Translations under genes and position numbers: made by a program
The notes under the pieces: generated by a model
Databases searched by the model: none
What the model saw: the letters and a program-made list of their open reading frames with translations, nothing else
Told to the model about the DNA's origin: nothing
In this document: positions 1 through 64,000 of the stretch, one piece after another
Layout of the letters: each line of letters begins with the position of its first letter
Numbering within the stretch: position 1 is the first letter of the stretch
Assembly: GCA_007556525.1 (NCBI GenBank)
Contig: SWJS01000002.1
Span: 339,380-403,379, forward strand
Direction of reading: 5' to 3'
Origin: Lysobacteraceae bacterium CU05-9
Lineage (GTDB): Bacteria; Pseudomonadota; Gammaproteobacteria; Xanthomonadales; Xanthomonadaceae
DNA length: 64,000 nucleotides

Positions 1-77
1 CGCGAAACAGTGGCTGCCGAACGCCCAAGGCGCAGACCGATCGCTCGCAAACTGCTGCCGTTCTGCCGCTCGATCAT
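1..77 (-). CDS. IS30-family transposase, N-terminal fragment (window edge)
   Basis: Reading the minus strand from the ATG at 77 gives a helix-turn-helix segment: Met-Ile-Glu-Arg-Gln-Asn-Gly, then SLRAIGLRLGRSAATVSR. This is the pattern of the HTH_38 domain at the N-terminus of IS30 transposases (G-x-S-x-R-x-IA-x-x-LGRS-x-ST-I-SRE). The catalytic DDE domain is outside the window. No other ATG, GTG or TTG lies between this ATG and the in-frame stop at 120-122, so the ATG at 77 is the only visible start. Confidence 0.7.
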   Translation of the reverse strand, partial: MIERQNGSSLRAIGLRLGRSAATVS

Positions 78-128
78 GATTACGGCCCGATATGGGGGCG
101 TTGCACTTGGAAGTTGAGTCTAAGTACA
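1..128 (-). mobile_element. IS30-family element, one end, inserted in copA
   Basis: The copA reading frame stops matching its family directly after the conserved Tyr-Leu-Met-Asn-Gly motif, and the sequence turns into a short non-coding stretch followed by the start of an IS30-type transposase pointing out of the window. The likely terminal inverted repeat lies within about 98-125 (TTGCACTTGGAAGTTGAG on the plus strand). The exact junction is uncertain by a few bases, somewhere in 125-131. The other end, the target duplication and the rest of copA lie outside the window. Confidence 0.75.
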
Positions 129-911
129 TCCATTCATTAGATAGGTGTAGGTATTGGCATTGACGTCCGACAGATCGGTTGGAGTCATCCGCATTTTGCC
201 CCACATCTTGCGGTCCTCGACGGTGTAGCCGAGTCCGTCACGTTCCACGTCGCGGAAGAAATCTGCAACTGTTCGCTTGCTGTAGTTGTCGTAGTCGGAA
301 CGCTTTTTCAGTCGACGCATCAACTTGGCTGGATCCATATCGGTCCAGTCGGACAGAAACACGATGTGTTCGCGGTCAAAGGAAAACGGATGGGGCTTGA
401 TCGGATCAATGATGATGGGACCATATAATCCGCCTTGCTCCTGAAAGCCCGAATGGCTGTGATACCAGTACGTGCCTGACTGATTCACGTCAAAGCGATA
501 GTGATAGGTCTCGCCGCGATGGATCCCGTCAAAGCTCAGTCCGGGGACGCCGTCCATGTTCGCCGGAAGAATAATGCCGTGCCAGTGAATCGACGTTTGG
601 TCACCATGGATGGATCCGGGCGGCAGCGCATTGCTAACACGCAAGTTCACCGTGTCACCCTCTTTCCACCGCAGTACGGGAGCTGGCAAAGAGCCGTTGA
701 CGGTGATCGCAGGACGCAAAGCACCTGTGTAATTGACGAGGGACTCGCCGATCCAGAGGCTGAAATCGGTACCGGTCAAAACGGGCATTGCACTCGATAC
801 ATTGCTTTGGCGCGCGGCCGCAAGCAGTGATTTTGGCAACAGCGCATCGGCTGCCGTCACCACGCCGGCGCATGCAAGGCCTTGCACAAAGCGCCGACGG
901 GACATTTGCAT
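120..911 (-). pseudogene. Multicopper oxidase CopA, truncated by the IS30 insertion
   Basis: This is the N-terminal part (about 260 residues) of a periplasmic CopA-type copper-resistance multicopper oxidase, which oxidises Cu(I) and handles copper in the periplasm. A twin-arginine signal is clear (S-R-R-R-F-V-Q-G then a hydrophobic stretch). The first cupredoxin domain carries the copper motifs IHWHGI near residue 107 and YWYHSHSGFQEQGG near residue 149. Family members are roughly 550-650 residues long. Here the frame ends four codons after the Tyr-Leu-Met-Asn motif, where the IS begins, so the later cupredoxin domains and their Cys-His ligands are disconnected. The gene is last in a minus-strand copper operon and starts 36 bp after the reductase gene. 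Start could be 911 or 905; GGAG at about 930 is far from either. Confidence 0.85.
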
Positions 912-946
912 GGGATTTCATCGATTGATGTCTCCTTCAAAATGAT

Positions 947-2773
947 TCAGACGAGAAAATCGTCAAGGGAAACTTGCGTGTCCGAAATGCCGGCATTGCG
1001 TAATGCCAGTCGAGCTTCCCGAATGAAGCGGGGTCCCCCGCATAAGTAGTACTCGCAAGTGCGAATATCCAGTTCGGCAGTTCGCAACTCTGCCAACAAG
1101 CGTTCAACCTGCGTTGAGACGGCATGATCCGCCCCGTCAGCGGCAGGCGATGTACCGAAGTATCGGAACTTGGGCGCGGACGCCGCTAGATTCAGAAACT
1201 CCTCATCAAAGGGTAACAGCTCGTTTCGACGATTCATGGCCAGCATGAAACAGTCAACTTCGGCGTTCCTTTGCAACTGCTCGAACGCCATGGCACGCAA
1301 CGGACCCATGCCGGCTCCACTACCCAGGAAGACCTTGGGCGCATCGGTTGGCTTCAGTCGGAAGTTTCCAAACGGACCTGTGAACGCGACGGTATCGCCA
1401 GGTCGACGTGAAAAAAGATAAGACGACCCTTTACCTGGCCGAGTCACCTTGCCACCCGAAGAGCCGGGGCTCCATCGGACCAGCAAGCGGATTTCCTTGT
1501 CACTCCTGAGTTTTACCTCTTCGCACAGCGAATACGATCGGCGCGCGGGCAGTCGGTTGGAAATGGATGAATCGCCATCGGATGCAGCATCAGTCGAAAC
1601 GTCGTCGATGTCCTTCCACAAATCGCCACGGCGGAAGTCGAACTCCGGAATCGCGACCTGCACAAAACTGCCGGCCGGGTACGCTTCGGTCAATTGCTCA
1701 TCCGGACGGATCACCAGTTCGCGCAGGTACGCCCCATACGAGCGAACGGATGACACGACACCGGTCCGCACTTTCCATGCGTCAGATGAATTACCGACTT
1801 CGACGCAAAGATCGCCCTTCACCGGTAGGTTGCAGGCAAGTCGGTATCCTTCGCGAATCTCCTCCGCCGACAGCAATGAACGGTCCGCAGGACTCGCAGG
1901 AATTTTTTGATCGCGTACCCGTACCGCGCAAAGTCCACACGACTGGCCACCACCGCAATTTGAGGGCAAATCAATTCCCGCATGCCGTAGGCCGGCAAAT
2001 ACGTTTTCGCCACTCGGGACAACCGCTTCCTTGAGTGCGAGACCGCTGGGGTCGACGACTCGCAAGTTGTACTTGGGCATGAAGCGTGCAGGCACGAAAT
2101 CGGCCAGCTTAAAACTCACGAACAGTAGCCAGAACCCAAACAGCGACAGCATCAGTCCACTTAGACCGCTTGCGACCAGTAACGGATTGTTGAAGTTCAC
2201 GCGGTTCGCGTAATCCATGATGTGGAACATCCAGGCCAAGTCGAACAACCGCCACGACTTGTTCCGCATTTCCACCAGTTCGCCGGTATTCGCCGCGACG
2301 TAAACCGTCGTGTCGTTGCCATCGGCAAAGTCAACGCGCCACAACCGTCCACTGAAATCCCGTGCTTCGCCCGTGCGTTCGAGTAGGCGAGGCGCGGCGG
2401 GAATACCATCGCCCTTGTAGTAACTTTTCGCGATTGTTGAAATCTGGGATGGCCCAAGGACCACTCGCTCCATGCTGTGCGCATCAACGATCCGGTGACC
2501 TTGCGGCGACGTCAGGTGAAACACGGGACGGTCAAGTATCCAGCCGGAACGGATTGCGGTCACATCGGTCGGCGCTGCCGAAAGCAAGGCATCGTAGTCC
2601 TCAACATAACCGGACCATTTCCGACCCTCAATTTGCGGGGCGCGAGTATTCTTCGCATTGACCAGGTCGGCGTCCAGCAGGCTCATCGTCAGCGCGCTTG
2701 CCAGCCACAGCAGGAATTGAATTCCGATAATGAGGCCCAGCCATTTATGCAGTTTTCGGAACAGGGGCGTCAT
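947..2773 (-). CDS. PepSY membrane protein fused to 2Fe-2S ferredoxin and flavin reductase
   Basis: A 608-residue inner-membrane electron-transfer protein. The N-terminal half is a PepSY-associated membrane region with a first helix near residues 10-30 and more helices near 190-230. A plant-type ferredoxin domain follows with cysteines spaced C-x5-C-x2-C (near 287-296) and a fourth Cys in LACN. The C-terminal third is a ferredoxin-NAD reductase with the FAD motif RRSYSL, the nucleotide motif GSGAGMG and a CGGP motif before the C-terminus. The set resembles reductases that pass electrons from NAD(P)H across the membrane to reduce metals. The ATG at 2773 overlaps the previous stop as ATGA, so I prefer it to the longer frame reaching 2935. 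Substrate (ferric or cupric complex) is inference. Confidence 0.8.
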   Translation of the reverse strand: MTPLFRKLHKWLGLIIGIQFLLWLASALTMSLLDADLVNAKNTRAPQIEGRKWSGYVEDYDALLSAAPTDVTAIRSGWILDRPVFHLTSPQGHRIVDAHSMERVVLGPSQISTIAKSYYKGDGIPAAPRLLERTGEARDFSGRLWRVDFADGNDTTVYVAANTGELVEMRNKSWRLFDLAWMFHIMDYANRVNFNNPLLVASGLSGLMLSLFGFWLLFVSFKLADFVPARFMPKYNLRVVDPSGLALKEAVVPSGENVFAGLRHAGIDLPSNCGGGQSCGLCAVRVRDQKIPASPADRSLLSAEEIREGYRLACNLPVKGDLCVEVGNSSDAWKVRTGVVSSVRSYGAYLRELVIRPDEQLTEAYPAGSFVQVAIPEFDFRRGDLWKDIDDVSTDAASDGDSSISNRLPARRSYSLCEEVKLRSDKEIRLLVRWSPGSSGGKVTRPGKGSSYLFSRRPGDTVAFTGPFGNFRLKPTDAPKVFLGSGAGMGPLRAMAFEQLQRNAEVDCFMLAMNRRNELLPFDEEFLNLAASAPKFRYFGTSPAADGADHAVSTQVERLLAELRTAELDIRTCEYYLCGGPRFIREARLALRNAGISDTQVSLDDFLV

Positions 2774-3471
2774 GCGCGTTCCCTCCGATGAAAGCTGTAC
2801 AAAAGCAGCCAAATGCCGGAAAGCGCCATCAGCAGTGTCGTGATGATCGCAATGCGCAACAGCGGGTGATGCACATCCGTACGATTTTCGTAATCCATGA
2901 TGTGGAACATCCACACGAAATCGAATATCCGCCACAGGGTGTGACGTCGTGCCACGATGTTGCCGCTCGAGGGCGACACGTAGAACGTGGTTCGGCCCAA
3001 GTCATCGAACCGTACCGCCCACAGTGGTACTGGCCGAGTCGAAACTTCCTGCGGTGCCTTGGTGATCCAGTCCGTGGCAGTGACCTCGCCCTTTCCGGTA
3101 TATGCGTCACTTGCAATTCGGGTCGCCATCTCACGGCCTATTGGCGTCAGTAACGTTCCGGATGCGAGGTCGACCACGCCGCTGCGTTCACCCCCGCTGG
3201 CCTTGACCACCGTCCTTCCGTCCAACGTCGAAATTTCGACTTTCTCAGCGCCCGGAAAATGCCGCTTCACCGCATCAAGTCCTTTGGCGCCTCCGGGGAC
3301 GGAGAGCTTGAGCGGGTCCGAGTGCGCATGCTCGAGATGATCCCCGTGGATGATTTCCAGCGGAACGATCGTCATGTACGCACCGCTGATGAACCACAGC
3401 AGTGCTTGAACGCCCACGATCAGTGCGAACCATTTGTGTAACGTGCGGGCAACGATGGATTTATTTGCCAT
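2770..3471 (-). CDS. PepSY-associated transmembrane protein
   Basis: A 233-residue protein with a first membrane helix at about residues 13-32, a periplasmic PepSY-like segment, and a second helix at about 205-227. It ends in a short basic tail. The motif FDFVWMFHIMDYENR before the last helix is shared with the next protein (FDLAWMFHIMDYANR), so the two are paralogous in their membrane parts. Stop and next start overlap by four bases. PepSY helper proteins accompany TonB-dependent receptors and periplasmic metal reductases; a role as partner of the downstream reductase is inferred from the operon. Confidence 0.75.
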   Translation of the reverse strand: MANKSIVARTLHKWFALIVGVQALLWFISGAYMTIVPLEIIHGDHLEHAHSDPLKLSVPGGAKGLDAVKRHFPGAEKVEISTLDGRTVVKASGGERSGVVDLASGTLLTPIGREMATRIASDAYTGKGEVTATDWITKAPQEVSTRPVPLWAVRFDDLGRTTFYVSPSSGNIVARRHTLWRIFDFVWMFHIMDYENRTDVHHPLLRIAIITTLLMALSGIWLLLYSFHRRERA

Positions 3472-3527
3472 ATCCTACTCTCGACAAGTATCGGGAGGGC
3501 CGCGGTAAGGCAGCCCTCCCATCGTAC

Positions 3528-6257
3528 TCAGAAACGGTAATTCAACGAAACATACCAGCGGCGTCCCATGAGGTCATACGTCATGGTGTCCGTATTGCCA
3601 TCCGTGTAGCTTTGGATGTACGGCGCCTTTTTGTCGAATAGATTGTCGACGCCGAACGCGTAATCAACCCGGTTCGTGGGAGAGAACTTCACTTGCGCGT
3701 TGTGATACGCCAACGCAGGCGCGTGATCCCCGATGTCACCGGGCGATGCATTGATATCGTCAGCGCTTCCGATGAACTGAACGCCATAAGTGAACGCCCA
3801 GGGGCGACGCTTGAGCGTCAACGATGAGTAACTTCTCAGCTGCGTGTAGCTGCCGCGTCCTCCGGTGATCTTGCCCGCATATTCAATCGTATCGGCGCCG
3901 TCGAAAGGCGTGACGTCATAGCGGAGCAAACGAGAGATATCGAAGTTCAGCACCGAAGTCCACGATCCAATCTTCCGCTCGTAAATACCACCGATGTCAA
4001 TGCCTGCCACACGTTCGGTCGCTGCGTTCACAGGCTGGGAAGAAAGGAAATCCACTTCGCCGGTCAACTTATTGCGCGTAAAGCTGGTTGGCTCGCAGAA
4101 CTGATGTTTCATGTCCGGCGTGTTGTAGCAGATCGCCAGCTTCGTCGATCCCGCAATGCGCTGGATGGCGTTATCGATGCGGATGTTGAAGTAGTCACCC
4201 GTAAACGTAAATCCCGGAATGAACTTCGGTGTCCAGACAAAACCGACCGTCGACGACGTTGAATCCTCCGGCTCGAGGTTCGGATTGCCGCCGGTCGTCG
4301 TGAGAATGGTGTTGCCCAGTTGCCGGTAGTTCAATGGCAGACCGGACTTCTGGCAGTTCTGGTACACAACGGAACTGCTTGGCTTCAAGTTCCAGTTGTT
4401 ACATGGATCGGTTGTCGTGAGATTGCCTTCCGAGACGCCACCAAACAGCTCCGGAATGTTCGGAACGCGGAAACCGGTCGAGTGGTTTGCGCGAATCTTG
4501 AACGCGTCAACGATCTGCCAGTCCAGCCCAATTTTGTAGTTCGTATCGTTGCCGAAGAGGTCATAACTGGAGTAACGCAACGCGGCGTTCAAGGTCATTG
4601 ATTTCGCGATCACGCTGTCACGAAGAATCGGCAGGGAAATTTCCGTAAAGACTTCCTTTGCCGTATACGCACCTTCAATCCGGTCATTTTGGTTGGTGTT
4701 CGCAATCCCGGCAACCGTCAACGCATCCGGATATCGCCAGCCTTTCTCGCGCCGAATCTCAACGCCCGTCGCAACGCCAATGTCGCCGGCATACCAGGTG
4801 CCCAGACGTCCACCAATGTTCGCCGTAAAACTCTGCTGCTCATTGCCGCCATGATCACGGGTATCAAACAGGATGTAATCGAGAACGCGCGCGGTGACAT
4901 CGCCGTAGCCAAGATAGTCCGCGCAAGGGATTGCCGCATTGATCGCCCACGAGCAACGTGAAGTATCGAGCGTTGCGTCGACACGGTCCAGGTTCGCAAC
5001 GCGGGTTGAACCGTCGATGCCAGTGTTGCGTCCCCAGTTCAGCGCCGCCGTCCAATCCCAGCGGTCATTGATCCTTCCATCTGCACCGACCACGGCACGG
5101 AAGGTATTGGTTTTCTGGAAAAATGTACGTGGACCCGCCTCTTCAAGCCGACGGCGTTGCAGCAACAGGTCCTGACCCGTTGGGTTAGTTGGATGGGACG
5201 CGGAATAATTCATTGGACGGTAGACGCCAAGTGCGCCCGGCGTTGCAAGCTGCGTTGACTCACGCCGCGTGTACATCAACTCGGTGAACAGGCGTGTCGT
5301 TTCAGACAACTTGCGGTCACCGAAAACAGCGAGCGATGCACGCTGGATCGGATTGACAGCGTTCAACGTCTTGTTGCCGTTGTAATTATGCTTCGCGGGG
5401 GAATAGGTCTCGTAGAAATTTCCGTCGCCGCCCAAGGTCTGGTTGAAGTTGATTCGGCGCCCGTCTGCCAGTACAGCCCGCCCACCGACAGTGGTGGAAC
5501 TTCCCGAACACACGAGCTCGCCGTTGGATTCCACCAACCCGCATGGCGCGCGGCTGGCAAGGTTGATCGATCCCGACTTGGACATATCCAGTGCAATCAT
5601 CAGCGAACCGCTGTCGCCGGCTGCGCCATAAGTCGCATTCACCGCGGCATCCATGCCATCTCCGCGCGTGGTTTCGCCGTAGCGGATACCGGCTTCGACG
5701 CCGTCGAAACCCTGCTTGGTGATGATGTTAACGACGCCCGCAACCGCGTCAGCGCCGTAGATTGCGGATGCGCCATCCTTGAGGACTTCGATGCGGTCAA
5801 TCAGCCCAACCGGAATCGTGTTGAGGTCGACCGAGCTGTTCGCACCGGTGCCCCCGCTGACGACGCGTCGGCCGTTCAAAAGAACCAGTGTCCGGTTTGC
5901 TCCCAATCCGCGCAAGTTCACCTGCGTTGTGCCGTAACCGTTGTCTGCCCAGTAGGCGTTGCCCTGGTTGCCTGCGTAGCCGGCAGATGCGGGCAGCCGT
6001 TGCAAAAGTGATTCGGTCGACGTCGCACCACTGGCCTTAATCGCATCTGCGTTGATGACAGTCACCGGACCAACGCCGGAAATCTGCTTGCCGCGCAGGT
6101 ACGAACCGGTCACAACGACCTTGAATTTCGCCTTCGGTGCTTCTTCCTTGTCAGAGCTGGCATTCGCCTCGCTGCTTTGCGCCACAGCATGCGAAGAAAA
6201 TGACACCGCCATGGCGACCATACACGCATTGAACAATGCAGTTCTCTTAATTTTCAC
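3528..6257 (-). CDS. TonB-dependent outer-membrane receptor
   Basis: A 909-residue receptor of the large type common in Xanthomonadales. I place the start at the GTG at 6257, because GGAGAG lies five bases upstream and the protein then opens with a standard signal peptide ending near AVAQ. The longer frame to 6299 lacks this. The TonB box region (VVVTGSYL) is followed by a plug domain with the motif LRGLGANRTLVLLNGRR. The rest is a beta-barrel ending in an aromatic C-terminal residue (NYRF). It lies 56 bp upstream of the PepSY gene and downstream of the copL-like gene, suggesting import of a metal complex. The ligand cannot be read from sequence. Confidence 0.88.
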   Translation of the reverse strand: MKIKRTALFNACMVAMAVSFSSHAVAQSSEANASSDKEEAPKAKFKVVVTGSYLRGKQISGVGPVTVINADAIKASGATSTESLLQRLPASAGYAGNQGNAYWADNGYGTTQVNLRGLGANRTLVLLNGRRVVSGGTGANSSVDLNTIPVGLIDRIEVLKDGASAIYGADAVAGVVNIITKQGFDGVEAGIRYGETTRGDGMDAAVNATYGAAGDSGSLMIALDMSKSGSINLASRAPCGLVESNGELVCSGSSTTVGGRAVLADGRRINFNQTLGGDGNFYETYSPAKHNYNGNKTLNAVNPIQRASLAVFGDRKLSETTRLFTELMYTRRESTQLATPGALGVYRPMNYSASHPTNPTGQDLLLQRRRLEEAGPRTFFQKTNTFRAVVGADGRINDRWDWTAALNWGRNTGIDGSTRVANLDRVDATLDTSRCSWAINAAIPCADYLGYGDVTARVLDYILFDTRDHGGNEQQSFTANIGGRLGTWYAGDIGVATGVEIRREKGWRYPDALTVAGIANTNQNDRIEGAYTAKEVFTEISLPILRDSVIAKSMTLNAALRYSSYDLFGNDTNYKIGLDWQIVDAFKIRANHSTGFRVPNIPELFGGVSEGNLTTTDPCNNWNLKPSSSVVYQNCQKSGLPLNYRQLGNTILTTTGGNPNLEPEDSTSSTVGFVWTPKFIPGFTFTGDYFNIRIDNAIQRIAGSTKLAICYNTPDMKHQFCEPTSFTRNKLTGEVDFLSSQPVNAATERVAGIDIGGIYERKIGSWTSVLNFDISRLLRYDVTPFDGADTIEYAGKITGGRGSYTQLRSYSSLTLKRRPWAFTYGVQFIGSADDINASPGDIGDHAPALAYHNAQVKFSPTNRVDYAFGVDNLFDKKAPYIQSYTDGNTDTMTYDLMGRRWYVSLNYRF

Positions 6258-6341
6258 GTTTACTCTCCAACGCCAACGTCTGCCGGCGCTAATCATCAAT
6301 GATCAAAAATAGGAGCAACAACCGAAGGTTGTGCTTGAACG

Positions 6342-6803
6342 TCAGGAGAGCGAGGTGATGGGTGGCCTGAACGGCGGCTTCCAGTCCCCGGAAGCGAGAT
6401 TGATATGCAGGCTACGCACCGGTACGACCGTGTCGAACTCCACCGACAGCCCTACCGCGTGGAAGTCGTTCGCGACCAGTACGATGCTGATGGCGCAACC
6501 GCAACGGTCGCCCTGGCAAGCGCAATCGTCATGGGCGGAATCCTCATCGCCACCGTCACGTTGCGCGCGGTCCGCTTGCGATTCCTTGCAAGGAGCACCT
6601 GTCCTCGAAGCGGAGTGGTTGGATGTGCTGTCATGCGATGCCACTGCATGCGCATGAGAGGCATTCGACCTGGCGGTATCAGGGTCGACTTGATGCATGG
6701 AAGACTGAATGTGGGCCATGTCAATTGGCATCGCGAAGCCCGCACTTTCAAGAAGAAAGACAGCGACAACGAACAGCCACAATTTGAAACTACCAACTGA
6801 CAC
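6342..6803 (-). CDS. CopL-like metal-binding leader protein
   Basis: A 153-residue exported protein: an N-terminal hydrophobic segment, then a region rich in His, Met, Asp and Ser, a cysteine cluster (DDCACQGDRCGC), and a C-terminus KPPFRPPI close to the RPPIG ending of CopL proteins. In Xanthomonas, CopL precedes copA and is needed for copper-induced expression. Here it precedes the TonB-receptor operon that ends in copA, so copper control of the whole operon is likely. Start is uncertain: the GTG at 6803 opens the frame, with no strong ribosome-binding site. Similarity to CopL rests on layout and tail motif rather than on an alignment. Confidence 0.6.
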   Translation of the reverse strand: MSVGSFKLWLFVVAVFLLESAGFAMPIDMAHIQSSMHQVDPDTARSNASHAHAVASHDSTSNHSASRTGAPCKESQADRAQRDGGDEDSAHDDCACQGDRCGCAISIVLVANDFHAVGLSVEFDTVVPVRSLHINLASGDWKPPFRPPITSLS

Positions 6804-7090
6804 TCGTAAACGAACTCGCTAGAGGTTTACAAATAGAAAGCCACGGTTCATCTCAGTTGTCAACTGTTCAGTTATCACAACGCAACCTACAGCCCAAAAA
6901 GAGAAAGCCACGCGGCCGTAAGGCTTTGTGGCTTTCTTGCGTCGGGTAGAGACGTCACATTCGGAAATATCGGTCTTTACCTTCGTGCTCGCTTGTTGAG
7001 TTTAGATTAGCGCCGCGAGCGTTACTGCCGGGTCAAATCCGGATGCAGATTACGTAAACCCTGATGTCCGTCAGCATGTGTTCATCTAAC
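6804..7090. other. Leader/intergenic region upstream of the copL-like gene
   Basis: No gene is seen between the copL-like gene and the csbD terminator. The stretch holds a 13-bp dyad CAGTTGTCAACTG at 6854-6866, which could be an operator, and the terminator-like hairpin at 6896-6937. The operon promoter must lie in this stretch but I could not fix a convincing -35/-10 pair. Confidence 0.5.
6896..6937 (-). terminator. Terminator-like hairpin ahead of the copper operon
   Basis: Arms AGAAAGCCAC (6902-6911) and GTGGCTTTCT (6928-6937) form a perfect 10-bp stem. On the minus strand the stem is followed by five T (6896-6900). It lies about 95 bp upstream of the copL-like gene and reads towards it, so it is either the end of an unseen transcript or a premature terminator in the operon leader. 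Confidence 0.55.
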
Positions 7091-7116
7091 AAAAAAGCCA
7101 CCCTCATTTGGGTGGC
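7091..7116 (-). terminator. Intrinsic terminator of csbD
   Basis: Stem GCCACCC/GGGTGGC (7097-7103 and 7110-7116) followed on the minus strand by six T (7091-7096). It starts 30 bp after the csbD stop codon. Confidence 0.85.
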
Positions 7117-7145
7117 CTTTCCGCGAGAGCAACGCGGTGGTTTGA

Positions 7146-7346
7146 TCAATCGCAATCTTTCGATGCTTTATCAATTGCCTTCTCGGTCGCTTCAACCGCG
7201 TCGCCGTACTTGCGTTCTGCCTTGCCTGCGAGTTCCTTGGCGAGACCCTTGGCTTCTTGCGAGTGATTGTCGCTCAGATCGCCGAATTCCTTCTGGATCT
7301 TACCTGCGACTTCCTTAGCTGCACCGGTGACTTGATTCTTATTCAT
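7146..7346 (-). CDS. CsbD family stress protein
   Basis: A 66-residue hydrophilic protein that matches the CsbD family throughout: the opening Met-Asn-Lys-Asn-Gln-Val-x-Gly-x-Ala-Lys-Glu pattern and repeated A-G-K segments with alternating charge. CsbD-like proteins are small, poorly structured general-stress proteins of unknown molecular action. A good ribosome-binding site (GGAGAG) lies six bases upstream of the ATG, and a strong terminator follows. It appears to be a single-gene transcript. Confidence 0.9.
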   Translation of the reverse strand: MNKNQVTGAAKEVAGKIQKEFGDLSDNHSQEAKGLAKELAGKAERKYGDAVEATEKAIDKASKDCD

Positions 7347-7486
7347 GATTTCTCTCCTGCAAAAAATTGTTATTGATCTTGCAGTTCCACCTTAGAGAAA
7401 TTCCAGTTATGGTCACATCAACGCGATGTCGATTTGACGTTATCGCAAAGTTCCGATTCAGGAATTTCATGACGACGTGAAAAAAA

Positions 7487-7845
7487 CGGAGCCGGCCGAT
7501 AAGCCGGGTTCTGTCGTGGGCAATCATTCCTCTAGGCGCAACGTCGCCGTTACGCTCAAGCAACCTACCCGGTGACGCCTGCGGGCCGCAGTTAATGTCA
7601 CCCTATTTGGTCTTGCTCCCGGTGGGGTTTGCCGTGCCGGTCCGTTACCGGACTCGCGGTGCGCTCTTACCGCACCATTTCACCCTTGCCGTTCCGCTTG
7701 GGCGGACTTAGGCGGTATCTTTCTGTTGCACTTTCCGTCGGCTTACGCCGCCCAGGCGTTACCTGGCACCGTGCCCTGTGGAGCCCGGACTTTCCTCGGC
7801 AGATTCACTTGCGATCCTCTGACGCGATTGCCTGGCCGACTCCGT
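7487..7845 (-). ncRNA. rnpB: RNase P RNA (A type)
   Basis: The catalytic RNA of RNase P, which matures tRNA 5' ends. On the minus strand the 5' end GAGTCGGCC pairs with the 3' end GGCCGGCTC to form helix P1. The conserved core GAGGAAAGTCCGGGCTCC lies near 7783-7800 and the 3' core ACCCGGCTTATCGG near 7494-7511. The pairing end is followed by six T (7481-7486), a natural terminator. Length of about 359 nt is typical. The ends are accurate to a few bases. Apparent open frames across it are spurious. Confidence 0.95.
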
Positions 7846-7913
7846 GACAATAGTTTACTTGAGTTATAGGTAGAGGTAGACAATTTAGTAAAAGCAACAG
7901 CTCGCACCTCGAA

Positions 7914-8633
7914 CTATTTCTGCAACTCATCTTCGCGATTCCATAAGTCACGATAGAAGGCGATGCGTTCTGCGTCGGGAGCGATGCCATATGCCGCAAA
8001 AAATTCATCCTCAAACGCCGGCTCATAATTCCAATCCAGCGCCATCGATGCAACGGCCAAATCTGCCCAGCGATCAGCGACGCCGAGGGATCCCATGTCG
8101 ACATGACCGAGAAACGAACCATCATGCGCGAGCAGTGTGTTTGGTGAACATGCATCGCCATGGCATACGACCAGCAAGTCATCCGGTGGTGCATGCAATG
8201 ACGCCGCGGTGTGGCGACCGTTGGTGCGATCTTCGATTGACCAAGTGAATGGGCATGCCGCAACCGGAAGCGCGTCGTGCAAAATGCGCAGCCCGCGGCC
8301 GATTTCGCGTGCGCACAGCAAAGGCACATGACGCCAACGCGCGGAGACAGCTGACTCGCCAGGCAACGCGTGCGTGATCATCCATTGCGCGTCTGCATTC
8401 GAACCGAACTCGATGACGCGAGGCACGACGGTAAACGGAGCCGCCCATGCGAGACGATCGACTTCTTTCCTCAAGTCAATTCCTGACGACAACGGATTCC
8501 ATTTGATGTAACGATCACCGTCGCGAATGGTGAGTCCGCCAAGCTCGTTCAACCAAACTGGCTCGACATCATCCGACACGATCAACGCACGCAAGCCATC
8601 GGGCATCGAGGATGCGGCGAGAGAGGCGTTCAT
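7914..8633 (-). CDS. APH(3')-like aminoglycoside phosphotransferase
   Basis: A 239-residue kinase of the APH fold, about the length of APH(3') enzymes, which inactivate kanamycin-type aminoglycosides by phosphorylation. The catalytic loop is LVVCHGDACSPNTL, matching the family HGD-x-C-x-PN motif. The metal-binding segment HVDMGSLGVADRW matches the DxG-x-x-GVADR motif. The C-terminus (AYGIAPDAERIAFYRDLW) also follows APH(3'). ATG at 8633 is taken as the start; a GTG at 8657, overlapping the DUF486 stop as GTGA, is an alternative. The gene sits third in plsB-DUF486-aph, a chromosomal setting rather than a transposon, so its natural substrate may not be a drug. Confidence 0.8.
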   Translation of the reverse strand: MNASLAASSMPDGLRALIVSDDVEPVWLNELGGLTIRDGDRYIKWNPLSSGIDLRKEVDRLAWAAPFTVVPRVIEFGSNADAQWMITHALPGESAVSARWRHVPLLCAREIGRGLRILHDALPVAACPFTWSIEDRTNGRHTAASLHAPPDDLLVVCHGDACSPNTLLAHDGSFLGHVDMGSLGVADRWADLAVASMALDWNYEPAFEDEFFAAYGIAPDAERIAFYRDLWNREDELQK

Positions 8634-8653
8634 TTTTTCAAGGACTTCGGTTG

Positions 8654-9001
8654 TCACAGCTTCGAGCGAAACATGAAATACACGGCACCGAGCATGCAAA
8701 GCCCCGCCCACAGGTAATCCAGTTTCAATGGTTCCTTCAAATAAAAAATCGCAAACGGCACAAACACCGCGAGCGTGATCACCTCTTGCATGATCTTCAA
8801 CTGTGCAACGGATAACACCGTGTAACCAATGCGGTTCGCCGGGACCTGGAACATGTATTCGAAGAACGCAACACCCCAACTGATCAACGCTGCGATGACC
8901 CACGGCTTCGAGCTCAATTCCTTGAGATGCGCGTACCACGCAAACGTCATGAACACGTTCGAGATGGTGAGAAGCGCAATCGTTTTGAAAATTGGATTCA
9001 T
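8654..9001 (-). CDS. DMT family membrane protein (DUF486)
   Basis: A 115-residue protein with four membrane helices (roughly residues 6-26, 33-50, 62-82 and 92-110). It matches the DUF486 family, which resembles half of an EamA/DMT transporter; conserved features include FxxTFAWYAHL near the N-terminus and the KIMQEVITL segment. Function is unknown. It starts three bases after the plsB stop, so it is probably translated from the plsB message. Confidence 0.8.
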   Translation of the reverse strand: MNPIFKTIALLTISNVFMTFAWYAHLKELSSKPWVIAALISWGVAFFEYMFQVPANRIGYTVLSVAQLKIMQEVITLAVFVPFAIFYLKEPLKLDYLWAGLCMLGAVYFMFRSKL

Positions 9002-9004
9002 GCC

Positions 9005-11740
9005 TTACGGTTGGACAACTTCCTCGACGACGGCTGGTGAAATTTTTTCGATCGTATGGCGCAGGTCGCGGCCAAGAATGAACTTCGCATCGTTCGCCCA
9101 CGACTCCAGCTTCTCGTCGAATGCGAGCTTGCCTTCGGAATCGATTGTTACCAACTCTAGTTCGCGGAGTTGCTGGATGAAGGAGCGGAACAATGTTTTG
9201 TCAAAAAACTCCGGTGCCGCCGGCGCATACAGCAACGACAAACGTTGCGCGGCCATTTGGCACATCGTCTCGAGTTGGCCGGATGTGAGAGTGCCGGAGC
9301 CGTTTTTGGCAAGGATCGACATCGCGATGTAATAGCGTTCGAAGGCTTGTTGCAACGAGTGGCCGATCGCGCGCAAACGGAACACTTCATCCGTCGCACC
9401 GGTGTTGCGTTCGATGATGTCTTCCGTTCCCGCTTCGCGTTGCAGTAGACCTTCGTCGATCAACACTTGTACCGTATCGCGCAGACGTTTCTCGAATTCG
9501 TCGTCGGTCCAAGGCAGGAACAATTCATTCTTGAGGAATGGATAGACGCTGCGGCCGCGGCGAATCAAGCTTTCCAAATGCATGCGGCGGTTGTGCAGGA
9601 AGCAGCAAGCGATCCACGACGATGCCGTAAACAAATGCACGATGTTGTTGCGGTAGTAAGAAAGCAAAACAGCCTTCTCTTCGTCCTCAACCTGAAGCAC
9701 ATCACCCATCGGATGCGTGACGCGTTCGAGTACGTTGATGTCGAGACCATGCTCGATGATCTGGGCTGCCGAATGGGGCGTGACTGTGACCAACGACGAG
9801 TAAGGGAGGCGCTCCAGCAATGTTTTGTAAAGATTGATCTGGTTGACCAAATCCGTTTCGCTCATCGCGTGCTTCGGTGTCGAGAGCAACGCAAGCGACA
9901 GCAAGTTGATTGGATTGACGTCGGCGGCGCGGTTTACGTTTTCCTGAATCTTGTCAGCGAGTGCATCGACCGTGATGTTCAGCCACTGCGGCTTCTCGTC
10001 TTCTTCGACCGGTTTGCCATCCCACTCAGGCGCGTAGGTCGCAAGCATGTCGTTCAACGCGATTGGCTCACCAAAGTTCACCACGACTTGACCGTAGTTG
10101 GAACTCAGCACCTTCGGAATGCCGGAAATCAGCTGGAAAATGGACTCTTTCTCTTTCGGCTTGCCCGACAATTCATCAAGGTATGAGTTGCCTTCCATCA
10201 ATTTCTCGTAACCGATGTAAACGGGCTGGAACAAAACCGGACGCGTCGGGGAGCGTAAATAAGCACGCAACGTCATCGCGAGGGTGCCACCTTTTGGCGG
10301 TAACAAACGGCCGGTACGCGAACGGCCACCTTCAATGAAGTACTCCAGCGAATAACCATTCGACACGAGCTGCGCCATGTACTCGCTAAAAACAGCACTA
10401 TAAAGTTGCGAGCCACGGATCGAGCGACGGATGAAGAACGCACCACCCTTTCGCAGGATCGTTCCGACCACTGGCAAGTTGAGATTCACACCCGCAACGA
10501 TGTGCGGAGGATAGATGCCGTTGCGATACAGCAAGTAGCTGAGCAACAAATAGTCCATGTGACTTCGATGGCACGGCACATAAATGATTTCGTTACCCGG
10601 CGAAATCGACTTCACCTTATCGAGGTGATGCACGAGAACACCGCGATAAATGCGGTTCCAGACCGGTGTCAGCAAAAAGCTAATCGATCGAATCACCGGA
10701 TGCGAGTAATCGGCAGCGATTTCATAGGCGATCGCGTTGGCCTTCTTCCAGGCATCCTGCGGCGACGACTTGTCACGGCGCGCTTGATCTTCAATCGCCT
10801 TACGCACACCTTCAGAACCCATCACGCGATCTACGAGCAGACGACGCGTCGACATGTCCGGTCCAATCAACGCAGCGCGGACACGGTGGAAGTGCGTTCT
10901 GAGAATGCGGCTCAGCTTGCGGACGGTGCGCTCTTCATCAAGACCTTCATTGACGATGTCACGGACACGCAGCGGCTGAGAGAAGCGCACCATCGTGTTT
11001 CGTCCATTCAGCAAAATCGCCATCACGCGGCGGAAGCGACCGACGATCGTCCAGTTTTCGGAGAACAAAACCGAGAACCAGTTACTCGCCTTGTCCGGCG
11101 CACGTCCAACGAAAATCGAAACCGGCACGACTTGAATGTCGAGATCCGGATTGTCGCGATGCGCTTGAATGAGTCGGGCCAATGAGCCCGAATGCGTCTT
11201 GCCCGATGGCGGCCCCTTCGGCGCAAGCTTCTGTGCGTTGCGGCGGTTCAGTGCGACATACGAACGGCGGCGTCCCAGCGGATCGCCAGGCAGTGAGTGC
11301 ATCGGATCAGGCAATCCGGCTTCTTCGGTTGCCATTTCCAAAATCCACGCATTGCTCGAACCGTAATCTTCAATGACATAAACAATTCGGCCTGGCTCAA
11401 TCTGTGCGAGGCGCTCGCGCACGTCTTCAGGCTCGACCTTCACCGAAACCCACGGCTTAAGAATCGCGCCGACCAGCTTAGACCATAGCGAGCGGCGGCG
11501 ACGTGGCAATGGTGCCGCCAGCACGGCTGGCATCTCATTGTCTGTCGGCAGATCACCCGTTAGGGCGCCATCCACAGCCGGGATTTCCAGCGACGACTGG
11601 TCTTCCGACGGAGTGTCCAAAATTTCCGACGGCTGAGTCTCGACAACGGGCTCGACAACCTCGGGTTGCGGCTCTTTGGCGGACTCTGGCGTCTCGGACT
11701 CGTCAGACGGCCCGAATGGAAACTGTGTTTGTGTCGGCAT
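9005..11740 (-). CDS. plsB: Glycerol-3-phosphate acyltransferase
   Basis: A 911-residue membrane-associated enzyme that acylates position 1 of glycerol-3-phosphate, the first step of phospholipid synthesis. The catalytic HX4D motif is HRSHMD near residue 387. Further acyltransferase blocks follow: the GAFFIRRSIRG segment near 440, EGGRSRTGRLLPPKGG near 473, and the FQPVYIGYEKL block near 508. It is about 100 residues longer than the E. coli protein, mainly from an acidic, proline-rich N-terminal extension. The ATG at 11740 has a GGGG six bases upstream. A strong terminator of an upstream transcript ends only 18 bp before it. It heads a three-gene unit with DUF486 and aph genes. Confidence 0.93.
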   Translation of the reverse strand: MPTQTQFPFGPSDESETPESAKEPQPEVVEPVVETQPSEILDTPSEDQSSLEIPAVDGALTGDLPTDNEMPAVLAAPLPRRRRSLWSKLVGAILKPWVSVKVEPEDVRERLAQIEPGRIVYVIEDYGSSNAWILEMATEEAGLPDPMHSLPGDPLGRRRSYVALNRRNAQKLAPKGPPSGKTHSGSLARLIQAHRDNPDLDIQVVPVSIFVGRAPDKASNWFSVLFSENWTIVGRFRRVMAILLNGRNTMVRFSQPLRVRDIVNEGLDEERTVRKLSRILRTHFHRVRAALIGPDMSTRRLLVDRVMGSEGVRKAIEDQARRDKSSPQDAWKKANAIAYEIAADYSHPVIRSISFLLTPVWNRIYRGVLVHHLDKVKSISPGNEIIYVPCHRSHMDYLLLSYLLYRNGIYPPHIVAGVNLNLPVVGTILRKGGAFFIRRSIRGSQLYSAVFSEYMAQLVSNGYSLEYFIEGGRSRTGRLLPPKGGTLAMTLRAYLRSPTRPVLFQPVYIGYEKLMEGNSYLDELSGKPKEKESIFQLISGIPKVLSSNYGQVVVNFGEPIALNDMLATYAPEWDGKPVEEDEKPQWLNITVDALADKIQENVNRAADVNPINLLSLALLSTPKHAMSETDLVNQINLYKTLLERLPYSSLVTVTPHSAAQIIEHGLDINVLERVTHPMGDVLQVEDEEKAVLLSYYRNNIVHLFTASSWIACCFLHNRRMHLESLIRRGRSVYPFLKNELFLPWTDDEFEKRLRDTVQVLIDEGLLQREAGTEDIIERNTGATDEVFRLRAIGHSLQQAFERYYIAMSILAKNGSGTLTSGQLETMCQMAAQRLSLLYAPAAPEFFDKTLFRSFIQQLRELELVTIDSEGKLAFDEKLESWANDAKFILGRDLRHTIEKISPAVVEEVVQP

Positions 11741-11754
11741 AACCCCGTATTATG

Positions 11755-11850
11755 CCGAAAAAAAAGGAGACCATTGGTCTCCTTCAAAAACCGGCAAAGC
11801 CGGAGGACTCAGTTGTGGCATCGTCCGATTTTCATCGGACCATCAAAGGT
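11755..11850 (-). ncRNA. Candidate small RNA between rep and plsB
   Basis: On the minus strand this stretch forms three short stems in a row: GTCCGAT/ATCGGAC with a GAAA loop (about 11823-11840), CCGGC/GCCGG followed by five T (11786-11802), and GGAGACC/GGTCTCC followed by seven T (11758-11781). Single-stranded CCTCC just ahead of the second stem could pair with ribosome-binding sites. A weak -35/-10 pair (TTGCAT, 17 bp, TAACCT) lies about 15 bp upstream. The stems may instead be a double terminator for rep. No known RNA family was recognised. Confidence 0.4.
11758..11781 (-). terminator. Strong intrinsic terminator upstream of plsB
   Basis: Perfect 7-bp stem GGAGACC/GGTCTCC with a three-base loop, followed on the minus strand by seven T. 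It ends transcripts coming from the rep side just before plsB. Confidence 0.85.
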
Positions 11851-11878
11851 TAGCGCATCGTTAAAGTTAATGCAATGC

Positions 11879-11913
11879 GTTACAAAACATCACATAAGTG
11901 ATTGTTTTGTAAC
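11879..11913. repeat. 35-bp inverted repeat
   Basis: Arms GTTACAAAACA and TGTTTTGTAAC are perfect over 11 bp, with an inner TCAC/GTGA pair. It lies in the rep-plsB gap, about 30 bp upstream of the candidate small RNA on the minus strand, so it could be an operator or a structure at the end of rep. The TTTTGTAAC arm resembles part of the repeat at 49250-49330. Confidence 0.6.
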
Positions 11914-12020
11914 GAGTAATAGTAGGAGTTAGAGGAGTGAGTGCTGCAACTTGGCACTTATCCGGGGCTGCGGCGCAAGTCAGAACGGAGCCAAGCTCAC
12001 TGCTCTAACTCCGACTCCAA

Positions 12021-13997
12021 TTATTTCAGCGCCGCGAAGATGGCATCGATGGCCGCGGTGGCGTGTTCTTTTTTGCGGGCGGCATCGAGTGCCGGATCTG
12101 CGCCTTCCCGCTCGATTTCTTCTACCGGCAATTCGTCGAGGAAGCGCGACGGCTCCAGCGAAACCGTGTTGCCGAAACGCGACGTACGCTTCGAGTACGA
12201 CAAATATAAGTGTTGCTTGCAGCGAGTCAGCGCGACGTAAAACAAACGGCGCTCCTCGTCCAAAGACCCCTCATCGAGCGAAGTCTCATGTGGCAAAACA
12301 CCATCATTGCAACCCACGACAAAGACCGCGGAGAACTCCAGGCCCTTGGACGCGTGCATCGACATCAGGCGGACTTGGTTGCCCGGCTCGCCGCGATCGG
12401 CATTCGACAGCAATGCCAACTGTGCGTTGAGATCGCCGACGGAGACGGAACGTGAATCGTCGAACCACTCGGCGAGCTCGGTTGCGTTGGCTTTGCGGCG
12501 GTTGAAGTCGGCTTCGTTTTTGGCGAGAGAACGGAAGTTAGTTTCCATGCCCGATGACACCAGAAGCTCACGCACGAGATCGCCGGCGGACACTGCGTGA
12601 GAGCGGGCACGTAACGACGAGATGATGGACGCAAATTGATCGAGTCCATTCGCAGCCCGCGGCGTCAGCACACGCAACAACGAAGGATCATTGATCGCAC
12701 GCGCCATCGAGACGCCGGCATGCGAAGCCAACGCAGCCAACTTGGTCAACGAAGCCGCACCCACATCGCGCTTCGGCGATGCGATGGCACGCAGGAAAGC
12801 AGCATCGTCATCGGGATTGCTGATCACGCGTAACCAAGCCATCACGTCCTTGACTTCAGCGCGATCGAGAAACGCTGTGCCGCCATTCAAGTGATACGGA
12901 ATGCGCTGGATCTGCAGGGCTTTTTCGAGCGCGCGCGATTGGTGGTTGCCACGGAACAACACTGCGAACTCGCTGTAAGGCAGCTCATGCTGGTGCACGA
13001 GCAATGCGATCTGTGCGGCGACGCGTTCCGCCTCTTCAACCGAATCCGTGCACCCCCAAACGCGGATGCGTTCGCCATCAGAGCGGTCACTCCACAAGCG
13101 CTTGAGATGCTCGTGTGGATTGTTCGCGATGACTTCGTTGGCGGCGCGGAGGATGCGGTTGGAGCAGCGGTAGTTTTGTTCGAGCTTCACTATGCGAAGC
13201 GAAGGATAGTCGGAACCCAACGACAACAAGTTCTCGGGATTCGCGCCACGCCAAGCGTAGATCGACTGATCGTCGTCGCCTACCGCAGTGAACAACCCAC
13301 GCTCACCGGCCAGCGCCTTCAACAAACGATACTGCGAGTCGTTGGTGTCCTGGCACTCGTCGACCAGCAAATAACCAATCCGTTCGCGCCAAACCGCCAA
13401 AGCCTCGGCATCCGTCTCGAGCAATTGCACGGGCAAGCGAATGAGATCATCGAAGTCGACCGCATTAAACGCCGTCAACCGCGCCTGATATTCCTTATAA
13501 AGTGATGCGACCTCTTTCTCACGCACCGACTGCGCAATGTCAGCGGCTTGCTCGGGGGAGAGACCAATGTTTTTGACGTTTGAAACCAGCGAATGCATGC
13601 GCGCGATTTCGTCACCCTTCGTGCCGCGCGGCAGAAGATCCTTAAATTGAGCGGCCGAATCATCACTGTCAAAAATACTGAACCCACGCCGCAGTCCAAT
13701 GCGATGCCCATCCATCTGGAGGATTTTCAGGCCCAACGCGTGAAACGTGCAGAGCGTCAGTTCCTTGGCGTCCTCTTCCTTGATGCGCTTGGCGACGCGT
13801 TCGCGCATTTCGCGGGCGGACTTGTTGGTAAAGGTAATCGCGGCGATTCGGCGCGCGGGCATGCGGCCGGAGTTAATCAAATGCGCAATTTTCTCGACGA
13901 TGACACTCGTCTTCCCCGATCCGGCACCCGCCAAAACCAGCAGCGGTCCTTCGGTATGCATCACGGCTTCAAGTTGTTGGGGATTGAGGCCGCGCAT
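12021..13997 (-). CDS. rep: ATP-dependent DNA helicase Rep
   Basis: A 658-residue superfamily 1A 3'-5' helicase that helps restart stalled replication forks. Motifs in order: Q motif region LNPQQLEAV, Walker A GAGSGKT near residue 25, DDQSIYAWRGA near 223, the QNYR motif near 255, and LMSMHASKGLEF near 550. The ATG at 13997 matches the usual family opening and has GGCGGA five bases upstream. ATGs at 14027 and 14057 are possible longer starts. Divergently transcribed from tdk. The length and the C-terminus fit Rep better than UvrD, but separation of the two rests on family resemblance only. Confidence 0.85.
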   Translation of the reverse strand: MRGLNPQQLEAVMHTEGPLLVLAGAGSGKTSVIVEKIAHLINSGRMPARRIAAITFTNKSAREMRERVAKRIKEEDAKELTLCTFHALGLKILQMDGHRIGLRRGFSIFDSDDSAAQFKDLLPRGTKGDEIARMHSLVSNVKNIGLSPEQAADIAQSVREKEVASLYKEYQARLTAFNAVDFDDLIRLPVQLLETDAEALAVWRERIGYLLVDECQDTNDSQYRLLKALAGERGLFTAVGDDDQSIYAWRGANPENLLSLGSDYPSLRIVKLEQNYRCSNRILRAANEVIANNPHEHLKRLWSDRSDGERIRVWGCTDSVEEAERVAAQIALLVHQHELPYSEFAVLFRGNHQSRALEKALQIQRIPYHLNGGTAFLDRAEVKDVMAWLRVISNPDDDAAFLRAIASPKRDVGAASLTKLAALASHAGVSMARAINDPSLLRVLTPRAANGLDQFASIISSLRARSHAVSAGDLVRELLVSSGMETNFRSLAKNEADFNRRKANATELAEWFDDSRSVSVGDLNAQLALLSNADRGEPGNQVRLMSMHASKGLEFSAVFVVGCNDGVLPHETSLDEGSLDEERRLFYVALTRCKQHLYLSYSKRTSRFGNTVSLEPSRFLDELPVEEIEREGADPALDAARKKEHATAAIDAIFAALK

Positions 13998-14055
13998 CGG
14001 GTCCGCCGTCGAGTGAGGGACACCCATTTTACGTGCAAGGCGTAAAATATGCCTC

Positions 14056-14664
14056 ATGGCGAAACTCTATTTCTATTATTCCGCGATGAATGCGGGCAAG
14101 ACCACGACGATGCTGCAGTCGGCGCACAACTATCGCGAGCGCGGCATGCGCCCTTTGTTGATGAAGCCTGCGTTGGACACCCGTGACAAAATTTCCGCCA
14201 TCTCCTCCCGCATCGGCTTACGTGCGGATGCCGTGGGGTTTGACGCCTCCGCGGATTTGCTGTCGCTGGTTCGCTCGGATATCGTCGCGAATGGTCCGCT
14301 GCATTGTGTGTTGTGTGATGAGGCGCAGTTTTTGTCGGCTGATCAAGTGTGGCAGCTCTCCGACGTGGTCGATGAGTTGCGGATTCCGGTGTTGTGCTAC
14401 GGCTTGCGCACGGACTTCCGCGGCGCGCTGTTCCCCGGCTCGGAAACCTTACTCGCCATCGCTGACGAATTAATCGAAATCAAGACCATCTGTCACTCCG
14501 GCAAAAAAGCCACCATGAACCTCCGCGTCGATGACTCCGGCGCCGCAGTGTTGGACGGCCCGCAAGTCGAGATCGGCGGCAACGAGCGCTACGTCTCCGT
14601 CTCCCGCGCCGAGTTCAAGAAAGTGATGAGCGGCGAGGCGCGCGTCGGTTTCACCGACTGCTGA
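14056..14664 (+). CDS. tdk: Thymidine kinase
   Basis: A 202-residue type II thymidine kinase that phosphorylates thymidine in nucleotide salvage. Walker A is SAMNAGKTT near residue 9, the DEAQFL motif is near residue 90, and the C-terminal GGNERYVSV segment binds the nucleoside. Members usually hold a zinc site in the lasso domain. Here the region reads ICHSGKKA and YVSVSRAEF, so two positions that are Cys in E. coli-type enzymes are Ser and the zinc site looks incomplete. The gene is divergent from rep and convergent with mutM. Confidence 0.92.
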
Positions 14665-14685
14665 CCGCGGCGGTCCTACTTTCTC

Positions 14686-14838
14686 GGGGTGTCACAATTG
14701 TGGCAAGACGCATCACTTTGGTTGCGAAATGGTTGCGTTTTACCACCAAAAAGGGGAATTTTGCATCGTTTTGTCACAATTGTGACAGGGCAGGCGGAAA
14801 CATTTGTAACCACCGGTAACATTTGTTTCCGCGCTAAG
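14686..14838. repeat. Dispersed palindromic intergenic repeat, copy A
   Basis: Between the convergent genes tdk and mutM lie two copies of a CACAATTGTG palindrome (14693-14702 and 14775-14784), the second inside the 16-bp perfect dyad TGTCACAATTGTGACA, with TTGGTTGCGAAATGGTTGCG between them. The same words recur at 29631-29665, 36005-36065, 36670-36730 and 49160-49330. Confidence 0.7.
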
Positions 14839-14839
14839 C

Positions 14840-15649
14840 CTACTTCTGGCAGGAGGGGCACCAGACGGACGCGCGCTGTCCCAAGACGGCGGACCGCAAC
14901 GTAGTGCCGCAGCGCAGGCACGGCTCACCACCTCGACCGTACACCTGGAGCGACTGCGTGAAGTAGCCGCGCGCACCGTCCGGCGTGATGAAGTCCTTCA
15001 ATGAAGTGCCGCCGACCTCGATCGCGGAGGACAACACCGATTGAATTGCGGCGACGATCCGCTCGTAGGCAGCCAACGACACGAAGCCAGCCGCGCGGCG
15101 CGGTGAGATGCCGGCAAGGAACAGCGCCTCGGTGACATAAATATTGCCGACGCCGACGACGACGTCTTGCTGCATGAGGAACGGCTTCACGCGCACCCGA
15201 CGGCCACGCGACAACTTCCATAGATACGACCCGGTGAATGAAGGAGACAACGGCTCCGGACCGAGACCCGCCAACAAAGGATGCTCGACGTCGGGCGGCG
15301 TCCACAACAAGGACCCGAACCGGCGCGGATCGTTGAAGCGCAGAACCCGATCGGAGGACAACACAAAATCCACATGATCATGCGCACGAAGCGGCGTCGA
15401 AACAGGAAACACCCGCATGGAGCCCGACATCCCGAGATGCCAAACGGCAGAACCGTGGTCGAAGTGCATGAGCAGATATTTTGCCCGGCGAGATAAACCG
15501 CGGATCACCGAACCCGATAACGATGAAATTTCCGGCGCGATGGGGAAGCGCAGATCGGGGCGTCGCAAAACGACCGACGTGACTTCCTGCCCGACCACAT
15601 GGGGCGACAGACCGCGCATCGTTGTCTCGACTTCGGGTAACTCAGGCAT
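14840..15649 (-). CDS. mutM: Formamidopyrimidine-DNA glycosylase
   Basis: A 269-residue base-excision repair enzyme that removes 8-oxoguanine and other oxidised purines. The N-terminal PELPEVETT supplies the catalytic proline and glutamate. The helix-two-turn-helix region includes VGVGNIYVTEALF near residues 166-178. A zinc finger of form C-x2-C-x16-C-x2-C closes the protein. All key residues are present. Divergent from zwf with a gap of about 90 bp. Confidence 0.95.
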   Translation of the reverse strand: MPELPEVETTMRGLSPHVVGQEVTSVVLRRPDLRFPIAPEISSLSGSVIRGLSRRAKYLLMHFDHGSAVWHLGMSGSMRVFPVSTPLRAHDHVDFVLSSDRVLRFNDPRRFGSLLWTPPDVEHPLLAGLGPEPLSPSFTGSYLWKLSRGRRVRVKPFLMQQDVVVGVGNIYVTEALFLAGISPRRAAGFVSLAAYERIVAAIQSVLSSAIEVGGTSLKDFITPDGARGYFTQSLQVYGRGGEPCLRCGTTLRSAVLGQRASVWCPSCQK

Positions 15650-15665
15650 GGGGCATACTAAAGGT

Positions 15666-15679
15666 TGAAAACGTATTCA
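15666..15679. promoter_or_regulatory. Putative LacI-family operator, zwf promoter, site 1
   Basis: TGAAAACGTATTCA is a near-perfect dyad around a central ACGT. The second site at 15712-15726 and the site before the lacI gene at 21326-21340 share the core TACGTA with TGA/TCA flanks. LacI-family proteins bind dyads with a central CG. Assignment to the regulator at 21356 is inference. Confidence 0.45.
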
Positions 15680-15711
15680 CCGCCTTATCTTCACACGTAA
15701 AGTGGACACTT

Positions 15712-15726
15712 GATGAATACGTATCA
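15712..15726. promoter_or_regulatory. Putative LacI-family operator, zwf promoter, site 2
   Basis: A dyad built on ATACGTAT (GATGAATACGTATCA) lies 12-26 bp before the zwf start and about 46 bp from site 1. Spacing of about four and a half turns and position at the start of the operon fit repression of zwf-pgl-edd-glk-eda. Confidence 0.45.
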
Positions 15727-15738
15727 AACGAAGAATTC

Positions 15739-17202
15739 ATGGCCTCGAATACTGCACAGTTGTTTGTGATTTTTGGCGCGACGGGCGACCTCTCCCAGCG
15801 CATGCTCCTCCCATCGATGTATGGACTCCAATGTGACGGACTGCTTCCGGACAACATGCAGATCCTCGGCAGCGGCCGCACCGAAATGGACGACGAAGAG
15901 TTCCGCGAATTTGTGCGAACGGCGTTGAAGGAATTCGTGAAGGACGATGAACTCACCGACGCGAACGTGAAGGCACTGACCGATCGCATCCACTATCAAG
16001 CAGCGGATGTCGGCGATGCGACGTCGATGAAATCTTTCGCTGACAAAATCAACGCCATGCGCCGCGGTGACGTCGTCTATCACTTGAGCACCGCGCCGAG
16101 ATTTTATGAGCCGATCACCAAGGCACTTGCTGACAATGATTTGAGTGGTGCCGGCACGCGCGTGATGTTGGAGAAGCCGATTGGTTTTAGCTTGGAGACC
16201 GCGCAGGAAATTAACACCGCCGTTGCAAAGGCATTCGAAGAAGATCGCATCTACCGCGTCGATCATTACCTCGGTAAGGAAGGCGTGCAGAACTTGCTCG
16301 CATTGCGATTTGGTAACGCGTTGTTCGAGCCGTTGTGGAATGCGCGTTACATCGAACAAGTGCAGATCACAATTGCGGAAACCGTCGGCGTTGAAGGTCG
16401 CGGTGATTATTACGATGGCAGTGGCGCGATGCGCGACATGCTCCAAAATCACTTGCTGCAATTGTTGTGCTTGACGGCGATGGAACCGCCGGCGCATTTT
16501 GACCCGACGTCTGTGCGCAACGAGAAAATCAAAGTGCTGAGTTCATTGCGACCCATCAACGAACATCACGTCGCCATTGAAACGGCACGTGGTCAGTACA
16601 CTGCCGGTGCGATGAATGGCGAAGCGGTGCCTGGCTACATCGAAGATCTCGGCAAGGACAGCGACACCGAAACGTTTGTCGCAGTGCGTGCGCAAGTGGA
16701 CAACTGGCGTTGGCGTGGTGTGCCGTTTTATTTGCGAACTGGCAAACGCATGGCCGACCGTGCGACGACGATCTACATCCAGTTCAAGGAAGTGCCGCAT
16801 AGTATTTTTGGACCGGCATCGAAGACGAAACCGAATGCGTTGGTGATTCGTTTGCAGCCTGAAGAAAAAATCGAACTCAACCTCATGTCGAAGACGCCTG
16901 GTTTGGATCGTCATGGATTGAAGTTCAGCGAAGTGTCGTTGGATTTTGATATGCAGGAGAAGTTCAAATCACTGCGTCGTCGTCCCGCCTATGAGCGTTT
17001 GTATCTCGATGCGATTGAAGGCAACGGAACTTTGTTCGTGCGCCGCGACGAAACCGAGATGGCGTGGGAATGGGTCGACACGATCATCGCAAGTTGGCAG
17101 GAAGCCGGTTTGAAATGCACGAATTACGCCGCTGGAACTTGGGGTCCGACGACCAGCACGAATCTCATCGCACGCAACGGACATGAGTGGTACGACCGAT
17201 AA
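15739..17202 (+). CDS. zwf: Glucose-6-phosphate 1-dehydrogenase
   Basis: A 487-residue enzyme that oxidises glucose-6-phosphate to 6-phosphogluconolactone, feeding the Entner-Doudoroff pathway. The nucleotide-binding motif FGATGDLSQRM is near residue 10. The substrate-binding motif YRVDHYLGKEGVQNL is near residue 173, with its conserved Asp-His and Lys. The ATG at 15739 gives the usual family N-terminus and length; the frame is open 39 codons further up but without family resemblance. First gene of a tight operon; its TAA overlaps the next ATG by one base. Confidence 0.95.
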   Translation: MASNTAQLFVIFGATGDLSQRMLLPSMYGLQCDGLLPDNMQILGSGRTEMDDEEFREFVRTALKEFVKDDELTDANVKALTDRIHYQAADVGDATSMKSFADKINAMRRGDVVYHLSTAPRFYEPITKALADNDLSGAGTRVMLEKPIGFSLETAQEINTAVAKAFEEDRIYRVDHYLGKEGVQNLLALRFGNALFEPLWNARYIEQVQITIAETVGVEGRGDYYDGSGAMRDMLQNHLLQLLCLTAMEPPAHFDPTSVRNEKIKVLSSLRPINEHHVAIETARGQYTAGAMNGEAVPGYIEDLGKDSDTETFVAVRAQVDNWRWRGVPFYLRTGKRMADRATTIYIQFKEVPHSIFGPASKTKPNALVIRLQPEEKIELNLMSKTPGLDRHGLKFSEVSLDFDMQEKFKSLRRRPAYERLYLDAIEGNGTLFVRRDETEMAWEWVDTIIASWQEAGLKCTNYAAGTWGPTTSTNLIARNGHEWYDR

Positions 17203-17909
17203 TGGCTTACGAATTACTCCCGCATAGCAATGCCGAAGAATGGCGCCGCGCTTTAGTGAAGCGTTTGAAAAAGTGCGTCAACACCGACATCAAGGAACGT
17301 GGTCACGCTGTTTTGTGTCTTGCCGGTGGTGGTACGCCCCTGCCTTTGTATGAAGCATTGGCGAAGGAAGACATTGAATGGTCGAAGGTCACCGTTCTTC
17401 CTGGTGATGATCGCATCGTGCCGCATGATGATGATGCGTCGAACTTTAAGCAGCTTCGCGAGATTTTTGCGGATTTTGAAGGCATTACCGTGCTGCCGAT
17501 TACATCACCGGATGGTGACGTTGAAGCTTCGCTGACTGTTGCTTTGAAAACCTTGAGCGATCTGTGGCAACCGTTCTCCGCTGTTGTGCTTGGTCTTGGC
17601 AATGACATGCACACGGCTTCGCTGTTTCCAGGCGCTGAAGCGCTGAAAGACGGCATCGACATGACGAATCCTTCCGATGCGTTAGTGGTCGTTCCAAACC
17701 CATTGCCACCCGAAGCGCCCTACCCGCGTATCAGTTTGACCGCCGCACGATTGTTGCGCGCACAGAAATTGATTCTCGCCATTAAAGGTGATGCGAAAAA
17801 AGAAGCGTTGCAGGAAGCCTTGCAAATCGAAGATCCAATGCAAGCTCCCGTGATGGCGATTCTCGACAACGGCACTGCGCAAGTTGAAATTCATTGGAGC
17901 CCATCGTGA
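17202..17909 (+). CDS. pgl: 6-phosphogluconolactonase
   Basis: A 235-residue enzyme of the SOL/DevB type that hydrolyses 6-phosphogluconolactone to 6-phosphogluconate. Family motifs: [12 protein letters not shown] near residue 43, the [14 protein letters not shown] segment near residue 73, and [15 protein letters not shown] near residue 132. The ATG at 17202 overlaps the zwf stop (TAATG). Its own TGA overlaps the edd GTG. These overlaps point to coupled translation of the pathway enzymes. Confidence 0.93.
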
Positions 17910-19717
17910 ATCCCGTTATCAACGCTGTGACGCAGCGAATCATCGAACAATCCAAACCTACTCGCGATGCTTACCTGCAACGCATGGATGACGCGCGCTT
18001 GCGTGGACCTGCACGCTCACGCTTGAGCTGCGGTAATTTGGCGCATGCTTTTGCGGCGTCGGGTGAAGACAAACCTGAGTTGCGCGATGGACACGGTGCG
18101 AACATCGGTATCGTCACCGCATACAACGATATGCTGTCCGCGCATCAACCGTTCGAACCGTATCCGTCGTTGATCCGTGCGATTGCGCGTGGCATGGGTG
18201 CCACCGCGCAAGTTGCCGGCGGCGTTCCGGCAATGTGCGATGGCGTGACGCAAGGTCGCGAAGGCATGGAGCTGTCGTTGTTTTCGCGCGACAACATTGC
18301 ACAAGGTACCGCGATTGCGTTATCCCATGATGCATTCGACGGCGTCATCATGTTGGGCGTCTGTGACAAAATCGTTCCCGGCCTCATCATGGGCGCACTG
18401 AGCTTCGGACATTTGCCGGTTATTCTCGCGCCTGCAGGTCCAATGCCATCAGGCATTCCGAACAAAGAGAAGGCACACGTCCGCAACCTGTACGCCGAAG
18501 GCAAAGCGACGCGCGCGGAGTTGCTCGCTGCTGAAGCGGCCTCTTATCATGCGCCGGGTACTTGCACGTTCTACGGCACCGCAAACTCGAATCAGATGTT
18601 GATGGAGTTCATGGGGCTGCATGTTCCAGGATCCGCTTTCATCAATCCAGGCACGCCATTGCGCGATGCGTTGACGGCCGCCGCGACGGAGCAAGTCATT
18701 CGTAACACAGCACTGTCGAAGACTTATCTTCCATTGGCGGAAACGCTCAACGAAAAAGCATTCGTCAACGCGATGGTCGGACTTGCGGCCACCGGTGGCT
18801 CAACGAATCACACGTTGCATCTCGTTGCGATGGCGCGTTGTGCTGGAATCAAAATCACTTGGTCTGATCTCGACGAAATTTCGAAGGTCACGCCGTTGCT
18901 GGCACGCGTCTATCCGAACGGTTCGGCTGATGTGAATCATTTCCATGCGGCAGGTGGCTTGGCTTACGTCATGCGCGAATTGCTGGATCAAGGTATTTTG
19001 CACAATGACATCAAGTGCGTGTCGGGCGGCGATCTGCACACGCAAGCGCAAGAACCGTATCTCGATGATTTGCAATTGAAGTGGCGCGCACCACCGGAGA
19101 AGTCACTCGACCTCGATGTCGTTCGTGGTGCTGCGGAACCGTTTGATACGGAAGGCGGATTACGTGTGTTGGATGGCAACATCGGTCGTGCGGTTGTCAA
19201 AATCTCCGCCGTCGCTCCCGAGTTCCGTTACATCAAGGCGCCGGCGCGAGTTTTTGAATCGCAATATGCGTTGCAGGATGCGTTTGATGCGGATGATTTG
19301 CATGGCGACTTCGTTGCGGTGATCCGCGGACAAGGTCCGTGTGCAAACGGCATGCCGGAGTTGCATCGACTGACGCCGTTGCTGAGTGTGATGCAAGATC
19401 GCGGACAACGTGTTGCATTGTTGACGGACGGTCGTATGTCCGGCGCGTCTGGCAAAGTGCTCGCCGCGATTCACGTCACGCCGGAAGCAATTCATGACGG
19501 CGCCATCGGCAAAATCCGCAACGGCGACGAAATTGAAATCGACGCGGAGAATGGAACGATGCGTGTTTTGGCCGATCTCAGCGATCGTACGGTTGAACTT
19601 GCGGATGTTGAACCAAACCGTCATGGCATGGGTCGCGAATTGTTTGGCGTGTTCCGTCAAGCCGTTGGCACTGCCGAGGAAGGCGCGTGCAGCCTGTTCG
19701 TAAAGGAGACCGCATGA
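17906..19717 (+). CDS. edd: Phosphogluconate dehydratase
   Basis: A 603-residue IlvD/Edd family iron-sulfur dehydratase that converts 6-phosphogluconate to KDPG. Cluster-binding cysteines appear in the family contexts AMCDGVTQG (near residue 109), GVCDKIVPG (near 152) and [14 protein letters not shown] (near 216). The conserved [11 protein letters not shown] block is near 297 and [11 protein letters not shown] near 511. I take the GTG at 17906, which overlaps the pgl stop as GTGA and has GGAG six bases upstream. The length equals that of the E. coli protein. Confidence 0.94.
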
Positions 19718-20700
19718 CGAATTTGGCTTTGGTTGCTGACATTGGCGGCACGAATTCGCGTTTTGCATTGACGGATCTCGACACACCCGAGCTCGAGTTG
19801 TTGCATGCGGAGCGTTTCAAGAACGAAGACTTCGCCTCCCTGCAACACGTCATCGAAACGTATCTCGAGAAAGTGAATTACCGTCCGAAGCGTGCGGCGA
19901 TTGCTGTCGCATCACCGGTGAACAGTGATTACATCCGGCTGACGAATTTGTCGTGGTCTTTTAGCAGGGAAGAATTGCGCGAAGCGATTGGACTCGATGA
20001 GTTGCAGTTGCTCAATGACTTCGGTGCGGTCGCGTGGTCGATTCCTGCATTGACTTCCGAGCACTTGATGCCATTGTTCGCACGCAATGACAGCATTCCG
20101 CGCGGACCCGTCACCGTGTTAGGTCCTGGCACCGGACTTGGCGTTGCGATGCTCGTGGGCAGCAGCGAAAACGGATGGGACGTCATCGAAACCGAAGGCG
20201 GACACGTTTCGTTCTCGCCACAAAACGACGAAGAACAACTCATCGCCAAGTGGCTCGCGGCATACCATGGTCGCTGCTCGAACGAGCGCTTACTCTGCGG
20301 TCGCGGCATCAGTCACATCGATGCAGTTTTGCGAAATGAAATCGATCATGCGACCGGTCAAGTGAAACACTTGCGCGATCCTGCCGTGATTGTTCCCGCT
20401 GCGTTGGACGGACATGACATGGATGCGCGCAGAACGTTGGCTCGCTTCTGCGCAGTGCTCGGCAGTGTCTCCGGTGACGCAGCGTTGATTCATGGCTCAC
20501 GTGCGTTAGTGATTGCAGGCGGGATCGTTCCAAGATTCATTCCGTTCTTGATGTCGAGCGCATTCCGCGAACGCTTCCTGGCGAAGGGACGCTTCGTGGC
20601 ATACCTCGAAAAGGTCGACGTCTTCATCACCACTCACCCTGACCCCGGCTTGCTCGGCGCCGCGAACTCGCTGCGCAACACGCATGCATTGGATACTTAA
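19714..20700 (+). CDS. glk: Glucokinase
   Basis: A 328-residue ROK-independent bacterial glucokinase that makes glucose-6-phosphate. The phosphate-binding motif [11 protein letters not shown] is near residue 9, [10 protein letters not shown] near residue 98 contains the catalytic Asp, and the [12 protein letters not shown] block is near residue 132. The ATG at 19714 overlaps the edd stop (ATGA) and has GGAG six bases upstream; the longer frame to 19687 is not needed. Its TAA directly abuts the eda ATG. Confidence 0.93.
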
Positions 20701-21336
20701 ATGAAAGACTCTGCCAAAATCGATTCCATTTTTTCGGCATCCCGCATCATTCCGGTCATCACCATCGACGCCATCAACGATGCGATTCCGATGGCGGAAG
20801 CGTTGGTTAGCGGCGGCTTGCGGGTGCTCGAGATTACCTTGCGAACTTCATGTGCATTGCAAGCCATCGAAGAAATCGCAGCGCGCGTTCCGGACGCCAT
20901 CGTCGGCGCAGGCACGATCATCACGAAGCAAGATCTCGACAACGTTACGAATGCCGGCGCAGTATTCGCAATTTCGCCTGGTGCCACTGAAGCGTTGTAT
21001 GACGCAGCGGAAGACGCGAGCATTCCTTTTCTCCCGGGAATTTCGACAGCCAGCGAGTTGATGCGTGGGATTGAGCGTGGGTATGAGAGATTTAAGTTTT
21101 TCCCGGCGGAAGCAGCCGGTGGGTCACCGTTGCTCAAAAGCCTCGCAGGCCCCTTCAGTCAAGCGAAGTTCTGTCCAACGGGTGGTATCACGGTTGCGAA
21201 CGCGCGTGACTATCTCGCATTGCCGAACGTGATGGGTGTCGGTGGCTCATGGATGCTCCCTGCATCATCGATAAAAGCACGCGATTGGGGTCGACTTCAC
21301 GAATTAGCCACGCAAGCGTCGCATATTCATACGTAG
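20701..21336 (+). CDS. eda: KDPG/KHG aldolase
   Basis: A 211-residue class I aldolase that splits KDPG into pyruvate and glyceraldehyde-3-phosphate, the last pathway-specific step. Family blocks: RIIPVITI near residue 16, GLRVLEITLRT near residue 40 with the catalytic Glu, GAGTI near 75, and the Schiff-base Lys in RFKFFPAEAAGG near residue 130. Completes a zwf-pgl-edd-glk-eda set in one transcript. Confidence 0.95.
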   Translation: MKDSAKIDSIFSASRIIPVITIDAINDAIPMAEALVSGGLRVLEITLRTSCALQAIEEIAARVPDAIVGAGTIITKQDLDNVTNAGAVFAISPGATEALYDAAEDASIPFLPGISTASELMRGIERGYERFKFFPAEAAGGSPLLKSLAGPFSQAKFCPTGGITVANARDYLALPNVMGVGGSWMLPASSIKARDWGRLHELATQASHIHT

Positions 21337-21340
21337 TCAA
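21326..21340. promoter_or_regulatory. Putative LacI-family operator upstream of the lacI-type gene
   Basis: TTCATACGTAGTCAA overlaps the eda stop codon and lies 16 bp before the regulator start. It shares the TACGTA core with the two sites in front of zwf, which suggests one regulator binding all three and controlling itself. Confidence 0.4.
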
Positions 21341-21355
21341 TCTAGAATGGAGGTC

Positions 21356-22378
21356 ATGAAAGGGAAAGTGACCTCATTTGACATCGCTTACAAAGCGGGC
21401 GTTTCGCAATCCACCGTTTCGCGGGCGATGAGCGGCTCGCCATTGGTCAGCGAAGAGACGCGTCAGCACATTCTGCAGATTGCGCGTGAGATGAATTACA
21501 CCGTCGACAAATCCGCGTCGAACCTCCGCAAGCAACATTCGGCGACGTTGGCGGTGTTGATTTTTGAAGATCCCACAATCGATGACTCGCTGATCAATCC
21601 ATTTTTCCTGACGCTGCTCGGCTCGATCATCAAGGCCGGCGCTTCCCACAATTACGATGTTTTGATGTCCTTCCAAAACGCCGACACCGACTGGCACGCG
21701 GTCTATCAAGAGTCGAACAAGGCCGACGGTTTGTTGTTGCTCGGTTACGGCGACTTCGTTTCTTCCCGCACGATTCTCGAACGGTTAGAGGAATCCGGCA
21801 CTCGCTTCGTGCGTTGGGGTGATGCATCATCCGACGCACCGGGCATCTCAATCGGCTCCGATAACCGCCAAGGTGGCTTCGACGCAACGAAGCATTTGAT
21901 CTCTGTTGGTCGCTCCCGCATCGCATTCCTCGGCGACGCATCGGAACATCGCCCGGAATTCCGCGCTCGTTATCAAGGCTACCGCGATGCTTTGGATGCG
22001 AACGGTGTTGAGTTTGATCCGGAGTTGCACGTCTCCATCGCCGACTCACTGGAAGAGCTCGGCGAACGTGCGACGTTGGCGCTGCTCGATCATGACGCTT
22101 CGTTCGATGCGGTGTTCGCCGCTTCCGACCTGCTGGCGATCGGCGCGATGCACGCACTGCAATCGCGTGGCCTGCGCGTTCCGGAAGACGTCGCGGTTAT
22201 CGGATTCGACGATATCGCGTTGGCGCGCTCGACGACTCCGCCACTGACGACAGTCCGCCAGAACACGAAGTTGGCGGGCACGATGATGGTCGACACACTC
22301 GTAGCGCTGCTCCGCAACGACGAGGAGGCTAGCTCGCAGTTGTTACCGTCGGAACTTGTCGTTCGCGGGTCGGCTTGA
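21356..22378 (+). CDS. LacI-family transcriptional regulator
   Basis: A 340-residue repressor-type protein. The N-terminal helix-turn-helix FDIAYKAGVSQSTVSRAMSG is followed by a hinge and a periplasmic-binding-protein-like sensor domain, with the family signature VIGFDDIALARSTTPPLTTV near residue 280. The ATG at 21356 matches the usual opening. A second ATG at 21347 is in frame, and GGAGG at 21349-21353 is too close to serve the inner start well, so the start is open. Its place after eda, and the similar dyads at zwf and at its own promoter, suggest it controls sugar catabolism. The effector is not known; a sugar or sugar phosphate is likely. Confidence 0.88.
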   Translation: MKGKVTSFDIAYKAGVSQSTVSRAMSGSPLVSEETRQHILQIAREMNYTVDKSASNLRKQHSATLAVLIFEDPTIDDSLINPFFLTLLGSIIKAGASHNYDVLMSFQNADTDWHAVYQESNKADGLLLLGYGDFVSSRTILERLEESGTRFVRWGDASSDAPGISIGSDNRQGGFDATKHLISVGRSRIAFLGDASEHRPEFRARYQGYRDALDANGVEFDPELHVSIADSLEELGERATLALLDHDASFDAVFAASDLLAIGAMHALQSRGLRVPEDVAVIGFDDIALARSTTPPLTTVRQNTKLAGTMMVDTLVALLRNDEEASSQLLPSELVVRGSA

Positions 22379-22380
22379 TT

Positions 22381-22414
22381 GAAATCTGAAATCTGAAATC
22401 TGAAATCTGAAATC
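22381..22414 (+). repeat. Heptamer tandem repeat, left array
   Basis: Four full copies of GAAATCT plus GAAATC, starting two bases after the lacI-type stop codon. The same heptamer in opposite orientation forms the right array at 22852-22905, so the two arrays bracket the four-helix-bundle gene as inverted tandem repeats. Confidence 0.95.
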
Positions 22415-22424
22415 GCCGCGATCG

Positions 22425-22784
22425 TCAATTCGCGCGCATCAGTTTAAGACGAATCGCAGTCATGATGCGGTAGAGCTCATCAATCTCTTGCAATGCCCAC
22501 CGCACGTCATCGGGTTGCATCCAGCGACGTTTGACGCAGAACAGAAGATGGGCCTTTAGCTCTGCTAGTGATGCACGGGATATGGACAGGAAATTGGCAC
22601 TGTCCTTCTTGGTTTCACGGTTCCAACCCTCTACGAAGTTCGCATAGACCGACACCGATGCGCGCCGAATCTGTGAACTCAACCCGTAGGTCTCCGAAGG
22701 CGGAAGTAGAGACGTCAAACGATAACAACAGTCCGCAAGCTCGACTGCGCGCGGCCAGATTGTAGTTTTCTCAAAATGCATCAT
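22425..22784 (-). CDS. Four-helix-bundle protein, S23 (23S rRNA intervening sequence) family
   Basis: A 119-residue, all-helical protein. Family signatures are clear: the opening Phe-Glu-Lys-x-x-x-Trp-x-x-Ala-Val-Glu-Leu, then YGLSSQIRRASVSVYANFVEGW near residues 41-62, then SRASLAELKAHL near 80. S23-type proteins form pentamers of helical bundles; they were first seen in intervening sequences of 23S rRNA genes and also occur as separate genes, with unknown function. Start is one of two adjacent ATGs (22784 or 22781); the frame extends to 22823 without resemblance. The gene lies opposite to its neighbours and is bracketed by inverted heptamer arrays, so it looks like an inserted unit. Confidence 0.9.
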   Translation of the reverse strand: MMHFEKTTIWPRAVELADCCYRLTSLLPPSETYGLSSQIRRASVSVYANFVEGWNRETKKDSANFLSISRASLAELKAHLLFCVKRRWMQPDDVRWALQEIDELYRIMTAIRLKLMRAN

Positions 22785-22851
22785 TCCAGCGTAATCCCTA
22801 AACGCTGGTGTGGACATCAGCATTAAACCCGGCCGGCTGTCAGATTCCGCT

Positions 22852-22905
22852 GATTTCAGATTTCAGATTTCAGATTTCAGATTTCAGATTTCAGATTTCA
22901 GATTT
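22852..22905 (+). repeat. Heptamer tandem repeat, right array
   Basis: Seven full copies of GATTTCA plus GATTT. GATTTCA is the reverse complement of the left-array unit in another phase, so the arrays face each other across the four-helix-bundle gene. The whole unit 22381-22905 is 525 bp. Confidence 0.95.
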
Positions 22906-22996
22906 GATGCGAAGCGCTGAATAGGTATGCAGGAAACGATGCTGCAGGCGCTTCGAAAGTTAAGCTAACCACTTCGAAATCGGGACGGCATGAAAC

Positions 22997-24568
22997 ATGC
23001 AAAACGAGTGGTGGCGCGGCGCGGTTATCTATCAAGTTTATCCGCGTAGTTTTAAGGACAGCAATGACGATGGCATCGGTGATATCAAGGGCATCACTGA
23101 GAAATTGCCGTACCTGAAATCGCTGGGCATCCAGGCGATTTGGGTGTCGCCGTTCTTTAAGTCACCGATGAAGGATTTTGGGTATGACATCAGCGACTAT
23201 CGCGAGATCGATCCGATGTTCGGCAACATGGCGGACTTCGATGAGCTGATCAGCAAGGCGCATGCCAGCAATATCAAAATCATCATTGACCAAGTTTTCA
23301 GCCACACCAGCGATCAACACGAATGGTTCAAGGAATCGCGCGCGAGCAAGGATAACGCGAAGGCCGATTGGTACGTTTGGGCCGATGCGAAAGATGATGG
23401 CACGCCGCCGAATAATTGGTTGAGTATTTTTGGTGGGGTTGCGTGGCAATGGGACAGCACGCGTTGCCAATACTACTTGCACAACTTTTTGTCCGAACAA
23501 CCCGATTTGAATTTCCATAATGAGGACGTCCAAAAAGAAGTTCTCGCCAACGTGAAGTTCTGGCTCGATAAGGGCGTGGATGGATTTCGGTTGGATGCGT
23601 TTAATTTTTGCTTCCACGATAAACAGCTGCGTGACAATCCGCCGAAGCCGTTGGAAGCACGCACGGGTCGTGGCTATGCGCCGGACAATCCGTATGCGTT
23701 CCAGTATCACTACTTCAACAACACGCAGCCGGAGATGTTGCCGTTCATTGAGCAACTGCGCAAGTTGTTTGATCAATACGAAAATATCACCACGCTTGCA
23801 GAACTAAACAGCGAAGATTCGTTGGGCACGATGGCGGAGTATTCCGGTCCGACGCGTTTGCACATGTCGTATTCGTTCGAACTCGCAGCCGATGAATATT
23901 CCGCGGAGCATATTCGCAATACCGTTGAAGAGTTTGAAAAGCGCGTGACGGATGGGTATCCGTGTTGGGCTTTTAGCAATCATGACGTTGCGCGCGTGAT
24001 GACGCGATGGATTGGCGCGGATGCTCCAGCGAGTGCTGCCAAAATGTTGAACACCCTCTTGTTGTCGTTGCGGGGATCGGTCTGCGTTTTTCAGGGACAG
24101 GAGTTAGGTCTGCAGGAAGCGGAAGTTGCGTTCGAAGATTTGCAGGATCCGTTTGGGATTGCATTTTGGCCGAAGTTCAAAGGTCGCGATGGTTGCCGCA
24201 CGCCGATGCCGTGGAGCTACACGCGCAACGGTGCATTCACGTCGCAGCACATGAAGCCGTGGTTGCCGGTTTATGAGCCGCATTTGATGCAGTCGGTTGA
24301 GTCGCAGGAAGCGATTGCGGATTCGGTTTTGAATCACTTCCGCACGTTCATGGCGTGGCGTGCGACAGTGCCGGCGTTGAGCCTCGGTTCGATCGAAATG
24401 ATTCACGGCTTGAAGGAACCGATCCTCGCGTTCTGGCGTCGTCACTCAAGCGGCGATGTGCTGTGCGTCTTCAACCTGCGTGGCAACGTCGAGAACGTAC
24501 ACGTGGAAGGACAGGACCTGACTCTGGAGCCGTACGGTTATCTCGTTGAAGGCGGGACGAGCGACTAA
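22997..24568 (+). CDS. GH13 alpha-glucosidase / oligo-1,6-glucosidase
   Basis: A 523-residue glycoside hydrolase of the alpha-amylase superfamily (GH13_23-like) that releases glucose from short alpha-glucosides. The N-terminus (Glu-Trp-Trp-Arg-Gly-Ala-Val-Ile-Tyr-Gln-Val-Tyr-Pro-Arg-Ser-Phe) matches the family. The catalytic nucleophile is the Asp of GFRLDAFNF near residue 200, the acid/base is the Glu of LAELNSE near 268, and the third Asp lies in SNHDVARV near 329. No signal peptide, so the enzyme is cytoplasmic and its glucose would feed glk. The four-helix-bundle unit now separates it from the lacI-type gene. Confidence 0.9.
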   Translation: MQNEWWRGAVIYQVYPRSFKDSNDDGIGDIKGITEKLPYLKSLGIQAIWVSPFFKSPMKDFGYDISDYREIDPMFGNMADFDELISKAHASNIKIIIDQVFSHTSDQHEWFKESRASKDNAKADWYVWADAKDDGTPPNNWLSIFGGVAWQWDSTRCQYYLHNFLSEQPDLNFHNEDVQKEVLANVKFWLDKGVDGFRLDAFNFCFHDKQLRDNPPKPLEARTGRGYAPDNPYAFQYHYFNNTQPEMLPFIEQLRKLFDQYENITTLAELNSEDSLGTMAEYSGPTRLHMSYSFELAADEYSAEHIRNTVEEFEKRVTDGYPCWAFSNHDVARVMTRWIGADAPASAAKMLNTLLLSLRGSVCVFQGQELGLQEAEVAFEDLQDPFGIAFWPKFKGRDGCRTPMPWSYTRNGAFTSQHMKPWLPVYEPHLMQSVESQEAIADSVLNHFRTFMAWRATVPALSLGSIEMIHGLKEPILAFWRRHSSGDVLCVFNLRGNVENVHVEGQDLTLEPYGYLVEGGTSD

Positions 24569-25104
24569 TAGGTATTCAGTTTGCGCAATTTAGCGCAAGC
24601 GGTGGAATTTTCACCAATTCCTGCACCAATGCGTTCGCAAATTATATGTGATGTATATAGCATTAATGGAAAGAATGTATGACTTCTTTCCACCCGATTC
24701 TAGACTGCAAAGTACCCAAACGGAAATAATTCTCAGAATCTATTGCAACTTGTGAGAAGTGCGTATACTCGAGTCAAGCCCGAACCGATGTACTGCAAGT
24801 TGTGAATTGGCCTTGCCACTCTCGATATGGAATGTGTCAAGGATGCAAAAGGATTTTGTGACACCGAATCAACGACTGCACTTTTTGGAGAGTTAGAGAA
24901 TGGAGTCGCGTATGGTTTGGGTTTCGATCAGCGTTCGATGATGAGAATGGAACGGAACGCCAACTTGTAAATGTCCTTGGGGCGTCATCAAGTCAGTCAT
25001 CGGACCCCGAGCGCAGCCACCCACCAGGCTTTGCCGCTCGCCCAATCACTTGTGGGGTACAGGGAGCGTACCCTGCTGATTGGGAATCCTTTTCGACCGG
25101 AAAC
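24569..25104. other. 536-bp intergenic region, no convincing gene
   Basis: The first 200 bp are A+T-rich and hold a dyad TTGCGC/GCGCAA at 24581-24598 directly after the glucosidase gene, and a possible -10 box TATACT near 24766. A 47-codon frame (24827-24970) has no ribosome-binding site and no recognisable sequence. Near the right end, CCCAATCA (25041-25048) pairs with TGATTGGG (25077-25084) around an inner GGGTAC/GTACCC stem, a strong hairpin 20 bp beyond the end of the DUF2306 gene but without a T run. Confidence 0.6.
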
Positions 25105-25791
25105 TTACCTCGCCATTCGACGTGGCTTGAGATATTTGCGCGTGAGATAGACGCCCGCCGCTGCGGAGATCACGACAGGGCCAAACCACGCCATCATTTG
25201 CAAGCTGGGCCCCGCGATTTGCGGAATTAACCGCGGTAATCCTAATGACAAAAATGCAATGTGCGTTGCGATACCGTTACCCAACATCGACCCCAAGTGT
25301 TGACCCAACCACCAACGCGGATCGGTCGGTTCCTTGCGCGCGAACCGGAACATGTTGACGAACAGCAGCAAGCCAAGTCCCGCAAAAACAAGCATGATCA
25401 ACTGTGGGTCCCTCGCGATGTTCAGTGCAACGTAGATGACAGAAAGTCCCGCGACAAGATTCGACCACATCAGGAGTTGATAGACCGGGCCGACGAAATT
25501 TTTCCAGGATTTCTGATCGCGGATTGCACGCCAGCTCGTCCATGCGGATGTCGCCGTGAGCACGAGGAGGAACGAAAGAAACGTTCCGCCGGTGATTTGT
25601 CCTGCGATGAAGCGCGAGATGGCGAGTGGAACGCCGGTTAGCAACACTGCTGCGATGGCGAGCAAATAGATCTTGCCGGATTTCTTGTGCAATGGACTTC
25701 CTTTACGTGCAAACGCCGCCGTCCAAAACGTAACCAGCGCCAGTGCGCCAATCGTTGCGTGGATCGCTGCAATGATGTCGTAAGTTTTCAT
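25105..25791 (-). CDS. DUF2306-like integral membrane protein
   Basis: A 228-residue protein with seven predicted membrane helices and an Arg/Lys-rich C-terminal tail. The N-terminal helix with HATIGALAL and the segment GSPLHKKSGKIYLLA, with its histidine, fit the DUF2306 family, whose function is unknown. AGGAGA lies eight bases before the ATG. It is divergent from the two-component pair, an arrangement that makes it a candidate target or partner of that system; this is inference from position. Confidence 0.7.
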   Translation of the reverse strand: MKTYDIIAAIHATIGALALVTFWTAAFARKGSPLHKKSGKIYLLAIAAVLLTGVPLAISRFIAGQITGGTFLSFLLVLTATSAWTSWRAIRDQKSWKNFVGPVYQLLMWSNLVAGLSVIYVALNIARDPQLIMLVFAGLGLLLFVNMFRFARKEPTDPRWWLGQHLGSMLGNGIATHIAFLSLGLPRLIPQIAGPSLQMMAWFGPVVISAAAGVYLTRKYLKPRRMAR

Positions 25792-25936
25792 CCCGAATGT
25801 CTCCTGTTTCGTTGCGATCAGTTTGAGATTCGTGCGCTCCGCATTGAGGTGCCGATGGTCATGACTTCAGGGTGCCGAAAGTCACTTTTTGCAGGTGTTG
25901 CATTGTGGTGATGGTGTGATGTGCCGACAATAACGT

Positions 25937-27001
25937 ATGCGCGAATTCCTCAAATCATTGCTGCACCCCTACTACCTCGCCGGTTTCATTACATGGGCTG
26001 CGGTTGTATCCATGAGTTCATCGGCACCGCTAAGTTTGGCGCTGCTTCTCATCTGGCTGGCCGCGTTCTTTGCAACGCCGCTTGGCGAAAAAAACGAGCG
26101 CATCCTGTGGGCGCTTATGTGCGTCGAGGCCGCTTGCATCGTCGCGCTACCGTTGTTCGTCCAGCATCCGTCGAGCTCTGCGGTATTGATGGTCGTGTTC
26201 GCCGCGCAGTTGGCAATGGCTTTGCCGATCCGGATTGCCGCGGCCATCGCACTGCTGCTGACCTGCATCTACTTCGCGGCATTGAGCTTACGTGTCGAAA
26301 AAATCCCAATCCCGATGATGTTGTCGTTCGGCGGGTTTCAGATTTTCGCGGTGATCACGGCGCACTATGCGCGCACGGCCGAACTGGCAACGCAGCAACT
26401 CGCGCAAGTGAATGCCGACTTGCTCGCCACACGTGCGTTGCTTGAAAGCACGACACGTCATGGTGAGCGCCTACGTGTCTCACGTGATCTGCATGATGTG
26501 GTGGGACATAAGTTGACGGCATTGCGTTTGAACTTGCGTGCGCTTGCGGGAAACATTGATGATCCTTCCTTGCGGTTGAGCGAAAGCCTCACAGCAGAAG
26601 TGCTTTCTGATATCCGCAATGTTGTGTCCGCGCTGCGTGATAGCGATGGCATCGATATGGAGACGGCGTTGCGCGCGATGTCGCGGGCGTTCCCACGTCC
26701 TTCATTGCAGCTAAAAATTGCTCCGGGCACAGTGGTTGATGACCCTGCGTTGTCGGAAGTCATCCTGCGTGTTTGCCAGGAAGCCATGTCGAATGCAGCG
26801 AAGCATGGGGTGGCGGAGAATATTTTTGTCGCGTTGAATTCGTCGTCGTTGATCATTGAAGATGACGGTCAAGTCACGATGCCGTTGAACGAGGGCAACG
26901 GTCTACATGGTATTCGTGAGCGCGTGCAGGCGGTGGGTGGTCATGTTGAGTTCGGTAGAAGTACCCGCGGCGGTTTGCACATCGCGGTGACATTCCAATG
27001 A
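25937..27001 (+). CDS. DesK-type sensor histidine kinase
   Basis: A 354-residue membrane kinase. The N-terminal third holds about five membrane helices (residues 10-140). The phosphoacceptor His lies in RVSRDLHDVVGHKLTALRLN near residue 184, the HisKA_3 pattern. The ATP-binding domain has VCQEAMSNAAKHG (N box, near 280) and GNGLHGIRERVQAVGG (G box, near 322). Its stop overlaps the regulator start as ATGA, so the two proteins form a pair. No extracellular sensor domain is visible; the signal is probably sensed in the membrane. Confidence 0.9.
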   Translation: MREFLKSLLHPYYLAGFITWAAVVSMSSSAPLSLALLLIWLAAFFATPLGEKNERILWALMCVEAACIVALPLFVQHPSSSAVLMVVFAAQLAMALPIRIAAAIALLLTCIYFAALSLRVEKIPIPMMLSFGGFQIFAVITAHYARTAELATQQLAQVNADLLATRALLESTTRHGERLRVSRDLHDVVGHKLTALRLNLRALAGNIDDPSLRLSESLTAEVLSDIRNVVSALRDSDGIDMETALRAMSRAFPRPSLQLKIAPGTVVDDPALSEVILRVCQEAMSNAAKHGVAENIFVALNSSSLIIEDDGQVTMPLNEGNGLHGIRERVQAVGGHVEFGRSTRGGLHIAVTFQ

Positions 27002-27612
27002 TCCCGTTGCGATTGGCGTTGGCGGATGATCAAGCATTGGTGCGTGCCGGTTTGCGCGCGGTGCTCGAACAACTGGGCTACGTGATTGCGATTGAAGCGG
27101 ACGGTGGTGAGAAGTTGATTGAAGCGTTGCAAGGCACTGAAGTCGACGTGGTGCTCTCCGACATTCGCATGCCGTTAGTGGATGGATTCGGCGTGCTTGA
27201 AGCATTGCGTGATGGACCACCGGTGATTTTGCTGACGACGTTTGATGATCGCGATGCGTTGATGCGTGCGAGCACGTTAGGTGCGAAGGGTTACATGCTC
27301 AAGGACGTTGAGCCGGCGGAGTTATCGGATGCAATACAGCGGGTGCATCTGGGGGAGGTTTTGTTTAAGCCTTTGGATACGGCGGTGTTGTCGCAGCATC
27401 TGGATGCCGATCCGGTGCTGGCATCCTTCAGCAAACGCGAGATTGATATCTTGCGATTGATGGCGGCGGGTTACTCCAATCGCGAAATCGCAAGGACGGT
27501 GTTTCTCGCAGAAGGCACCGTCAAAAACTACATTTCCACCATCCTCGAAAAGCTCGGAACGCGAGACCGTACGCGCGCATCCTTGAAGGCGATCGCACTT
27601 CGGCTGATCTAA
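26998..27612 (+). CDS. NarL/LuxR-type response regulator
   Basis: A 204-residue regulator. The receiver domain has the acidic pair DD near residue 10, the phosphoacceptor Asp in VVLSDIRMPLVDG near 54, and the Lys in GYMLKDVE near 102. The C-terminal LuxR-type helix-turn-helix reads SKREIDILRLMAAGYSNREIA then VKNYISTILEKLGTRDRT. Partner of the kinase just upstream, as in DesK-DesR pairs. Confidence 0.93.
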   Translation: MIPLRLALADDQALVRAGLRAVLEQLGYVIAIEADGGEKLIEALQGTEVDVVLSDIRMPLVDGFGVLEALRDGPPVILLTTFDDRDALMRASTLGAKGYMLKDVEPAELSDAIQRVHLGEVLFKPLDTAVLSQHLDADPVLASFSKREIDILRLMAAGYSNREIARTVFLAEGTVKNYISTILEKLGTRDRTRASLKAIALRLI

Positions 27613-27677
27613 GTTGAACGTGCGATTCGTTGGGCGTACGCTAAAAGGATTCCCTCTTCATTCCGTGACCCGCCGCC

Positions 27678-29630
27678 ATGACTGAACAGCTGATCTACCC
27701 CGTCCCCGATGATGTGAAAGCGAAGACGCTTGTGACCCGCGAACAATACGATGCGGATTACGCCAGGTCGCTGAATGATCCCGACGGCTACTGGCGCGAT
27801 GTGGCCGATACGTTCGAATGGTTTAAGAAGCCAACGATTATCAAGAATACGTCTTTCGACAAGGACACGTTCGGTATCAAGTGGTTCGAAGACGGCGAGA
27901 TGAATGTGACGGTGAATTGCATCGACCGTCATTTGCGCAAGGGTCAAGGCAATAAGATTGCGTATATTTTTGAACCGGATTCGCCTCGCATGGCGTCGTA
28001 CTCGGTGACTTATCGTGAGTTGCACGATCGCGTGAATCAACTCGCGAATGCGTTGCGTGCGTTGGGTGTTGGCAAAGGCGATCGCGTCGCCATCTACTTG
28101 CCGATGATCATTGAAGCACCGGTTGCGATGCTGGCGTGTGCGCGGATTGGTGCGATACATATGGTGATTTTTGCGGGGTTTAGTTCGCAGTCGATTGCCG
28201 ACCGTGTGCAAGACTCCGGCGCGAAGTTGATCATCACCGCCGACGAAGGTCACCGCGGCGGCAAGCATGTGCCCTTGAAAGCAAACGTGGATGCCGCATT
28301 GAAGCTGCCGGGCACCAATTCGGTTGAAACGGTCTTGGTTGTGCGTAACACGCATGCTGCAGTCAACATGCAGATGCCGCGTGACCGATGGTACGACGAA
28401 GTGATCCGCAATCAATCGGTCGAGTGCGAACCGGAAGTCATGAATGCGGAAGATCCGTTGTTTATCTTGTACACATCCGGTTCAACGGGCAAACCGAAAG
28501 GTGTCCTGCACACCTGCGCAGGCTATTTGATTTACGCGGCGCATACGCATCGTTTGGTTTTTGATTTGCGTCCTGACGATGTGTTCTGGTGCACGGCGGA
28601 CGTCGGTTGGGTGACGGGGCATACGTATGGCGTTTACGGCTCGCTTGCTAACGGCGCGACGTCCGTGTTGTTTGAAGGCATTCCAACTTATCCTTCCGTT
28701 CGTCGCACTTGGGAGATTGTCGATAAGCATCGTGTGACGATTCTTTATACGGCGCCGACGGCGATCCGTTCGTTGATGCGTGAGGGCGAGGAAAATGTGA
28801 AGTTCTCCGAGCGCACGTCGATTCGTTTGCTGGGCTCGGTCGGTGAGCCGATCAATCCGGAAGCGTGGCGTTGGTATTACGAAGTCGCGGGCGATTCGCG
28901 TTCACCGATCGTCGACACGTGGTGGCAAACAGAAACCGGTGCAACATTGATTGCGCCGTTGCCGGGTGCTGTTGCATTAAAGCCAGGTTCTGCAACGTTG
29001 CCGTTTTTCGGTGTGCGTCCTGGCATGGTGTCTTCCGAAGGTGAGTTGCTTGACGGTGCCGTTGAAGGCAACTTGGTCTTGCTGGATTCCTGGCCGGGCC
29101 AGATGCGGACGATCTTTGGTGATCATGCGCGGTTTTTTGAAACTTATTTCACGACGTATCCGGGCATGTACTTCACCGGCGATGGCGCGCGTCGCGACGA
29201 AGATGGTTATTACTGGATCACCGGCCGCGTCGATGACGTGATCAACGTGTCCGGTCACCGCATCGGCACAGCGGAAGTGGAGTCGGCATTGGTGGCACAT
29301 CCTTCGGTCGCCGAAGCCGCGGTCGTTGGTTTCCCTCATGATCTGAAGGGTCAAGGATTGTACGCCTACGTGACGTTGATGGAAGACGCTGAGGGTTCTC
29401 CCGACTTGGCCACGGAGTTGGTCAAGTCCGTGCGCTCAACGATCGGTCCCATCGCGATCCTTGATCACATCCAGTGGGCACCGGCATTGCCCAAGACTCG
29501 CTCCGGCAAAATCATGCGCCGCATCCTCCGCAAGATCGCCGAAGGTGAAATTGGTGCGTTGGGTGACACGTCGACGTTGGCGGATCCGGCGGTGGTCGAC
29601 ACCTTGGTGGCGGAGCGGAAGAATGCGTAG
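27678..29630 (+). CDS. acs: Acetyl-coenzyme A synthetase
   Basis: A 650-residue adenylate-forming enzyme that activates acetate to acetyl-CoA. The phosphate-binding loop [15 protein letters not shown] is near residue 263, DTWWQTETG near 411 forms the AMP and acyl pocket, and the C-terminal [11 protein letters not shown] near 605 holds the Lys that is acetylated to switch such enzymes off. Tryptophan in WWQTETG is the residue that favours acetate over larger acids. The stop is followed directly by a short copy of the dispersed CACAATTG repeat. Confidence 0.93.
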
Positions 29631-29665
29631 TGTCACGATTGTGGAAGATTGCCACAATTGGGACA
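29631..29665. repeat. Dispersed palindromic intergenic repeat, copy B (degenerate)
   Basis: Directly after the acs stop, TGTCACGATTGTGG and GCCACAATTGGGACA form an interrupted inverted pair related to the TGTCACAATTGTGACA core of copies A, C, D and E. Confidence 0.5.
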
Positions 29666-29748
29666 TCGCGGTTTGACCTAGGTTGAGCCCATCGGAAAAT
29701 GTCGCTGTGTGATAATTGGTTTTGAACGCTTAGCAGGAGTTTCAGCGC

Positions 29749-30063
29749 ATGGCACTGATCCGTTGTCCGGAATGTAACCAGCGTGTGTCCGACACGGCGC
29801 CGCGGTGTCCGAGTTGCGGCTATACGTTGCAGGTCGCGTCGGCTGCGCGTCCGCAGATGGTCATGGTGCGCGAATGGAATCCGGGCATCGCTGCGGTGTT
29901 GAGTTTATTCATCCCCGGCGCAGGTCAGTTGTACAAGGGCAAAGTTTTCGCGGCGATTATTTGGTTTCTCGCCGTCGCAGCGGGTTACGCGATGTTGTTT
30001 GTGCCGGGGCTGATTTTGCACTTGTTCTGCATCATCAATGCGGCATCAGGCCGGGTGGACTGA
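29749..30063 (+). CDS. Zinc-ribbon membrane protein
   Basis: A 104-residue protein: an N-terminal zinc ribbon with two C-x2-C pairs (CPEC near residue 6, CPSC near 20), a short linker, and two membrane helices. The segment GIAAVLSLFIPGAGQLYKGK resembles TM2 and DUF5683-type domains. Function unknown; such proteins are common and often single-gene. GGAG lies upstream of the ATG (AGCAGGAGTTTCAGCGC). Confidence 0.8.
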   Translation: MALIRCPECNQRVSDTAPRCPSCGYTLQVASAARPQMVMVREWNPGIAAVLSLFIPGAGQLYKGKVFAAIIWFLAVAAGYAMLFVPGLILHLFCIINAASGRVD

Positions 30064-30081
30064 CGCCGCACTTTTGACGGG

Positions 30082-30939
30082 TTAGGCGAGCGTGCCGAAC
30101 TTACCGGCGTTGAAGTCGTGAATCGATTGGATGATTTCCGCTTGGGAATTCATTACAAAAGGTCCATACCCCACGATCGGTTCGTCGATCGGTTCGCCGG
30201 ATAGCAGCAACAACTTTGCGTCACTGTTCGCTTCGATGGTTACGTCACTGCCTTCGCGCGAGAGTGATGCGTATTCGGTCGCACGCAACACGGCCTCACC
30301 ATTCACCATCACCGTGCCGTCGAGCACGACGATGATCGTAGTCCAACCTTCCGGTTGTGGCAACGTCGCCGTAGCGCCGGCTTGCAACCTGACATCCAAC
30401 ACATTCATCGGCGTGTAGGTGTTGGCGGGACCGCGCGTGTCGTTGAAAGAACCGGCGATGACTCGCACGGTGCCGTTTTCGATTGCAACGGATGGGATGT
30501 CCGTCGAAGTGATGGCTTGGTAGTGGGCTGCGGTTTTTTTGGCAGAGGCTGGAAGGTTCACCCAAAGCTGCGCCATCTCGAAAGGACCACCCTTGCTCGT
30601 GTAATCAGGCGAGTGGAATTCGGAGTGGATGATGCCATCGCCGGCGGTCATCCATTGGACGTCGCCCTTGCCGATCACGCCGCCGTTGCCGGTGGAATCG
30701 CGATGCTCGACTTCGCCGTCATAGACGATCGTGACCGTTTCAAAACCCCGGTGCGGATGACTGCCCACACCGCGACGTTTCGTCGTCGGCTCGAAATTGT
30801 ACGGCGCTGCATAGTCCAACATCAAAAACGGCGTCCGCGCGTCGGCACCTTCGTTGTAGCCAAACAAACCGTGGACTGGGAAACCGTCGCCAACCCAATG
30901 GCGAGCGGGGGCTTGGTGGGTGCTGAGGATTTTTTTCAT
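30082..30939 (-). CDS. Pirin family protein
   Basis: A 285-residue bicupin. The metal-binding residues sit in GSHPHRGFETVT near residue 60 and in GIIHSEFHS near 103, the typical His-His-His-Glu set. The protein is complete. Bacterial pirins include quercetin 2,3-dioxygenases and regulators of central metabolism; which role applies here cannot be said. Faces the zinc-ribbon gene tail to tail. Confidence 0.88.
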   Translation of the reverse strand: MKKILSTHQAPARHWVGDGFPVHGLFGYNEGADARTPFLMLDYAAPYNFEPTTKRRGVGSHPHRGFETVTIVYDGEVEHRDSTGNGGVIGKGDVQWMTAGDGIIHSEFHSPDYTSKGGPFEMAQLWVNLPASAKKTAAHYQAITSTDIPSVAIENGTVRVIAGSFNDTRGPANTYTPMNVLDVRLQAGATATLPQPEGWTTIIVVLDGTVMVNGEAVLRATEYASLSREGSDVTIEANSDAKLLLLSGEPIDEPIVGYGPFVMNSQAEIIQSIHDFNAGKFGTLA

Positions 30940-31001
30940 GGGTTCAGTTTAGGCGCGCGGCGGCGTTGCAACAATCCACGTGCGTGAGATGGAGTGTTGC
31001 A

Positions 31002-32791
31002 TCAACGGAATGCCGCCAATCGTAGAGCATTGGTGATGACGGATACTGACGACAACGACATCGCGAGTGCTGCGATCATCGGTGAAAGCAGCAAGCCGAA
31101 CACCGGATACAGCACTCCTGCAGCGACTGGAACGCCGAGGGCGTTGTACAAAAATGCAAACGACAGATTTTGTTTCATGTTGCGCTGAGTGCGTAACGCG
31201 ATGTCGCGTGCGGTTGCGATGCGTCGGAGGTCGCCCTTGATCAACGTGACTTGTGCAGAGGACATTGCGACGTCGGTGCCCGTGCCCATCGCGATGCCAA
31301 CGTCGGCGGCAGCGAGTGCTGGCGCATCGTTGATGCCATCGCCGACCATTGCGACGCGGTGACCTTGAGATTGCAATGAACGAACGAGATCGACTTTGGC
31401 GGAAGGCCTCATCGCACTTCGACGGTCGTATCCTTGATTTTGTCGGCGACGATCAATGCGCCTGCAAACGAATCATCCACCGACACATACAACGCAGTGG
31501 CACCCGAAGCGAGTTCCGACGCGACATCAACAGAAGAAACGTCACCAACGAACGAAGCATTGCCAACTGACACGCGATGACCGTCAACGATGCCACGCAC
31601 ACCTTGACCTGTGACCGATTCAAACGAAGACACTGGCAACAACAGCGACGAATTAGCCGCGAACAAAGCTGCCGCATACGGATGCTCACTGCCCTGCTCC
31701 AGCGATGCAGCATAACGAAGCAACTCCGCTTCTGAAATGGAAACTGGCACGGCACGAACGAAGGAAGGACGGCCTTCGGTTAAGGTGCCTGTTTTGTCGA
31801 CGACTAACGTATCCACTAACGACAACGCCTCAATCGCCGCGGCATCCTTAAACAAAACACCCGCCCTCGCCGCCGACCCTGTCGCCACCATCACCGACAT
31901 CGGCGCGCGCGAACGTTGCGCAGCTGCAACCAACGAAACGATCTGTGACAAAACAGACGCCGCACCGACCGCAGACGCCCGCATCACAAACGAACCCGTC
32001 GTGTTCATCGATCCTCCAATCACAGCATCACCAACATCACGCGACACCGGCAACGACTCACCCGTCAACATCGACTCATCGATTGACGACGCACCCGAGA
32101 CGACAACACCATCGACAGGCACGCGCTCACCAGGACGCACACGCAATTCATTACCAACGATGACGTCGCTCAAGGGAACGTCTTTCTCTACGCCATCGGA
32201 AGAAACTAACCGCGCCGTTGTCGGTTGCAAGCCGAGCAATGCACGCAGGGCCGATCCAGTTTTGGAACGGGCACGCAATTCGAGCATCTGCCCAAGCAAC
32301 GTCAACGAAATGATCATCACCGCCTCTTCGAAATAAACATTGACGCGACCATGCGTCACGAAGGACGCCGGGAACACATCAGGCGCCACCGTCGCAACGA
32401 TGCTATACAAAAACGCCGCAATCACACCCGTCCCAATCAGCGTGAACATGTTGGGGTTGCGAGTTTGGATGGAGCCAAACCAACGCTGCAGGAATGGCCA
32501 CCCCGCCCACAACACAACCGGCGTCGCAAGCAGCAACTCGACCCACGATCTCATCGACGCACTCCAAGACGGCACGACGTAATCGCCAAACATCGCGAGC
32601 ACGAACACGGCCAACGTCAGCGGCAATGACCACCAGAAGCGTCGGCTGAAATCGATCAGTTCCGGATTTTCTTCCTCATCCGCCGACGGCATTTCCGGCT
32701 CAAGCGCCATTCCACAAATCGGACACGTACCGGGATGATCCTGCCGAATGTCCGGATCCATCGGACAGATGTACATCGTGCCCGCGGGCAT
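31002..32791 (-). pseudogene. Copper-translocating P1B-type ATPase, broken by two internal deletions
   Basis: Homologous to Cu(I)-exporting ATPases of the YHS type. It opens with a CPMDPDI...CPICGM metal motif and has the TGES actuator motif and the [11 protein letters not shown] phosphorylation motif. Near 31899 the protein jumps from AAQRSRAP to MSVMVATG, so about 70 residues are missing in frame, including two membrane helices and the CPC ion-binding motif. Near 31410 it jumps from KDTTVEV to [10 protein letters not shown], losing about 38 residues with the TGDN motif and shifting frame. The remainder ([20 protein letters not shown] and the last helices) continues in another frame to 31002. 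Transport activity is not expected. Confidence 0.85.
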
Positions 32792-33022
32792 TTACTCGAC
32801 AACACGATCCTCAATCGGTATCAAATATTTGTCGGGCTCTGCCGCAAACTTCTCGCGGCATTTCAGATTGCAAAAATAAAACGTCGTCCCATCATGCTCA
32901 TGCGTTCCACCTTTCGGCGCCGCAACGTTGACGTTCATTCCGCACACGGGATCCTTCGCAGCTTCCGGCGCGGCGGTGGCGTCGTTGGTGTGACAACAAT
33001 TTTTGTGTTCGTGCTTATCCAT
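32792..33022 (-). CDS. YHS-domain metal-binding protein, split from the ATPase
   Basis: About 76 residues: a His/Cys-rich N-terminus (HEHKNCCH), then a YHS domain (DPVCGMNVNV ... YFCNLKCREKFAAEPDKY). In related ATPases this domain is fused to the N-terminus of the pump. Here one TAA stands between them, in the same frame, and the ATPase ATG follows at once. So it is either a nonsense mutation in a fused gene or a natural two-gene form. The ATG at 33031 lies inside the predicted -10 box; the ATG at 33022 is therefore preferred, which would leave almost no leader. Confidence 0.75.
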   Translation of the reverse strand: MDKHEHKNCCHTNDATAAPEAAKDPVCGMNVNVAAPKGGTHEHDGTTFYFCNLKCREKFAAEPDKYLIPIEDRVVE

Positions 33023-33030
33023 GCCCACCA

Positions 33031-33061
33031 TGGTAAACCTTGGACATTAGTCCAGAGTCAA
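33031..33061 (-). promoter_or_regulatory. CueR/MerR-type copper promoter
   Basis: On the minus strand: -35 TTGACT (33061-33056), a 19-bp spacer, and -10 TTACCA (33036-33031). The spacer carries the dyad CTCTGGACTAATGTCCAAGG. Over-long spacing with a dyad between the boxes is the hallmark of MerR-family promoters, and the sequence resembles copA promoters bound by CueR. The CueR-like gene at 36813-37205 is the likely regulator. Confidence 0.75.
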
Positions 33062-33111
33062 GCTCACCAGCGGCACGCTATTTGCGAAATTGAAATGTGT
33101 TTGTTCAGGTT

Positions 33112-33197
33112 GAATTCGAGAAAAAAATCAAAATAACCATTTATTTGTACAAAATTTTGTATTTTTTTTAAGTTATTTGAGATTATTTCTCGAATTC
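33112..33197. repeat. 86-bp imperfect palindrome at the end of rloB
   Basis: GAATTCGAGAAA (33112-33123) and TTTCTCGAATTC (33186-33197) are perfect 12-bp arms. The exact centre is the 14-bp palindrome TACAAAATTTTGTA (33148-33161), and the stretch between is partly symmetric (AAAATAAC/GTTATTT). The right arm encodes the last residues of RloB. Confidence 0.8.
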
Positions 33198-33695
33198 GAA
33201 CAATTTCAGCAATGCGTCGAGGTAAGCAAATCTCTCCCTCGAGTCAATAATGTCAGCTATCAGAATCTGGCTTCCATAAAGCGTTGGGTCTTGCGCTTCG
33301 CAGCCGAAGGTACTCCTAAACGTTCGCTTGCAGTCTTTAGTGTTTTTCCCCGCAGCCGAAACTCCGACGATGCCCAACAATAACGCCTCAAAGCATGGCT
33401 CACTTAACACGACCTCAATTCCTGCTTTTCGGGCTATTGTCGCTTGTCGGTCATCCCAATCTGTGTCGGAGTCGACCAAGACTGCTTTCAGGTCGTAGTT
33501 TCCACTAAGCCGAACGGCGCGATCAATGACATGCGCTGCACCCTTTCCATTGGCATTTCGTATCGTTACCTGAGGACCACGCCTTTCCCGCGTCAGCGAT
33601 CTTTTTAAATACGAAAGAAAATTTTCCTCGGCTTTCCCCTCCGCGACCACCAGAAGGGTAGTTCGAATTTCCCTGGTATTACGCTTTCGACTCAT
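33183..33695 (-). CDS. RloB-domain protein
   Basis: A 170-residue protein with a Toprim-like opening (LLVVAEGKAEENFLSYLKRSL) and an acidic motif AVLVDSDTDWDD near residue 95, which fit the RloB family. RloB proteins are encoded beside AAA ATPases in restriction and anti-phage loci, and their role is probably nucleolytic. Its start overlaps the ATPase stop by four bases (ATGA). The last codons lie inside the 86-bp palindrome. Confidence 0.78.
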   Translation of the reverse strand: MSRKRNTREIRTTLLVVAEGKAEENFLSYLKRSLTRERRGPQVTIRNANGKGAAHVIDRAVRLSGNYDLKAVLVDSDTDWDDRQATIARKAGIEVVLSEPCFEALLLGIVGVSAAGKNTKDCKRTFRSTFGCEAQDPTLYGSQILIADIIDSRERFAYLDALLKLFEFEK

Positions 33696-34897
33696 AACTG
33701 CGGCACAGCTCCTAATGCGCCGCTTTCGTATTTAGCCCTTAAGTTATCATCCGCCCTTAAGCCGGTGATGTCGTCTCCCCGAACGGCAATACTTTCGTTA
33801 TCAACCTTCTCGATAAAGTAAGCATGAAATCTCTCGAAGTGATCGAGCAATATGGATGCGTGTGTGGAAAAAATTAGCTGCGCGCCGAAAGCATTGAGCT
33901 TTGAGTCATCGAACATACTTGCAAGATTCAATGCAAGCTCCGGATGCAGCTCTGAATCCAACTCGTCGATCACGGCAACTGCGCCTTGTTCCAATGCGTA
34001 TATTAGCTTTCTAATCAAATGAAATGCCGCGCGCGTACCACCGGACTCTTCATCAAACGGAATCAATCCAATGATTCCCTCGTCCGTTTCGTGGACACCG
34101 AGCAATCGATAACGAGCGGACACGTTTCCTGCGTTGGGAATTTCTTCGACACGAATGTCTTTAATGCCAACATCCCACTTACGGACCTCTGAGATAATCT
34201 GTTCGCGCAGCTTCTCATTCTTGCCGAACTGGTTGATATCGCTGATTTCAGCAAGTCGCCTAGTTATTAAGTTGTCACGCAAATCAGAGTTGGCGGAGGG
34301 AAGATTTGAAATCAAATCGAATGGTAGGACGGCTCGCGCTTCGTCAACGCCAAATTGACGAGCAGCAGAGAGAAACGAAACGTTGGGTCTAATATGCCTA
34401 GCCTCCCGAGAAGGGAAACCAAAGCCCTGTTGCTTCACCTTGTACGATGAAGTCGACTTGTCGAAGTCACGAATGAATACATAGCGGAATCGCTGACTTC
34501 TGCGGTACAACGCTTCATGCATAACCATCTTTGGAGTCAAAGATAATTCGTAGCGCCATAGCTCGCCGTTCGAATCCTCCATAAGAATCTCGAATTCGGA
34601 TACCGCATCAGTCGGACTCGCAAAATGTTGATTTAGCGGTATCAACTCGTCCGGCTCCAGATCCGAAAAAGAATCTTTGGTAAACCATTCGAGAAATTGC
34701 AGCGCTTTGAGAATCGCAGTCTTGCCGGAACCGTTCGCACCAAACAACGATGTAGCAGTCGCGATAAGAACATCATCCGCACGAGACCTTCGAACCCATT
34801 TACGTGATTTCATGGCTTTCGACCGCGGGACCTCGAAAGAGATCGTTGACTCCTCGAAAAAACTTTGAAAGTTCGAAACGGAGAAATAGTGCAGCAT
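33692..34897 (-). CDS. AAA ATPase, RloA-like (AAA_15/AAA_21)
   Basis: A 401-residue ABC-like ATPase of the OLD/RloA group. Walker A is FGANGSGKT near residue 53, the signature ESGGTR is near 287, Walker B is VAVIDELDSELHPE near 313, and the H loop is STHAS near 346. The C-terminus (AKYESGALGAVP) matches the family ending. Paired with RloB, it resembles in layout the two-gene PARIS system (AAA_15 + Toprim DUF4435), although the partner here is RloB. Base composition is richer in A+T than in neighbours, pointing to transfer. A dyad at 34936-34953 lies just upstream. Confidence 0.85.
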   Translation of the reverse strand: MLHYFSVSNFQSFFEESTISFEVPRSKAMKSRKWVRRSRADDVLIATATSLFGANGSGKTAILKALQFLEWFTKDSFSDLEPDELIPLNQHFASPTDAVSEFEILMEDSNGELWRYELSLTPKMVMHEALYRRSQRFRYVFIRDFDKSTSSYKVKQQGFGFPSREARHIRPNVSFLSAARQFGVDEARAVLPFDLISNLPSANSDLRDNLITRRLAEISDINQFGKNEKLREQIISEVRKWDVGIKDIRVEEIPNAGNVSARYRLLGVHETDEGIIGLIPFDEESGGTRAAFHLIRKLIYALEQGAVAVIDELDSELHPELALNLASMFDDSKLNAFGAQLIFSTHASILLDHFERFHAYFIEKVDNESIAVRGDDITGLRADDNLRAKYESGALGAVPQL

Positions 34898-35199
34898 GAT
34901 CTAATTCCAAGGAATTTATTGAATAAACATGATTATGTACAAACTTTTGTACAAATTTACATTTATTTTGAATTTTTCTTCAGTTTCAAGCTGAATGACC
35001 ACCTAGATGGGTGACGATAGCCAGTAAAAGGAGTCATTAGGTGAAAGGCTTTCGGAACCTCAAAAAGCCCGAAGCCTCGACTAAAAGATCGAGGCTTGTG
35101 CGCCGACCAGGAACTGCCCGGTCCACTTTGTTAGATTAATTCTATTTTTTGTGTGATCGGTAAGCAACCAAGCAGAATCAAATATGAAAATCTGCACTA
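34898..35199. other. Intergenic region upstream of the RloAB pair
   Basis: No gene seen. Besides the dyad at 34936-34953 it holds a perfect 9-bp stem AAGCCTCGA (35072-35080) / TCGAGGCTT (35089-35097). Next to it is CAAAAAGCCCG, which on the minus strand reads CGGGCTTTTTG, so a minus-strand terminator is possible. Composition changes from A+T-rich to GC-rich near 35030, which could mark the edge of the transferred segment. Confidence 0.5.
34936..34953. promoter_or_regulatory. TGTACAAA dyad upstream of the RloA-like gene
   Basis: TGTACAAACTTTTGTACA is symmetric in all but the two central bases. It lies 39 bp before the ATPase start and shares its TACAAA..TTTGTA core with the palindrome at the other end of the pair. 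It could be an operator for self-regulation or a cassette end. Confidence 0.55.
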
Positions 35200-35961
35200 A
35201 TGCGCCCACTCATCATCGCACTATGTCTCGCACTCAGCGGCTGCGCGTCGGTGGTGAACCAATTCGTCTACACGCCGACGAACATGCCGGAACCAGCGCA
35301 ACAATGGGCGCAAAACAACGACGCAACCACATTCCAAGTCACCACCGATGACGGCGTCACGCTCACGGGCATGCGACTCGCGCCGAAGGGCACGCCGCGC
35401 GACACCATCCTCTACTTCCACGGCAACGGCGGCAACTTGATCAAAGCCGCGACGTTTGTGAAGCCGCTACGCGATAGAGGCTATGACGTTTACGTCGCGA
35501 CGTATCGCGGATACAGCGGCAACGCGGGAACGCCGAGCGAAGTGGGGTTGATGAAGGATGCGGGCGCGTTTTTGAAAGAGATCAACGTCAAACCGATCGT
35601 CATCGGGTTCTCGTTGGGTGGCTCGGTCGCGCTGCAATTAGCCGCCAAAACAGACCTCAAAGCCGTCACCACCATCGGCGCATTCACATCGCTGCGGGCC
35701 ATGACTAAAGTGCCAACGTTGACCGACGACCGCTACGACAACATCGCGGCGATCAAGCAGATCACGGAGCCGGTTTTGTTAGTGCATGGAACGAAGGACC
35801 ACGTCGTGCCGTTCAAGCAGAGCCGGCTGCTCCGCGAAGCCGCGGTGAATCACAATGTGAGACTGTACCGACTGGAGGGCGCTGATCATGAGATTGATGC
35901 GGAGGTTTTTGCGGAGTTATTCGACGAGCAGATGTCGCAGCTGCCTACGAGCGTGAAATAA
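35200..35961 (+). CDS. Alpha/beta-hydrolase lipoprotein
   Basis: A 253-residue hydrolase with a lipoprotein signal (LALSGC lipobox, Cys near residue 15). The nucleophile elbow is GFSLGG near residue 135, the catalytic Asp lies in HGTKDHVVP near 196 and the His in GADHE near 229. An oxyanion-hole motif YFHGNGGN is near residue 72. It resembles the BEM46/serine aminopeptidase-like group of periplasm-facing hydrolases. Substrate unknown. Convergent with the HTH gene at 36147. Confidence 0.87.
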   Translation: MRPLIIALCLALSGCASVVNQFVYTPTNMPEPAQQWAQNNDATTFQVTTDDGVTLTGMRLAPKGTPRDTILYFHGNGGNLIKAATFVKPLRDRGYDVYVATYRGYSGNAGTPSEVGLMKDAGAFLKEINVKPIVIGFSLGGSVALQLAAKTDLKAVTTIGAFTSLRAMTKVPTLTDDRYDNIAAIKQITEPVLLVHGTKDHVVPFKQSRLLREAAVNHNVRLYRLEGADHEIDAEVFAELFDEQMSQLPTSVK

Positions 35962-35997
35962 GAGTAACGCGGGTGTCGATGGTTGTAATTGACGGTG

Positions 35998-36095
35998 TTA
36001 GAAACGTAGCAAAACGCAACCATTCCGCAACCAAGACGGTTCTAATTGTCACAATTGTGACAGCCGAAAAAAAAAGCGACACATCCCGGCGTGCG
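35998..36095. repeat. Dispersed palindromic intergenic repeat, copy C
   Basis: AACGTAGCAAAACGCAACCA, then CCGCAACCAAGACGGTTC and TTGTCACAATTGTGACAG, then GCGACACATCCC. Copy D at 36670-36755 repeats this with only a few changes. It lies between convergent genes. Confidence 0.85.
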
Positions 36096-36146
36096 AGCCG
36101 CGCAAGCAGGCAGCCGGGACATCCGCTGCCAGGTAACCGAAAGCAA

Positions 36147-36464
36147 TCAGTCCAGCTCAGCGAGATGTTTAACCGTTTCCGGGTGCTTCTCAACCAGCCG
36201 AATGAGCGTCGTTGCCTGTGCGTTGGGGCGAGCGCGATCCTGCTCCCAATTCTCGAGCGTCCGTGGGTTGGTGCGCAAGTAGGCCGCGAAGACCGCAGCG
36301 GACATGTTCAACTTCCGGCGAATTCGAATGACATCCTTACCCGTCAACGGCTTCAGAGGCTGGTAATAAACGACGTGAGTTCGAAGCGTGATTTTGCCGG
36401 CTTGATGATCCGCAATGGCATTCAGGCCTTCCATCAGTTCGTCAAAAAGCTTTCTCTTTGCCAT
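36147..36464 (-). CDS. HigA-like XRE regulator/antitoxin, no toxin partner seen
   Basis: A 105-residue protein with an N-terminal linker (KRKLFDELMEGLNAIADHQAGKITLRTH) and a C-terminal Xre helix-turn-helix (IRRKLNMSAAVFAAYLRTNPRTLENWEQ), typical of antitoxins paired with RelE/HigB-type toxins. No toxin frame lies on either side, so it appears solitary. A dyad TACGCAAGTTACGTA lies on the minus strand at about 36503-36517, a likely self-regulatory site. The start is open: ATGs at 36503, 36500 and 36464 and GTGs between are all in frame. Confidence 0.75.
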   Translation of the reverse strand: MAKRKLFDELMEGLNAIADHQAGKITLRTHVVYYQPLKPLTGKDVIRIRRKLNMSAAVFAAYLRTNPRTLENWEQDRARPNAQATTLIRLVEKHPETVKHLAELD

Positions 36465-36503
36465 CAATGCCGGAGTCACCACGAAAACACCTGGAATCAT
36501 CAT

Positions 36504-36812
36504 ACGTAACTTGCGTATTTAATGCAACGGGAGTTCCGTTGCTTCACAGTTACGAATAACCTGCTTCCATGCGGTGGAAAAGCTAAACGATGGTGTTTGG
36601 CGTTGAGCGGTCAGTTACGCCGATAGGCCGCGTCATTAGACGTCATCACTTCGCGCTGACGCTGTCACAAACGTAGCAAAACGCAACCAGTCCGCAACCA
36701 AAACGGTTCTAATTGTCACAATTGTGACACCCGGAAGTAGCGACACATCCCCGAGCGCGGGCATCACTATTCGCATTACGTCTACGTCGCAGGCGCTACC
36801 ACCGGACCGAAA
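36504..36812. other. Intergenic region with repeat copy D and an operator-like dyad
   Basis: No gene seen. It holds the promoter side of the Xre gene (dyad TACGCAAGTTACGTA on the minus strand, about 36503-36517) and copy D of the dispersed repeat at 36662-36755. Confidence 0.6.
36662..36755. repeat. Dispersed palindromic intergenic repeat, copy D
   Basis: AACGTAGCAAAACGCAACCA, CCGCAACCAAAACGGTTC, TTGTCACAATTGTGACAC and GCGACACATCCC occur in the same order and spacing as in copy C, about 670 bp away. Confidence 0.85.
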
Positions 36813-37205
36813 TTACTTACCGGACAGCGCCTTCACGATCGGGCACGTTTCCATCGCGCCCTCGCCCGGACACGCCGTGACCAATGAGCGCAGACCCTTG
36901 CGCATGCGTTGGAGTTCGGCAATTTTGGCATCCACATCCGCGAGCCGTTCCTGCGCCTTCTCACGCATCGCCGCCATATCGCCATCGCGCCGCTGACTCA
37001 AGCCGAGCAAATCCACAATGTCATCGAGCGTAAAACCCAACGCCTTCGCGCGCTTAATGAACTGCAGCCGCTTCACATCGTCCTGCGTATACACGCGATA
37101 CCCCGACTCGAGCCTCTGCGCCTCCGGCAAAACCCCATGCTTCTCCCAAAACCTCACCGTATCCACGCCCACCCCCGCCTTCTTCGCGAGCTCGCCGATT
37201 TTCAT
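36813..37205 (-). CDS. CueR-like MerR-family copper regulator
   Basis: A 130-residue MerR-type activator. The winged helix (MKIGELAKKAGVGVDTVRFWE) is followed by a long dimerisation helix and a metal loop ACPGEGAMETCPI, with two Cys eight residues apart. The position that is Cys in ZntR-type sensors of divalent metals has no Cys here, which favours a monovalent-ion (Cu+/Ag+) sensor. The ATG at 37205 gives the standard opening; the frame reaches 37232. Its probable target is the promoter at 33031-33061, 3.7 kb away. Confidence 0.8.
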   Translation of the reverse strand: MKIGELAKKAGVGVDTVRFWEKHGVLPEAQRLESGYRVYTQDDVKRLQFIKRAKALGFTLDDIVDLLGLSQRRDGDMAAMREKAQERLADVDAKIAELQRMRKGLRSLVTACPGEGAMETCPIVKALSGK

Positions 37206-37515
37206 GGAGTTGGGTGCCTCAGCTTTTGTCATAGTAGTATCGGCGTCTTCTAGTTAGCGAGCACCAAATTGTAATGCAAGAAAAATCAAAAAAGTCTCAA
37301 CTGAAAAGCTTACTATCGAAGCGCCGTTGAGGATTTCGACGTAGTATTGATTGTGCATCCGAACCCAATGAATATTTATTGGTCATTGACAATTATCTCA
37401 ACCTTACGATACCGAGACTCACTACAATCTCCGCGATCAATGAAAACTGATTGTGTAAAGTGTCAGCTGATGTCGCGAAGGCATGCAGCTCTACCTACAA
37501 CAATTCGAGTAAAGC
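37206..37515. other. Intergenic region upstream of the Detocs-type operon
   Basis: No gene seen. A+T-rich. A consensus -35 box TTGACA (37386-37391) is followed after 16 bp by a weak -10 (GATACC), a plausible promoter for the plus-strand operon that starts at 37516. Confidence 0.5.
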
Positions 37516-40083
37516 TTGAAAAAATCAAAATTAGATTCAAATAGGAGCGCTCTGCGTTTAGCAGACCGTAGGGGCAAATTCGCTCTGATCAAGACAATCG
37601 AGCAACTCAGGGCATCCGCTAGCAAAAACGCATACGCGACGCTCTTGCGAGACTCTCGCATCTTCGCACCTCGAAACGGACATGAGCTAAGTAGGGTTGG
37701 GTACAAGCATCTCCATGATCTGGACGGCATAGCTCCTACAACCCTGAGCCTCGAACTTAACGATCAAATAGTTTGGGCAGTAGCTGTAATCTCGAAATTT
37801 GCTCGAGAAATCAGTGAGCACAGAAGAATGGCCCTACAAGTGCAGGATGCCATCTTGGATTCGGACTTCGAATTGGCAGATGACATTGCTGAGGAACACA
37901 TTTCTAAGTTTGGTTGGCAGTACTGGAATTTAGAGCTGTCAATTTGCACCTTGCAATGGCTAAGTAAGGGGGCCACGCAACCTAGGACGAAGGAATTAGA
38001 AAAAAACAAGGACAATGGATTGCTCGGATTCTTGATTCGGTCTTTTGCAAATAGAGCAGATCCAGGTACAAATTTTGAGCGGTTCCTTTCTATTCATTCG
38101 AATGCATTAAATTTCCGAAATAAGGGAGTCTCTTGGTTTTCACCTTTCTTGTCCTACAAGATTCTCGGAAAAATCGCAGATCCGTCTCACGCAGCGATAC
38201 TACTGGAGCGTGAATGGACATCGTCTGTCATTGATTTGTATGAGCTTTTGATAGAACTACTGAAGAACTCCGTAAGCGAGAGATCGATATCGATGGATCG
38301 GTCAACTTGCATAGATGCGGTATCCCGTCTTACGAAATTGGGCATTGATGATTATCGACTTGAAAAACTATTGATGCACATATCAAGCGATACCGCTGTC
38401 GCGAGTGCAGTCGATCACTGCGTAGGGAGTATAGAATCTCTCACAAATCAATTCAGCAGCGACATGTGCCCGGGGATTGATTTCAAACTAACCTGGTCAG
38501 AGAATATTCAAGACGTATTGCGTGATGTCAGACAGGTAGCCGCACATGGCACGTCTGCGGTTCAAGCTGCGGACAGAGCGCTGAAGTGGGCAATAAACCA
38601 TAGATGTTTAGATGCGGGAAATGCGGTAGCGGGAGCTGTCGCGTTTTTTAGTTCGCCGTTAACAATTGATAGCGAACGATGTCTTGAGTTAGCTCTAGCG
38701 TCGCCTGGGCTCGGACCGTGGGATGTGATGTTCCTGTTTGTTACGGCTGATTCCAATGCGATACCTACAATTACTTTCACTCCTAGCGATCTGTTGTTTA
38801 ACGAAAGTTCGGATGTTATACACGTGCTCTCAAGCTGCGTTGGACTGTTAAGATCAGGAGAACCGACTCAAACACAACGACTGATTGAAGCCCTCGAAGA
38901 ATGCAATGATTTTCAACGTCTATGCCTTAAGTTGTCGATATCTAACGCAATCTACAACGACTCACTGTCTAGCGCACTTTCAAGCTGTGTAACTTCAATC
39001 GCGAATGATTCTTCAATCGCCACTGAGCTCCCCATTGCCAAGCTTATCGAAGCACCGATTAAAGCATTGACTGCAAATCGCGATGATACATTGAGCGCAG
39101 CGATAATCTCGCACGTTTCCTATGTGCTAAACCCTACTGACAGCATTGCATTTAAATGCAAACTAGCGTGCAGTAAGATTTCAAATATACTCGCGGCAGA
39201 TATCACGAAGATAAGATCTCATTTCCCGGCTACTAATCCGGAGATATTGTGTGCACTTCTTAGAGATGTATGGACGGAGGAGAACTTTGCGTTCATTCCG
39301 TCGCTCAAATCTGAGGAGGATTGCGCAGCTGAGCGACTGAGAGCGCTCGCCGTCCTTCGCGACTTAGATCCAGTAAATGATGACGCGTATGTTGATGAAA
39401 TCAAATCCGTAACAATGCTACAAAACGTCAGAAGCCGGCTTCAACAGCTCGACCAAACCCGAGTCTATGTTAACGAAATTTCAATTGCCCGATGGGCAGA
39501 GCGAGAACTTACTTCCGACTTTACACAATGGCACCAGTCTCTTGATTTCTCGCACAGCATTGAGAATGTTGCCGAAACTATTCAACGCGTCGTGCACGGC
39601 CAGGGCAATGACAATCACGAAGAGTCTCAGCCCGTCAATGGCGATTCATCGGCGCTACGACTGCTAGATTTCATGAATCTCGTCCACGATAGATTTCTAT
39701 CGGCACCTGGAGATGGACTTGATAGTTATTTAAGTTTACGTGTGCGACACGGCAGTCTGGAAGGTGTCATCTTAAGTCCGGTGCTCTCACTTAATATCGC
39801 AAAATGCGTAAGTCATGAAAGTGTGCTTGAGAACTTTCGGACGATAACTACCATTGACATTGACTCTGTACAAACTGACGAGATTATGGAGGTCGTCGAC
39901 TGCTGGTCGACGCTTCTCTCTGCGCTGAAAGATAAGATTGCGTTCGTAAACAGTGAAAAAATACAAGTTCGAACCACCGAGAAGCCTCTCGGCGAAATTC
40001 GATCCCGCCCCCCCCTACCAAAGCGCTCGTCTTTTGACCGAATTACTCGCGGGCAAAGAAGTGGAGTTGAGCTCTCTGATTGA
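37516..40083 (+). CDS. Detocs-type sensor, DtcA N-terminal part (unrecognised helical protein)
   Basis: An 855-residue, mostly alpha-helical, Leu/Ser-rich protein without a membrane segment or a recognised domain. Its place before a kinase domain, a lone receiver and a receiver-nucleosidase is that of the sensor part of DtcA in Detocs defence systems, where helical repeats precede a histidine kinase. The frame opens with TTG at 37516 just after an in-frame stop, so the start is uncertain. At 40007-40014 it crosses a run of eight C. With seven C the reading would run straight into the kinase frame (40083 would not be a stop), giving one protein of about 1,112 residues. Confidence 0.7.
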   Translation: MKKSKLDSNRSALRLADRRGKFALIKTIEQLRASASKNAYATLLRDSRIFAPRNGHELSRVGYKHLHDLDGIAPTTLSLELNDQIVWAVAVISKFAREISEHRRMALQVQDAILDSDFELADDIAEEHISKFGWQYWNLELSICTLQWLSKGATQPRTKELEKNKDNGLLGFLIRSFANRADPGTNFERFLSIHSNALNFRNKGVSWFSPFLSYKILGKIADPSHAAILLEREWTSSVIDLYELLIELLKNSVSERSISMDRSTCIDAVSRLTKLGIDDYRLEKLLMHISSDTAVASAVDHCVGSIESLTNQFSSDMCPGIDFKLTWSENIQDVLRDVRQVAAHGTSAVQAADRALKWAINHRCLDAGNAVAGAVAFFSSPLTIDSERCLELALASPGLGPWDVMFLFVTADSNAIPTITFTPSDLLFNESSDVIHVLSSCVGLLRSGEPTQTQRLIEALEECNDFQRLCLKLSISNAIYNDSLSSALSSCVTSIANDSSIATELPIAKLIEAPIKALTANRDDTLSAAIISHVSYVLNPTDSIAFKCKLACSKISNILAADITKIRSHFPATNPEILCALLRDVWTEENFAFIPSLKSEEDCAAERLRALAVLRDLDPVNDDAYVDEIKSVTMLQNVRSRLQQLDQTRVYVNEISIARWAERELTSDFTQWHQSLDFSHSIENVAETIQRVVHGQGNDNHEESQPVNGDSSALRLLDFMNLVHDRFLSAPGDGLDSYLSLRVRHGSLEGVILSPVLSLNIAKCVSHESVLENFRTITTIDIDSVQTDEIMEVVDCWSTLLSALKDKIAFVNSEKIQVRTTEKPLGEIRSRPPLPKRSSFDRITRGQRSGVELSD

Positions 40084-40855
40084 AATCTGGATTCGCTTCT
40101 TTTGGATTCTTGCCCAGAGTGACCTAAAGCGTATATCGGAGTTTATCCGTTCCGAATTAAAGGAACAGTTGATAGCTGAGGTGGAGCGAGCGAAGCAACG
40201 TTTGTCGAACAGGACGAGTCGCTTCGTGTCCGTGGTATTGACCGATCTAACCCTGAGTGCCACGTCACTTCAGCATACATGTGAGAGCGTTGCTGATTGG
40301 TTTAATACAACTTCTTCCGCAATCACTGATCATGTCCACCTTTCAGAGGCGATAGAGATCGCTATACAGTCAATTAAAAACGTTTACCCTCAGTTTCACA
40401 TCAAGGTAAAAGTAGATTTTGATTTGGAGACAAACCCCAGCCTTGGATTCTCTGCACTCAACTGGTTGCGCGATGCTCTTTTTATCATGCTCGAGAACGC
40501 TATAAAGCATTCGGGAACTGTCAGCACCGAACGAGAAATCGAACTTAGTATCTCCAATTACGAGGACGGCCACGTAACACTTACAGTATCAAACTCACTC
40601 GAATTCGGACGTGTTGCGGAAATTCAGAATATAGGTTTAGATGTTATTCGAAAGAAATTGATACTTGAAGATAATAAGGATTTGATTGGAAGTGAGGGTG
40701 GGTCTGGGCTAACCAAGCTGGCATGGCTATCCACCGGTCTGTCAGGCACATATGTTGGTGAATCGGTCTCCATAGATGTCGTAGGATCTACGTGGAATAC
40801 GACAGCTAGAATTCCTGTACTTGCCGACGACTTGGGATGGTTGGAGAATAAATGA
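39953..40855 (+). CDS. Histidine-kinase ATPase domain, DtcA C-terminal part
   Basis: A 300-residue frame ending in a GHKL ATPase domain: N box ALFIMLENAIKHSG near residue 182 and G box GSEGGSGLTKL near 243. The candidate phosphoacceptor is His in SLQHTCESVADWF near 105. It overlaps the preceding frame by 131 bp and its GTG start has no ribosome-binding site, so it is more likely the C-terminal part of the same protein, separated by the C8 run at 40007-40014. Its stop overlaps the next ATG (ATGA). Confidence 0.75.
   Translation: MKKYKFEPPRSLSAKFDPAPPYQSARLLTELLAGKEVELSSLIEIWIRFFWILAQSDLKRISEFIRSELKEQLIAEVERAKQRLSNRTSRFVSVVLTDLTLSATSLQHTCESVADWFNTTSSAITDHVHLSEAIEIAIQSIKNVYPQFHIKVKVDFDLETNPSLGFSALNWLRDALFIMLENAIKHSGTVSTEREIELSISNYEDGHVTLTVSNSLEFGRVAEIQNIGLDVIRKKLILEDNKDLIGSEGGSGLTKLAWLSTGLSGTYVGESVSIDVVGSTWNTTARIPVLADDLGWLENK
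40007..40014 (+). other. Run of eight C at the junction of the two dtcA frames
   Basis: The sequence GATCCCG-C8-TACC lies in the overlap of the sensor and kinase frames. Loss of one C fuses them into a single frame (R-P-P-Y-Q-S-A-R-L-L). Such runs slip in replication, transcription or translation, and are also common sequencing errors. Confidence 0.8.
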
Positions 40856-41307
40856 GAATATTACTCGTTGAGGATGACGATTACAAAAGCCAATCGATAT
40901 TAGAGTTCTTGGCGGAGACATTTGGTACCAAGATAGATGTCGTTCTGACAACTTCTGTACATGACGCTATAAGCGCACTTCTCGAGACGCATTATGATTT
41001 AGCGATAGTTGATATGTCCTTGCCTTCCTATTCAAATGCTGGCAGTCGCCCATTGGGGTTCGGCGGCGCTGATATACTTCGCTACGTTTCGTTTTTAGGA
41101 TCCTCAACACCGTGCGTGGTACTCACGCAGTATGAAGAGTTTCAGACCTCTGATGGACTCGAGCTAGAGAATCTCGCTGCATTGAAGGCGCGTTTAATGC
41201 TCGAATTGGATTCCGTGCTAATGGATGTCGTGCACTATTCTGCAACTGCGGACGATTGGCGGCACGAATTGGGACTTCAAATCGAAAAATACCTGAGGCC
41301 ACGATAG
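40852..41307 (+). CDS. Stand-alone receiver domain, DtcB-like
   Basis: A 151-residue receiver domain with no output domain. Acidic pocket EDDD near residue 7, phosphoacceptor Asp in LAIVDMSLP near 58, and the Thr in VVLTQYEE near 93. In Detocs the lone receiver DtcB drains phosphate from the kinase to prevent accidental activation; that role is inferred here from gene order. Overlaps the kinase stop by four bases and its TAG directly abuts the next ATG. Confidence 0.83.
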   Translation: MRILLVEDDDYKSQSILEFLAETFGTKIDVVLTTSVHDAISALLETHYDLAIVDMSLPSYSNAGSRPLGFGGADILRYVSFLGSSTPCVVLTQYEEFQTSDGLELENLAALKARLMLELDSVLMDVVHYSATADDWRHELGLQIEKYLRPR

Positions 41308-42495
41308 ATGAAAATATTAGTAGTCGACGACGACTCTAGCAAACTCGAAATTATTAGGAATGTGGTAAATGCAAGTCTCGACTCGGTGCAAATCGACCAC
41401 AGCGCCACGGCGTTTGATGCATTATCTGCGATAGCCCACAATCGTTACGATTTGCTCCTTTTAGACATATTGTTGCCATGGCGCGAGAACAATCCTCCTG
41501 AAGCTAAGTCCAGCTTTCAACTCTTATCGTACGTAAATGAGCTTCATCCGCAAAATTGGCCGGGCTCGATATTGGGAATCACTGCCGAGGCGGAATCGAA
41601 GGAATCAAATTCAATTGCTTTTGAAAATTTTGGTGTAGCGATATGGGTCGTGAACAGCGTCGAATCAAAATGGAAAGAGCAGCTTAGAAATCTCCTCCAA
41701 GTCTTGAAGTACTCGGCGTCTACTAAATCAACGATCGAACAAATTCACTGCTGCGTGATCAATGCACTCGATATCGAGGCTCAAGGCGTAGCTTGTGCAT
41801 GGAGTTCTGCGTTTGGAAGCTGGACTTTGTTTGGAGGCATTGGCCGAGTTAGGAATGCAATTTACAAAGATATATCAATCGCTAACGTCACGCTGGACCG
41901 TATGGGTCCGGTATGCGCATCCCTTGCGACGCAGCTCGCTGTTTCGCAACTGAATCCGTCGATTTTGCTGATGACCGGTATTTGCGGCGGCATCTCTGGA
42001 GAATGCGACTTGGGGGACGTTGTAGTAGCACAGACGTCCTGGGAGTGGCAGACAGGAAAATGGGACAAACATGGACAGTTCAGGTCCGCGCCAGAGCAGG
42101 AGCGCGTACATCCACGTTTACTATTAGCAGCCAAGAATATCAACGAAGTTCAACTTGCTGGATTCTGGGCTTCGTTTAAGGGACTAAAGCCACCCAACGC
42201 ACCGCGATTACATTTTGCTCCGATGGCATCAGGTAGTTCCGTCGTGGCCGCCGATGGAATGACTCAGATTATTCGGCAACAACATCGGAAGGTCATCGGA
42301 ATAGACATGGAATCAAGCGGATTTTATTTTGCGGCTAGATCTTCAGGCGGCGCAATAACTCCGGCTCTATGCGTGAAAGCTGTTTCAGATCTAGCAGATG
42401 CGAGTAAGTCAGATATTTATCATCAATATTGTAGTGAATTGAGTGCCTTTATCGCGTCCTTGATCTGTGATGAGTATTTTTCTGACCCGTCCTAG
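41308..42495 (+). CDS. Receiver fused to nucleoside phosphorylase-like domain, DtcC-like effector
   Basis: A 395-residue fusion. Residues 1-130 are a receiver (VVDDDSSKLEII, phosphoacceptor in LLLLDILLP near 53). Residues 145-390 are a PNP/MTA-SAH-nucleosidase fold with MTGICGGISG near 223, the IGIDMESSGFYFAA segment near 330 and the catalytic SDLAD near 362. In Detocs the DtcC nucleosidase cleaves ATP to adenine and ribose triphosphate once phosphorylated and so stops phage growth. The receiver-PNP fusion behind a kinase and a lone receiver is diagnostic. It ends 12 bp from the convergent DUF2075 gene. Confidence 0.88.
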   Translation: MKILVVDDDSSKLEIIRNVVNASLDSVQIDHSATAFDALSAIAHNRYDLLLLDILLPWRENNPPEAKSSFQLLSYVNELHPQNWPGSILGITAEAESKESNSIAFENFGVAIWVVNSVESKWKEQLRNLLQVLKYSASTKSTIEQIHCCVINALDIEAQGVACAWSSAFGSWTLFGGIGRVRNAIYKDISIANVTLDRMGPVCASLATQLAVSQLNPSILLMTGICGGISGECDLGDVVVAQTSWEWQTGKWDKHGQFRSAPEQERVHPRLLLAAKNINEVQLAGFWASFKGLKPPNAPRLHFAPMASGSSVVAADGMTQIIRQQHRKVIGIDMESSGFYFAARSSGGAITPALCVKAVSDLADASKSDIYHQYCSELSAFIASLICDEYFSDPS

Positions 42496-42507
42496 TCGAC
42501 GGCGGAT

Positions 42508-44535
42508 CTACAAAGTCAGGATACCGACACCCTTTAGAAGTGAATATACACCGTCATAATATCTCGATTGCCTAGACGAATCTTTATCGCTTCCGGTTGG
42601 GACAACAATAACCATGCCTTGGCGCGCGCGTGTAAGCAAAACGCGATAGGCATTCAACTGATAACGACGACGCTCTTCGGCATTGATGCGCTGCCATTTC
42701 GCCCCTTTGAATTCGTGATGCGACCACTTGCCATTATCAATTCGCAAGTCACCGTCCCACACGACGCAAGCCCAATCAAGCTCTAAGCCCTGCACTACAA
42801 ATTCAGTTGCCGCGTCTTCCAGAAAATTGCTTGACCGGACGTCATCGCCAGGATGCAGGAACCAGTGAACTGGATCTATCTGCGGACGGACATCAATTGC
42901 TAGTGGCTTCAATCGCTGAGCCTTGGAAGAAACCACCATTCCATATCGTTCCGTGCCTCGCGCTTGTTCCTTAATCCATTTCTTTGCGGCATCTAAGTCA
43001 CGCGTCAAAACGATGGGATAATTGGCGTAAATCTGTTTGAGTTGATCCCGTGCAGCATCGAGTTCGAGATCCAAAACCAGCTTGACGAAATTACTTAGGT
43101 TTTCTGCTCTAAAAGAACGCATCGAAGTCGATAAATGGAGACTCTCGTCCGCGAATATTCTCTCCTGTAAATACTTCAAGTCAGAACGCAATCGAGCATC
43201 ATTTTCATCGTTCAAAATATTCGGCGAAATGTGTACATCCCAATGTGGAAACGATTGACGAATCGCTGTCGTCCACTCGGACACGCCACCTTCGCCCTTA
43301 TTAATTTCTTGACCTTCACCGATTAGGCAAACAACAACGGCCCAGTCATCATGCCGATCCATACATGAAATAAGAAATTCTGGCTCTGACATATCGAAAT
43401 CTTGAATACCTTTCTTGGTTTTCATAAATGTCGATGTTTGAGATTTGTTCCATGCACGTTGGGCTTCGTCGAATAGTGCAACATGGTCAGCTGGCGGACC
43501 GTTATCGACCAGACCTTCGTCTCGAAAGTGATGAACAATTTGAATGAAGGCTTTGACGGCACTCTTCGCCTGACCCTTCAACAGCCTCTCGCCAGATTCC
43601 TTCGCGCGAGTTACCTTGTCGACGGCAAGAGCTTCGGTGAGAACAGCTACTAGAGGGCCATTGCCAGAAAGAAACACACTGTGTTGTTTCGACTCGGCAT
43701 CTGAGTTCTTTGTCGCGACATCCAGACCAACTAGAGTTTTTCCTGCGCCAGGAACTCCTGTGATGAAGATAATCGCCTTCCGATTCTTCTCACGTGCATC
43801 GAGGATAATTTGATTGACCGTGTTCGATGTGATTTGAAGGTTAATTGCGCCAGCGTCACTTCGTGAAATATCTTCTACCCCATGACCCGCATAGAGTGCC
43901 TTTGCGGCTTCGACGATCGTCGGTGTCGGCGAGTAACGACCTAGCTCCCACGCATCTAGATTAAGGCGGTCATTCTGAAAGTGTTTACTAGCCTCGATAA
44001 TCACATCAAGAATCTGCGATGGCGCGGCACGAACAGGACGCGTTAGATTGTCACCATGACTTGTTCCGTAAATTCGAATTTGCTGAGGCTCACCGTTCGT
44101 CGCGACCAGAATTGGAACAATTGCAGCATCATGGCTTGTGCTGTGAAAATTAAGAAGATCTAGAGCGTAATCCCATACCTGATCTACGGCATATTTGGAA
44201 AAATCACTCTCGCCCGTCTTGAACTCAATGACAAAAAGAATGTTGTCGATTACGACGACATTATCAATTCGCTTACCTAATCGCGGAACGACAAACTCAA
44301 AGAATATGCGGTCATCTTGACTCGACCAGCCAGCAAATGTTTCTTTCAGAATCCTTATTTGCTGACGCCAAGCTTCAATGTCCAGCTGCGTTACAGAGTT
44401 CAAACGCGCAGCGAGCCTTCCTATGATCGAATTCTCATCAGCAGCCAGAAACTGAGGAAGCGTGGCGCCATAAAAATAGCGTCGAGATTCAAATGCTGCA
44501 GCATTCTCGCTGTAAGAAAGATCGTTGCTCGACAT
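42508..44535 (-). CDS. Nuclease-like domain plus DUF2075 P-loop ATPase
   Basis: A 675-residue protein. The N-terminal region has a PD-(D/E)xK-like core: RIDNVVVIDNILFVIEFKTGES near residues 90-111. A P-loop follows (FITGVPGAGKT near 258), with Walker B-like VALFDEAQRAW near 333, and the helicase-like C-terminus YRVLLTRARQGMVIVV near 640. This is the DUF2075 arrangement, related to schlafen- and UvrD-like ATPases. Such proteins turn up in defence islands, but no tested system of exactly this type comes to mind. A+T-rich like the adjacent Detocs operon, with which it is convergent. Confidence 0.78.
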   Translation of the reverse strand: MSSNDLSYSENAAAFESRRYFYGATLPQFLAADENSIIGRLAARLNSVTQLDIEAWRQQIRILKETFAGWSSQDDRIFFEFVVPRLGKRIDNVVVIDNILFVIEFKTGESDFSKYAVDQVWDYALDLLNFHSTSHDAAIVPILVATNGEPQQIRIYGTSHGDNLTRPVRAAPSQILDVIIEASKHFQNDRLNLDAWELGRYSPTPTIVEAAKALYAGHGVEDISRSDAGAINLQITSNTVNQIILDAREKNRKAIIFITGVPGAGKTLVGLDVATKNSDAESKQHSVFLSGNGPLVAVLTEALAVDKVTRAKESGERLLKGQAKSAVKAFIQIVHHFRDEGLVDNGPPADHVALFDEAQRAWNKSQTSTFMKTKKGIQDFDMSEPEFLISCMDRHDDWAVVVCLIGEGQEINKGEGGVSEWTTAIRQSFPHWDVHISPNILNDENDARLRSDLKYLQERIFADESLHLSTSMRSFRAENLSNFVKLVLDLELDAARDQLKQIYANYPIVLTRDLDAAKKWIKEQARGTERYGMVVSSKAQRLKPLAIDVRPQIDPVHWFLHPGDDVRSSNFLEDAATEFVVQGLELDWACVVWDGDLRIDNGKWSHHEFKGAKWQRINAEERRRYQLNAYRVLLTRARQGMVIVVPTGSDKDSSRQSRYYDGVYSLLKGVGILTL

Positions 44536-44618
44536 CGCTCACCCAAAGTACTGAGCTTCCAGGATACTCGGTCAGAAGGATAAAGTCCGTGTGAGATCAC
44601 GGCGTGCTGTTGAATCCC

Positions 44619-44999
44619 ATGAAAAGGTCGTTAGAAACAGACTTAGAGTCGCGACATGCCTTATGTTTGCATGCGCGGGGATTTCGCTTCAGGAAAAATG
44701 TGCGGGGCATGCCGGGCACTCCGGACATCGTGTTGCCTAAGTATGGCGCGGTGGTTGAGGTGAGAGGGTGTTTTTGGCATCGGCATGAGGCGGCGAGGTG
44801 CAGGATTGCGACGGTGCCCGCAAGTAATGTTGAATTTTGGGCGGAGAAGTTTGCGCGCAACGTCGAGCGGGATCGCAGGAATGCCGCCAAGTTGCGGCGG
44901 CAAGGGTGGCGCGTGCTGGTCGTGTGGGAATGCGACGTGCGCAAGGACATCGACAAGGTCGCGGATCGGCTGGAGCGGTTGTTGGGCGCAGCCGGGTAA
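44619..44999 (+). CDS. vsr: Very short patch repair endonuclease, N-terminally shortened
   Basis: A 126-residue Vsr-like endonuclease, which nicks at T:G mismatches next to Dcm-type sites. Conserved parts: LHARGFRFRKNVRGMPGTPDIVLPKY with the catalytic Asp, VVEVRGCFWHRHE with Cys and His of the zinc site, and VLVVWECDVRKD. The usual N-terminal 20 or so residues that bind DNA are absent; the ATG at 44619 (or a GTG at 44604) starts directly before the T-x-x-E-L-like segment. No cytosine methylase gene is nearby. Probably a decayed relic of a restriction-modification locus. Confidence 0.78.
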   Translation: MKRSLETDLESRHALCLHARGFRFRKNVRGMPGTPDIVLPKYGAVVEVRGCFWHRHEAARCRIATVPASNVEFWAEKFARNVERDRRNAAKLRRQGWRVLVVWECDVRKDIDKVADRLERLLGAAG

Positions 45000-45087
45000 T
45001 GCCACAACATCAAACTCATGGCGGACTCCTCAAGGAGGTGTGCGGAACTTCCCGATTTCGGTTGGCTGTCCGTAAAAGTGTTTCCAA

Positions 45088-45128
45088 GAAAGGCAAACGC
45101 TTGTCCATGGACAAATGTTCGTTTTTTC
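45088..45128. repeat. Palindromic TGTCCATGGACA repeat, copy 1
   Basis: A 41-bp element starting GAAAGG, with arms AAACG/CGTTT around the palindrome TTGTCCATGGACAA, ending in a T run. It shares GAAAGG, TGTCCAT-GACA and ATGTTC with the copies at 51772-51821 and 52776-52820. It could also serve as a plus-strand terminator after vsr. Confidence 0.65.
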
Positions 45129-45330
45129 AGGGAGAGTGTTCGGCAACAAAATCCAGCGGGTCGTATTCGCACACCGGGCAGTGGAAGGTGCCGAAGCCGT
45201 GGAGACACATCTCGCTGGTGCGGACAGCGCGCAAGTACACCTTGCGTTCGCCATCCACGAAAAAGCACCTCTCCTCTCCCTCGCAAACCACCATCACCGT
45301 GAAGCCGCACTTGGGGCAAGTCGCGATCAC
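45127..45330 (-). CDS. Small zinc-ribbon-like protein
   Basis: A 67-residue protein with two cysteine pairs, CPKCGF near residue 5 and HCPVCEYD near 51, and two further Cys, suggesting a treble-clef or zinc-ribbon fold. No family recognised. It faces vsr and ends inside repeat copy 1. The regular Cys spacing supports a real gene, although the start is not backed by a clear ribosome-binding site. Confidence 0.5.
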   Translation of the reverse strand: MIATCPKCGFTVMVVCEGEERCFFVDGERKVYLRAVRTSEMCLHGFGTFHCPVCEYDPLDFVAEHSP

Positions 45331-45363
45331 TGAGAAGTCACGCGCGCAATCAACAGATCGTCA

Positions 45364-46059
45364 TCAGAATCCCAAAACAATCTGGAACACTTTGGTGTCG
45401 CGCGCGATGCGTTTCGCCTCAGCGTCGTCCGAGCTAAATTCACTGTCACCAATCAGGTCATCGGAATCCCAGTTTTCCGGTGGTGTGAGACGTACGACCA
45501 CGGAGTCATCGAAGGTTTGCAACTTGCCGCGATTCCAGTTACTCACCGTGCCGCCGTAATCCCACGCGAAGCCGTAGAAGTTGATGGGGTTGGCGTTTGT
45601 TTTGACCAGATCCGCCAAAGTCGTGCCGATGCGGATGCCTTCGCGGGAGTGCCAGTTTTTGCCGATCACCGTGATCCGGTCGATCTCCGGTTTGTCGCCG
45701 TGCCACGCGATCGTGAATTCGTCGGGCGTTTTCGGGTACACCACCAGCGCATCAATGGTCTCGCCCTCACCAACATGCTGCTCCGTGCGCTTCACATTCG
45801 CCGCGCCATAAATGCGCTTGACGTCGGCCTCGGTGGTGTCTTCTTTAATTGCCCCAAAAAACTCCCCCGCCACCCACTCTCTCGACTCCGCCGGATTTGG
45901 CGGTGCTTCGGGTTCTGGTGCAGGCGATGTTTCCGGTGCTGCCGGCACGACTTCAGGCAGCGGCGTTTCCGCGGCGACGGTGGGTGCTGTCTCTGACTTG
46001 TTGCATGCGACGAGTGCGACACACATGATGCCGACAGTCGCGAAGAATCGCACGATCAT
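45364..46059 (-). CDS. Lipoprotein of unknown function
   Basis: A 231-residue protein with a lipobox (ALVAC, Cys near residue 19), a Pro/Glu/Ala-rich spacer to about residue 58, and a globular domain. The segment GAIKEDTTEADVKRIYG and RIGTTLADLVKTNANP are of the kind seen in small repeated SmpA/BamE-like folds; similarity is weak. Likely anchored in the outer membrane. No partner genes are evident. Confidence 0.7.
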   Translation of the reverse strand: MIVRFFATVGIMCVALVACNKSETAPTVAAETPLPEVVPAAPETSPAPEPEAPPNPAESREWVAGEFFGAIKEDTTEADVKRIYGAANVKRTEQHVGEGETIDALVVYPKTPDEFTIAWHGDKPEIDRITVIGKNWHSREGIRIGTTLADLVKTNANPINFYGFAWDYGGTVSNWNRGKLQTFDDSVVVRLTPPENWDSDDLIGDSEFSSDDAEAKRIARDTKVFQIVLGF

Positions 46060-46231
46060 CTGATTTCCCCGTTCAAAATGATGTTTCCCTCAATCTGCCA
46101 CCGCGTCGTGGCGGAGTCAATTCGTCGGCTTATTCTGCGTAAATTTCCCACAGTGGAATCCGTAAAATCCTACACGCAATTCACGGAAACTATGGCTTCC
46201 GCGGAGTACACTGAACCCAGAGGAAAACGAT

Positions 46232-46420
46232 ATGAACGCACGCACTATTGTTAGTACAAGCAAGAATTCGACGACGAAGGGTAAAGTGTCGTCTCGCAGG
46301 AAGTCACCGGGCTACAGCAAGTTCGATGTGGCGGACTTCCGTGTTTACGGTGCATCAGTCTCTAAACGGGATCGTGTTGCCATTATTAGGAAGGTCAAGG
46401 CTGCTCAGAGCGGTCAGTAG
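46232..46420 (+). CDS. Small basic protein upstream of the TIR-like gene
   Basis: A 62-residue Lys/Arg/Ser-rich protein (SKFDVADFRVYGASVSKRDRVAIIRKVKAA in two blocks). GAGG lies eight bases before the ATG. The next gene starts 25 bp downstream, so the two are likely co-transcribed. No known family; the conserved-looking C-terminal half may be an interaction segment. Confidence 0.5.
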   Translation: MNARTIVSTSKNSTTKGKVSSRRKSPGYSKFDVADFRVYGASVSKRDRVAIIRKVKAAQSGQ

Positions 46421-46445
46421 CATTAACTGTTGAGGGGTAATTGAT

Positions 46446-47009
46446 GTGGGGGCTACTTTTCGCAAAGATGCGGTGTTCGTCAATGCCCCGTTTTCAGATG
46501 ATTACAGTGAATTGTTCCGTGCGATGATTTTCGCGCTGATTGCTTGTGGTCGCCAACCTCGATGTGCCTTGGAAGAGGAGGATGGCGGTGAAATCAGACT
46601 CGTGAAAATTGCAAGGTTAATTGCTGACTCCGGCGCAAGCATTCACGACATTTCATACGTTCAACTTGACCCCAAGGTGAACCTCCCGCGCTTCAATATG
46701 CCGTTTGAGCTTGGCATGGTAATGGGAGCGAAATTGGTCGCCCGCGGAAGGGCCTTCAGTTCGCGCCCCATTTTGATTCTCGAGAACGAGCCATATTCGT
46801 TTCAGAAATGCCTATCTGATATTTCCGGCCAAGACGCTAAACCGCATAACGGCAGTCCAACTGCGGTGCTTTCAATCATCAGAAATTGGATTAGATCCGC
46901 AGATAAGACCGCTAAGGTTCCCGGCGACATGCAGCTGAAACGCTATTTTCAAAGATTCAACGAGCAGCTTCCGGATATCTGCAAGCTCGCACACACTAGC
47001 GCCGAGTGA
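46446..47009 (+). CDS. TIR / deoxyribosyltransferase-like protein
   Basis: A 187-residue soluble protein with a Rossmann-like opening (DAVFVNAPFSDDYSELFRAM), a charged CALEEEDGG segment near residue 40, SGASIHDISYV near 63 and a conserved FNMPFELGMVMGAK block near 83. This pattern resembles small proteins of the TIR/nucleoside-deoxyribosyltransferase fold in which a Glu near the second half cleaves N-glycosidic bonds. Start is GTG at 46446. With the small upstream gene it forms a two-gene unit within the defence-rich zone; an NAD- or nucleotide-degrading role is a guess. Confidence 0.55.
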   Translation: MGATFRKDAVFVNAPFSDDYSELFRAMIFALIACGRQPRCALEEEDGGEIRLVKIARLIADSGASIHDISYVQLDPKVNLPRFNMPFELGMVMGAKLVARGRAFSSRPILILENEPYSFQKCLSDISGQDAKPHNGSPTAVLSIIRNWIRSADKTAKVPGDMQLKRYFQRFNEQLPDICKLAHTSAE

Positions 47010-47079
47010 ATAAGTTACTTTGACCTGATCGGCTTCATGCAAGCATGGCTTGACGACGAAGCCAGCATGGTTCGATGAA

Positions 47080-47628
47080 TCACCGCAGGCGGTCGTACGG
47101 ATTCACGGCGCCCTCACCCAGCCGATAAATTCCGTAGTGCAGATGCGGCGGAGTGCCGCGCGCATTGCCGCTGTCGCCGACGAAACCGAGGACGGTGCCC
47201 GCTTCCACCCACTGCCCGACGGCGAGTGAGGGCGCATGCGATTCCAGGTGCGCGTAGTAGTGACGCTCGCGACCAGGACCCAACACCCACACGACGGTGC
47301 CGCCAAGCGAGTTCGGACTGAGCGAGACGACGAGGCCATCGGTGGCCGAGAGCACGGGTGTGTTACGCGGCCCAAAAATATCAATCCCCTCATGCTTGCG
47401 CCCGCCGCTGCGCGCCCCACCCCACGTGTCGACAAGCTGTCGCGACGCCACGCCCTGCACCGGCACGATCGCCAGGTGTTGCGGCGGATCTGCAGTGACG
47501 AAGTCGTAAACCTTGCCAGGTTGCGTGAGAAGCATCTTCAGCGGAAACGGACTTGCCATGGCTGCGGCGAGGCCGAGGAGAGCGGCGAGGAAAAGGAGGC
47601 CGAGGAGGTTTTTGACGGAACGATTCAT
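47080..47628 (-). CDS. M23 family metallopeptidase (LytM-type)
   Basis: A 182-residue peptidoglycan peptidase with an N-terminal membrane helix or signal (residues 8-25). The zinc ligands are His and Asp of KHEGIDIFG near residue 98 and the last His of HLHYGIY near 163, with a further His in YYAHLESH. The protein is complete. Anchored to the inner membrane facing the periplasm. Divergent from the trpB leader region. Confidence 0.87.
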
Positions 47629-47638
47629 GGCTTACAGA

Positions 47639-47666
47639 TTGCCACACGTCGCGAATTGTGTATGAT
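47639..47666 (+). promoter_or_regulatory. Promoter of the trpB leader transcript
   Basis: -35 TTGCCA (47639-47644), 16-bp spacer, -10 TATGAT (47661-47666). The predicted transcript begins near 47673, about 58 bp before the Trp-containing leader peptide. Confidence 0.6.
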
Positions 47667-47730
47667 GAAAAACATGTTCACCGAACGCGCCACTGCCATG
47701 CACCAAATCGCCGCACTCGCCGGCGAACGC

Positions 47731-47799
47731 ATGAATGCACGATGGCGTTGGCGTCGCGACCGTCTCGTCGCAACGACGTCGGTGCTCGCCTGCGCATAA
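47731..47799 (+). CDS. trpL: trp leader peptide upstream of trpB
   Basis: A 22-codon frame MNARWRWRRDRL... with two Trp codons (TGG CGT TGG CGT) at positions 5 and 7. It ends 57 bp before a strong terminator hairpin and about 140 bp before trpB. An in-frame ATG at 47698 would give 33 codons. Ribosome stalling at the Trp codons would favour an antiterminator, as in classical trp attenuation. The reading as a leader rests on the Trp codons plus the terminator. Confidence 0.65.
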   Translation: MNARWRWRRDRLVATTSVLACA

Positions 47800-47855
47800 C
47801 AGGCACACTCTGAAGCCGCGCCCGCGGTAGCAACTCACAACACACAGCACACGAA

Positions 47856-47894
47856 CGTCGTTGACCGAAGAGAACGGTTGGCGGCGCTTTTTTT
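47856..47894 (+). terminator. Attenuator upstream of trpB
   Basis: CGTCGTTGACCG (47856-47867) pairs over all 12 positions, with G-U pairs, with CGGTTGGCGGCG (47875-47886), loop AAGAGAA, followed by C and seven T (47888-47894). It lies between the leader peptide and trpB. Confidence 0.8.
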
Positions 47895-47939
47895 GGCTTG
47901 TCAGAAATAAATTCACAACACATACGGAGTAATACCAAA

Positions 47940-49160
47940 ATGACCACGCAACACGGCTTGAACGCACAAATCCTCCCCAACGACGACGGCCTGTTTGGGC
48001 AATTCGGCGGCAAAATCGGCCACCCCGACCTCGCCCGCGCGATGCAGGAAGTTGAAGATGGGTTTCGCGAGATGATCAAGGATCCGCATTTTCATTCGGA
48101 GATGCGTGATCTATTGAAAAACTACGTCGGCCGCCCAAGCCCGGTCTATCACGCCGCGCGATTGAGTGAGGCGTGCGGCGGTGCGCAGATCTACCTGAAG
48201 CGCGAGGACTTGAACCACACCGGCGCTCACAAAATCAACCACTGCCTCGGCGAAGTCCTTCTCGCCAAGCGTCTGGGCAAGCGCAAAGTGATCGCTGAAA
48301 CCGGCGCTGGTCAACACGGTGTCGCACTCGCCACCGCCGCTGCATTGATGGGTCTCGAATGTGAAATCCACATGGGTGTCGTAGACATCGCGAAGGAACA
48401 CCCGAATGTCTCGCGCATGAAAATTCTCGGCTGCAAAGTTGTGCCCGTGTCGCGCGGTGCCGCTACTTTGAAAGAAGCTGTTGATAGTGCGTTTGAATCT
48501 TACATGGGGCAGTTGGATGAGGCTTTCTTCGCGATCGGATCGGTCGTCGGTCCTGCGCCATATCCGGAGATGGTCGCTTACTTCCAGTCCGTCGTCGGTC
48601 ACGAAGCGCGCGCACAAATTCTCGAAAAAACCGGTCGTTTACCCGACGTCGTCTGCGCTTGCGTCGGCGGTGGTTCCAATGCGATCGGATTATTCAACGC
48701 GTTTCTTGATGACGCTTCGGTGCGCATTGTCGGCGTCGAACCCGCCGGCGAAGGCGTCGATGTGCCGGGTCGTCACGCGGCCACGATGACGCGCGGTGTC
48801 GTTGGCGAAATCCAGGGCTTCAAGTGCTATGTTTTGTTGGACGACGACGGCGAGCCATCCGCGGTCCACTCCATCGCATCCGGCCTCGACTATCCTGGCG
48901 TCGGCCCGCAGCATTCCAACATGAAAGATATGGGCATCGCGTCGTATGAGTGTGCGACGGATGCCGAGTGTCTCGATGCGTTCCTCGCCTTGTCACGCCT
49001 GGAAGGAATCATCCCGGCATTGGAGTCGGCGCATGCGGTTGCATACGCGATGCGCGAAGCTGCTCGATTGCCGGCGACTTCGGCGATCCTCGTGAACTTG
49101 TCGGGTCGTGGTGATAAGGACATTGATTTTGTGCTGACGAAGCTCGGCGACAAGCTCTAA
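47940..49160 (+). CDS. trpB: Tryptophan synthase beta chain
   Basis: A 406-residue PLP enzyme that joins indole and serine to tryptophan. The PLP Lys lies in [14 protein letters not shown] near residue 90, [10 protein letters not shown] near 113 binds the cofactor, and GGGSNAIG near 235 is the phosphate loop. All are intact. The ATG at 47940 has GGAG ten bases upstream. It stands alone, without trpA or trpF next to it, and behind its own leader peptide and attenuator, so it is likely controlled by charged tRNA-Trp. Confidence 0.94.
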
Positions 49161-49366
49161 TTTTGCGGGGTATCACAATTGTGGCGTTTTGCCACAGTTG
49201 TGACAGTGCGCGAAAACGAATGTGGCGGAGTCGTCAGGGGCCCGCCATATTTTGTGGTGTTACAAAGTGCTGCATTCGTAACCGTTTCGCAACCAAAACG
49301 GTTCTTTTTGTAGCGTTTTGTAACAGCGCGATATTCCAAAGACCTCGCGCCGCGTGCCGCGCGCGT
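49161..49366. repeat. Dispersed palindromic intergenic repeat, copy E
   Basis: After the trpB stop: TATCACAATTGTGGCG, GCCACAGTTGTGACAG, then TTCGTAACCGTTTCGCAACC, AAAACGGTTC and GTTTTGTAACAG. It combines the CACAATTGTG and the CGCAACC-AAACGGTT modules seen separately in the other copies. Lies between convergent genes. Confidence 0.75.
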
Positions 49367-49367
49367 A

Positions 49368-49763
49368 TTATTGACGCGAACAAGTGCCGGCGAATTCGTT
49401 GCGACGATCGATGAAGCCGGACAACTTGCCACGCTCGATATCAAGCTTCAGCGAGGTGCCGTCTTCAGGCTCCGACAAAATCGCCGTCCGATCGCCATCA
49501 AGCACCAACTGCGTGCCCAACGCCGCTGGAACGTTGACGAGCTGAAACGAACCGCGATCGTGATCCCACCACTTCACGAACCAACGCCACGACGACAACT
49601 CGAGATCGCCGCGAATCTCAGGAGCGACCATCTCCTCGGGAGTTCCACGATCCTGGGTCAATTGGCCGGTGCAGGAGAATTTTTGCAAATGATGCCCGTT
49701 GTAAAACGCCGTCACCGCATACACAAACGCCACAAACAAAACCGCCTTAGCCACACTCCACAT
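49368..49763 (-). CDS. Membrane-anchored protein of unknown function
   Basis: A 131-residue protein with one N-terminal helix (residues 4-20), then a soluble domain with SSWRWFVKWWDHDRGSF near residue 57 and two Cys that could form a disulfide (SCTG, GTCS). No family recognised. The composition and codon pattern fit the neighbourhood. Lies 36 bp downstream of the tauE-type gene in the same direction, so it may be co-transcribed. Confidence 0.6.
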   Translation of the reverse strand: MWSVAKAVLFVAFVYAVTAFYNGHHLQKFSCTGQLTQDRGTPEEMVAPEIRGDLELSSWRWFVKWWDHDRGSFQLVNVPAALGTQLVLDGDRTAILSEPEDGTSLKLDIERGKLSGFIDRRNEFAGTCSRQ

Positions 49764-49799
49764 CCGCTCGCTCCTTGAATGGATTTTCCCGTTAGCGTA

Positions 49800-50555
49800 T
49801 CACCCAAAAGCGTCGAATGCGGTTTTCAGAATCAACGCGCTGACGACCACCAAAAACGCCACTCGCACGAACCCGCTGCCGTGCTTCAACGCAAGGTGTG
49901 TGCCCACAAACGAGCCCGCAATATTCGCCACGCCCATCATCAATCCGATTTTCCACCAGATGTGACCCTTCGCCGCCAGCAACAAAATCGCCGCAATATT
50001 CGTCGCGACGTTGAGCACTTTCGCGCTCGCCGACGCATGCAGGAAGTCATAGCCGAGCAATCTCACGAACAGGAAGATCAGGAAGCTCCCTGTCCCCGGT
50101 CCAAAAATCCCGTCATACACCCCCAACACCACCGCAATCACTGCCGCCACGGCGACTTCATGTTTGCCTGCGAACTTCGGCGCGTGATGATGTCCGAGTT
50201 GCTTGTTGGTGAGCATGTAGATGAGCACCGCCGCGAGGATGAAGGGCAGCGCCTTGCGTAACGCGTCCGGATTGATCATCGTGAGCGCCTGCGCACCCGC
50301 AAGACTTCCGACGAACGCCGCCGCCGCTGCAACGAGCAATACTCGCCACTTGAGATCGACACGCCGCGCATATCTATACGTGGCGGCCATGGTGCCCCAG
50401 ACGCTGGCGGTTTTGTTCGTGCCGATTAACGTCGCTGGTGCCGCATTCGGAAACGCCGCAAACAACGCCGGCAACAAAACGAGCCCGCCACCTCCGACCA
50501 CCGCATCAATGAGACCGGCGCCGAAGCTGGCGAGCATGACAAAAATCTGTTCCAT
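49800..50555 (-). CDS. TauE/SafE family permease
   Basis: A 251-residue integral membrane protein with about eight helices. The family repeat is visible: GLIDAVVGGGGLVLLPAL near residue 15 and GVYDGIFGPGTGSFLIF near 150. Members export sulfite, sulfoacetate or related anions. The ATG at 50555 gives the standard opening; the frame extends to 50570. Divergent from the small membrane protein at 50573 with no room for two separate promoters beyond overlap. Confidence 0.87.
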   Translation of the reverse strand: MEQIFVMLASFGAGLIDAVVGGGGLVLLPALFAAFPNAAPATLIGTNKTASVWGTMAATYRYARRVDLKWRVLLVAAAAAFVGSLAGAQALTMINPDALRKALPFILAAVLIYMLTNKQLGHHHAPKFAGKHEVAVAAVIAVVLGVYDGIFGPGTGSFLIFLFVRLLGYDFLHASASAKVLNVATNIAAILLLAAKGHIWWKIGLMMGVANIAGSFVGTHLALKHGSGFVRVAFLVVVSALILKTAFDAFG

Positions 50556-50572
50556 CGTGCGACTATACAATT

Positions 50573-50782
50573 ATGATCCACACCATCGCCAACATCGCGA
50601 CAGCGATTGTCGCCGCCGGATTAATTTGGGGACTCGTCGCGGATAATTTTCATGTGAAGATTTTTTTCCTGACATGCATCATCGTCGCAGGACTTTACGG
50701 CGCGGCAACGGCGAGCAAAAAAATCCTCTACATCCAAGCGCTCCCGGCCCTCATCGCGCTCGTGTTATTGCACATCCGATAA
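50573..50782 (+). CDS. Small two-helix membrane protein
   Basis: A 69-residue protein that is almost wholly hydrophobic, with two or three helices (about residues 5-22, 29-46 and 53-67). No recognised family. Begins 18 bp from the divergent permease start. Confidence 0.5.
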   Translation: MIHTIANIATAIVAAGLIWGLVADNFHVKIFFLTCIIVAGLYGAATASKKILYIQALPALIALVLLHIR

Positions 50783-50862
50783 AACCAAAACCAGCGCCAC
50801 CCATAGCGTACACCCCAACCTTGCGACAGATAACGCTGGCCCACCCGCATTAGCGGCGGATG

Positions 50863-51624
50863 TTAGGTGCGATCGGCAGGATCCCGCGGATCGCGTTGAG
50901 GACGGCCGCCCCCGCGGCGCGTGCGCTCCATGTCGTGCTTGAGACGATCGACTTCATCGAAGTACGCAGCGGATTTTTCACCAGAACGCATCATGCGAAC
51001 GTTCTTCGACAAATCACCAAACGCATCACGCGCGCCACGCCCACTTTTGTCAAAAGCCATCCGATGACTTTCGCGGAAGCCCATGCGTTCGGCATCCAGG
51101 AACGCGCCAAGATCCGCCGCGAGAAATACGAATTCCCAACCGAGTTCCGTGCGTGCGTCGATCAGACGCTTGATGTCTTGGTGGCGGAAGCGTTGGCTAT
51201 GATTCTCCTGCCCATCCGTCACGACCACGACGAGGATCTTCGCGGGCCTTTCGCCATCTCCAAGGCGCGCCAACGTTGCATCAAGTTCCTCGATGTTCAT
51301 CCCGACCGCATCGAGCAACGGCGTCATGCCACGCGGCACGAACGTCTTCCGCGTCAGCTCCGGCACCGTCGGCAAAAGCTGGAAATTGTAAATCTTCTCG
51401 TACGGATCCTGGCTATCAAACTGCACCAGACTCAGCGTCGCCTTCCCCGGCGCTGCGCGTTGTTCCGACAAAAACCCATTAAACCCACCAATCACATCGT
51501 CTGCGATTGACGCCATCGAACCGGACCGGTCCAAAACCACGCTCACATGCGTGTACCCCGCGGCCTGAGCCGCACCTGCAGGCATAGCGTTGCCGCTCGC
51601 CGCACTACCGACGTTATCCGTCAT
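50863..51624 (-). CDS. Von Willebrand factor A domain protein
   Basis: A 253-residue soluble protein with a VWA domain. The metal-ion site is DRSGSMASI near residue 32, with the Thr of RGMTPLLDAV near 100 and VVVVTDGQENHSQ near 133. After the domain comes a charged tail ending in an Arg/Asp/Pro-rich stretch. Proteins of this size with an intact MIDAS often act as adaptors with MoxR or kinase partners or in tellurite-type stress loci. No such partner is nearby. Confidence 0.82.
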   Translation of the reverse strand: MTDNVGSAASGNAMPAGAAQAAGYTHVSVVLDRSGSMASIADDVIGGFNGFLSEQRAAPGKATLSLVQFDSQDPYEKIYNFQLLPTVPELTRKTFVPRGMTPLLDAVGMNIEELDATLARLGDGERPAKILVVVVTDGQENHSQRFRHQDIKRLIDARTELGWEFVFLAADLGAFLDAERMGFRESHRMAFDKSGRGARDAFGDLSKNVRMMRSGEKSAAYFDEVDRLKHDMERTRRGGGRPQRDPRDPADRT

Positions 51625-51771
51625 CTTCTACTCCCTTGGCCCACGTATCGAGCGAGCCGCTTTACCCACGCCGGTCAGTGGCGCGTATTCGTAGTTTGGC
51701 GTGACGGATTCTCCCTGGGCGAGATTTCCCGATTTTTGTTTGGACGAAGTTGGAAATTGTTTTTAGGCACG

Positions 51772-51821
51772 TTTTCAAAGGTTGAATCTGTGTCCATGGA
51801 CGCAAGTTCAACCTTTGAAAA
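51772..51821. repeat. Palindromic TGTCCATGGAC repeat, copy 2
   Basis: Perfect 15-bp arms TTTTCAAAGGTTGAA (51772-51786) and TTCAACCTTTGAAAA (51807-51821) around TCTGTGTCCATGGACGCAAG. It overlaps the last codons of the AbiEi-like gene. Confidence 0.9.
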
Positions 51822-52761
51822 GCTGCTCAGGAACATTCAACGACAATTTCCATCGATCACTCAGATTGCTGGAATACGTCCGGGCGGCATCAAGTCGCAT
51901 CGAACCTCCGCGTTGCAAAGCGTCGACCCAGTCATCCGGTGCACGTTCAACGATACCCAAGCGCTCGAGCAAAAAACCGATCCGCGCCTTGTCAGCCAAT
52001 GTCCCATCGCGATCCAGCCGCGAGATGATCGAATCAACGTCACTCCTATCACATCGTCGGAATGCCTCAAGAACGACAGACCACCCACCGCACTTCGAAG
52101 GCTCCCGTGTCATGTCTATAAAAGTCTCGGCGCGACTGGTGACAGACTCGTTGTAATCAGTCCAACCACAATCAAGTCGCGCATCGCGCACACGCACCCA
52201 TTGAAACCCCGATAGCCGCCAAGGACTGACCTCTCGCATCATCGGCATATCCTTCCACGGCAAACCGTGACGTTCCGACTCTTTCATCGCAAGCTCGCGC
52301 CAAATGGGGCGTGGTGGAGATTTTGTGTATATAAAAGGCGCATCCCAATCCGCAAGTTTGTGAATATGCATCGCGGTCCCGAAGGCGAAGCATCCAAACG
52401 GATCGATCTGTGAAATGAACTCACGTGGCTCAACGTACGGGTGGAATGCGAGAAACATTCCGTTCGCCCCATCGATTCGATACAGCAGGTCGGCTTCAAG
52501 CAAGCGCTCGCGAAACTTCCGGAACTCGCGGTAGTTGAGCTCCAACAGGTTACCTTGCCAGAGCTTATACATGTCCCAGTTCCAGCAGCGCACCATCGTC
52601 ACGAATGCAGCTGCCAACTCCCAGGTCGCGATGACAGTTCGTTTTCGATGCCAACAAAAATATTCCACCAACGTCCGCTCGAGCGCCTCCTCGATACTGA
52701 TCGCAGGTGCACGCTCTGCAAAGTGATGCAATATCGGCGCCTGCGATGCCGCAGAGTGCAT
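51808..52761 (-). CDS. AbiEi-like regulator/antitoxin, solitary
   Basis: A protein of about 317 residues. After a variable N-terminus it has a possible winged-helix region (WELAAAFVTMVRCW ... FRKFRERLLEADLLYRI) and then ISQIDPFGCFAFGTAMHIHKLADW near 130, the type of block that marks AbiEi antitoxin domains. The nucleotidyltransferase toxin AbiEii that normally follows is missing. The ATG at 52761 is chosen; the frame extends to 52803 into repeat copy 3. The gene is bracketed by two related palindromic repeats 1,000 bp apart, so gene plus repeats look like one unit. Family assignment is moderate. Confidence 0.5.
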   Translation of the reverse strand: MHSAASQAPILHHFAERAPAISIEEALERTLVEYFCWHRKRTVIATWELAAAFVTMVRCWNWDMYKLWQGNLLELNYREFRKFRERLLEADLLYRIDGANGMFLAFHPYVEPREFISQIDPFGCFAFGTAMHIHKLADWDAPFIYTKSPPRPIWRELAMKESERHGLPWKDMPMMREVSPWRLSGFQWVRVRDARLDCGWTDYNESVTSRAETFIDMTREPSKCGGWSVVLEAFRRCDRSDVDSIISRLDRDGTLADKARIGFLLERLGIVERAPDDWVDALQRGGSMRLDAARTYSSNLSDRWKLSLNVPEQLFKG

Positions 52762-52775
52762 TCCAAAGGGGCGGC

Positions 52776-52820
52776 GAAAGGTTGAATCTGTGTCCATTGA
52801 CACATGTTCAACCTTTGAAA
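52776..52820. repeat. Palindromic TGTCCATTGACA repeat, copy 3
   Basis: Arms AAAGGTTGAA (52777-52786) and TTCAACCTTT (52807-52816) around TCTGTGTCCATTGACACATG. Identical to copy 2 in the arms and exactly 1,000 bp from it, in the same orientation; the inner loop differs. Confidence 0.9.
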
Positions 52821-52905
52821 ACTCACTAAAAACGATCTTCCCCGCCGCGCGCGACGGATGCGCCGCTCACGCCGACGAATGGTACGCGCCGCGCCGCGTC
52901 AGCGG

Positions 52906-53202
52906 CTAGGACCCGAGTTCGAGTTCCTCGGCGAGCTCACCGTCCGTCAAGTAATCGGCGCGATCAACCATTTCGGGATCGAGATGCAGAAATCCGTGAT
53001 ACTCTCCGTCATCCAACACCCCGACGAGGAATGCGCCATCCTGCGACCCTTCCCCTCCTTTCTCGACACGTGTTGCAAACGTCAGCATGGCTGCCCGCGC
53101 ACGCTCCTCCAACCGCAACCGACGCTCCTTGTATGTGTCCAACTCATCAAATGGAATCAAATATCCATCGACTTCAACAAACCGCACATCTTCTTGCTTC
53201 AT
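52906..53202 (-). CDS. Small acidic protein of unknown function
   Basis: A 98-residue hydrophilic, Glu/Asp-rich protein with a helical basic segment (YKERRLRLEERARAAML) and an acidic C-terminus. No membrane segment, no Cys motif and no known family. Plausible as a gene by composition, single, between the AbiEi-like unit and the glutathione transferase. Confidence 0.5.
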   Translation of the reverse strand: MKQEDVRFVEVDGYLIPFDELDTYKERRLRLEERARAAMLTFATRVEKGGEGSQDGAFLVGVLDDGEYHGFLHLDPEMVDRADYLTDGELAEELELGS

Positions 53203-53285
53203 GGAACGCGACCTCGGCTGATTGGGAACAATTTTATTTTGCGAGTGGCGACGTAAGAATTTCGTTTGGCGAAAATTAAATTCTT

Positions 53286-53963
53286 CTAGGCGGGCACCGC
53301 GAGCCCACGTTGCACGGCGGGACGTGCAAGGAATGCCTGCAAGACGCGATCGACTTCCTTGAACTGCGAGTAATCCACCAGCTCGCCAGCTTCATACCAC
53401 CCGACAAAATTCCGCACCCACGGAAACACCGCGATGTCCGCGATGGAATATTCGTCGACGATCCACTCACGGCCGACGAGATGTTTGTCGAGCACACGCA
53501 ACAACCGAGCCGACTCATCCACATAACGCTGCAGCGGACGCTTGTCTTCAAATTCGCGACCGGCGTACTTATGGAAAAACCCAACCTGCCCCATCATCGG
53601 CCCCAACCCACCGACTTGCCACGAGAGCCATTGCAACACTTCGTAACGTTGAGCGCCGTCGCGCGGGAGCAGCTTGCCGGTTTTGTCCGCGAGGTATTGC
53701 AAGATCGCGCCGGTCTCCCACAATCCAAAAGGTTCATCACCTGGACCGTGCGGGTCGATGATGGCGGGAATCTTGTTATTCGGATTGAGACTCAGAAATT
53801 CCGGCGTCAATTGATCGCCCGTCGTGATGTCAACCTTATGCGCTTCGTAACGCAGGCCAAGTTCCTCGAGTGCGATCGACACTTTGACACCGTTCGGCGT
53901 CGCGAGTGAATAAAGTTGAATGACATCCGGCTGCGTGGCCGGCCAGCGATCCTGAATTTGCAT
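53286..53963 (-). CDS. Glutathione S-transferase (YghU/Ure2-like)
   Basis: A 225-residue cytosolic transferase. The thioredoxin-fold domain has SLATPNGVKVSIALEELGL near residue 21 and the cis-Pro and Glu/Thr glutathione site in NKIPAIIDP and GLWETGAILQYLA near 82-92. The C-terminal helical domain has YSIADIAVFPWVRN near 172. The YSIADIAV and TPNGVKV patterns place it near the YfcG/YghU disulfide-bond reductase group. No operon partner. Confidence 0.88.
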   Translation of the reverse strand: MQIQDRWPATQPDVIQLYSLATPNGVKVSIALEELGLRYEAHKVDITTGDQLTPEFLSLNPNNKIPAIIDPHGPGDEPFGLWETGAILQYLADKTGKLLPRDGAQRYEVLQWLSWQVGGLGPMMGQVGFFHKYAGREFEDKRPLQRYVDESARLLRVLDKHLVGREWIVDEYSIADIAVFPWVRNFVGWYEAGELVDYSQFKEVDRVLQAFLARPAVQRGLAVPA

Positions 53964-53990
53964 GGTGTTCCGTGAGCGTTGTCGTGTGAA

Positions 53991-54623
53991 TTAAGTTTGC
54001 CTCAAGTGCGCGAGAACTTCACCCTTGATGCACGCGATCCAGTCGCCACGCGTGTCGATGAGATGCCCGCCGGTGAATAATGAGAAGGCGGGCAAGGTGA
54101 TGGTGTTTTGTTTAATTGCAAAAACCGGCCATCTCCCATCGATCCCCGGCACTTTGACCACGGGATGTATGTGGCCGTTGATCTGCGGCAAGTCGCCGTG
54201 TGCGTCGTGTGCGAATGTGATGCCGTCAATGACGAGCGTGTCATGCGCTTCGACTTGCAGTGATGCGTGGTCGAGATGTCGGTCGTGGTTACCGAGGATC
54301 ACATGCATCGCAACGTTACGTTGTTCGCGGCGGAATGTTTGCCAACGCTCAAGCCAGTTCGGCTTCGTCCGTGCGGCGTGAATGATGTCGCCAACGATGA
54401 TGAGTTGCCTCGCGTTGTGCGCCTTGAGTAACGTCGTGAGTCTGTCGAGATCTTTGAGCGTGCCGCCGCTTGGTATGGCGATGCCCGCCGCGCGGAAGAT
54501 GTCGCCCTTACCCAGGTGCAAGTCGGAGATGATGAGCGTGTCGTTGGCGGGCCATAATAATGCACGCTCGGCGAGTGCGATGAACTCGTGTCCGTTGAAC
54601 TGTATTGGAACGCTAGACGGCAT
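53991..54623 (-). CDS. pdeM: Ligase-associated metallophosphoesterase PdeM
   Basis: A 210-residue metal-dependent phosphoesterase. Metal motifs in order: ISDLHLGKG near residue 34, VGDIIHAAR near 77, LGNHDRH near 112 and NGHIHPV near 152. All ligands are present. It is the last gene of the four-gene ligase-associated DNA damage response set and its start overlaps the helicase stop by 11 bp. Nuclease or phosphodiesterase action on DNA ends is the accepted guess for the family. Confidence 0.87.
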   Translation of the reverse strand: MPSSVPIQFNGHEFIALAERALLWPANDTLIISDLHLGKGDIFRAAGIAIPSGGTLKDLDRLTTLLKAHNARQLIIVGDIIHAARTKPNWLERWQTFRREQRNVAMHVILGNHDRHLDHASLQVEAHDTLVIDGITFAHDAHGDLPQINGHIHPVVKVPGIDGRWPVFAIKQNTITLPAFSLFTGGHLIDTRGDWIACIKGEVLAHLRQT

Positions 54624-57063
54624 AGCGTTGCTCCAATTGCTGAGCCGCGCGTTGCACACGATCCTTCCACGCTTCGGAACTCAAAGTGCCGCGGGCCATT
54701 TCGGCCCACAGCGGGAAGGAAAGCGGAGTGAGGCGCTCGGGGGTTTTCCAGTCTATTTTTTGGTGGGTGATTTGATCAAGCAAATCACGCAAACCGCTGA
54801 AACCGAGTTGCGTTTCCAGAACTTCACGCCGCGCCTGCGCCAACAAAATATGCTGCGGATCGTACCGTTCCAGCACGTCGAAGAGGAGTCCGCCGGATGC
54901 TTGCAGTTGCCGCATGTTGCGCTGTTGCTTGCCGGGCATGTTCGGCGGCAAAAGTCCGGCGACGCGTGCTACTTCGCGGAATTGCCTGCGCGCAAGTTCG
55001 GAGAGATTGACGCTTGCCTCGAGGTCTTCGAGTAAGTTTAGTGGATCCAGCAGTTCGCGCAGTAATTTCGGCGTCATTTTTGCGTTGCCTTGCGCACGAA
55101 GCACGAGACCGTAGTCGTTGCAGGCGAACGTAATCGTGTTCGGTGCGTGACGGCTCCAACGCAACGCGATCAACGCAGCGAGTCCTTCGTGCACGGAACG
55201 TCCTGCGAACGGATAAAAAAACAGTTGCCACCCTTCCCTCGTCTTGATCCACTCTGCAAGTAAGGTGCCTTCGGTGGGTAGCGCACTCACTCGTGACTGC
55301 AATTCGAGCAACGGTCGCAAGCGTTTCATTTCAGGTGAATCGATTTCACCGGCGAGCGCCTTGCGAACCCAAGTTGCCAGCGCCGTGGAGAGTGGCATGC
55401 GTCCACCTTGCCAGCGAGGGACGGTGCCGGAGATGTTTTTGGCGAGCCTTACGAAAGCCGTCATGTCGCGAACTTGCACGAGTTCAAGCGCCTTGCCTGC
55501 AAAGTGAAAAACATCGCGCGGCTTCAAGCGGGTAATGAACTGTTCTTCAACACTACCGAGCGTGCCGCCCTTCGCATACTTCACCAGCATCGCGCCGTCG
55601 CTGGTGATCGTGCCAATCGAAAGGCGGTGACGGAAGGCAATGCGTCGGTCGTTGACGCGGTAAATACCATCGTTGTCCAATGTGACGCGGCGATACTCGG
55701 GATAATGCTCGAGCGCCTCGCCGCCCTGGACAATGAACTTCAACACGGCTTCCCATTGCGCTTTGGTGAGATGCCGGAATGCATGCGTTTTTTTGACTTG
55801 TTCAAAAAGTCCGTCCGATTCGAATCCCCCACCCAACGCCCTTGTCACGCAATGTTGCGCAAGGACATCCAACGTCAGCGTCAGCGGAACGCGCGGTTCG
55901 ATCGCATGATGCTTCAACGCTTCGCGTGCCGCCGCAAACTCCGCAAGTTCCAATGCGTGCGTTGGCGCGCTCAGCAAAACACCCGTTTCACCGGGCTGAT
56001 GTTTCGCGCGCCCCGCCCGTTGCAGCAGGCGTGAGAGACCTTTCGGGCTACCAACTTGAAAGACTTGATCGACTTCGGGGAAATCAACACCCAAATCGAG
56101 ACTGGAGGTTGATACGACGCAGCGGATTTGGCCGTCGCGGACGCCTTTCTCCACGGATTGCCTGACGCCCATCGACAACGAACCATGATGCAACGCCAAT
56201 GTCTCCGGATCGTCCATCCACGTCGTGCTCAACGCGCGATGCCACAGTTCGGCTTGCGCACGGGTGTTACAAAAAATAATGCTCGTCCTCGCCTTCCCCA
56301 ACTCTTTCGTCACGCGTGCAAGTTGACTCAAGCCAAGATGTCCGGCCCATGGAAAGCGCTCGCCGTGTTCCGGAAGCAACGTGGTGATTTTCACGGGACG
56401 CGGCTTCGCGTCACCGATGAGGACTGCGTGCGGGTTCTCCGGAATGAGGACGTCACGCGCCTGTTCCGGATTACCAATCGTTGCGGATAGGCCCCACGTT
56501 TTCGCTTGCGCGGCAATCTCACGCACACGCGCGAGGCTCAGCTGCAACAAAACGCCGCGCTTGTTATCCAGCAACTCGTGCCACTCATCCACGATGATCG
56601 ATGAAACGTTTGCGAATGTCCTTTCCGAATCGGCGTAAGACAGTTCGAGTTCCAGCGACTCGGGCGTTATGACGATGATCTCGGCTTTGCCTTGCCTGGC
56701 TAGCCGTCGGTCACGCGAAGAACCGTCACCCGTTCGCATCGCAACCGTCCAGTTCAAGCCCAGAGCTTTGACGGGCTCTTCAATGGCGCGCACAGTGTCC
56801 GTTGCCAATGCACGCAAGGGCGTGATCCAGAGAATCTTCAACGCCGCACCTTTCGACGAGGCCTCTTCTGCCGCACGCAGCAGCGCGCCACCGAGGACAG
56901 CCAATGTTTTGCCTGAGCCTGTTGGCGTCAGTACGAGACCTTCCATTCCGTCGCGCTGATGTTTCCAAACGTCACGCTGAAACTTCGCGGGCTTCCACCC
57001 CTTTCTTGCGAACCATTGCCTCAGGGGCTTTTCCCAATTGGCTTGCGAGACACGCGTCGTCAT
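54613..57063 (-). CDS. Ligase-associated DEXH-box helicase (Lhr-like)
   Basis: An 816-residue superfamily 2 helicase of the Lhr core type. Walker A is LTPTGSGKTLAVLGG near residue 46, the DEWHELLDNKRG box is near 166, motif III SATIGNPEQ near 194, and motif VI LLQRAGRAKHQPGE near 364. It unwinds DNA or RNA-DNA hybrids in repair. The ATG at 57063 overlaps the ligase stop (ATGA); the frame extends 21 codons upstream into the ligase. Length and order match the ligase-associated family. Confidence 0.9.
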   Translation of the reverse strand: MTTRVSQANWEKPLRQWFARKGWKPAKFQRDVWKHQRDGMEGLVLTPTGSGKTLAVLGGALLRAAEEASSKGAALKILWITPLRALATDTVRAIEEPVKALGLNWTVAMRTGDGSSRDRRLARQGKAEIIVITPESLELELSYADSERTFANVSSIIVDEWHELLDNKRGVLLQLSLARVREIAAQAKTWGLSATIGNPEQARDVLIPENPHAVLIGDAKPRPVKITTLLPEHGERFPWAGHLGLSQLARVTKELGKARTSIIFCNTRAQAELWHRALSTTWMDDPETLALHHGSLSMGVRQSVEKGVRDGQIRCVVSTSSLDLGVDFPEVDQVFQVGSPKGLSRLLQRAGRAKHQPGETGVLLSAPTHALELAEFAAAREALKHHAIEPRVPLTLTLDVLAQHCVTRALGGGFESDGLFEQVKKTHAFRHLTKAQWEAVLKFIVQGGEALEHYPEYRRVTLDNDGIYRVNDRRIAFRHRLSIGTITSDGAMLVKYAKGGTLGSVEEQFITRLKPRDVFHFAGKALELVQVRDMTAFVRLAKNISGTVPRWQGGRMPLSTALATWVRKALAGEIDSPEMKRLRPLLELQSRVSALPTEGTLLAEWIKTREGWQLFFYPFAGRSVHEGLAALIALRWSRHAPNTITFACNDYGLVLRAQGNAKMTPKLLRELLDPLNLLEDLEASVNLSELARRQFREVARVAGLLPPNMPGKQQRNMRQLQASGGLLFDVLERYDPQHILLAQARREVLETQLGFSGLRDLLDQITHQKIDWKTPERLTPLSFPLWAEMARGTLSSEAWKDRVQRAAQQLEQRYAV

Positions 57064-58670
57064 GTCGCCATCGCCTGCAACGTGCTCAAGCGGTCGGCTT
57101 CGCTCGCAGGCTTGTCTTCGCGCCATCGCAGAATCCGCGGGAACCGCACCGCAATGCCGGACTTGTGACGCTTTGAAATGTTCACGCCTTCAAACGCAAT
57201 TTCAAACACTTTCTCCGCCTTCACCGCCCTGACCGGCCCGAACCGTTCAGTCGTGTTGGCACGGATCCATTTGTCGAGTTTCAGAATCTCCTTGTCGGTC
57301 AGTCCCGAATATGCCTTCGCCACAGGCACCAACACGTTTTCCTCATTCCAGACCGCGAAGGTGTAATCGGTGTACAACGCACTGCGCCGTCCGTGACCGG
57401 CTTGTGCGTAGATCAAGACGGCATCGATGGTCATCGGATCAACTTTCCATTTCCACCAGTCGCCACGCTTGCGTCCGAACGAGTACGCAGACGATCGGCG
57501 CTTGAGCATCAAACCTTCCACGCCGATTTCGCGTGCAGTCTCGCGCAGCGCAGCAGCCTCCTCCCACGAAGAAGGTTTCAGCTCGCGCGACACCTGAAAA
57601 AAGTCACTCGCCGTCCGGTCCATCACCTCAATCAATTTCGCGCGTCGCTCGCTCAGCGGTCGCTGGCGCCAGTCTTCACCGTCAATCTCCAGCAAGTCGT
57701 ACGCGATCAAGCGCACCGGTGTTTCCTCGCGCATTTTCGCGCTCGGTTTCAACCGCTGTATCCGCGTCTGCAATTTCGAAAATGCTTCGGGGACATCGGG
57801 CGATCGGTCGAGATGCCAGGCGACAAGTTCTCCGTCCAGGACGACGTCGTGCGGCAACAAAGCCGCGGCCTCTTCCAGCTCGGGGAATCGCCCATCCAGC
57901 CTTTCCTCACCGCGCGACCACAACACCGTTGTCTCCCCTCGGCGAATCAGCTGCAAGCGGATCCCGTCCCACTTCCATTCGAACAACCACTCTTCGATGT
58001 CGGTATCCGGAATTTTCTCCAGCGGGGACGCCAGAAAAAACGGAAACGGCAACGCATCATCCGTCGCGCTGTCTTCCTCGGCCAACAGTCCGATGATGAA
58101 CGATTCGGTTGGCTGCCACTTTCCAATCATCCGCTGCGCAATGCGTGCAGGTTCGATGCCGGTGAGGGTGCTGAGTGCTTTTTGGACGAGACCTTGTGAG
58201 ACACCAACGCGCAACGCGCCGGTCAGCAGTTTGTTGAACACGAACCGTTCCTGCAGGGGCAACTCGCGCCAGGCTGTCATGACCATGTCCTTACGCACTT
58301 CGGCGTCCTGATTCGCAACCGCCAAAATCCGTTCTTCAATCCAACTCGCCAGCGATGCATCATCACCGCCGCTACCTTCAACGGATGGCATCAACAACGC
58401 AAGCGTCTCTGCGAGATCGCCAACGTGATGGTAACTGTCTTCGACAAGCCATGGCTCGAGTCCGCTGGCTTCGCCGATCCATTCTCGCAGTTCGGCGGTG
58501 GTGGCAATTTTGGTCCGCGAGCTCCCGACCTTTCCGCCACGCAGCAGGTACAGCGCCCATGCCATGTCCTTCGGCGATGCATTGCACAGATACTCGACGA
58601 GCGCATCCCGTTTGTCGTTCGTCGCGGTACTGCGGTCCAGACGTTGGAAGAGATCGGCGAATTTTTTCAC
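57060..58670 (-). CDS. ATP-dependent DNA ligase, ligase-associated operon type
   Basis: A 536-residue ligase. N-terminal DNA-binding region (to about 200), then the adenylation domain with the active Lys in EWKWDGIRL near residue 231 and the GEL(V) motif DGELVAW near 281. Further nucleotidyltransferase motifs follow, VEGLMLKRR near 388 and WWKWKVD near 408, and an OB domain closes the protein. GTG at 58670 overlaps the exonuclease stop as GTGA. It resembles the bacterial LigB/LigC-like group that joins DNA during repair in stationary phase. Confidence 0.9.
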   Translation of the reverse strand: MKKFADLFQRLDRSTATNDKRDALVEYLCNASPKDMAWALYLLRGGKVGSSRTKIATTAELREWIGEASGLEPWLVEDSYHHVGDLAETLALLMPSVEGSGGDDASLASWIEERILAVANQDAEVRKDMVMTAWRELPLQERFVFNKLLTGALRVGVSQGLVQKALSTLTGIEPARIAQRMIGKWQPTESFIIGLLAEEDSATDDALPFPFFLASPLEKIPDTDIEEWLFEWKWDGIRLQLIRRGETTVLWSRGEERLDGRFPELEEAAALLPHDVVLDGELVAWHLDRSPDVPEAFSKLQTRIQRLKPSAKMREETPVRLIAYDLLEIDGEDWRQRPLSERRAKLIEVMDRTASDFFQVSRELKPSSWEEAAALRETAREIGVEGLMLKRRSSAYSFGRKRGDWWKWKVDPMTIDAVLIYAQAGHGRRSALYTDYTFAVWNEENVLVPVAKAYSGLTDKEILKLDKWIRANTTERFGPVRAVKAEKVFEIAFEGVNISKRHKSGIAVRFPRILRWREDKPASEADRLSTLQAMAT

Positions 58671-59659
58671 TCATCCACCTCGCCGAACGAAGTGGTGAAC
58701 GTACCAACATTCACACCCTTTGCCGAAAGATGCTTCACCAACGCATCCGTGTTGCCATGTGTAGCGATGACGCGTTTCGCCTTTGTTTCCGCAATCGTCG
58801 TGAGCAGGTCATTCCAGTCGGCGTGATCCGAGACGACGAAGCCGCGATCGTAATTGCGGCGACGGCGGTTTCCGCGCACCTGCATCCACCCTGATGCGAA
58901 TCCGTGCTGTGCCTTTCCAAACCGTCGCAACCATGTCGTTCCCGCCGCCGATGGCGGTGCGAGGATGAGCTTTCCGGCGAACGAAAAATCGTTCACCTGA
59001 TCAGCCACCCGTTCCGTTTCAATCAGACCGATGCCCGCCTCACGGTAGATCGCAACGCCAGCATCCATCGCACCATGCAGGTACACCGGACCGTTTGCGA
59101 ATGGCTTGAGCTCCGCAAGTATCCGTTGCGCCTTGCCGAGCGCATACGCGTAAAGGATCGCGGCTTCACCACGCACTTCACACTCTGCACGCCACGCCTC
59201 AATGTCTCCCGCGACATCGGCCGTCAATGGCCAGTGATAGATCGGCAATCCAAACGTCGCTTCGGTAATGAAGGTATCGCACTCCACGACTTCAAACGGC
59301 GCGCAGGTGGGATCATGCTGCCGCTTGTAATCACCCGATGCCACCCAGACTTCGTCGCCGACTTGCACGCGCAATTGCGCGGATCCAAGGACATGACCGG
59401 CCGAATGGAACGAAATTATTGCATCGTTGAGCTGGAATTTCTCGCCATATTCCAAGGCGGTGACGTCCTGATCACCGAGACGCCACTGCAGGATGGGCTC
59501 GCATTGGCGCGTCGCGAAGTATTCGCCCATTCCCTCACGCGCGTGATCCGAATGTCCATGCGTGATGACCGCCCGTTCAACGGGCTTCCAGGGATCAATG
59601 AAAAAATCTCCCGCAGGGCAATACAAACCCTGCGGACGCAGCACAATCAAGTCGCTCAT
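58667..59659 (-). CDS. Ligase-associated MBL-fold exonuclease
   Basis: A 330-residue metallo-beta-lactamase-fold nuclease of the SNM1/CPSF-like group. Metal ligands in ITHGHSDHAREG near residue 33, and later motifs HSAGHVLGSAQL near 86, SGDYKRQHD near 107, SDHADW near 276 and ATHGNTDAL near 295. It probably trims DNA ends ahead of joining. The ATG at 59659 gives the family opening. First gene of the exonuclease-ligase-helicase-PdeM operon, all joined by overlaps. Confidence 0.9.
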   Translation of the reverse strand: MSDLIVLRPQGLYCPAGDFFIDPWKPVERAVITHGHSDHAREGMGEYFATRQCEPILQWRLGDQDVTALEYGEKFQLNDAIISFHSAGHVLGSAQLRVQVGDEVWVASGDYKRQHDPTCAPFEVVECDTFITEATFGLPIYHWPLTADVAGDIEAWRAECEVRGEAAILYAYALGKAQRILAELKPFANGPVYLHGAMDAGVAIYREAGIGLIETERVADQVNDFSFAGKLILAPPSAAGTTWLRRFGKAQHGFASGWMQVRGNRRRRNYDRGFVVSDHADWNDLLTTIAETKAKRVIATHGNTDALVKHLSAKGVNVGTFTTSFGEVDE

Positions 59660-59703
59660 CGAATTCCGTGCGCGCTCGCGCAACGACTCACTCCGCCTCC
59701 AAT

Positions 59704-60216
59704 TTATGCAGCAGGATTCGTGACGGTTCCATGATCCGTCATCGAATCGTGATTGTCCGTGAATGCGGACTTCGCGAGATAGATGCCCTTGCCAATCAAC
59801 GTGCTTGGGCCGGACCAATATTCGGCACTGTCGACGTCGACGCGGATGAGGGTGAGGTTTGGATCGTCTTTTGATTCAAAAAACGCCTTCATCACCGGCG
59901 ACCACAACTCATCTTTCTTGGCTTGGTCATCAAGTTGCGTTGCACGGCCACTCGCCGAAACATACTTGCTGCCAGACTCATCCATGAAAGCTACGTTGAC
60001 TTCCGGATGCGCATTGATCTCCGCGATGCAATCGCTGTGACGCTCCGCGGAGAACCAGAGTTCACCATTGAAGTCGCCATCGCCCAGCGGCGACATTGGA
60101 CGCGAGACGTGCTTGTCGCCATCGCGCATCGTGACGAGCATTGCGGTGTGGAATGATTTGATCAGCTTCGCGAGTTCCGCGTTGCATTCTTCCTGAGTCT
60201 TGATGTCATCGGACAT
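59704..60216 (-). CDS. Pyridoxamine-oxidase-fold general stress protein
   Basis: A 170-residue protein of the split-barrel flavin/pyridoxamine phosphate oxidase-like fold (general stress protein 26 type). Motifs: ELAKLIKSFHTAMLVTMRDG at the N-terminus, GELWFSAERHSDCIAEINAHPEV near 50 and YVSASGRA near 83. Such proteins bind FMN, FAD or F420-like cofactors. The ATG at 60216 has GGAG six bases upstream. Single gene. Confidence 0.85.
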   Translation of the reverse strand: MSDDIKTQEECNAELAKLIKSFHTAMLVTMRDGDKHVSRPMSPLGDGDFNGELWFSAERHSDCIAEINAHPEVNVAFMDESGSKYVSASGRATQLDDQAKKDELWSPVMKAFFESKDDPNLTLIRVDVDSAEYWSGPSTLIGKGIYLAKSAFTDNHDSMTDHGTVTNPAA

Positions 60217-60390
60217 GGGTTTTCTCCATTGAATTATTCTTGTTCTACGAGTATCAACGCCACGTCGTTGCAGCGCCGTGAAACTTTGCAAAGGTGATTG
60301 GCCAACCATTCAGCAGCGTTTACAAAAATTCACGCGCCAGTCCGAGTTCCTTTCTTACACTGAAGTTTGTTTGAAGTTCGAGACCGCACC

Positions 60391-61131
60391 ATGAAGCGAA
60401 CATTGTTGATGACTACATTACTCTCGGCGATTGCGCTGTCCGCATGTCAAAAGGAAAACGCTACCTCGCCGGAAGTGACCGCGACGCCAACTCAGTCCGA
60501 GCAGGCAACACCCATTGAACCAGCGCCGCGCGTCGACTCGCATGTCACGGAAGCGATTACTGCGATTGGTACAGCGACGGTGATGCGGCAATCGGATCGC
60601 AAGGATGAAGATGGCAAGTCCATTGAACCTTTCACGGGTGCACGTGTGATTTTCTCGACGACCAAAAGCGGTCCGAAAAATGGCGCCAACATTTTCATGT
60701 GGCCACTACGTAACTCACCGCAACCGATGAACGTCAAAGTGTCCAACGTTGAATCGCATGAGGCATGCAATGGTTCAAACGACAAAATGTTCGCCATGAC
60801 CGGAGCGCCGGAAAGTACGGCGGAGATTTTGGCAGCGAAACCGGATGCCGGAAAGTCCGCAGAATTTCCATTTGAAATGGCATACGTCATTCCATCGCAA
60901 CCGAAAGCGAAGCTGGTGCAACCACCGGATGCATTACCACCTGGCATCACCATTGCGACCGTGAAGTTCGCGCTCGACTTGAATGATGACGGTCACGCGG
61001 ACGCGTTGTATGTGACATCGGATTGCGACAGTGGCGGTGCGGTGACCAAGGATACCGGCGGGACGTGCACAGCGTCGTATCTGATGAAGGAAAGCAAATG
61101 GGTGTTGCTGGATTCAACATCACCTTGCTGA
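60391..61131 (+). CDS. Lipoprotein of unknown function
   Basis: A 246-residue protein with a lipobox (IALSAC, Cys near residue 19), a Thr/Pro/Glu-rich spacer and a globular domain. The segment VKFALDLNDDGHADALYVTSDCDSGG resembles a calcium-binding EF-hand/dockerin-like loop (DLNDDGHAD). No family recognised. A strong bidirectional terminator follows directly. Confidence 0.7.
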   Translation: MKRTLLMTTLLSAIALSACQKENATSPEVTATPTQSEQATPIEPAPRVDSHVTEAITAIGTATVMRQSDRKDEDGKSIEPFTGARVIFSTTKSGPKNGANIFMWPLRNSPQPMNVKVSNVESHEACNGSNDKMFAMTGAPESTAEILAAKPDAGKSAEFPFEMAYVIPSQPKAKLVQPPDALPPGITIATVKFALDLNDDGHADALYVTSDCDSGGAVTKDTGGTCTASYLMKESKWVLLDSTSPC

Positions 61132-61136
61132 CAACG

Positions 61137-61170
61137 AAAAACCCGCCTCAATGCGAGACGGGTTTTTTTT
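61137..61170. terminator. Bidirectional terminator
   Basis: AAACCCG (61139-61145) pairs with CGGGTTT (61159-61165); T run of eight on the plus strand and A run on the other side. Serves the lipoprotein gene and the DUF11 gene, which converge here. Confidence 0.88.
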
Positions 61171-61183
61171 CATCAGCGAGTCC

Positions 61184-64000
61184 TTAGTTCGCCGGTTTGT
61201 TTTGGAACTTCACCGGAGCACGTTTCGCCTCCTGGATGTTCGCGCCGGAACCGTTGATGCGGTTCTCGACTTGCTCGATGATTTCCGGAGTGCACGATCC
61301 TTCGATGAAGTCTGCGCGTTGCATTTCGCCGTTCTTGAGGTCGACAAAAATACTCTCCGCATCCCCGGTGTTCCGGTTACTGCTCGTGATCAAGCGGCTC
61401 TTCGCTGGCAGTGACTTGCTGTCTGCCTTTATGCCGTGCGTGGTTGGACGCAATCCGCAGTAGCTGTACTTACCGTCGACGTCGGTGATGAAGTACGTAC
61501 CGTCTTCCATGTACAACCGGACGCCCGGAATTCCAAGTTCACCCTTGTCCTTCACGGAGTTCCAGTTACAGTCGACGAACACTTGTCCGACTACGCAACC
61601 GTCGTTGGTGAAGACTCCACCTTCGACGCGGACCTTCCATTCGCTCTCATTCGAACAGACACCCGGCACCGTGCTCTTCGGACATTCAAAGTGGACTCGG
61701 TTAATGCCGTCGCCTTCGGATGCACCGACGCCAACCCGCACGCGGTAGATGACCATCGCGGTTGCACCCGGTGCCAACGTATCCAACGTCACGTTGATCA
61801 CTGGACCTGGCGCACCGGCGATGCTGACCATCTTCGCACCCTGCACTACCGTGACGTTGTCGACCAGCAGGAAGCCTGCAGGCAAACGGTCCACCATGAC
61901 GGCTGGTGCTGCTGCAACTTGTCCCGTGTTCTTCACTGTCACGGTGTAAGTGACGATGTCACCGACTTCCGCGATGTTGGTGGAGCCACGTTTTTGCACA
62001 AACAATTGCGCCGCTGCCTTCGGATAGACAATGGTGATGAGCGCCGTGTTCGAAGTCAGACCCGACTTGTCCTTGATGTTGTAAGGAATTGGCGTTGGAT
62101 CACCGGTGAACGATGCGAGTGGTACGAACGTGGCATCGCCGTTGTTCGAGATGTTCCATTGACCTTCATCGGTTACCGTCAGTTCGTCCATGTCGCCGTC
62201 ATTGTCGGTGTCACGGCCCTTCGCCTTTCCGTACGCAAAACCGGTCGGCTGCGGCGTATTGCCGCCACCACTTGGCGCGCTGTCGAGCAAGATGTTGATC
62301 GTGCTTACATCAAGATCACCGTCCGGATCGTAGTCGTTCGCGCTTGCAGACAAGGTCACTGTTTGACCGACATTGTCAGCTCGTTTGAAGTCGTCGACTG
62401 CGACTGGTGGGTTTTGCTTCAGTGGCGTCACTTCCGTGCAAAGTTCCTTCGCATCACACGTCATGGCTTCCGGTGGGACAACAACGTTGCTGATTGTCTT
62501 CGTTCCAGGCGTAGGCTGTGCAACGACCTTCACGCGGAAGAGCAAAGTCGTGCTGCCGTAGCCAGGCACCGTGACGATCGCCTTGTTGCCGCACTTCGTG
62601 CCTGCAACCGCATTCACTGCGCATGTGAAGTCATCGCTATCCTGTGCGGTGGTTTGCGCAGGTACCGACTCCATGATGGCGCCAACCGGGATCAGCGCAC
62701 TTGTGCCACTCGAGTTCGAGATGGTGAGTGCGTAGACCAAGATGCCATTCGGAGTGGCTTCGGGTCCGCCGGATTGCAGTGTTTTGGCAATTGACATGCG
62801 AGGCTGCTCAACTGGCGTCACGACACAGTGATCGCTCGTTGAATTTTCATCGCACACAACCGGTGGCGTTTCCAGCGTATCGGTCACCACGTTGTTGATC
62901 GTCGCGACACCTGCCGGAATTGGCGATGCAGCCTTGACCGTGAACAGGAACGACATCGTACCGCCGCTGCCTGCAATTGGACTCACCACCGTGATGACGC
63001 ATTTCTTCGGCGGTGCATCACCGGCCTTGCAGTCGGTCGTCACCTTGTCGTCGACGCTGACGAACGTGGTGTGCATTGGCAAAACATCATAGAACTGCAC
63101 GTTGCTCGCCGATGCGCCACCGCTGTTTTTGACAGTGATTGTGTACGTCAATGTTTCACCCGCTTCGACGGTGCCTGGTTTGCTACCGGACTCCGCCGTG
63201 AGTTTCTTCGACGTCGTGATCAATGCAGGTTGCACCGGTGTTTCAACACAGTGGTTCGTGTCAGTCGGTACGCAATCGCCCGGAGGTGTTGCATCGTTCG
63301 TCACAAGGTTACTGATCTTCGTCACGCCTGCAGGAATTGGATCGTTGACCTTGACCGCAACGGTGACTTGTTGCGATGCGCCGCCCGCGATCGGATCCTT
63401 CAACGTGATGAGGCAGTCTTGCTGGCCACTGGTTCCAACCGTGCAATTCGCGAACGAGATGTTCGTGCCCGTGATGCTGAGCAGCGTCGTGTTCGCAGGA
63501 ACGACTTCATGGAACGTGTGGTTGATCGCACTCGCCTTGCCTGCCGCGTTGCTTGCAGTGATCGTGTACGTCAGCGTTTCACCAGGCTGGGCAAAACCAT
63601 CCGCCGTCGCCCCAGTTTCCACTGGCTTGGCCTTCACCACCGTGACTTCAGGTGATTGCACCGGTGTTTCGACGCAGTGATTGGTGTCGCTTGGTACGCA
63701 GTCACCCGGAGGCGCACTCGTATCCGTCACGAGGTTGCTGATCTTCGTCACGCCCGCAGGAATTGGATCGTTGACCTTCACTGCAACGGTGAGTTGTTGC
63801 GAAGCTCCGCCAGCGATCGAGTCCTTCAACGTAATCAAGCAGTCCTGTGTGCCGCTCGTTCCGACGGTGCAATTTTCGAAGGCAATGTTCGTACCCGTGA
63901 TGGATTGCAGTGTCGTGTTTGCAGGAATCACTTCATGGAACTGATGATTCACAGCCGACGCAACACCCGTCGCGTTACTGATCGTGACGGTGTACGTCAG
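61184..64000 (-). CDS. Large DUF11/SdrD-type repeat surface protein, C-terminal part (continues off the window)
   Basis: More than 938 residues; the frame is open at 64000. It is built from DUF11-type Ig-like repeats (TYTITASNAAGKASAINHTFHEVVPANTTLLSI type) of about 142 residues each, in which two neighbouring units at 63240-63660 and 63667-64000 are almost identical in DNA. A cadherin-like module (SANDYDPDGDLDVSTINI) lies near the middle. A SdrD B-like domain (DCNWNSVKDKGELGIPGVRLYMEDGTYFITDVDGKYSYCGL) sits near the end. The N-terminus and any signal are outside the window. Probably exported adhesin-like protein; the paired Cys (DCVPTDTNHCVETP) repeat regularly. Confidence 0.88.
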   Translation of the reverse strand: MTYTVTISNATGVASAVNHQFHEVIPANTTLQSITGTNIAFENCTVGTSGTQDCLITLKDSIAGGASQQLTVAVKVNDPIPAGVTKISNLVTDTSAPPGDCVPSDTNHCVETPVQSPEVTVVKAKPVETGATADGFAQPGETLTYTITASNAAGKASAINHTFHEVVPANTTLLSITGTNISFANCTVGTSGQQDCLITLKDPIAGGASQQVTVAVKVNDPIPAGVTKISNLVTNDATPPGDCVPTDTNHCVETPVQPALITTSKKLTAESGSKPGTVEAGETLTYTITVKNSGGASASNVQFYDVLPMHTTFVSVDDKVTTDCKAGDAPPKKCVITVVSPIAGSGGTMSFLFTVKAASPIPAGVATINNVVTDTLETPPVVCDENSTSDHCVVTPVEQPRMSIAKTLQSGGPEATPNGILVYALTISNSSGTSALIPVGAIMESVPAQTTAQDSDDFTCAVNAVAGTKCGNKAIVTVPGYGSTTLLFRVKVVAQPTPGTKTISNVVVPPEAMTCDAKELCTEVTPLKQNPPVAVDDFKRADNVGQTVTLSASANDYDPDGDLDVSTINILLDSAPSGGGNTPQPTGFAYGKAKGRDTDNDGDMDELTVTDEGQWNISNNGDATFVPLASFTGDPTPIPYNIKDKSGLTSNTALITIVYPKAAAQLFVQKRGSTNIAEVGDIVTYTVTVKNTGQVAAAPAVMVDRLPAGFLLVDNVTVVQGAKMVSIAGAPGPVINVTLDTLAPGATAMVIYRVRVGVGASEGDGINRVHFECPKSTVPGVCSNESEWKVRVEGGVFTNDGCVVGQVFVDCNWNSVKDKGELGIPGVRLYMEDGTYFITDVDGKYSYCGLRPTTHGIKADSKSLPAKSRLITSSNRNTGDAESIFVDLKNGEMQRADFIEGSCTPEIIEQVENRINGSGANIQEAKRAPVKFQNKPAN

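Follow-up and report, generated by a model that had tools for sequence, protein, structure and literature searches.

A run of eight cytosines where the two frames of a Detocs-type dtcA gene meet

Introduction

A defense that kills or starves its host on firing is costly, and how such systems are shed or switched is an open question. Detocs (defensive two-component system), a phage-defense system of this kind, was reportedly first described by Rousset and others in Cell in 2023. It is presented in PMC11728103 as consisting of the kinase DtcA, the phosphate buffer DtcB and the response regulator DtcC, and PMC11249213 refers to its purine-nucleoside-phosphorylase (PNP) effector as cleaving ATP.

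Here we ask why the kinase gene of a Detocs-type operon in Lysobacteraceae bacterium CU05-9 lies in two overlapping frames that meet at a run of eight cytosines (C8). The DNA analysed is a stretch of 64,000 nucleotides (contig SWJS01000002.1, positions 339,380 to 403,379), hereafter the window. An otherwise undecayed Detocs operon whose trigger gene is put out of frame at a C/G run presents a simple and testable case.

Results

The operon is encoded on the forward (+) strand. The first dtcA open reading frame (ORF), frame 1 (37516..40083, 855 aa), carries a helical-repeat sensor region and an invariant RHG histidine, H745; its TTG start comes from a mechanical ORF call and is putative. Frame 2 (39953..40855, 300 aa, GTG start) carries a histidine-kinase core comprising helices and an ATP-binding lobe. 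The ATG of dtcB (40852..41307), a stand-alone receiver domain, overlaps the stop codon of frame 2 in the motif ATGA, and dtcC (41308..42495) joins a receiver to a PNP-type effector. Both dtcB and dtcC matched their PADLOC family profiles nearly end to end (PDC-M60B at 6.2e-36 and PDC-M60C at 5e-75, respectively), with an additional match of dtcC to PNP_UDP_1 at 1.1e-16. In the Pfam search, the dtcB receiver fell just below the cut-off, dtcC returned both its receiver and PNP_UDP_1, and no domain was found in either dtcA half. All 31 columns that are invariant among 10 DtcC proteins are kept in the DtcC of the window. From the matching parts, we infer that the PDC-M60 family of PADLOC is Detocs. 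The locus thus resembles Detocs in its gene order (sensor-kinase, receiver, receiver-PNP), its receiver-only DtcB, its receiver-PNP DtcC and both halves of DtcA, the sensor region and the histidine-kinase core. It differs in that these halves occupy separate frames meeting at C8, whereas 69 of 75 relatives have DtcA as one ORF. Judged by its genes, the locus is Detocs, although as sequenced it would not be an intact system.

Profile comparisons show the two frames to be, at the level of sequence, halves of one family protein that hand over at C8. Against a profile of 69 intact DtcA proteins, frame 1 matched positions 8-874 (328 bits) and frame 2 matched positions 884-1114 (131 bits), and against PDC-M60A (PDLC04723, 1161 positions) the ranges were 376-881 and 895-1121. 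In the profile alignment, the last aligned residue of frame 1 is 826 and the first of frame 2 is 24, which delimits a hand-over zone of 28 nt (39994..40021, +) with C8 in its middle; the frame 2 ORF does not follow the reading frame of the family protein until about residue 19. BLASTP comparison with three relatives (L019, L020 and L022) was concordant with this picture, and in codon preference the shift out of frame 1 into frame 2 fell at about 39980-40040, a noisy signal trained on the operon itself. The chance that a random run falls wholly inside the zone is about 1e-4 given two C/G runs of at least 8 per 460 kb, and about 7e-4 when all 15 long runs are counted. These profiles support an earlier sequence-only reading of this DNA, which had identified the gene as dtcA, treated its two frames as a single split protein and named C8 as the switch point.

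That reading had placed the run at 40007-40014; direct reading of the window sequence puts it at 40008-40015, so the run at the frame switch stands but its coordinates move one base rightward. The 131 bp overlap that it described between 37516-40083 and 39953-40855 is borne out by the ORF list, and its arithmetic, in which one base fewer gives a single protein of 1,112 residues, fits the three closest single-ORF DtcA proteins (1,120, 1,122 and 1,122 aa). C8 falls at codon 831 of about 1,112; the frame 1 product stops 65 bases beyond it, and neither dtcA frame contains any further stop. We also confirmed the claim that the second frame lacks a ribosome-binding site: with an anti-Shine-Dalgarno (anti-SD) sequence entered by hand, the duplex energy at GTG 39953 is +0.4 kcal/mol. 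The corresponding values are -7.2 kcal/mol for dtcB and -5.6 kcal/mol for dtcC, and 290 mechanical ORFs of at least 200 aa on the same contig have quartiles of -5.7, -3.1 and -1.4 kcal/mol.

We compared 75 dtc loci, comprising 64 from genomes and 11 from plasmids (L008-L018). The genome loci were taken from 80 kept of 127, leaving out 16 in which the match covered part of DtcC only (L075, L076, L082, L085 and L087-L098). One long DtcA ORF was found in 69 of the 75 loci, and in none of the 75 was the gene split near the position of the window break. A single ORF of at least 900 aa lies just upstream of DtcC in 68 loci, and L061 makes the sixty-ninth. The 69 intact ORFs represent 66 distinct proteins, three of which (L042, L067 and L079) run off the 5' end of their contigs. 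L004, outside the 75, has a single DtcA ORF of 881 aa. L061 (Sphingobium sp. Leaf26) has a buffer-effector fusion, with DtcB and DtcC encoded in a single ORF of 589 aa (5952-7721). The seemingly truncated dtcA of Sphingobium RC1 (L011) proved to be an annotation effect, the actual ORF having 1,157 aa.

As for the other six loci, dtcA is cut by contig ends in L023, L077 and L080. An rve-type transposase gene interrupts it near residue 345 in L021 (Acinetobacter variabilis, 1363-6020), and IS21-type genes replace it before an orphan dtcC in L041 (Agrobacterium larrymoorei FPH-AR2, 3771-6501), indicating through these transposase genes that DtcA loss also happens elsewhere. In L016 (Arcobacter, about 5044-5049), a run is T6 where the near-identical L017 and L018 have T7, and the dtcA frame is broken near residue 630. 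The breaks in L021 and L016 lie at other places than that in the window.

These relatives are distant: identity is 25-27% in DtcC and, for DtcA compared with L022, 26% in frame 1 and 29% in frame 2. Scanning genome contigs with DtcA frame 1 revealed no close relative, the genus-level search returned only this genome, and at class level 3 of 369 genomes gave a match to the family, one being its own and one of the other two weak. Viral contigs scanned with frame 2 and DtcC gave no match, nor did blastn of the operon against plasmids. The query system occurred in 1 of 5,426 E. coli genomes, and the Klebsiella copies were identical across the operon in all three records.

The structural comparison used 44 of the 69 intact DtcA proteins. 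In a predicted model of the L019 protein (mean pLDDT 84.6), the junction falls in a loop that separates two helices, one running up to 823 and the other from 842 onward; a kinase-like part follows at about 870-1113, and matches to ATP-binding lobes cover 943-1111 (VIA Z about 12). The best Foldseek match to this model had an E value of 3.3e-3, with none at or below 0.001. Only one histidine is invariant across the 44 relatives; it lies in the RHG motif (H755 in L019), would be the phosphate acceptor and corresponds to H745 in frame 1 of the window; the only other columns with histidine in at least 30% are 541 (15 of 44) and 1005 (26 of 44). The N-box asparagine (N1001 of L019, N182 of frame 2 in the window) is likewise invariant in the 44, and frame 2 also holds the glycine box and the helices ahead of the N-box and glycine box. 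The division into a sensor frame and a kinase frame made by the sequence-only reading consequently holds for the kinase boxes, which lie in frame 2, but the separation is not clean, the invariant histidine being in frame 1. Neither product contains both H745 and N182.

C8 is rare in this genome and sits exactly at the break, and it is no trait of the family. It is the only C/G run of at least 8 in the window. The 460 kb of contig hold one C8 and one G8, against about four C/G runs of at least 8 expected under a first-order model, and the whole genome (2.35 Mb) has such runs at only five places (8 overlapping matches), namely G9 and G10 on contig 1, G8 and the dtcA C8 on contig 8, and C8 on contig 10. 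Among the 69 intact dtcA genes, the longest C/G run was 4 in 31 genes, 5 in 26, 6 in 10 and 7 in 2. A conserved slippery run in the DtcA family was rejected, as C/G runs of at least 8 occur in 0 of 69 and homopolymers are not enriched: synonymous shuffling of 68 genes gave 157 A/T runs observed versus 164 expected, and 14 C/G runs versus 21. Since the relatives are so distant, non-conservation of the tract counts only weakly against a phase-variable locus.

The G9 (L119, 1501-1509) immediately precedes a Sel1-repeat gene whose product has a signal-like start, and the G10 (L121, 1501-1510) immediately precedes a TonB-dependent receptor gene. Both, the longest C/G runs of the genome, are candidate switch sites.

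We also surveyed how homopolymers behave across this assembly. The G8 of contig 8 lies inside an open MFS gene (L124, 425 aa), and the C8 of contig 10 lies inside an open outer-membrane efflux gene (L126, 443 aa). Among the 279 runs of at least 6 in 460 kb, 198 are inside one mechanical ORF, 75 are not wholly in one ORF and 6 are in two-ORF overlaps, a test that is blind to frame breaks leaving no overlap. The dtcA junction accounts for two of these 6; among the remaining four, two overlaps pair ORFs from different families, one involves a complete transporter and the fourth is an A7 (L099, 3030-4156). That most in-gene homopolymers sit in unbroken ORFs argues against a noisy assembly.

A 98-base N gap, with no other N run in the 460 kb, ends directly before the window (contig 8, 339282-339379), indicating that the assembly is scaffolded. 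Elsewhere in the window (31002-32791, -), a copper-type P-type ATPase is found in two ORFs with a 4-base overlap; PF00702 matches at 1-104 in one and 157-191 in the other, with about 50 positions missing, so that this gene looks to have been broken by a deletion and not by a homopolymer.

Discussion

We favor a real and recent change in the length of C8 by replication slippage, which would leave the Detocs-type system off, and give this reading a probability of about 0.6. Slippage would have altered the run and broken the dtcA frame, and ribosomes starting at dtcA would make a protein of 855 residues containing the sensor and the invariant histidine and lacking the kinase core, which would be made in traces or not at all. 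DtcC would then stay unphosphorylated and its ATP-cleaving effector idle. This might be a safe way of losing the system, given that the kinase that fires it would be gone while the buffer DtcB and an idle effector remain. A run such as C8 can slip back, so the off state may be a reversible one. The remainder of the operon, which shows no decay in further stops, in the identity of either frame to L022 or in the family matches of dtcB and dtcC, suggests that the break is either recent or reversible.

The sequence-only reading had left three options for the run: a sequencing error, a recent frameshift that disables the system, or a slippery run that turns it on and off. Our results favor the second and weaken the first, and the third is retained as a tentative possibility. 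A misread run length in an organism whose dtcA is intact is now doubtful. In its favor, homopolymer runs are the classic place for misreads, the remainder of the dtc operon is undecayed, and single-base run differences that put dtcA in two frames do occur among other records. They include the near-identical Arcobacter copies (CP134847) with T6 or T7 and, in a comparison of two Agrobacterium records (L127 and L128) with a third (L129), these three being taken from 14, the strains LBA1190 and LBA1191, which have one and five single-base length differences, respectively. Four of these six differences are in A/T runs of 5-6 or similar within dtcA or dtcC and one is in dtcB; because LBA1191 also differs in its dtcB and dtcC, that record looks like sequencing error. 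The window differs from these records in that their runs are of A or T, are 5-7 bases long and lie elsewhere, and in that intact, near-identical copies of them exist. Against an error stand the open genes around the other two in-gene C/G runs of at least 8 (G8 on contig 8, C8 on contig 10), the 198 of 279 runs lying within one ORF, and the ordinary explanations for three of the four other overlaps. Far less probable still is a natural two-gene form, with a separate kinase gene from 39953. The sequence-only reading had proposed that homologues with two genes and a conserved start near 39953 would make the split natural; we searched for them and found a single ORF in 69 of 75 loci, with the other six not split here and none split near C8, which indicates that there is no natural two-gene arrangement. 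Although an ORF at 39953 exists, its GTG is without a ribosome-binding site and the first ~18 residues of the 300-aa product are out of frame with the family, leaving this form next to no probability.

Slippage at C8, whether ribosomal or transcriptional, or reinitiation at a frame 2 codon could in principle still yield the kinase part, so that a split kinase works in two pieces. An SD-like energy of -6.9 kcal/mol precedes CTG 40076 and ATT 40079, with the frame 1 stop (40081-40083) adjoining, and in the structural model reinitiation at CTG 40076 would retain the long helix and the ATP-binding lobe; translational coupling would also fit the dtcB start inside the frame 2 stop. This good SD-like stretch before CTG 40076 suggests that some kinase core might be made. 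CTG and ATT are, however, poor start codons. Recoding is further opposed by the absence of C8 from the dtcA of relatives, by the lack of any relative split here, and by the RNA after C8, for which a stable stimulatory structure of the kind expected for programmed frameshifting was rejected (z = +0.99, with 170 of 200 shuffles folding at least as well, for folds without pseudoknots). On balance, a working split kinase is improbable. A special form of the real-indel reading, and not exclusive of it, is that C8 is a maintained contingency switch. Under phase variation, subpopulations might conceivably toggle an ATP-cleaving defense by losing and regaining the kinase core, with effector and buffer kept ready. 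C8 is among only five C/G runs of at least 8 in the genome, two of the other four (G9 and G10) precede the gene with a signal-like start and the TonB-dependent receptor gene, and runs in such a setting are known as switches elsewhere. In addition, the dtcA frame depends on a C/G 8-mer and the operon around it is undecayed, and loss of the kinase would presumably be harmless while the rest is kept. A tract length that decides the frame, a feature of contingency loci, is thus present at C8, its instability being putative. Yet the tract is unconserved, with longest C/G runs of 4-7 in the 69 intact dtcA genes and no homopolymer enrichment there; C8 lies three quarters of the way into the gene and not near its start; and mutS and mutL are both present and unbroken, by which hypermutation through their loss was also rejected. 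We regard a maintained switch as a speculative and rather unlikely reading.

A precedent for phase switching is Pgl of Streptomyces coelicolor, which is reported in PMC4365076 to switch at frequencies of 1e-2 to 1e-4 via a G tract in pglX, with a change from 8 to 7 G seen. In both cases, a phage-defense gene contains within its coding region a C/G homopolymer of 8 bases, where changing the length by one base disrupts the frame (PMC4365076). Switching has been measured in Pgl, whereas the window is known from sequence alone, and the genes and mechanism are unrelated. Phase variation of Detocs was absent from the titles and abstract openings covered by a limited literature search. The novelty of the locus would rest on run-length variation. 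Should the run vary in culture, Detocs would join Pgl and restriction systems as a phase-variable defense; should it be fixed, the locus would be another case of sensor-kinase loss beside L021 and L041.

Additional observations

The dtc locus sits among defense-type genes. Upstream, an AbiL-like match (33183-34897, -) combines an AAA ATPase with a RloB-like protein, and downstream are a PDC-S41 match (42508-44535, -), a Schlafen-type helicase, and a match to the Vsr profile (44604-44999, +). The window also contains two arrays of 7-base repeats about 440 bases apart and outside called ORFs, TGAAATC x5 at 22380-22414 and its reverse complement GATTTCA x7.7 at 22852-22905, and more 7-base arrays occur elsewhere on the same contig.
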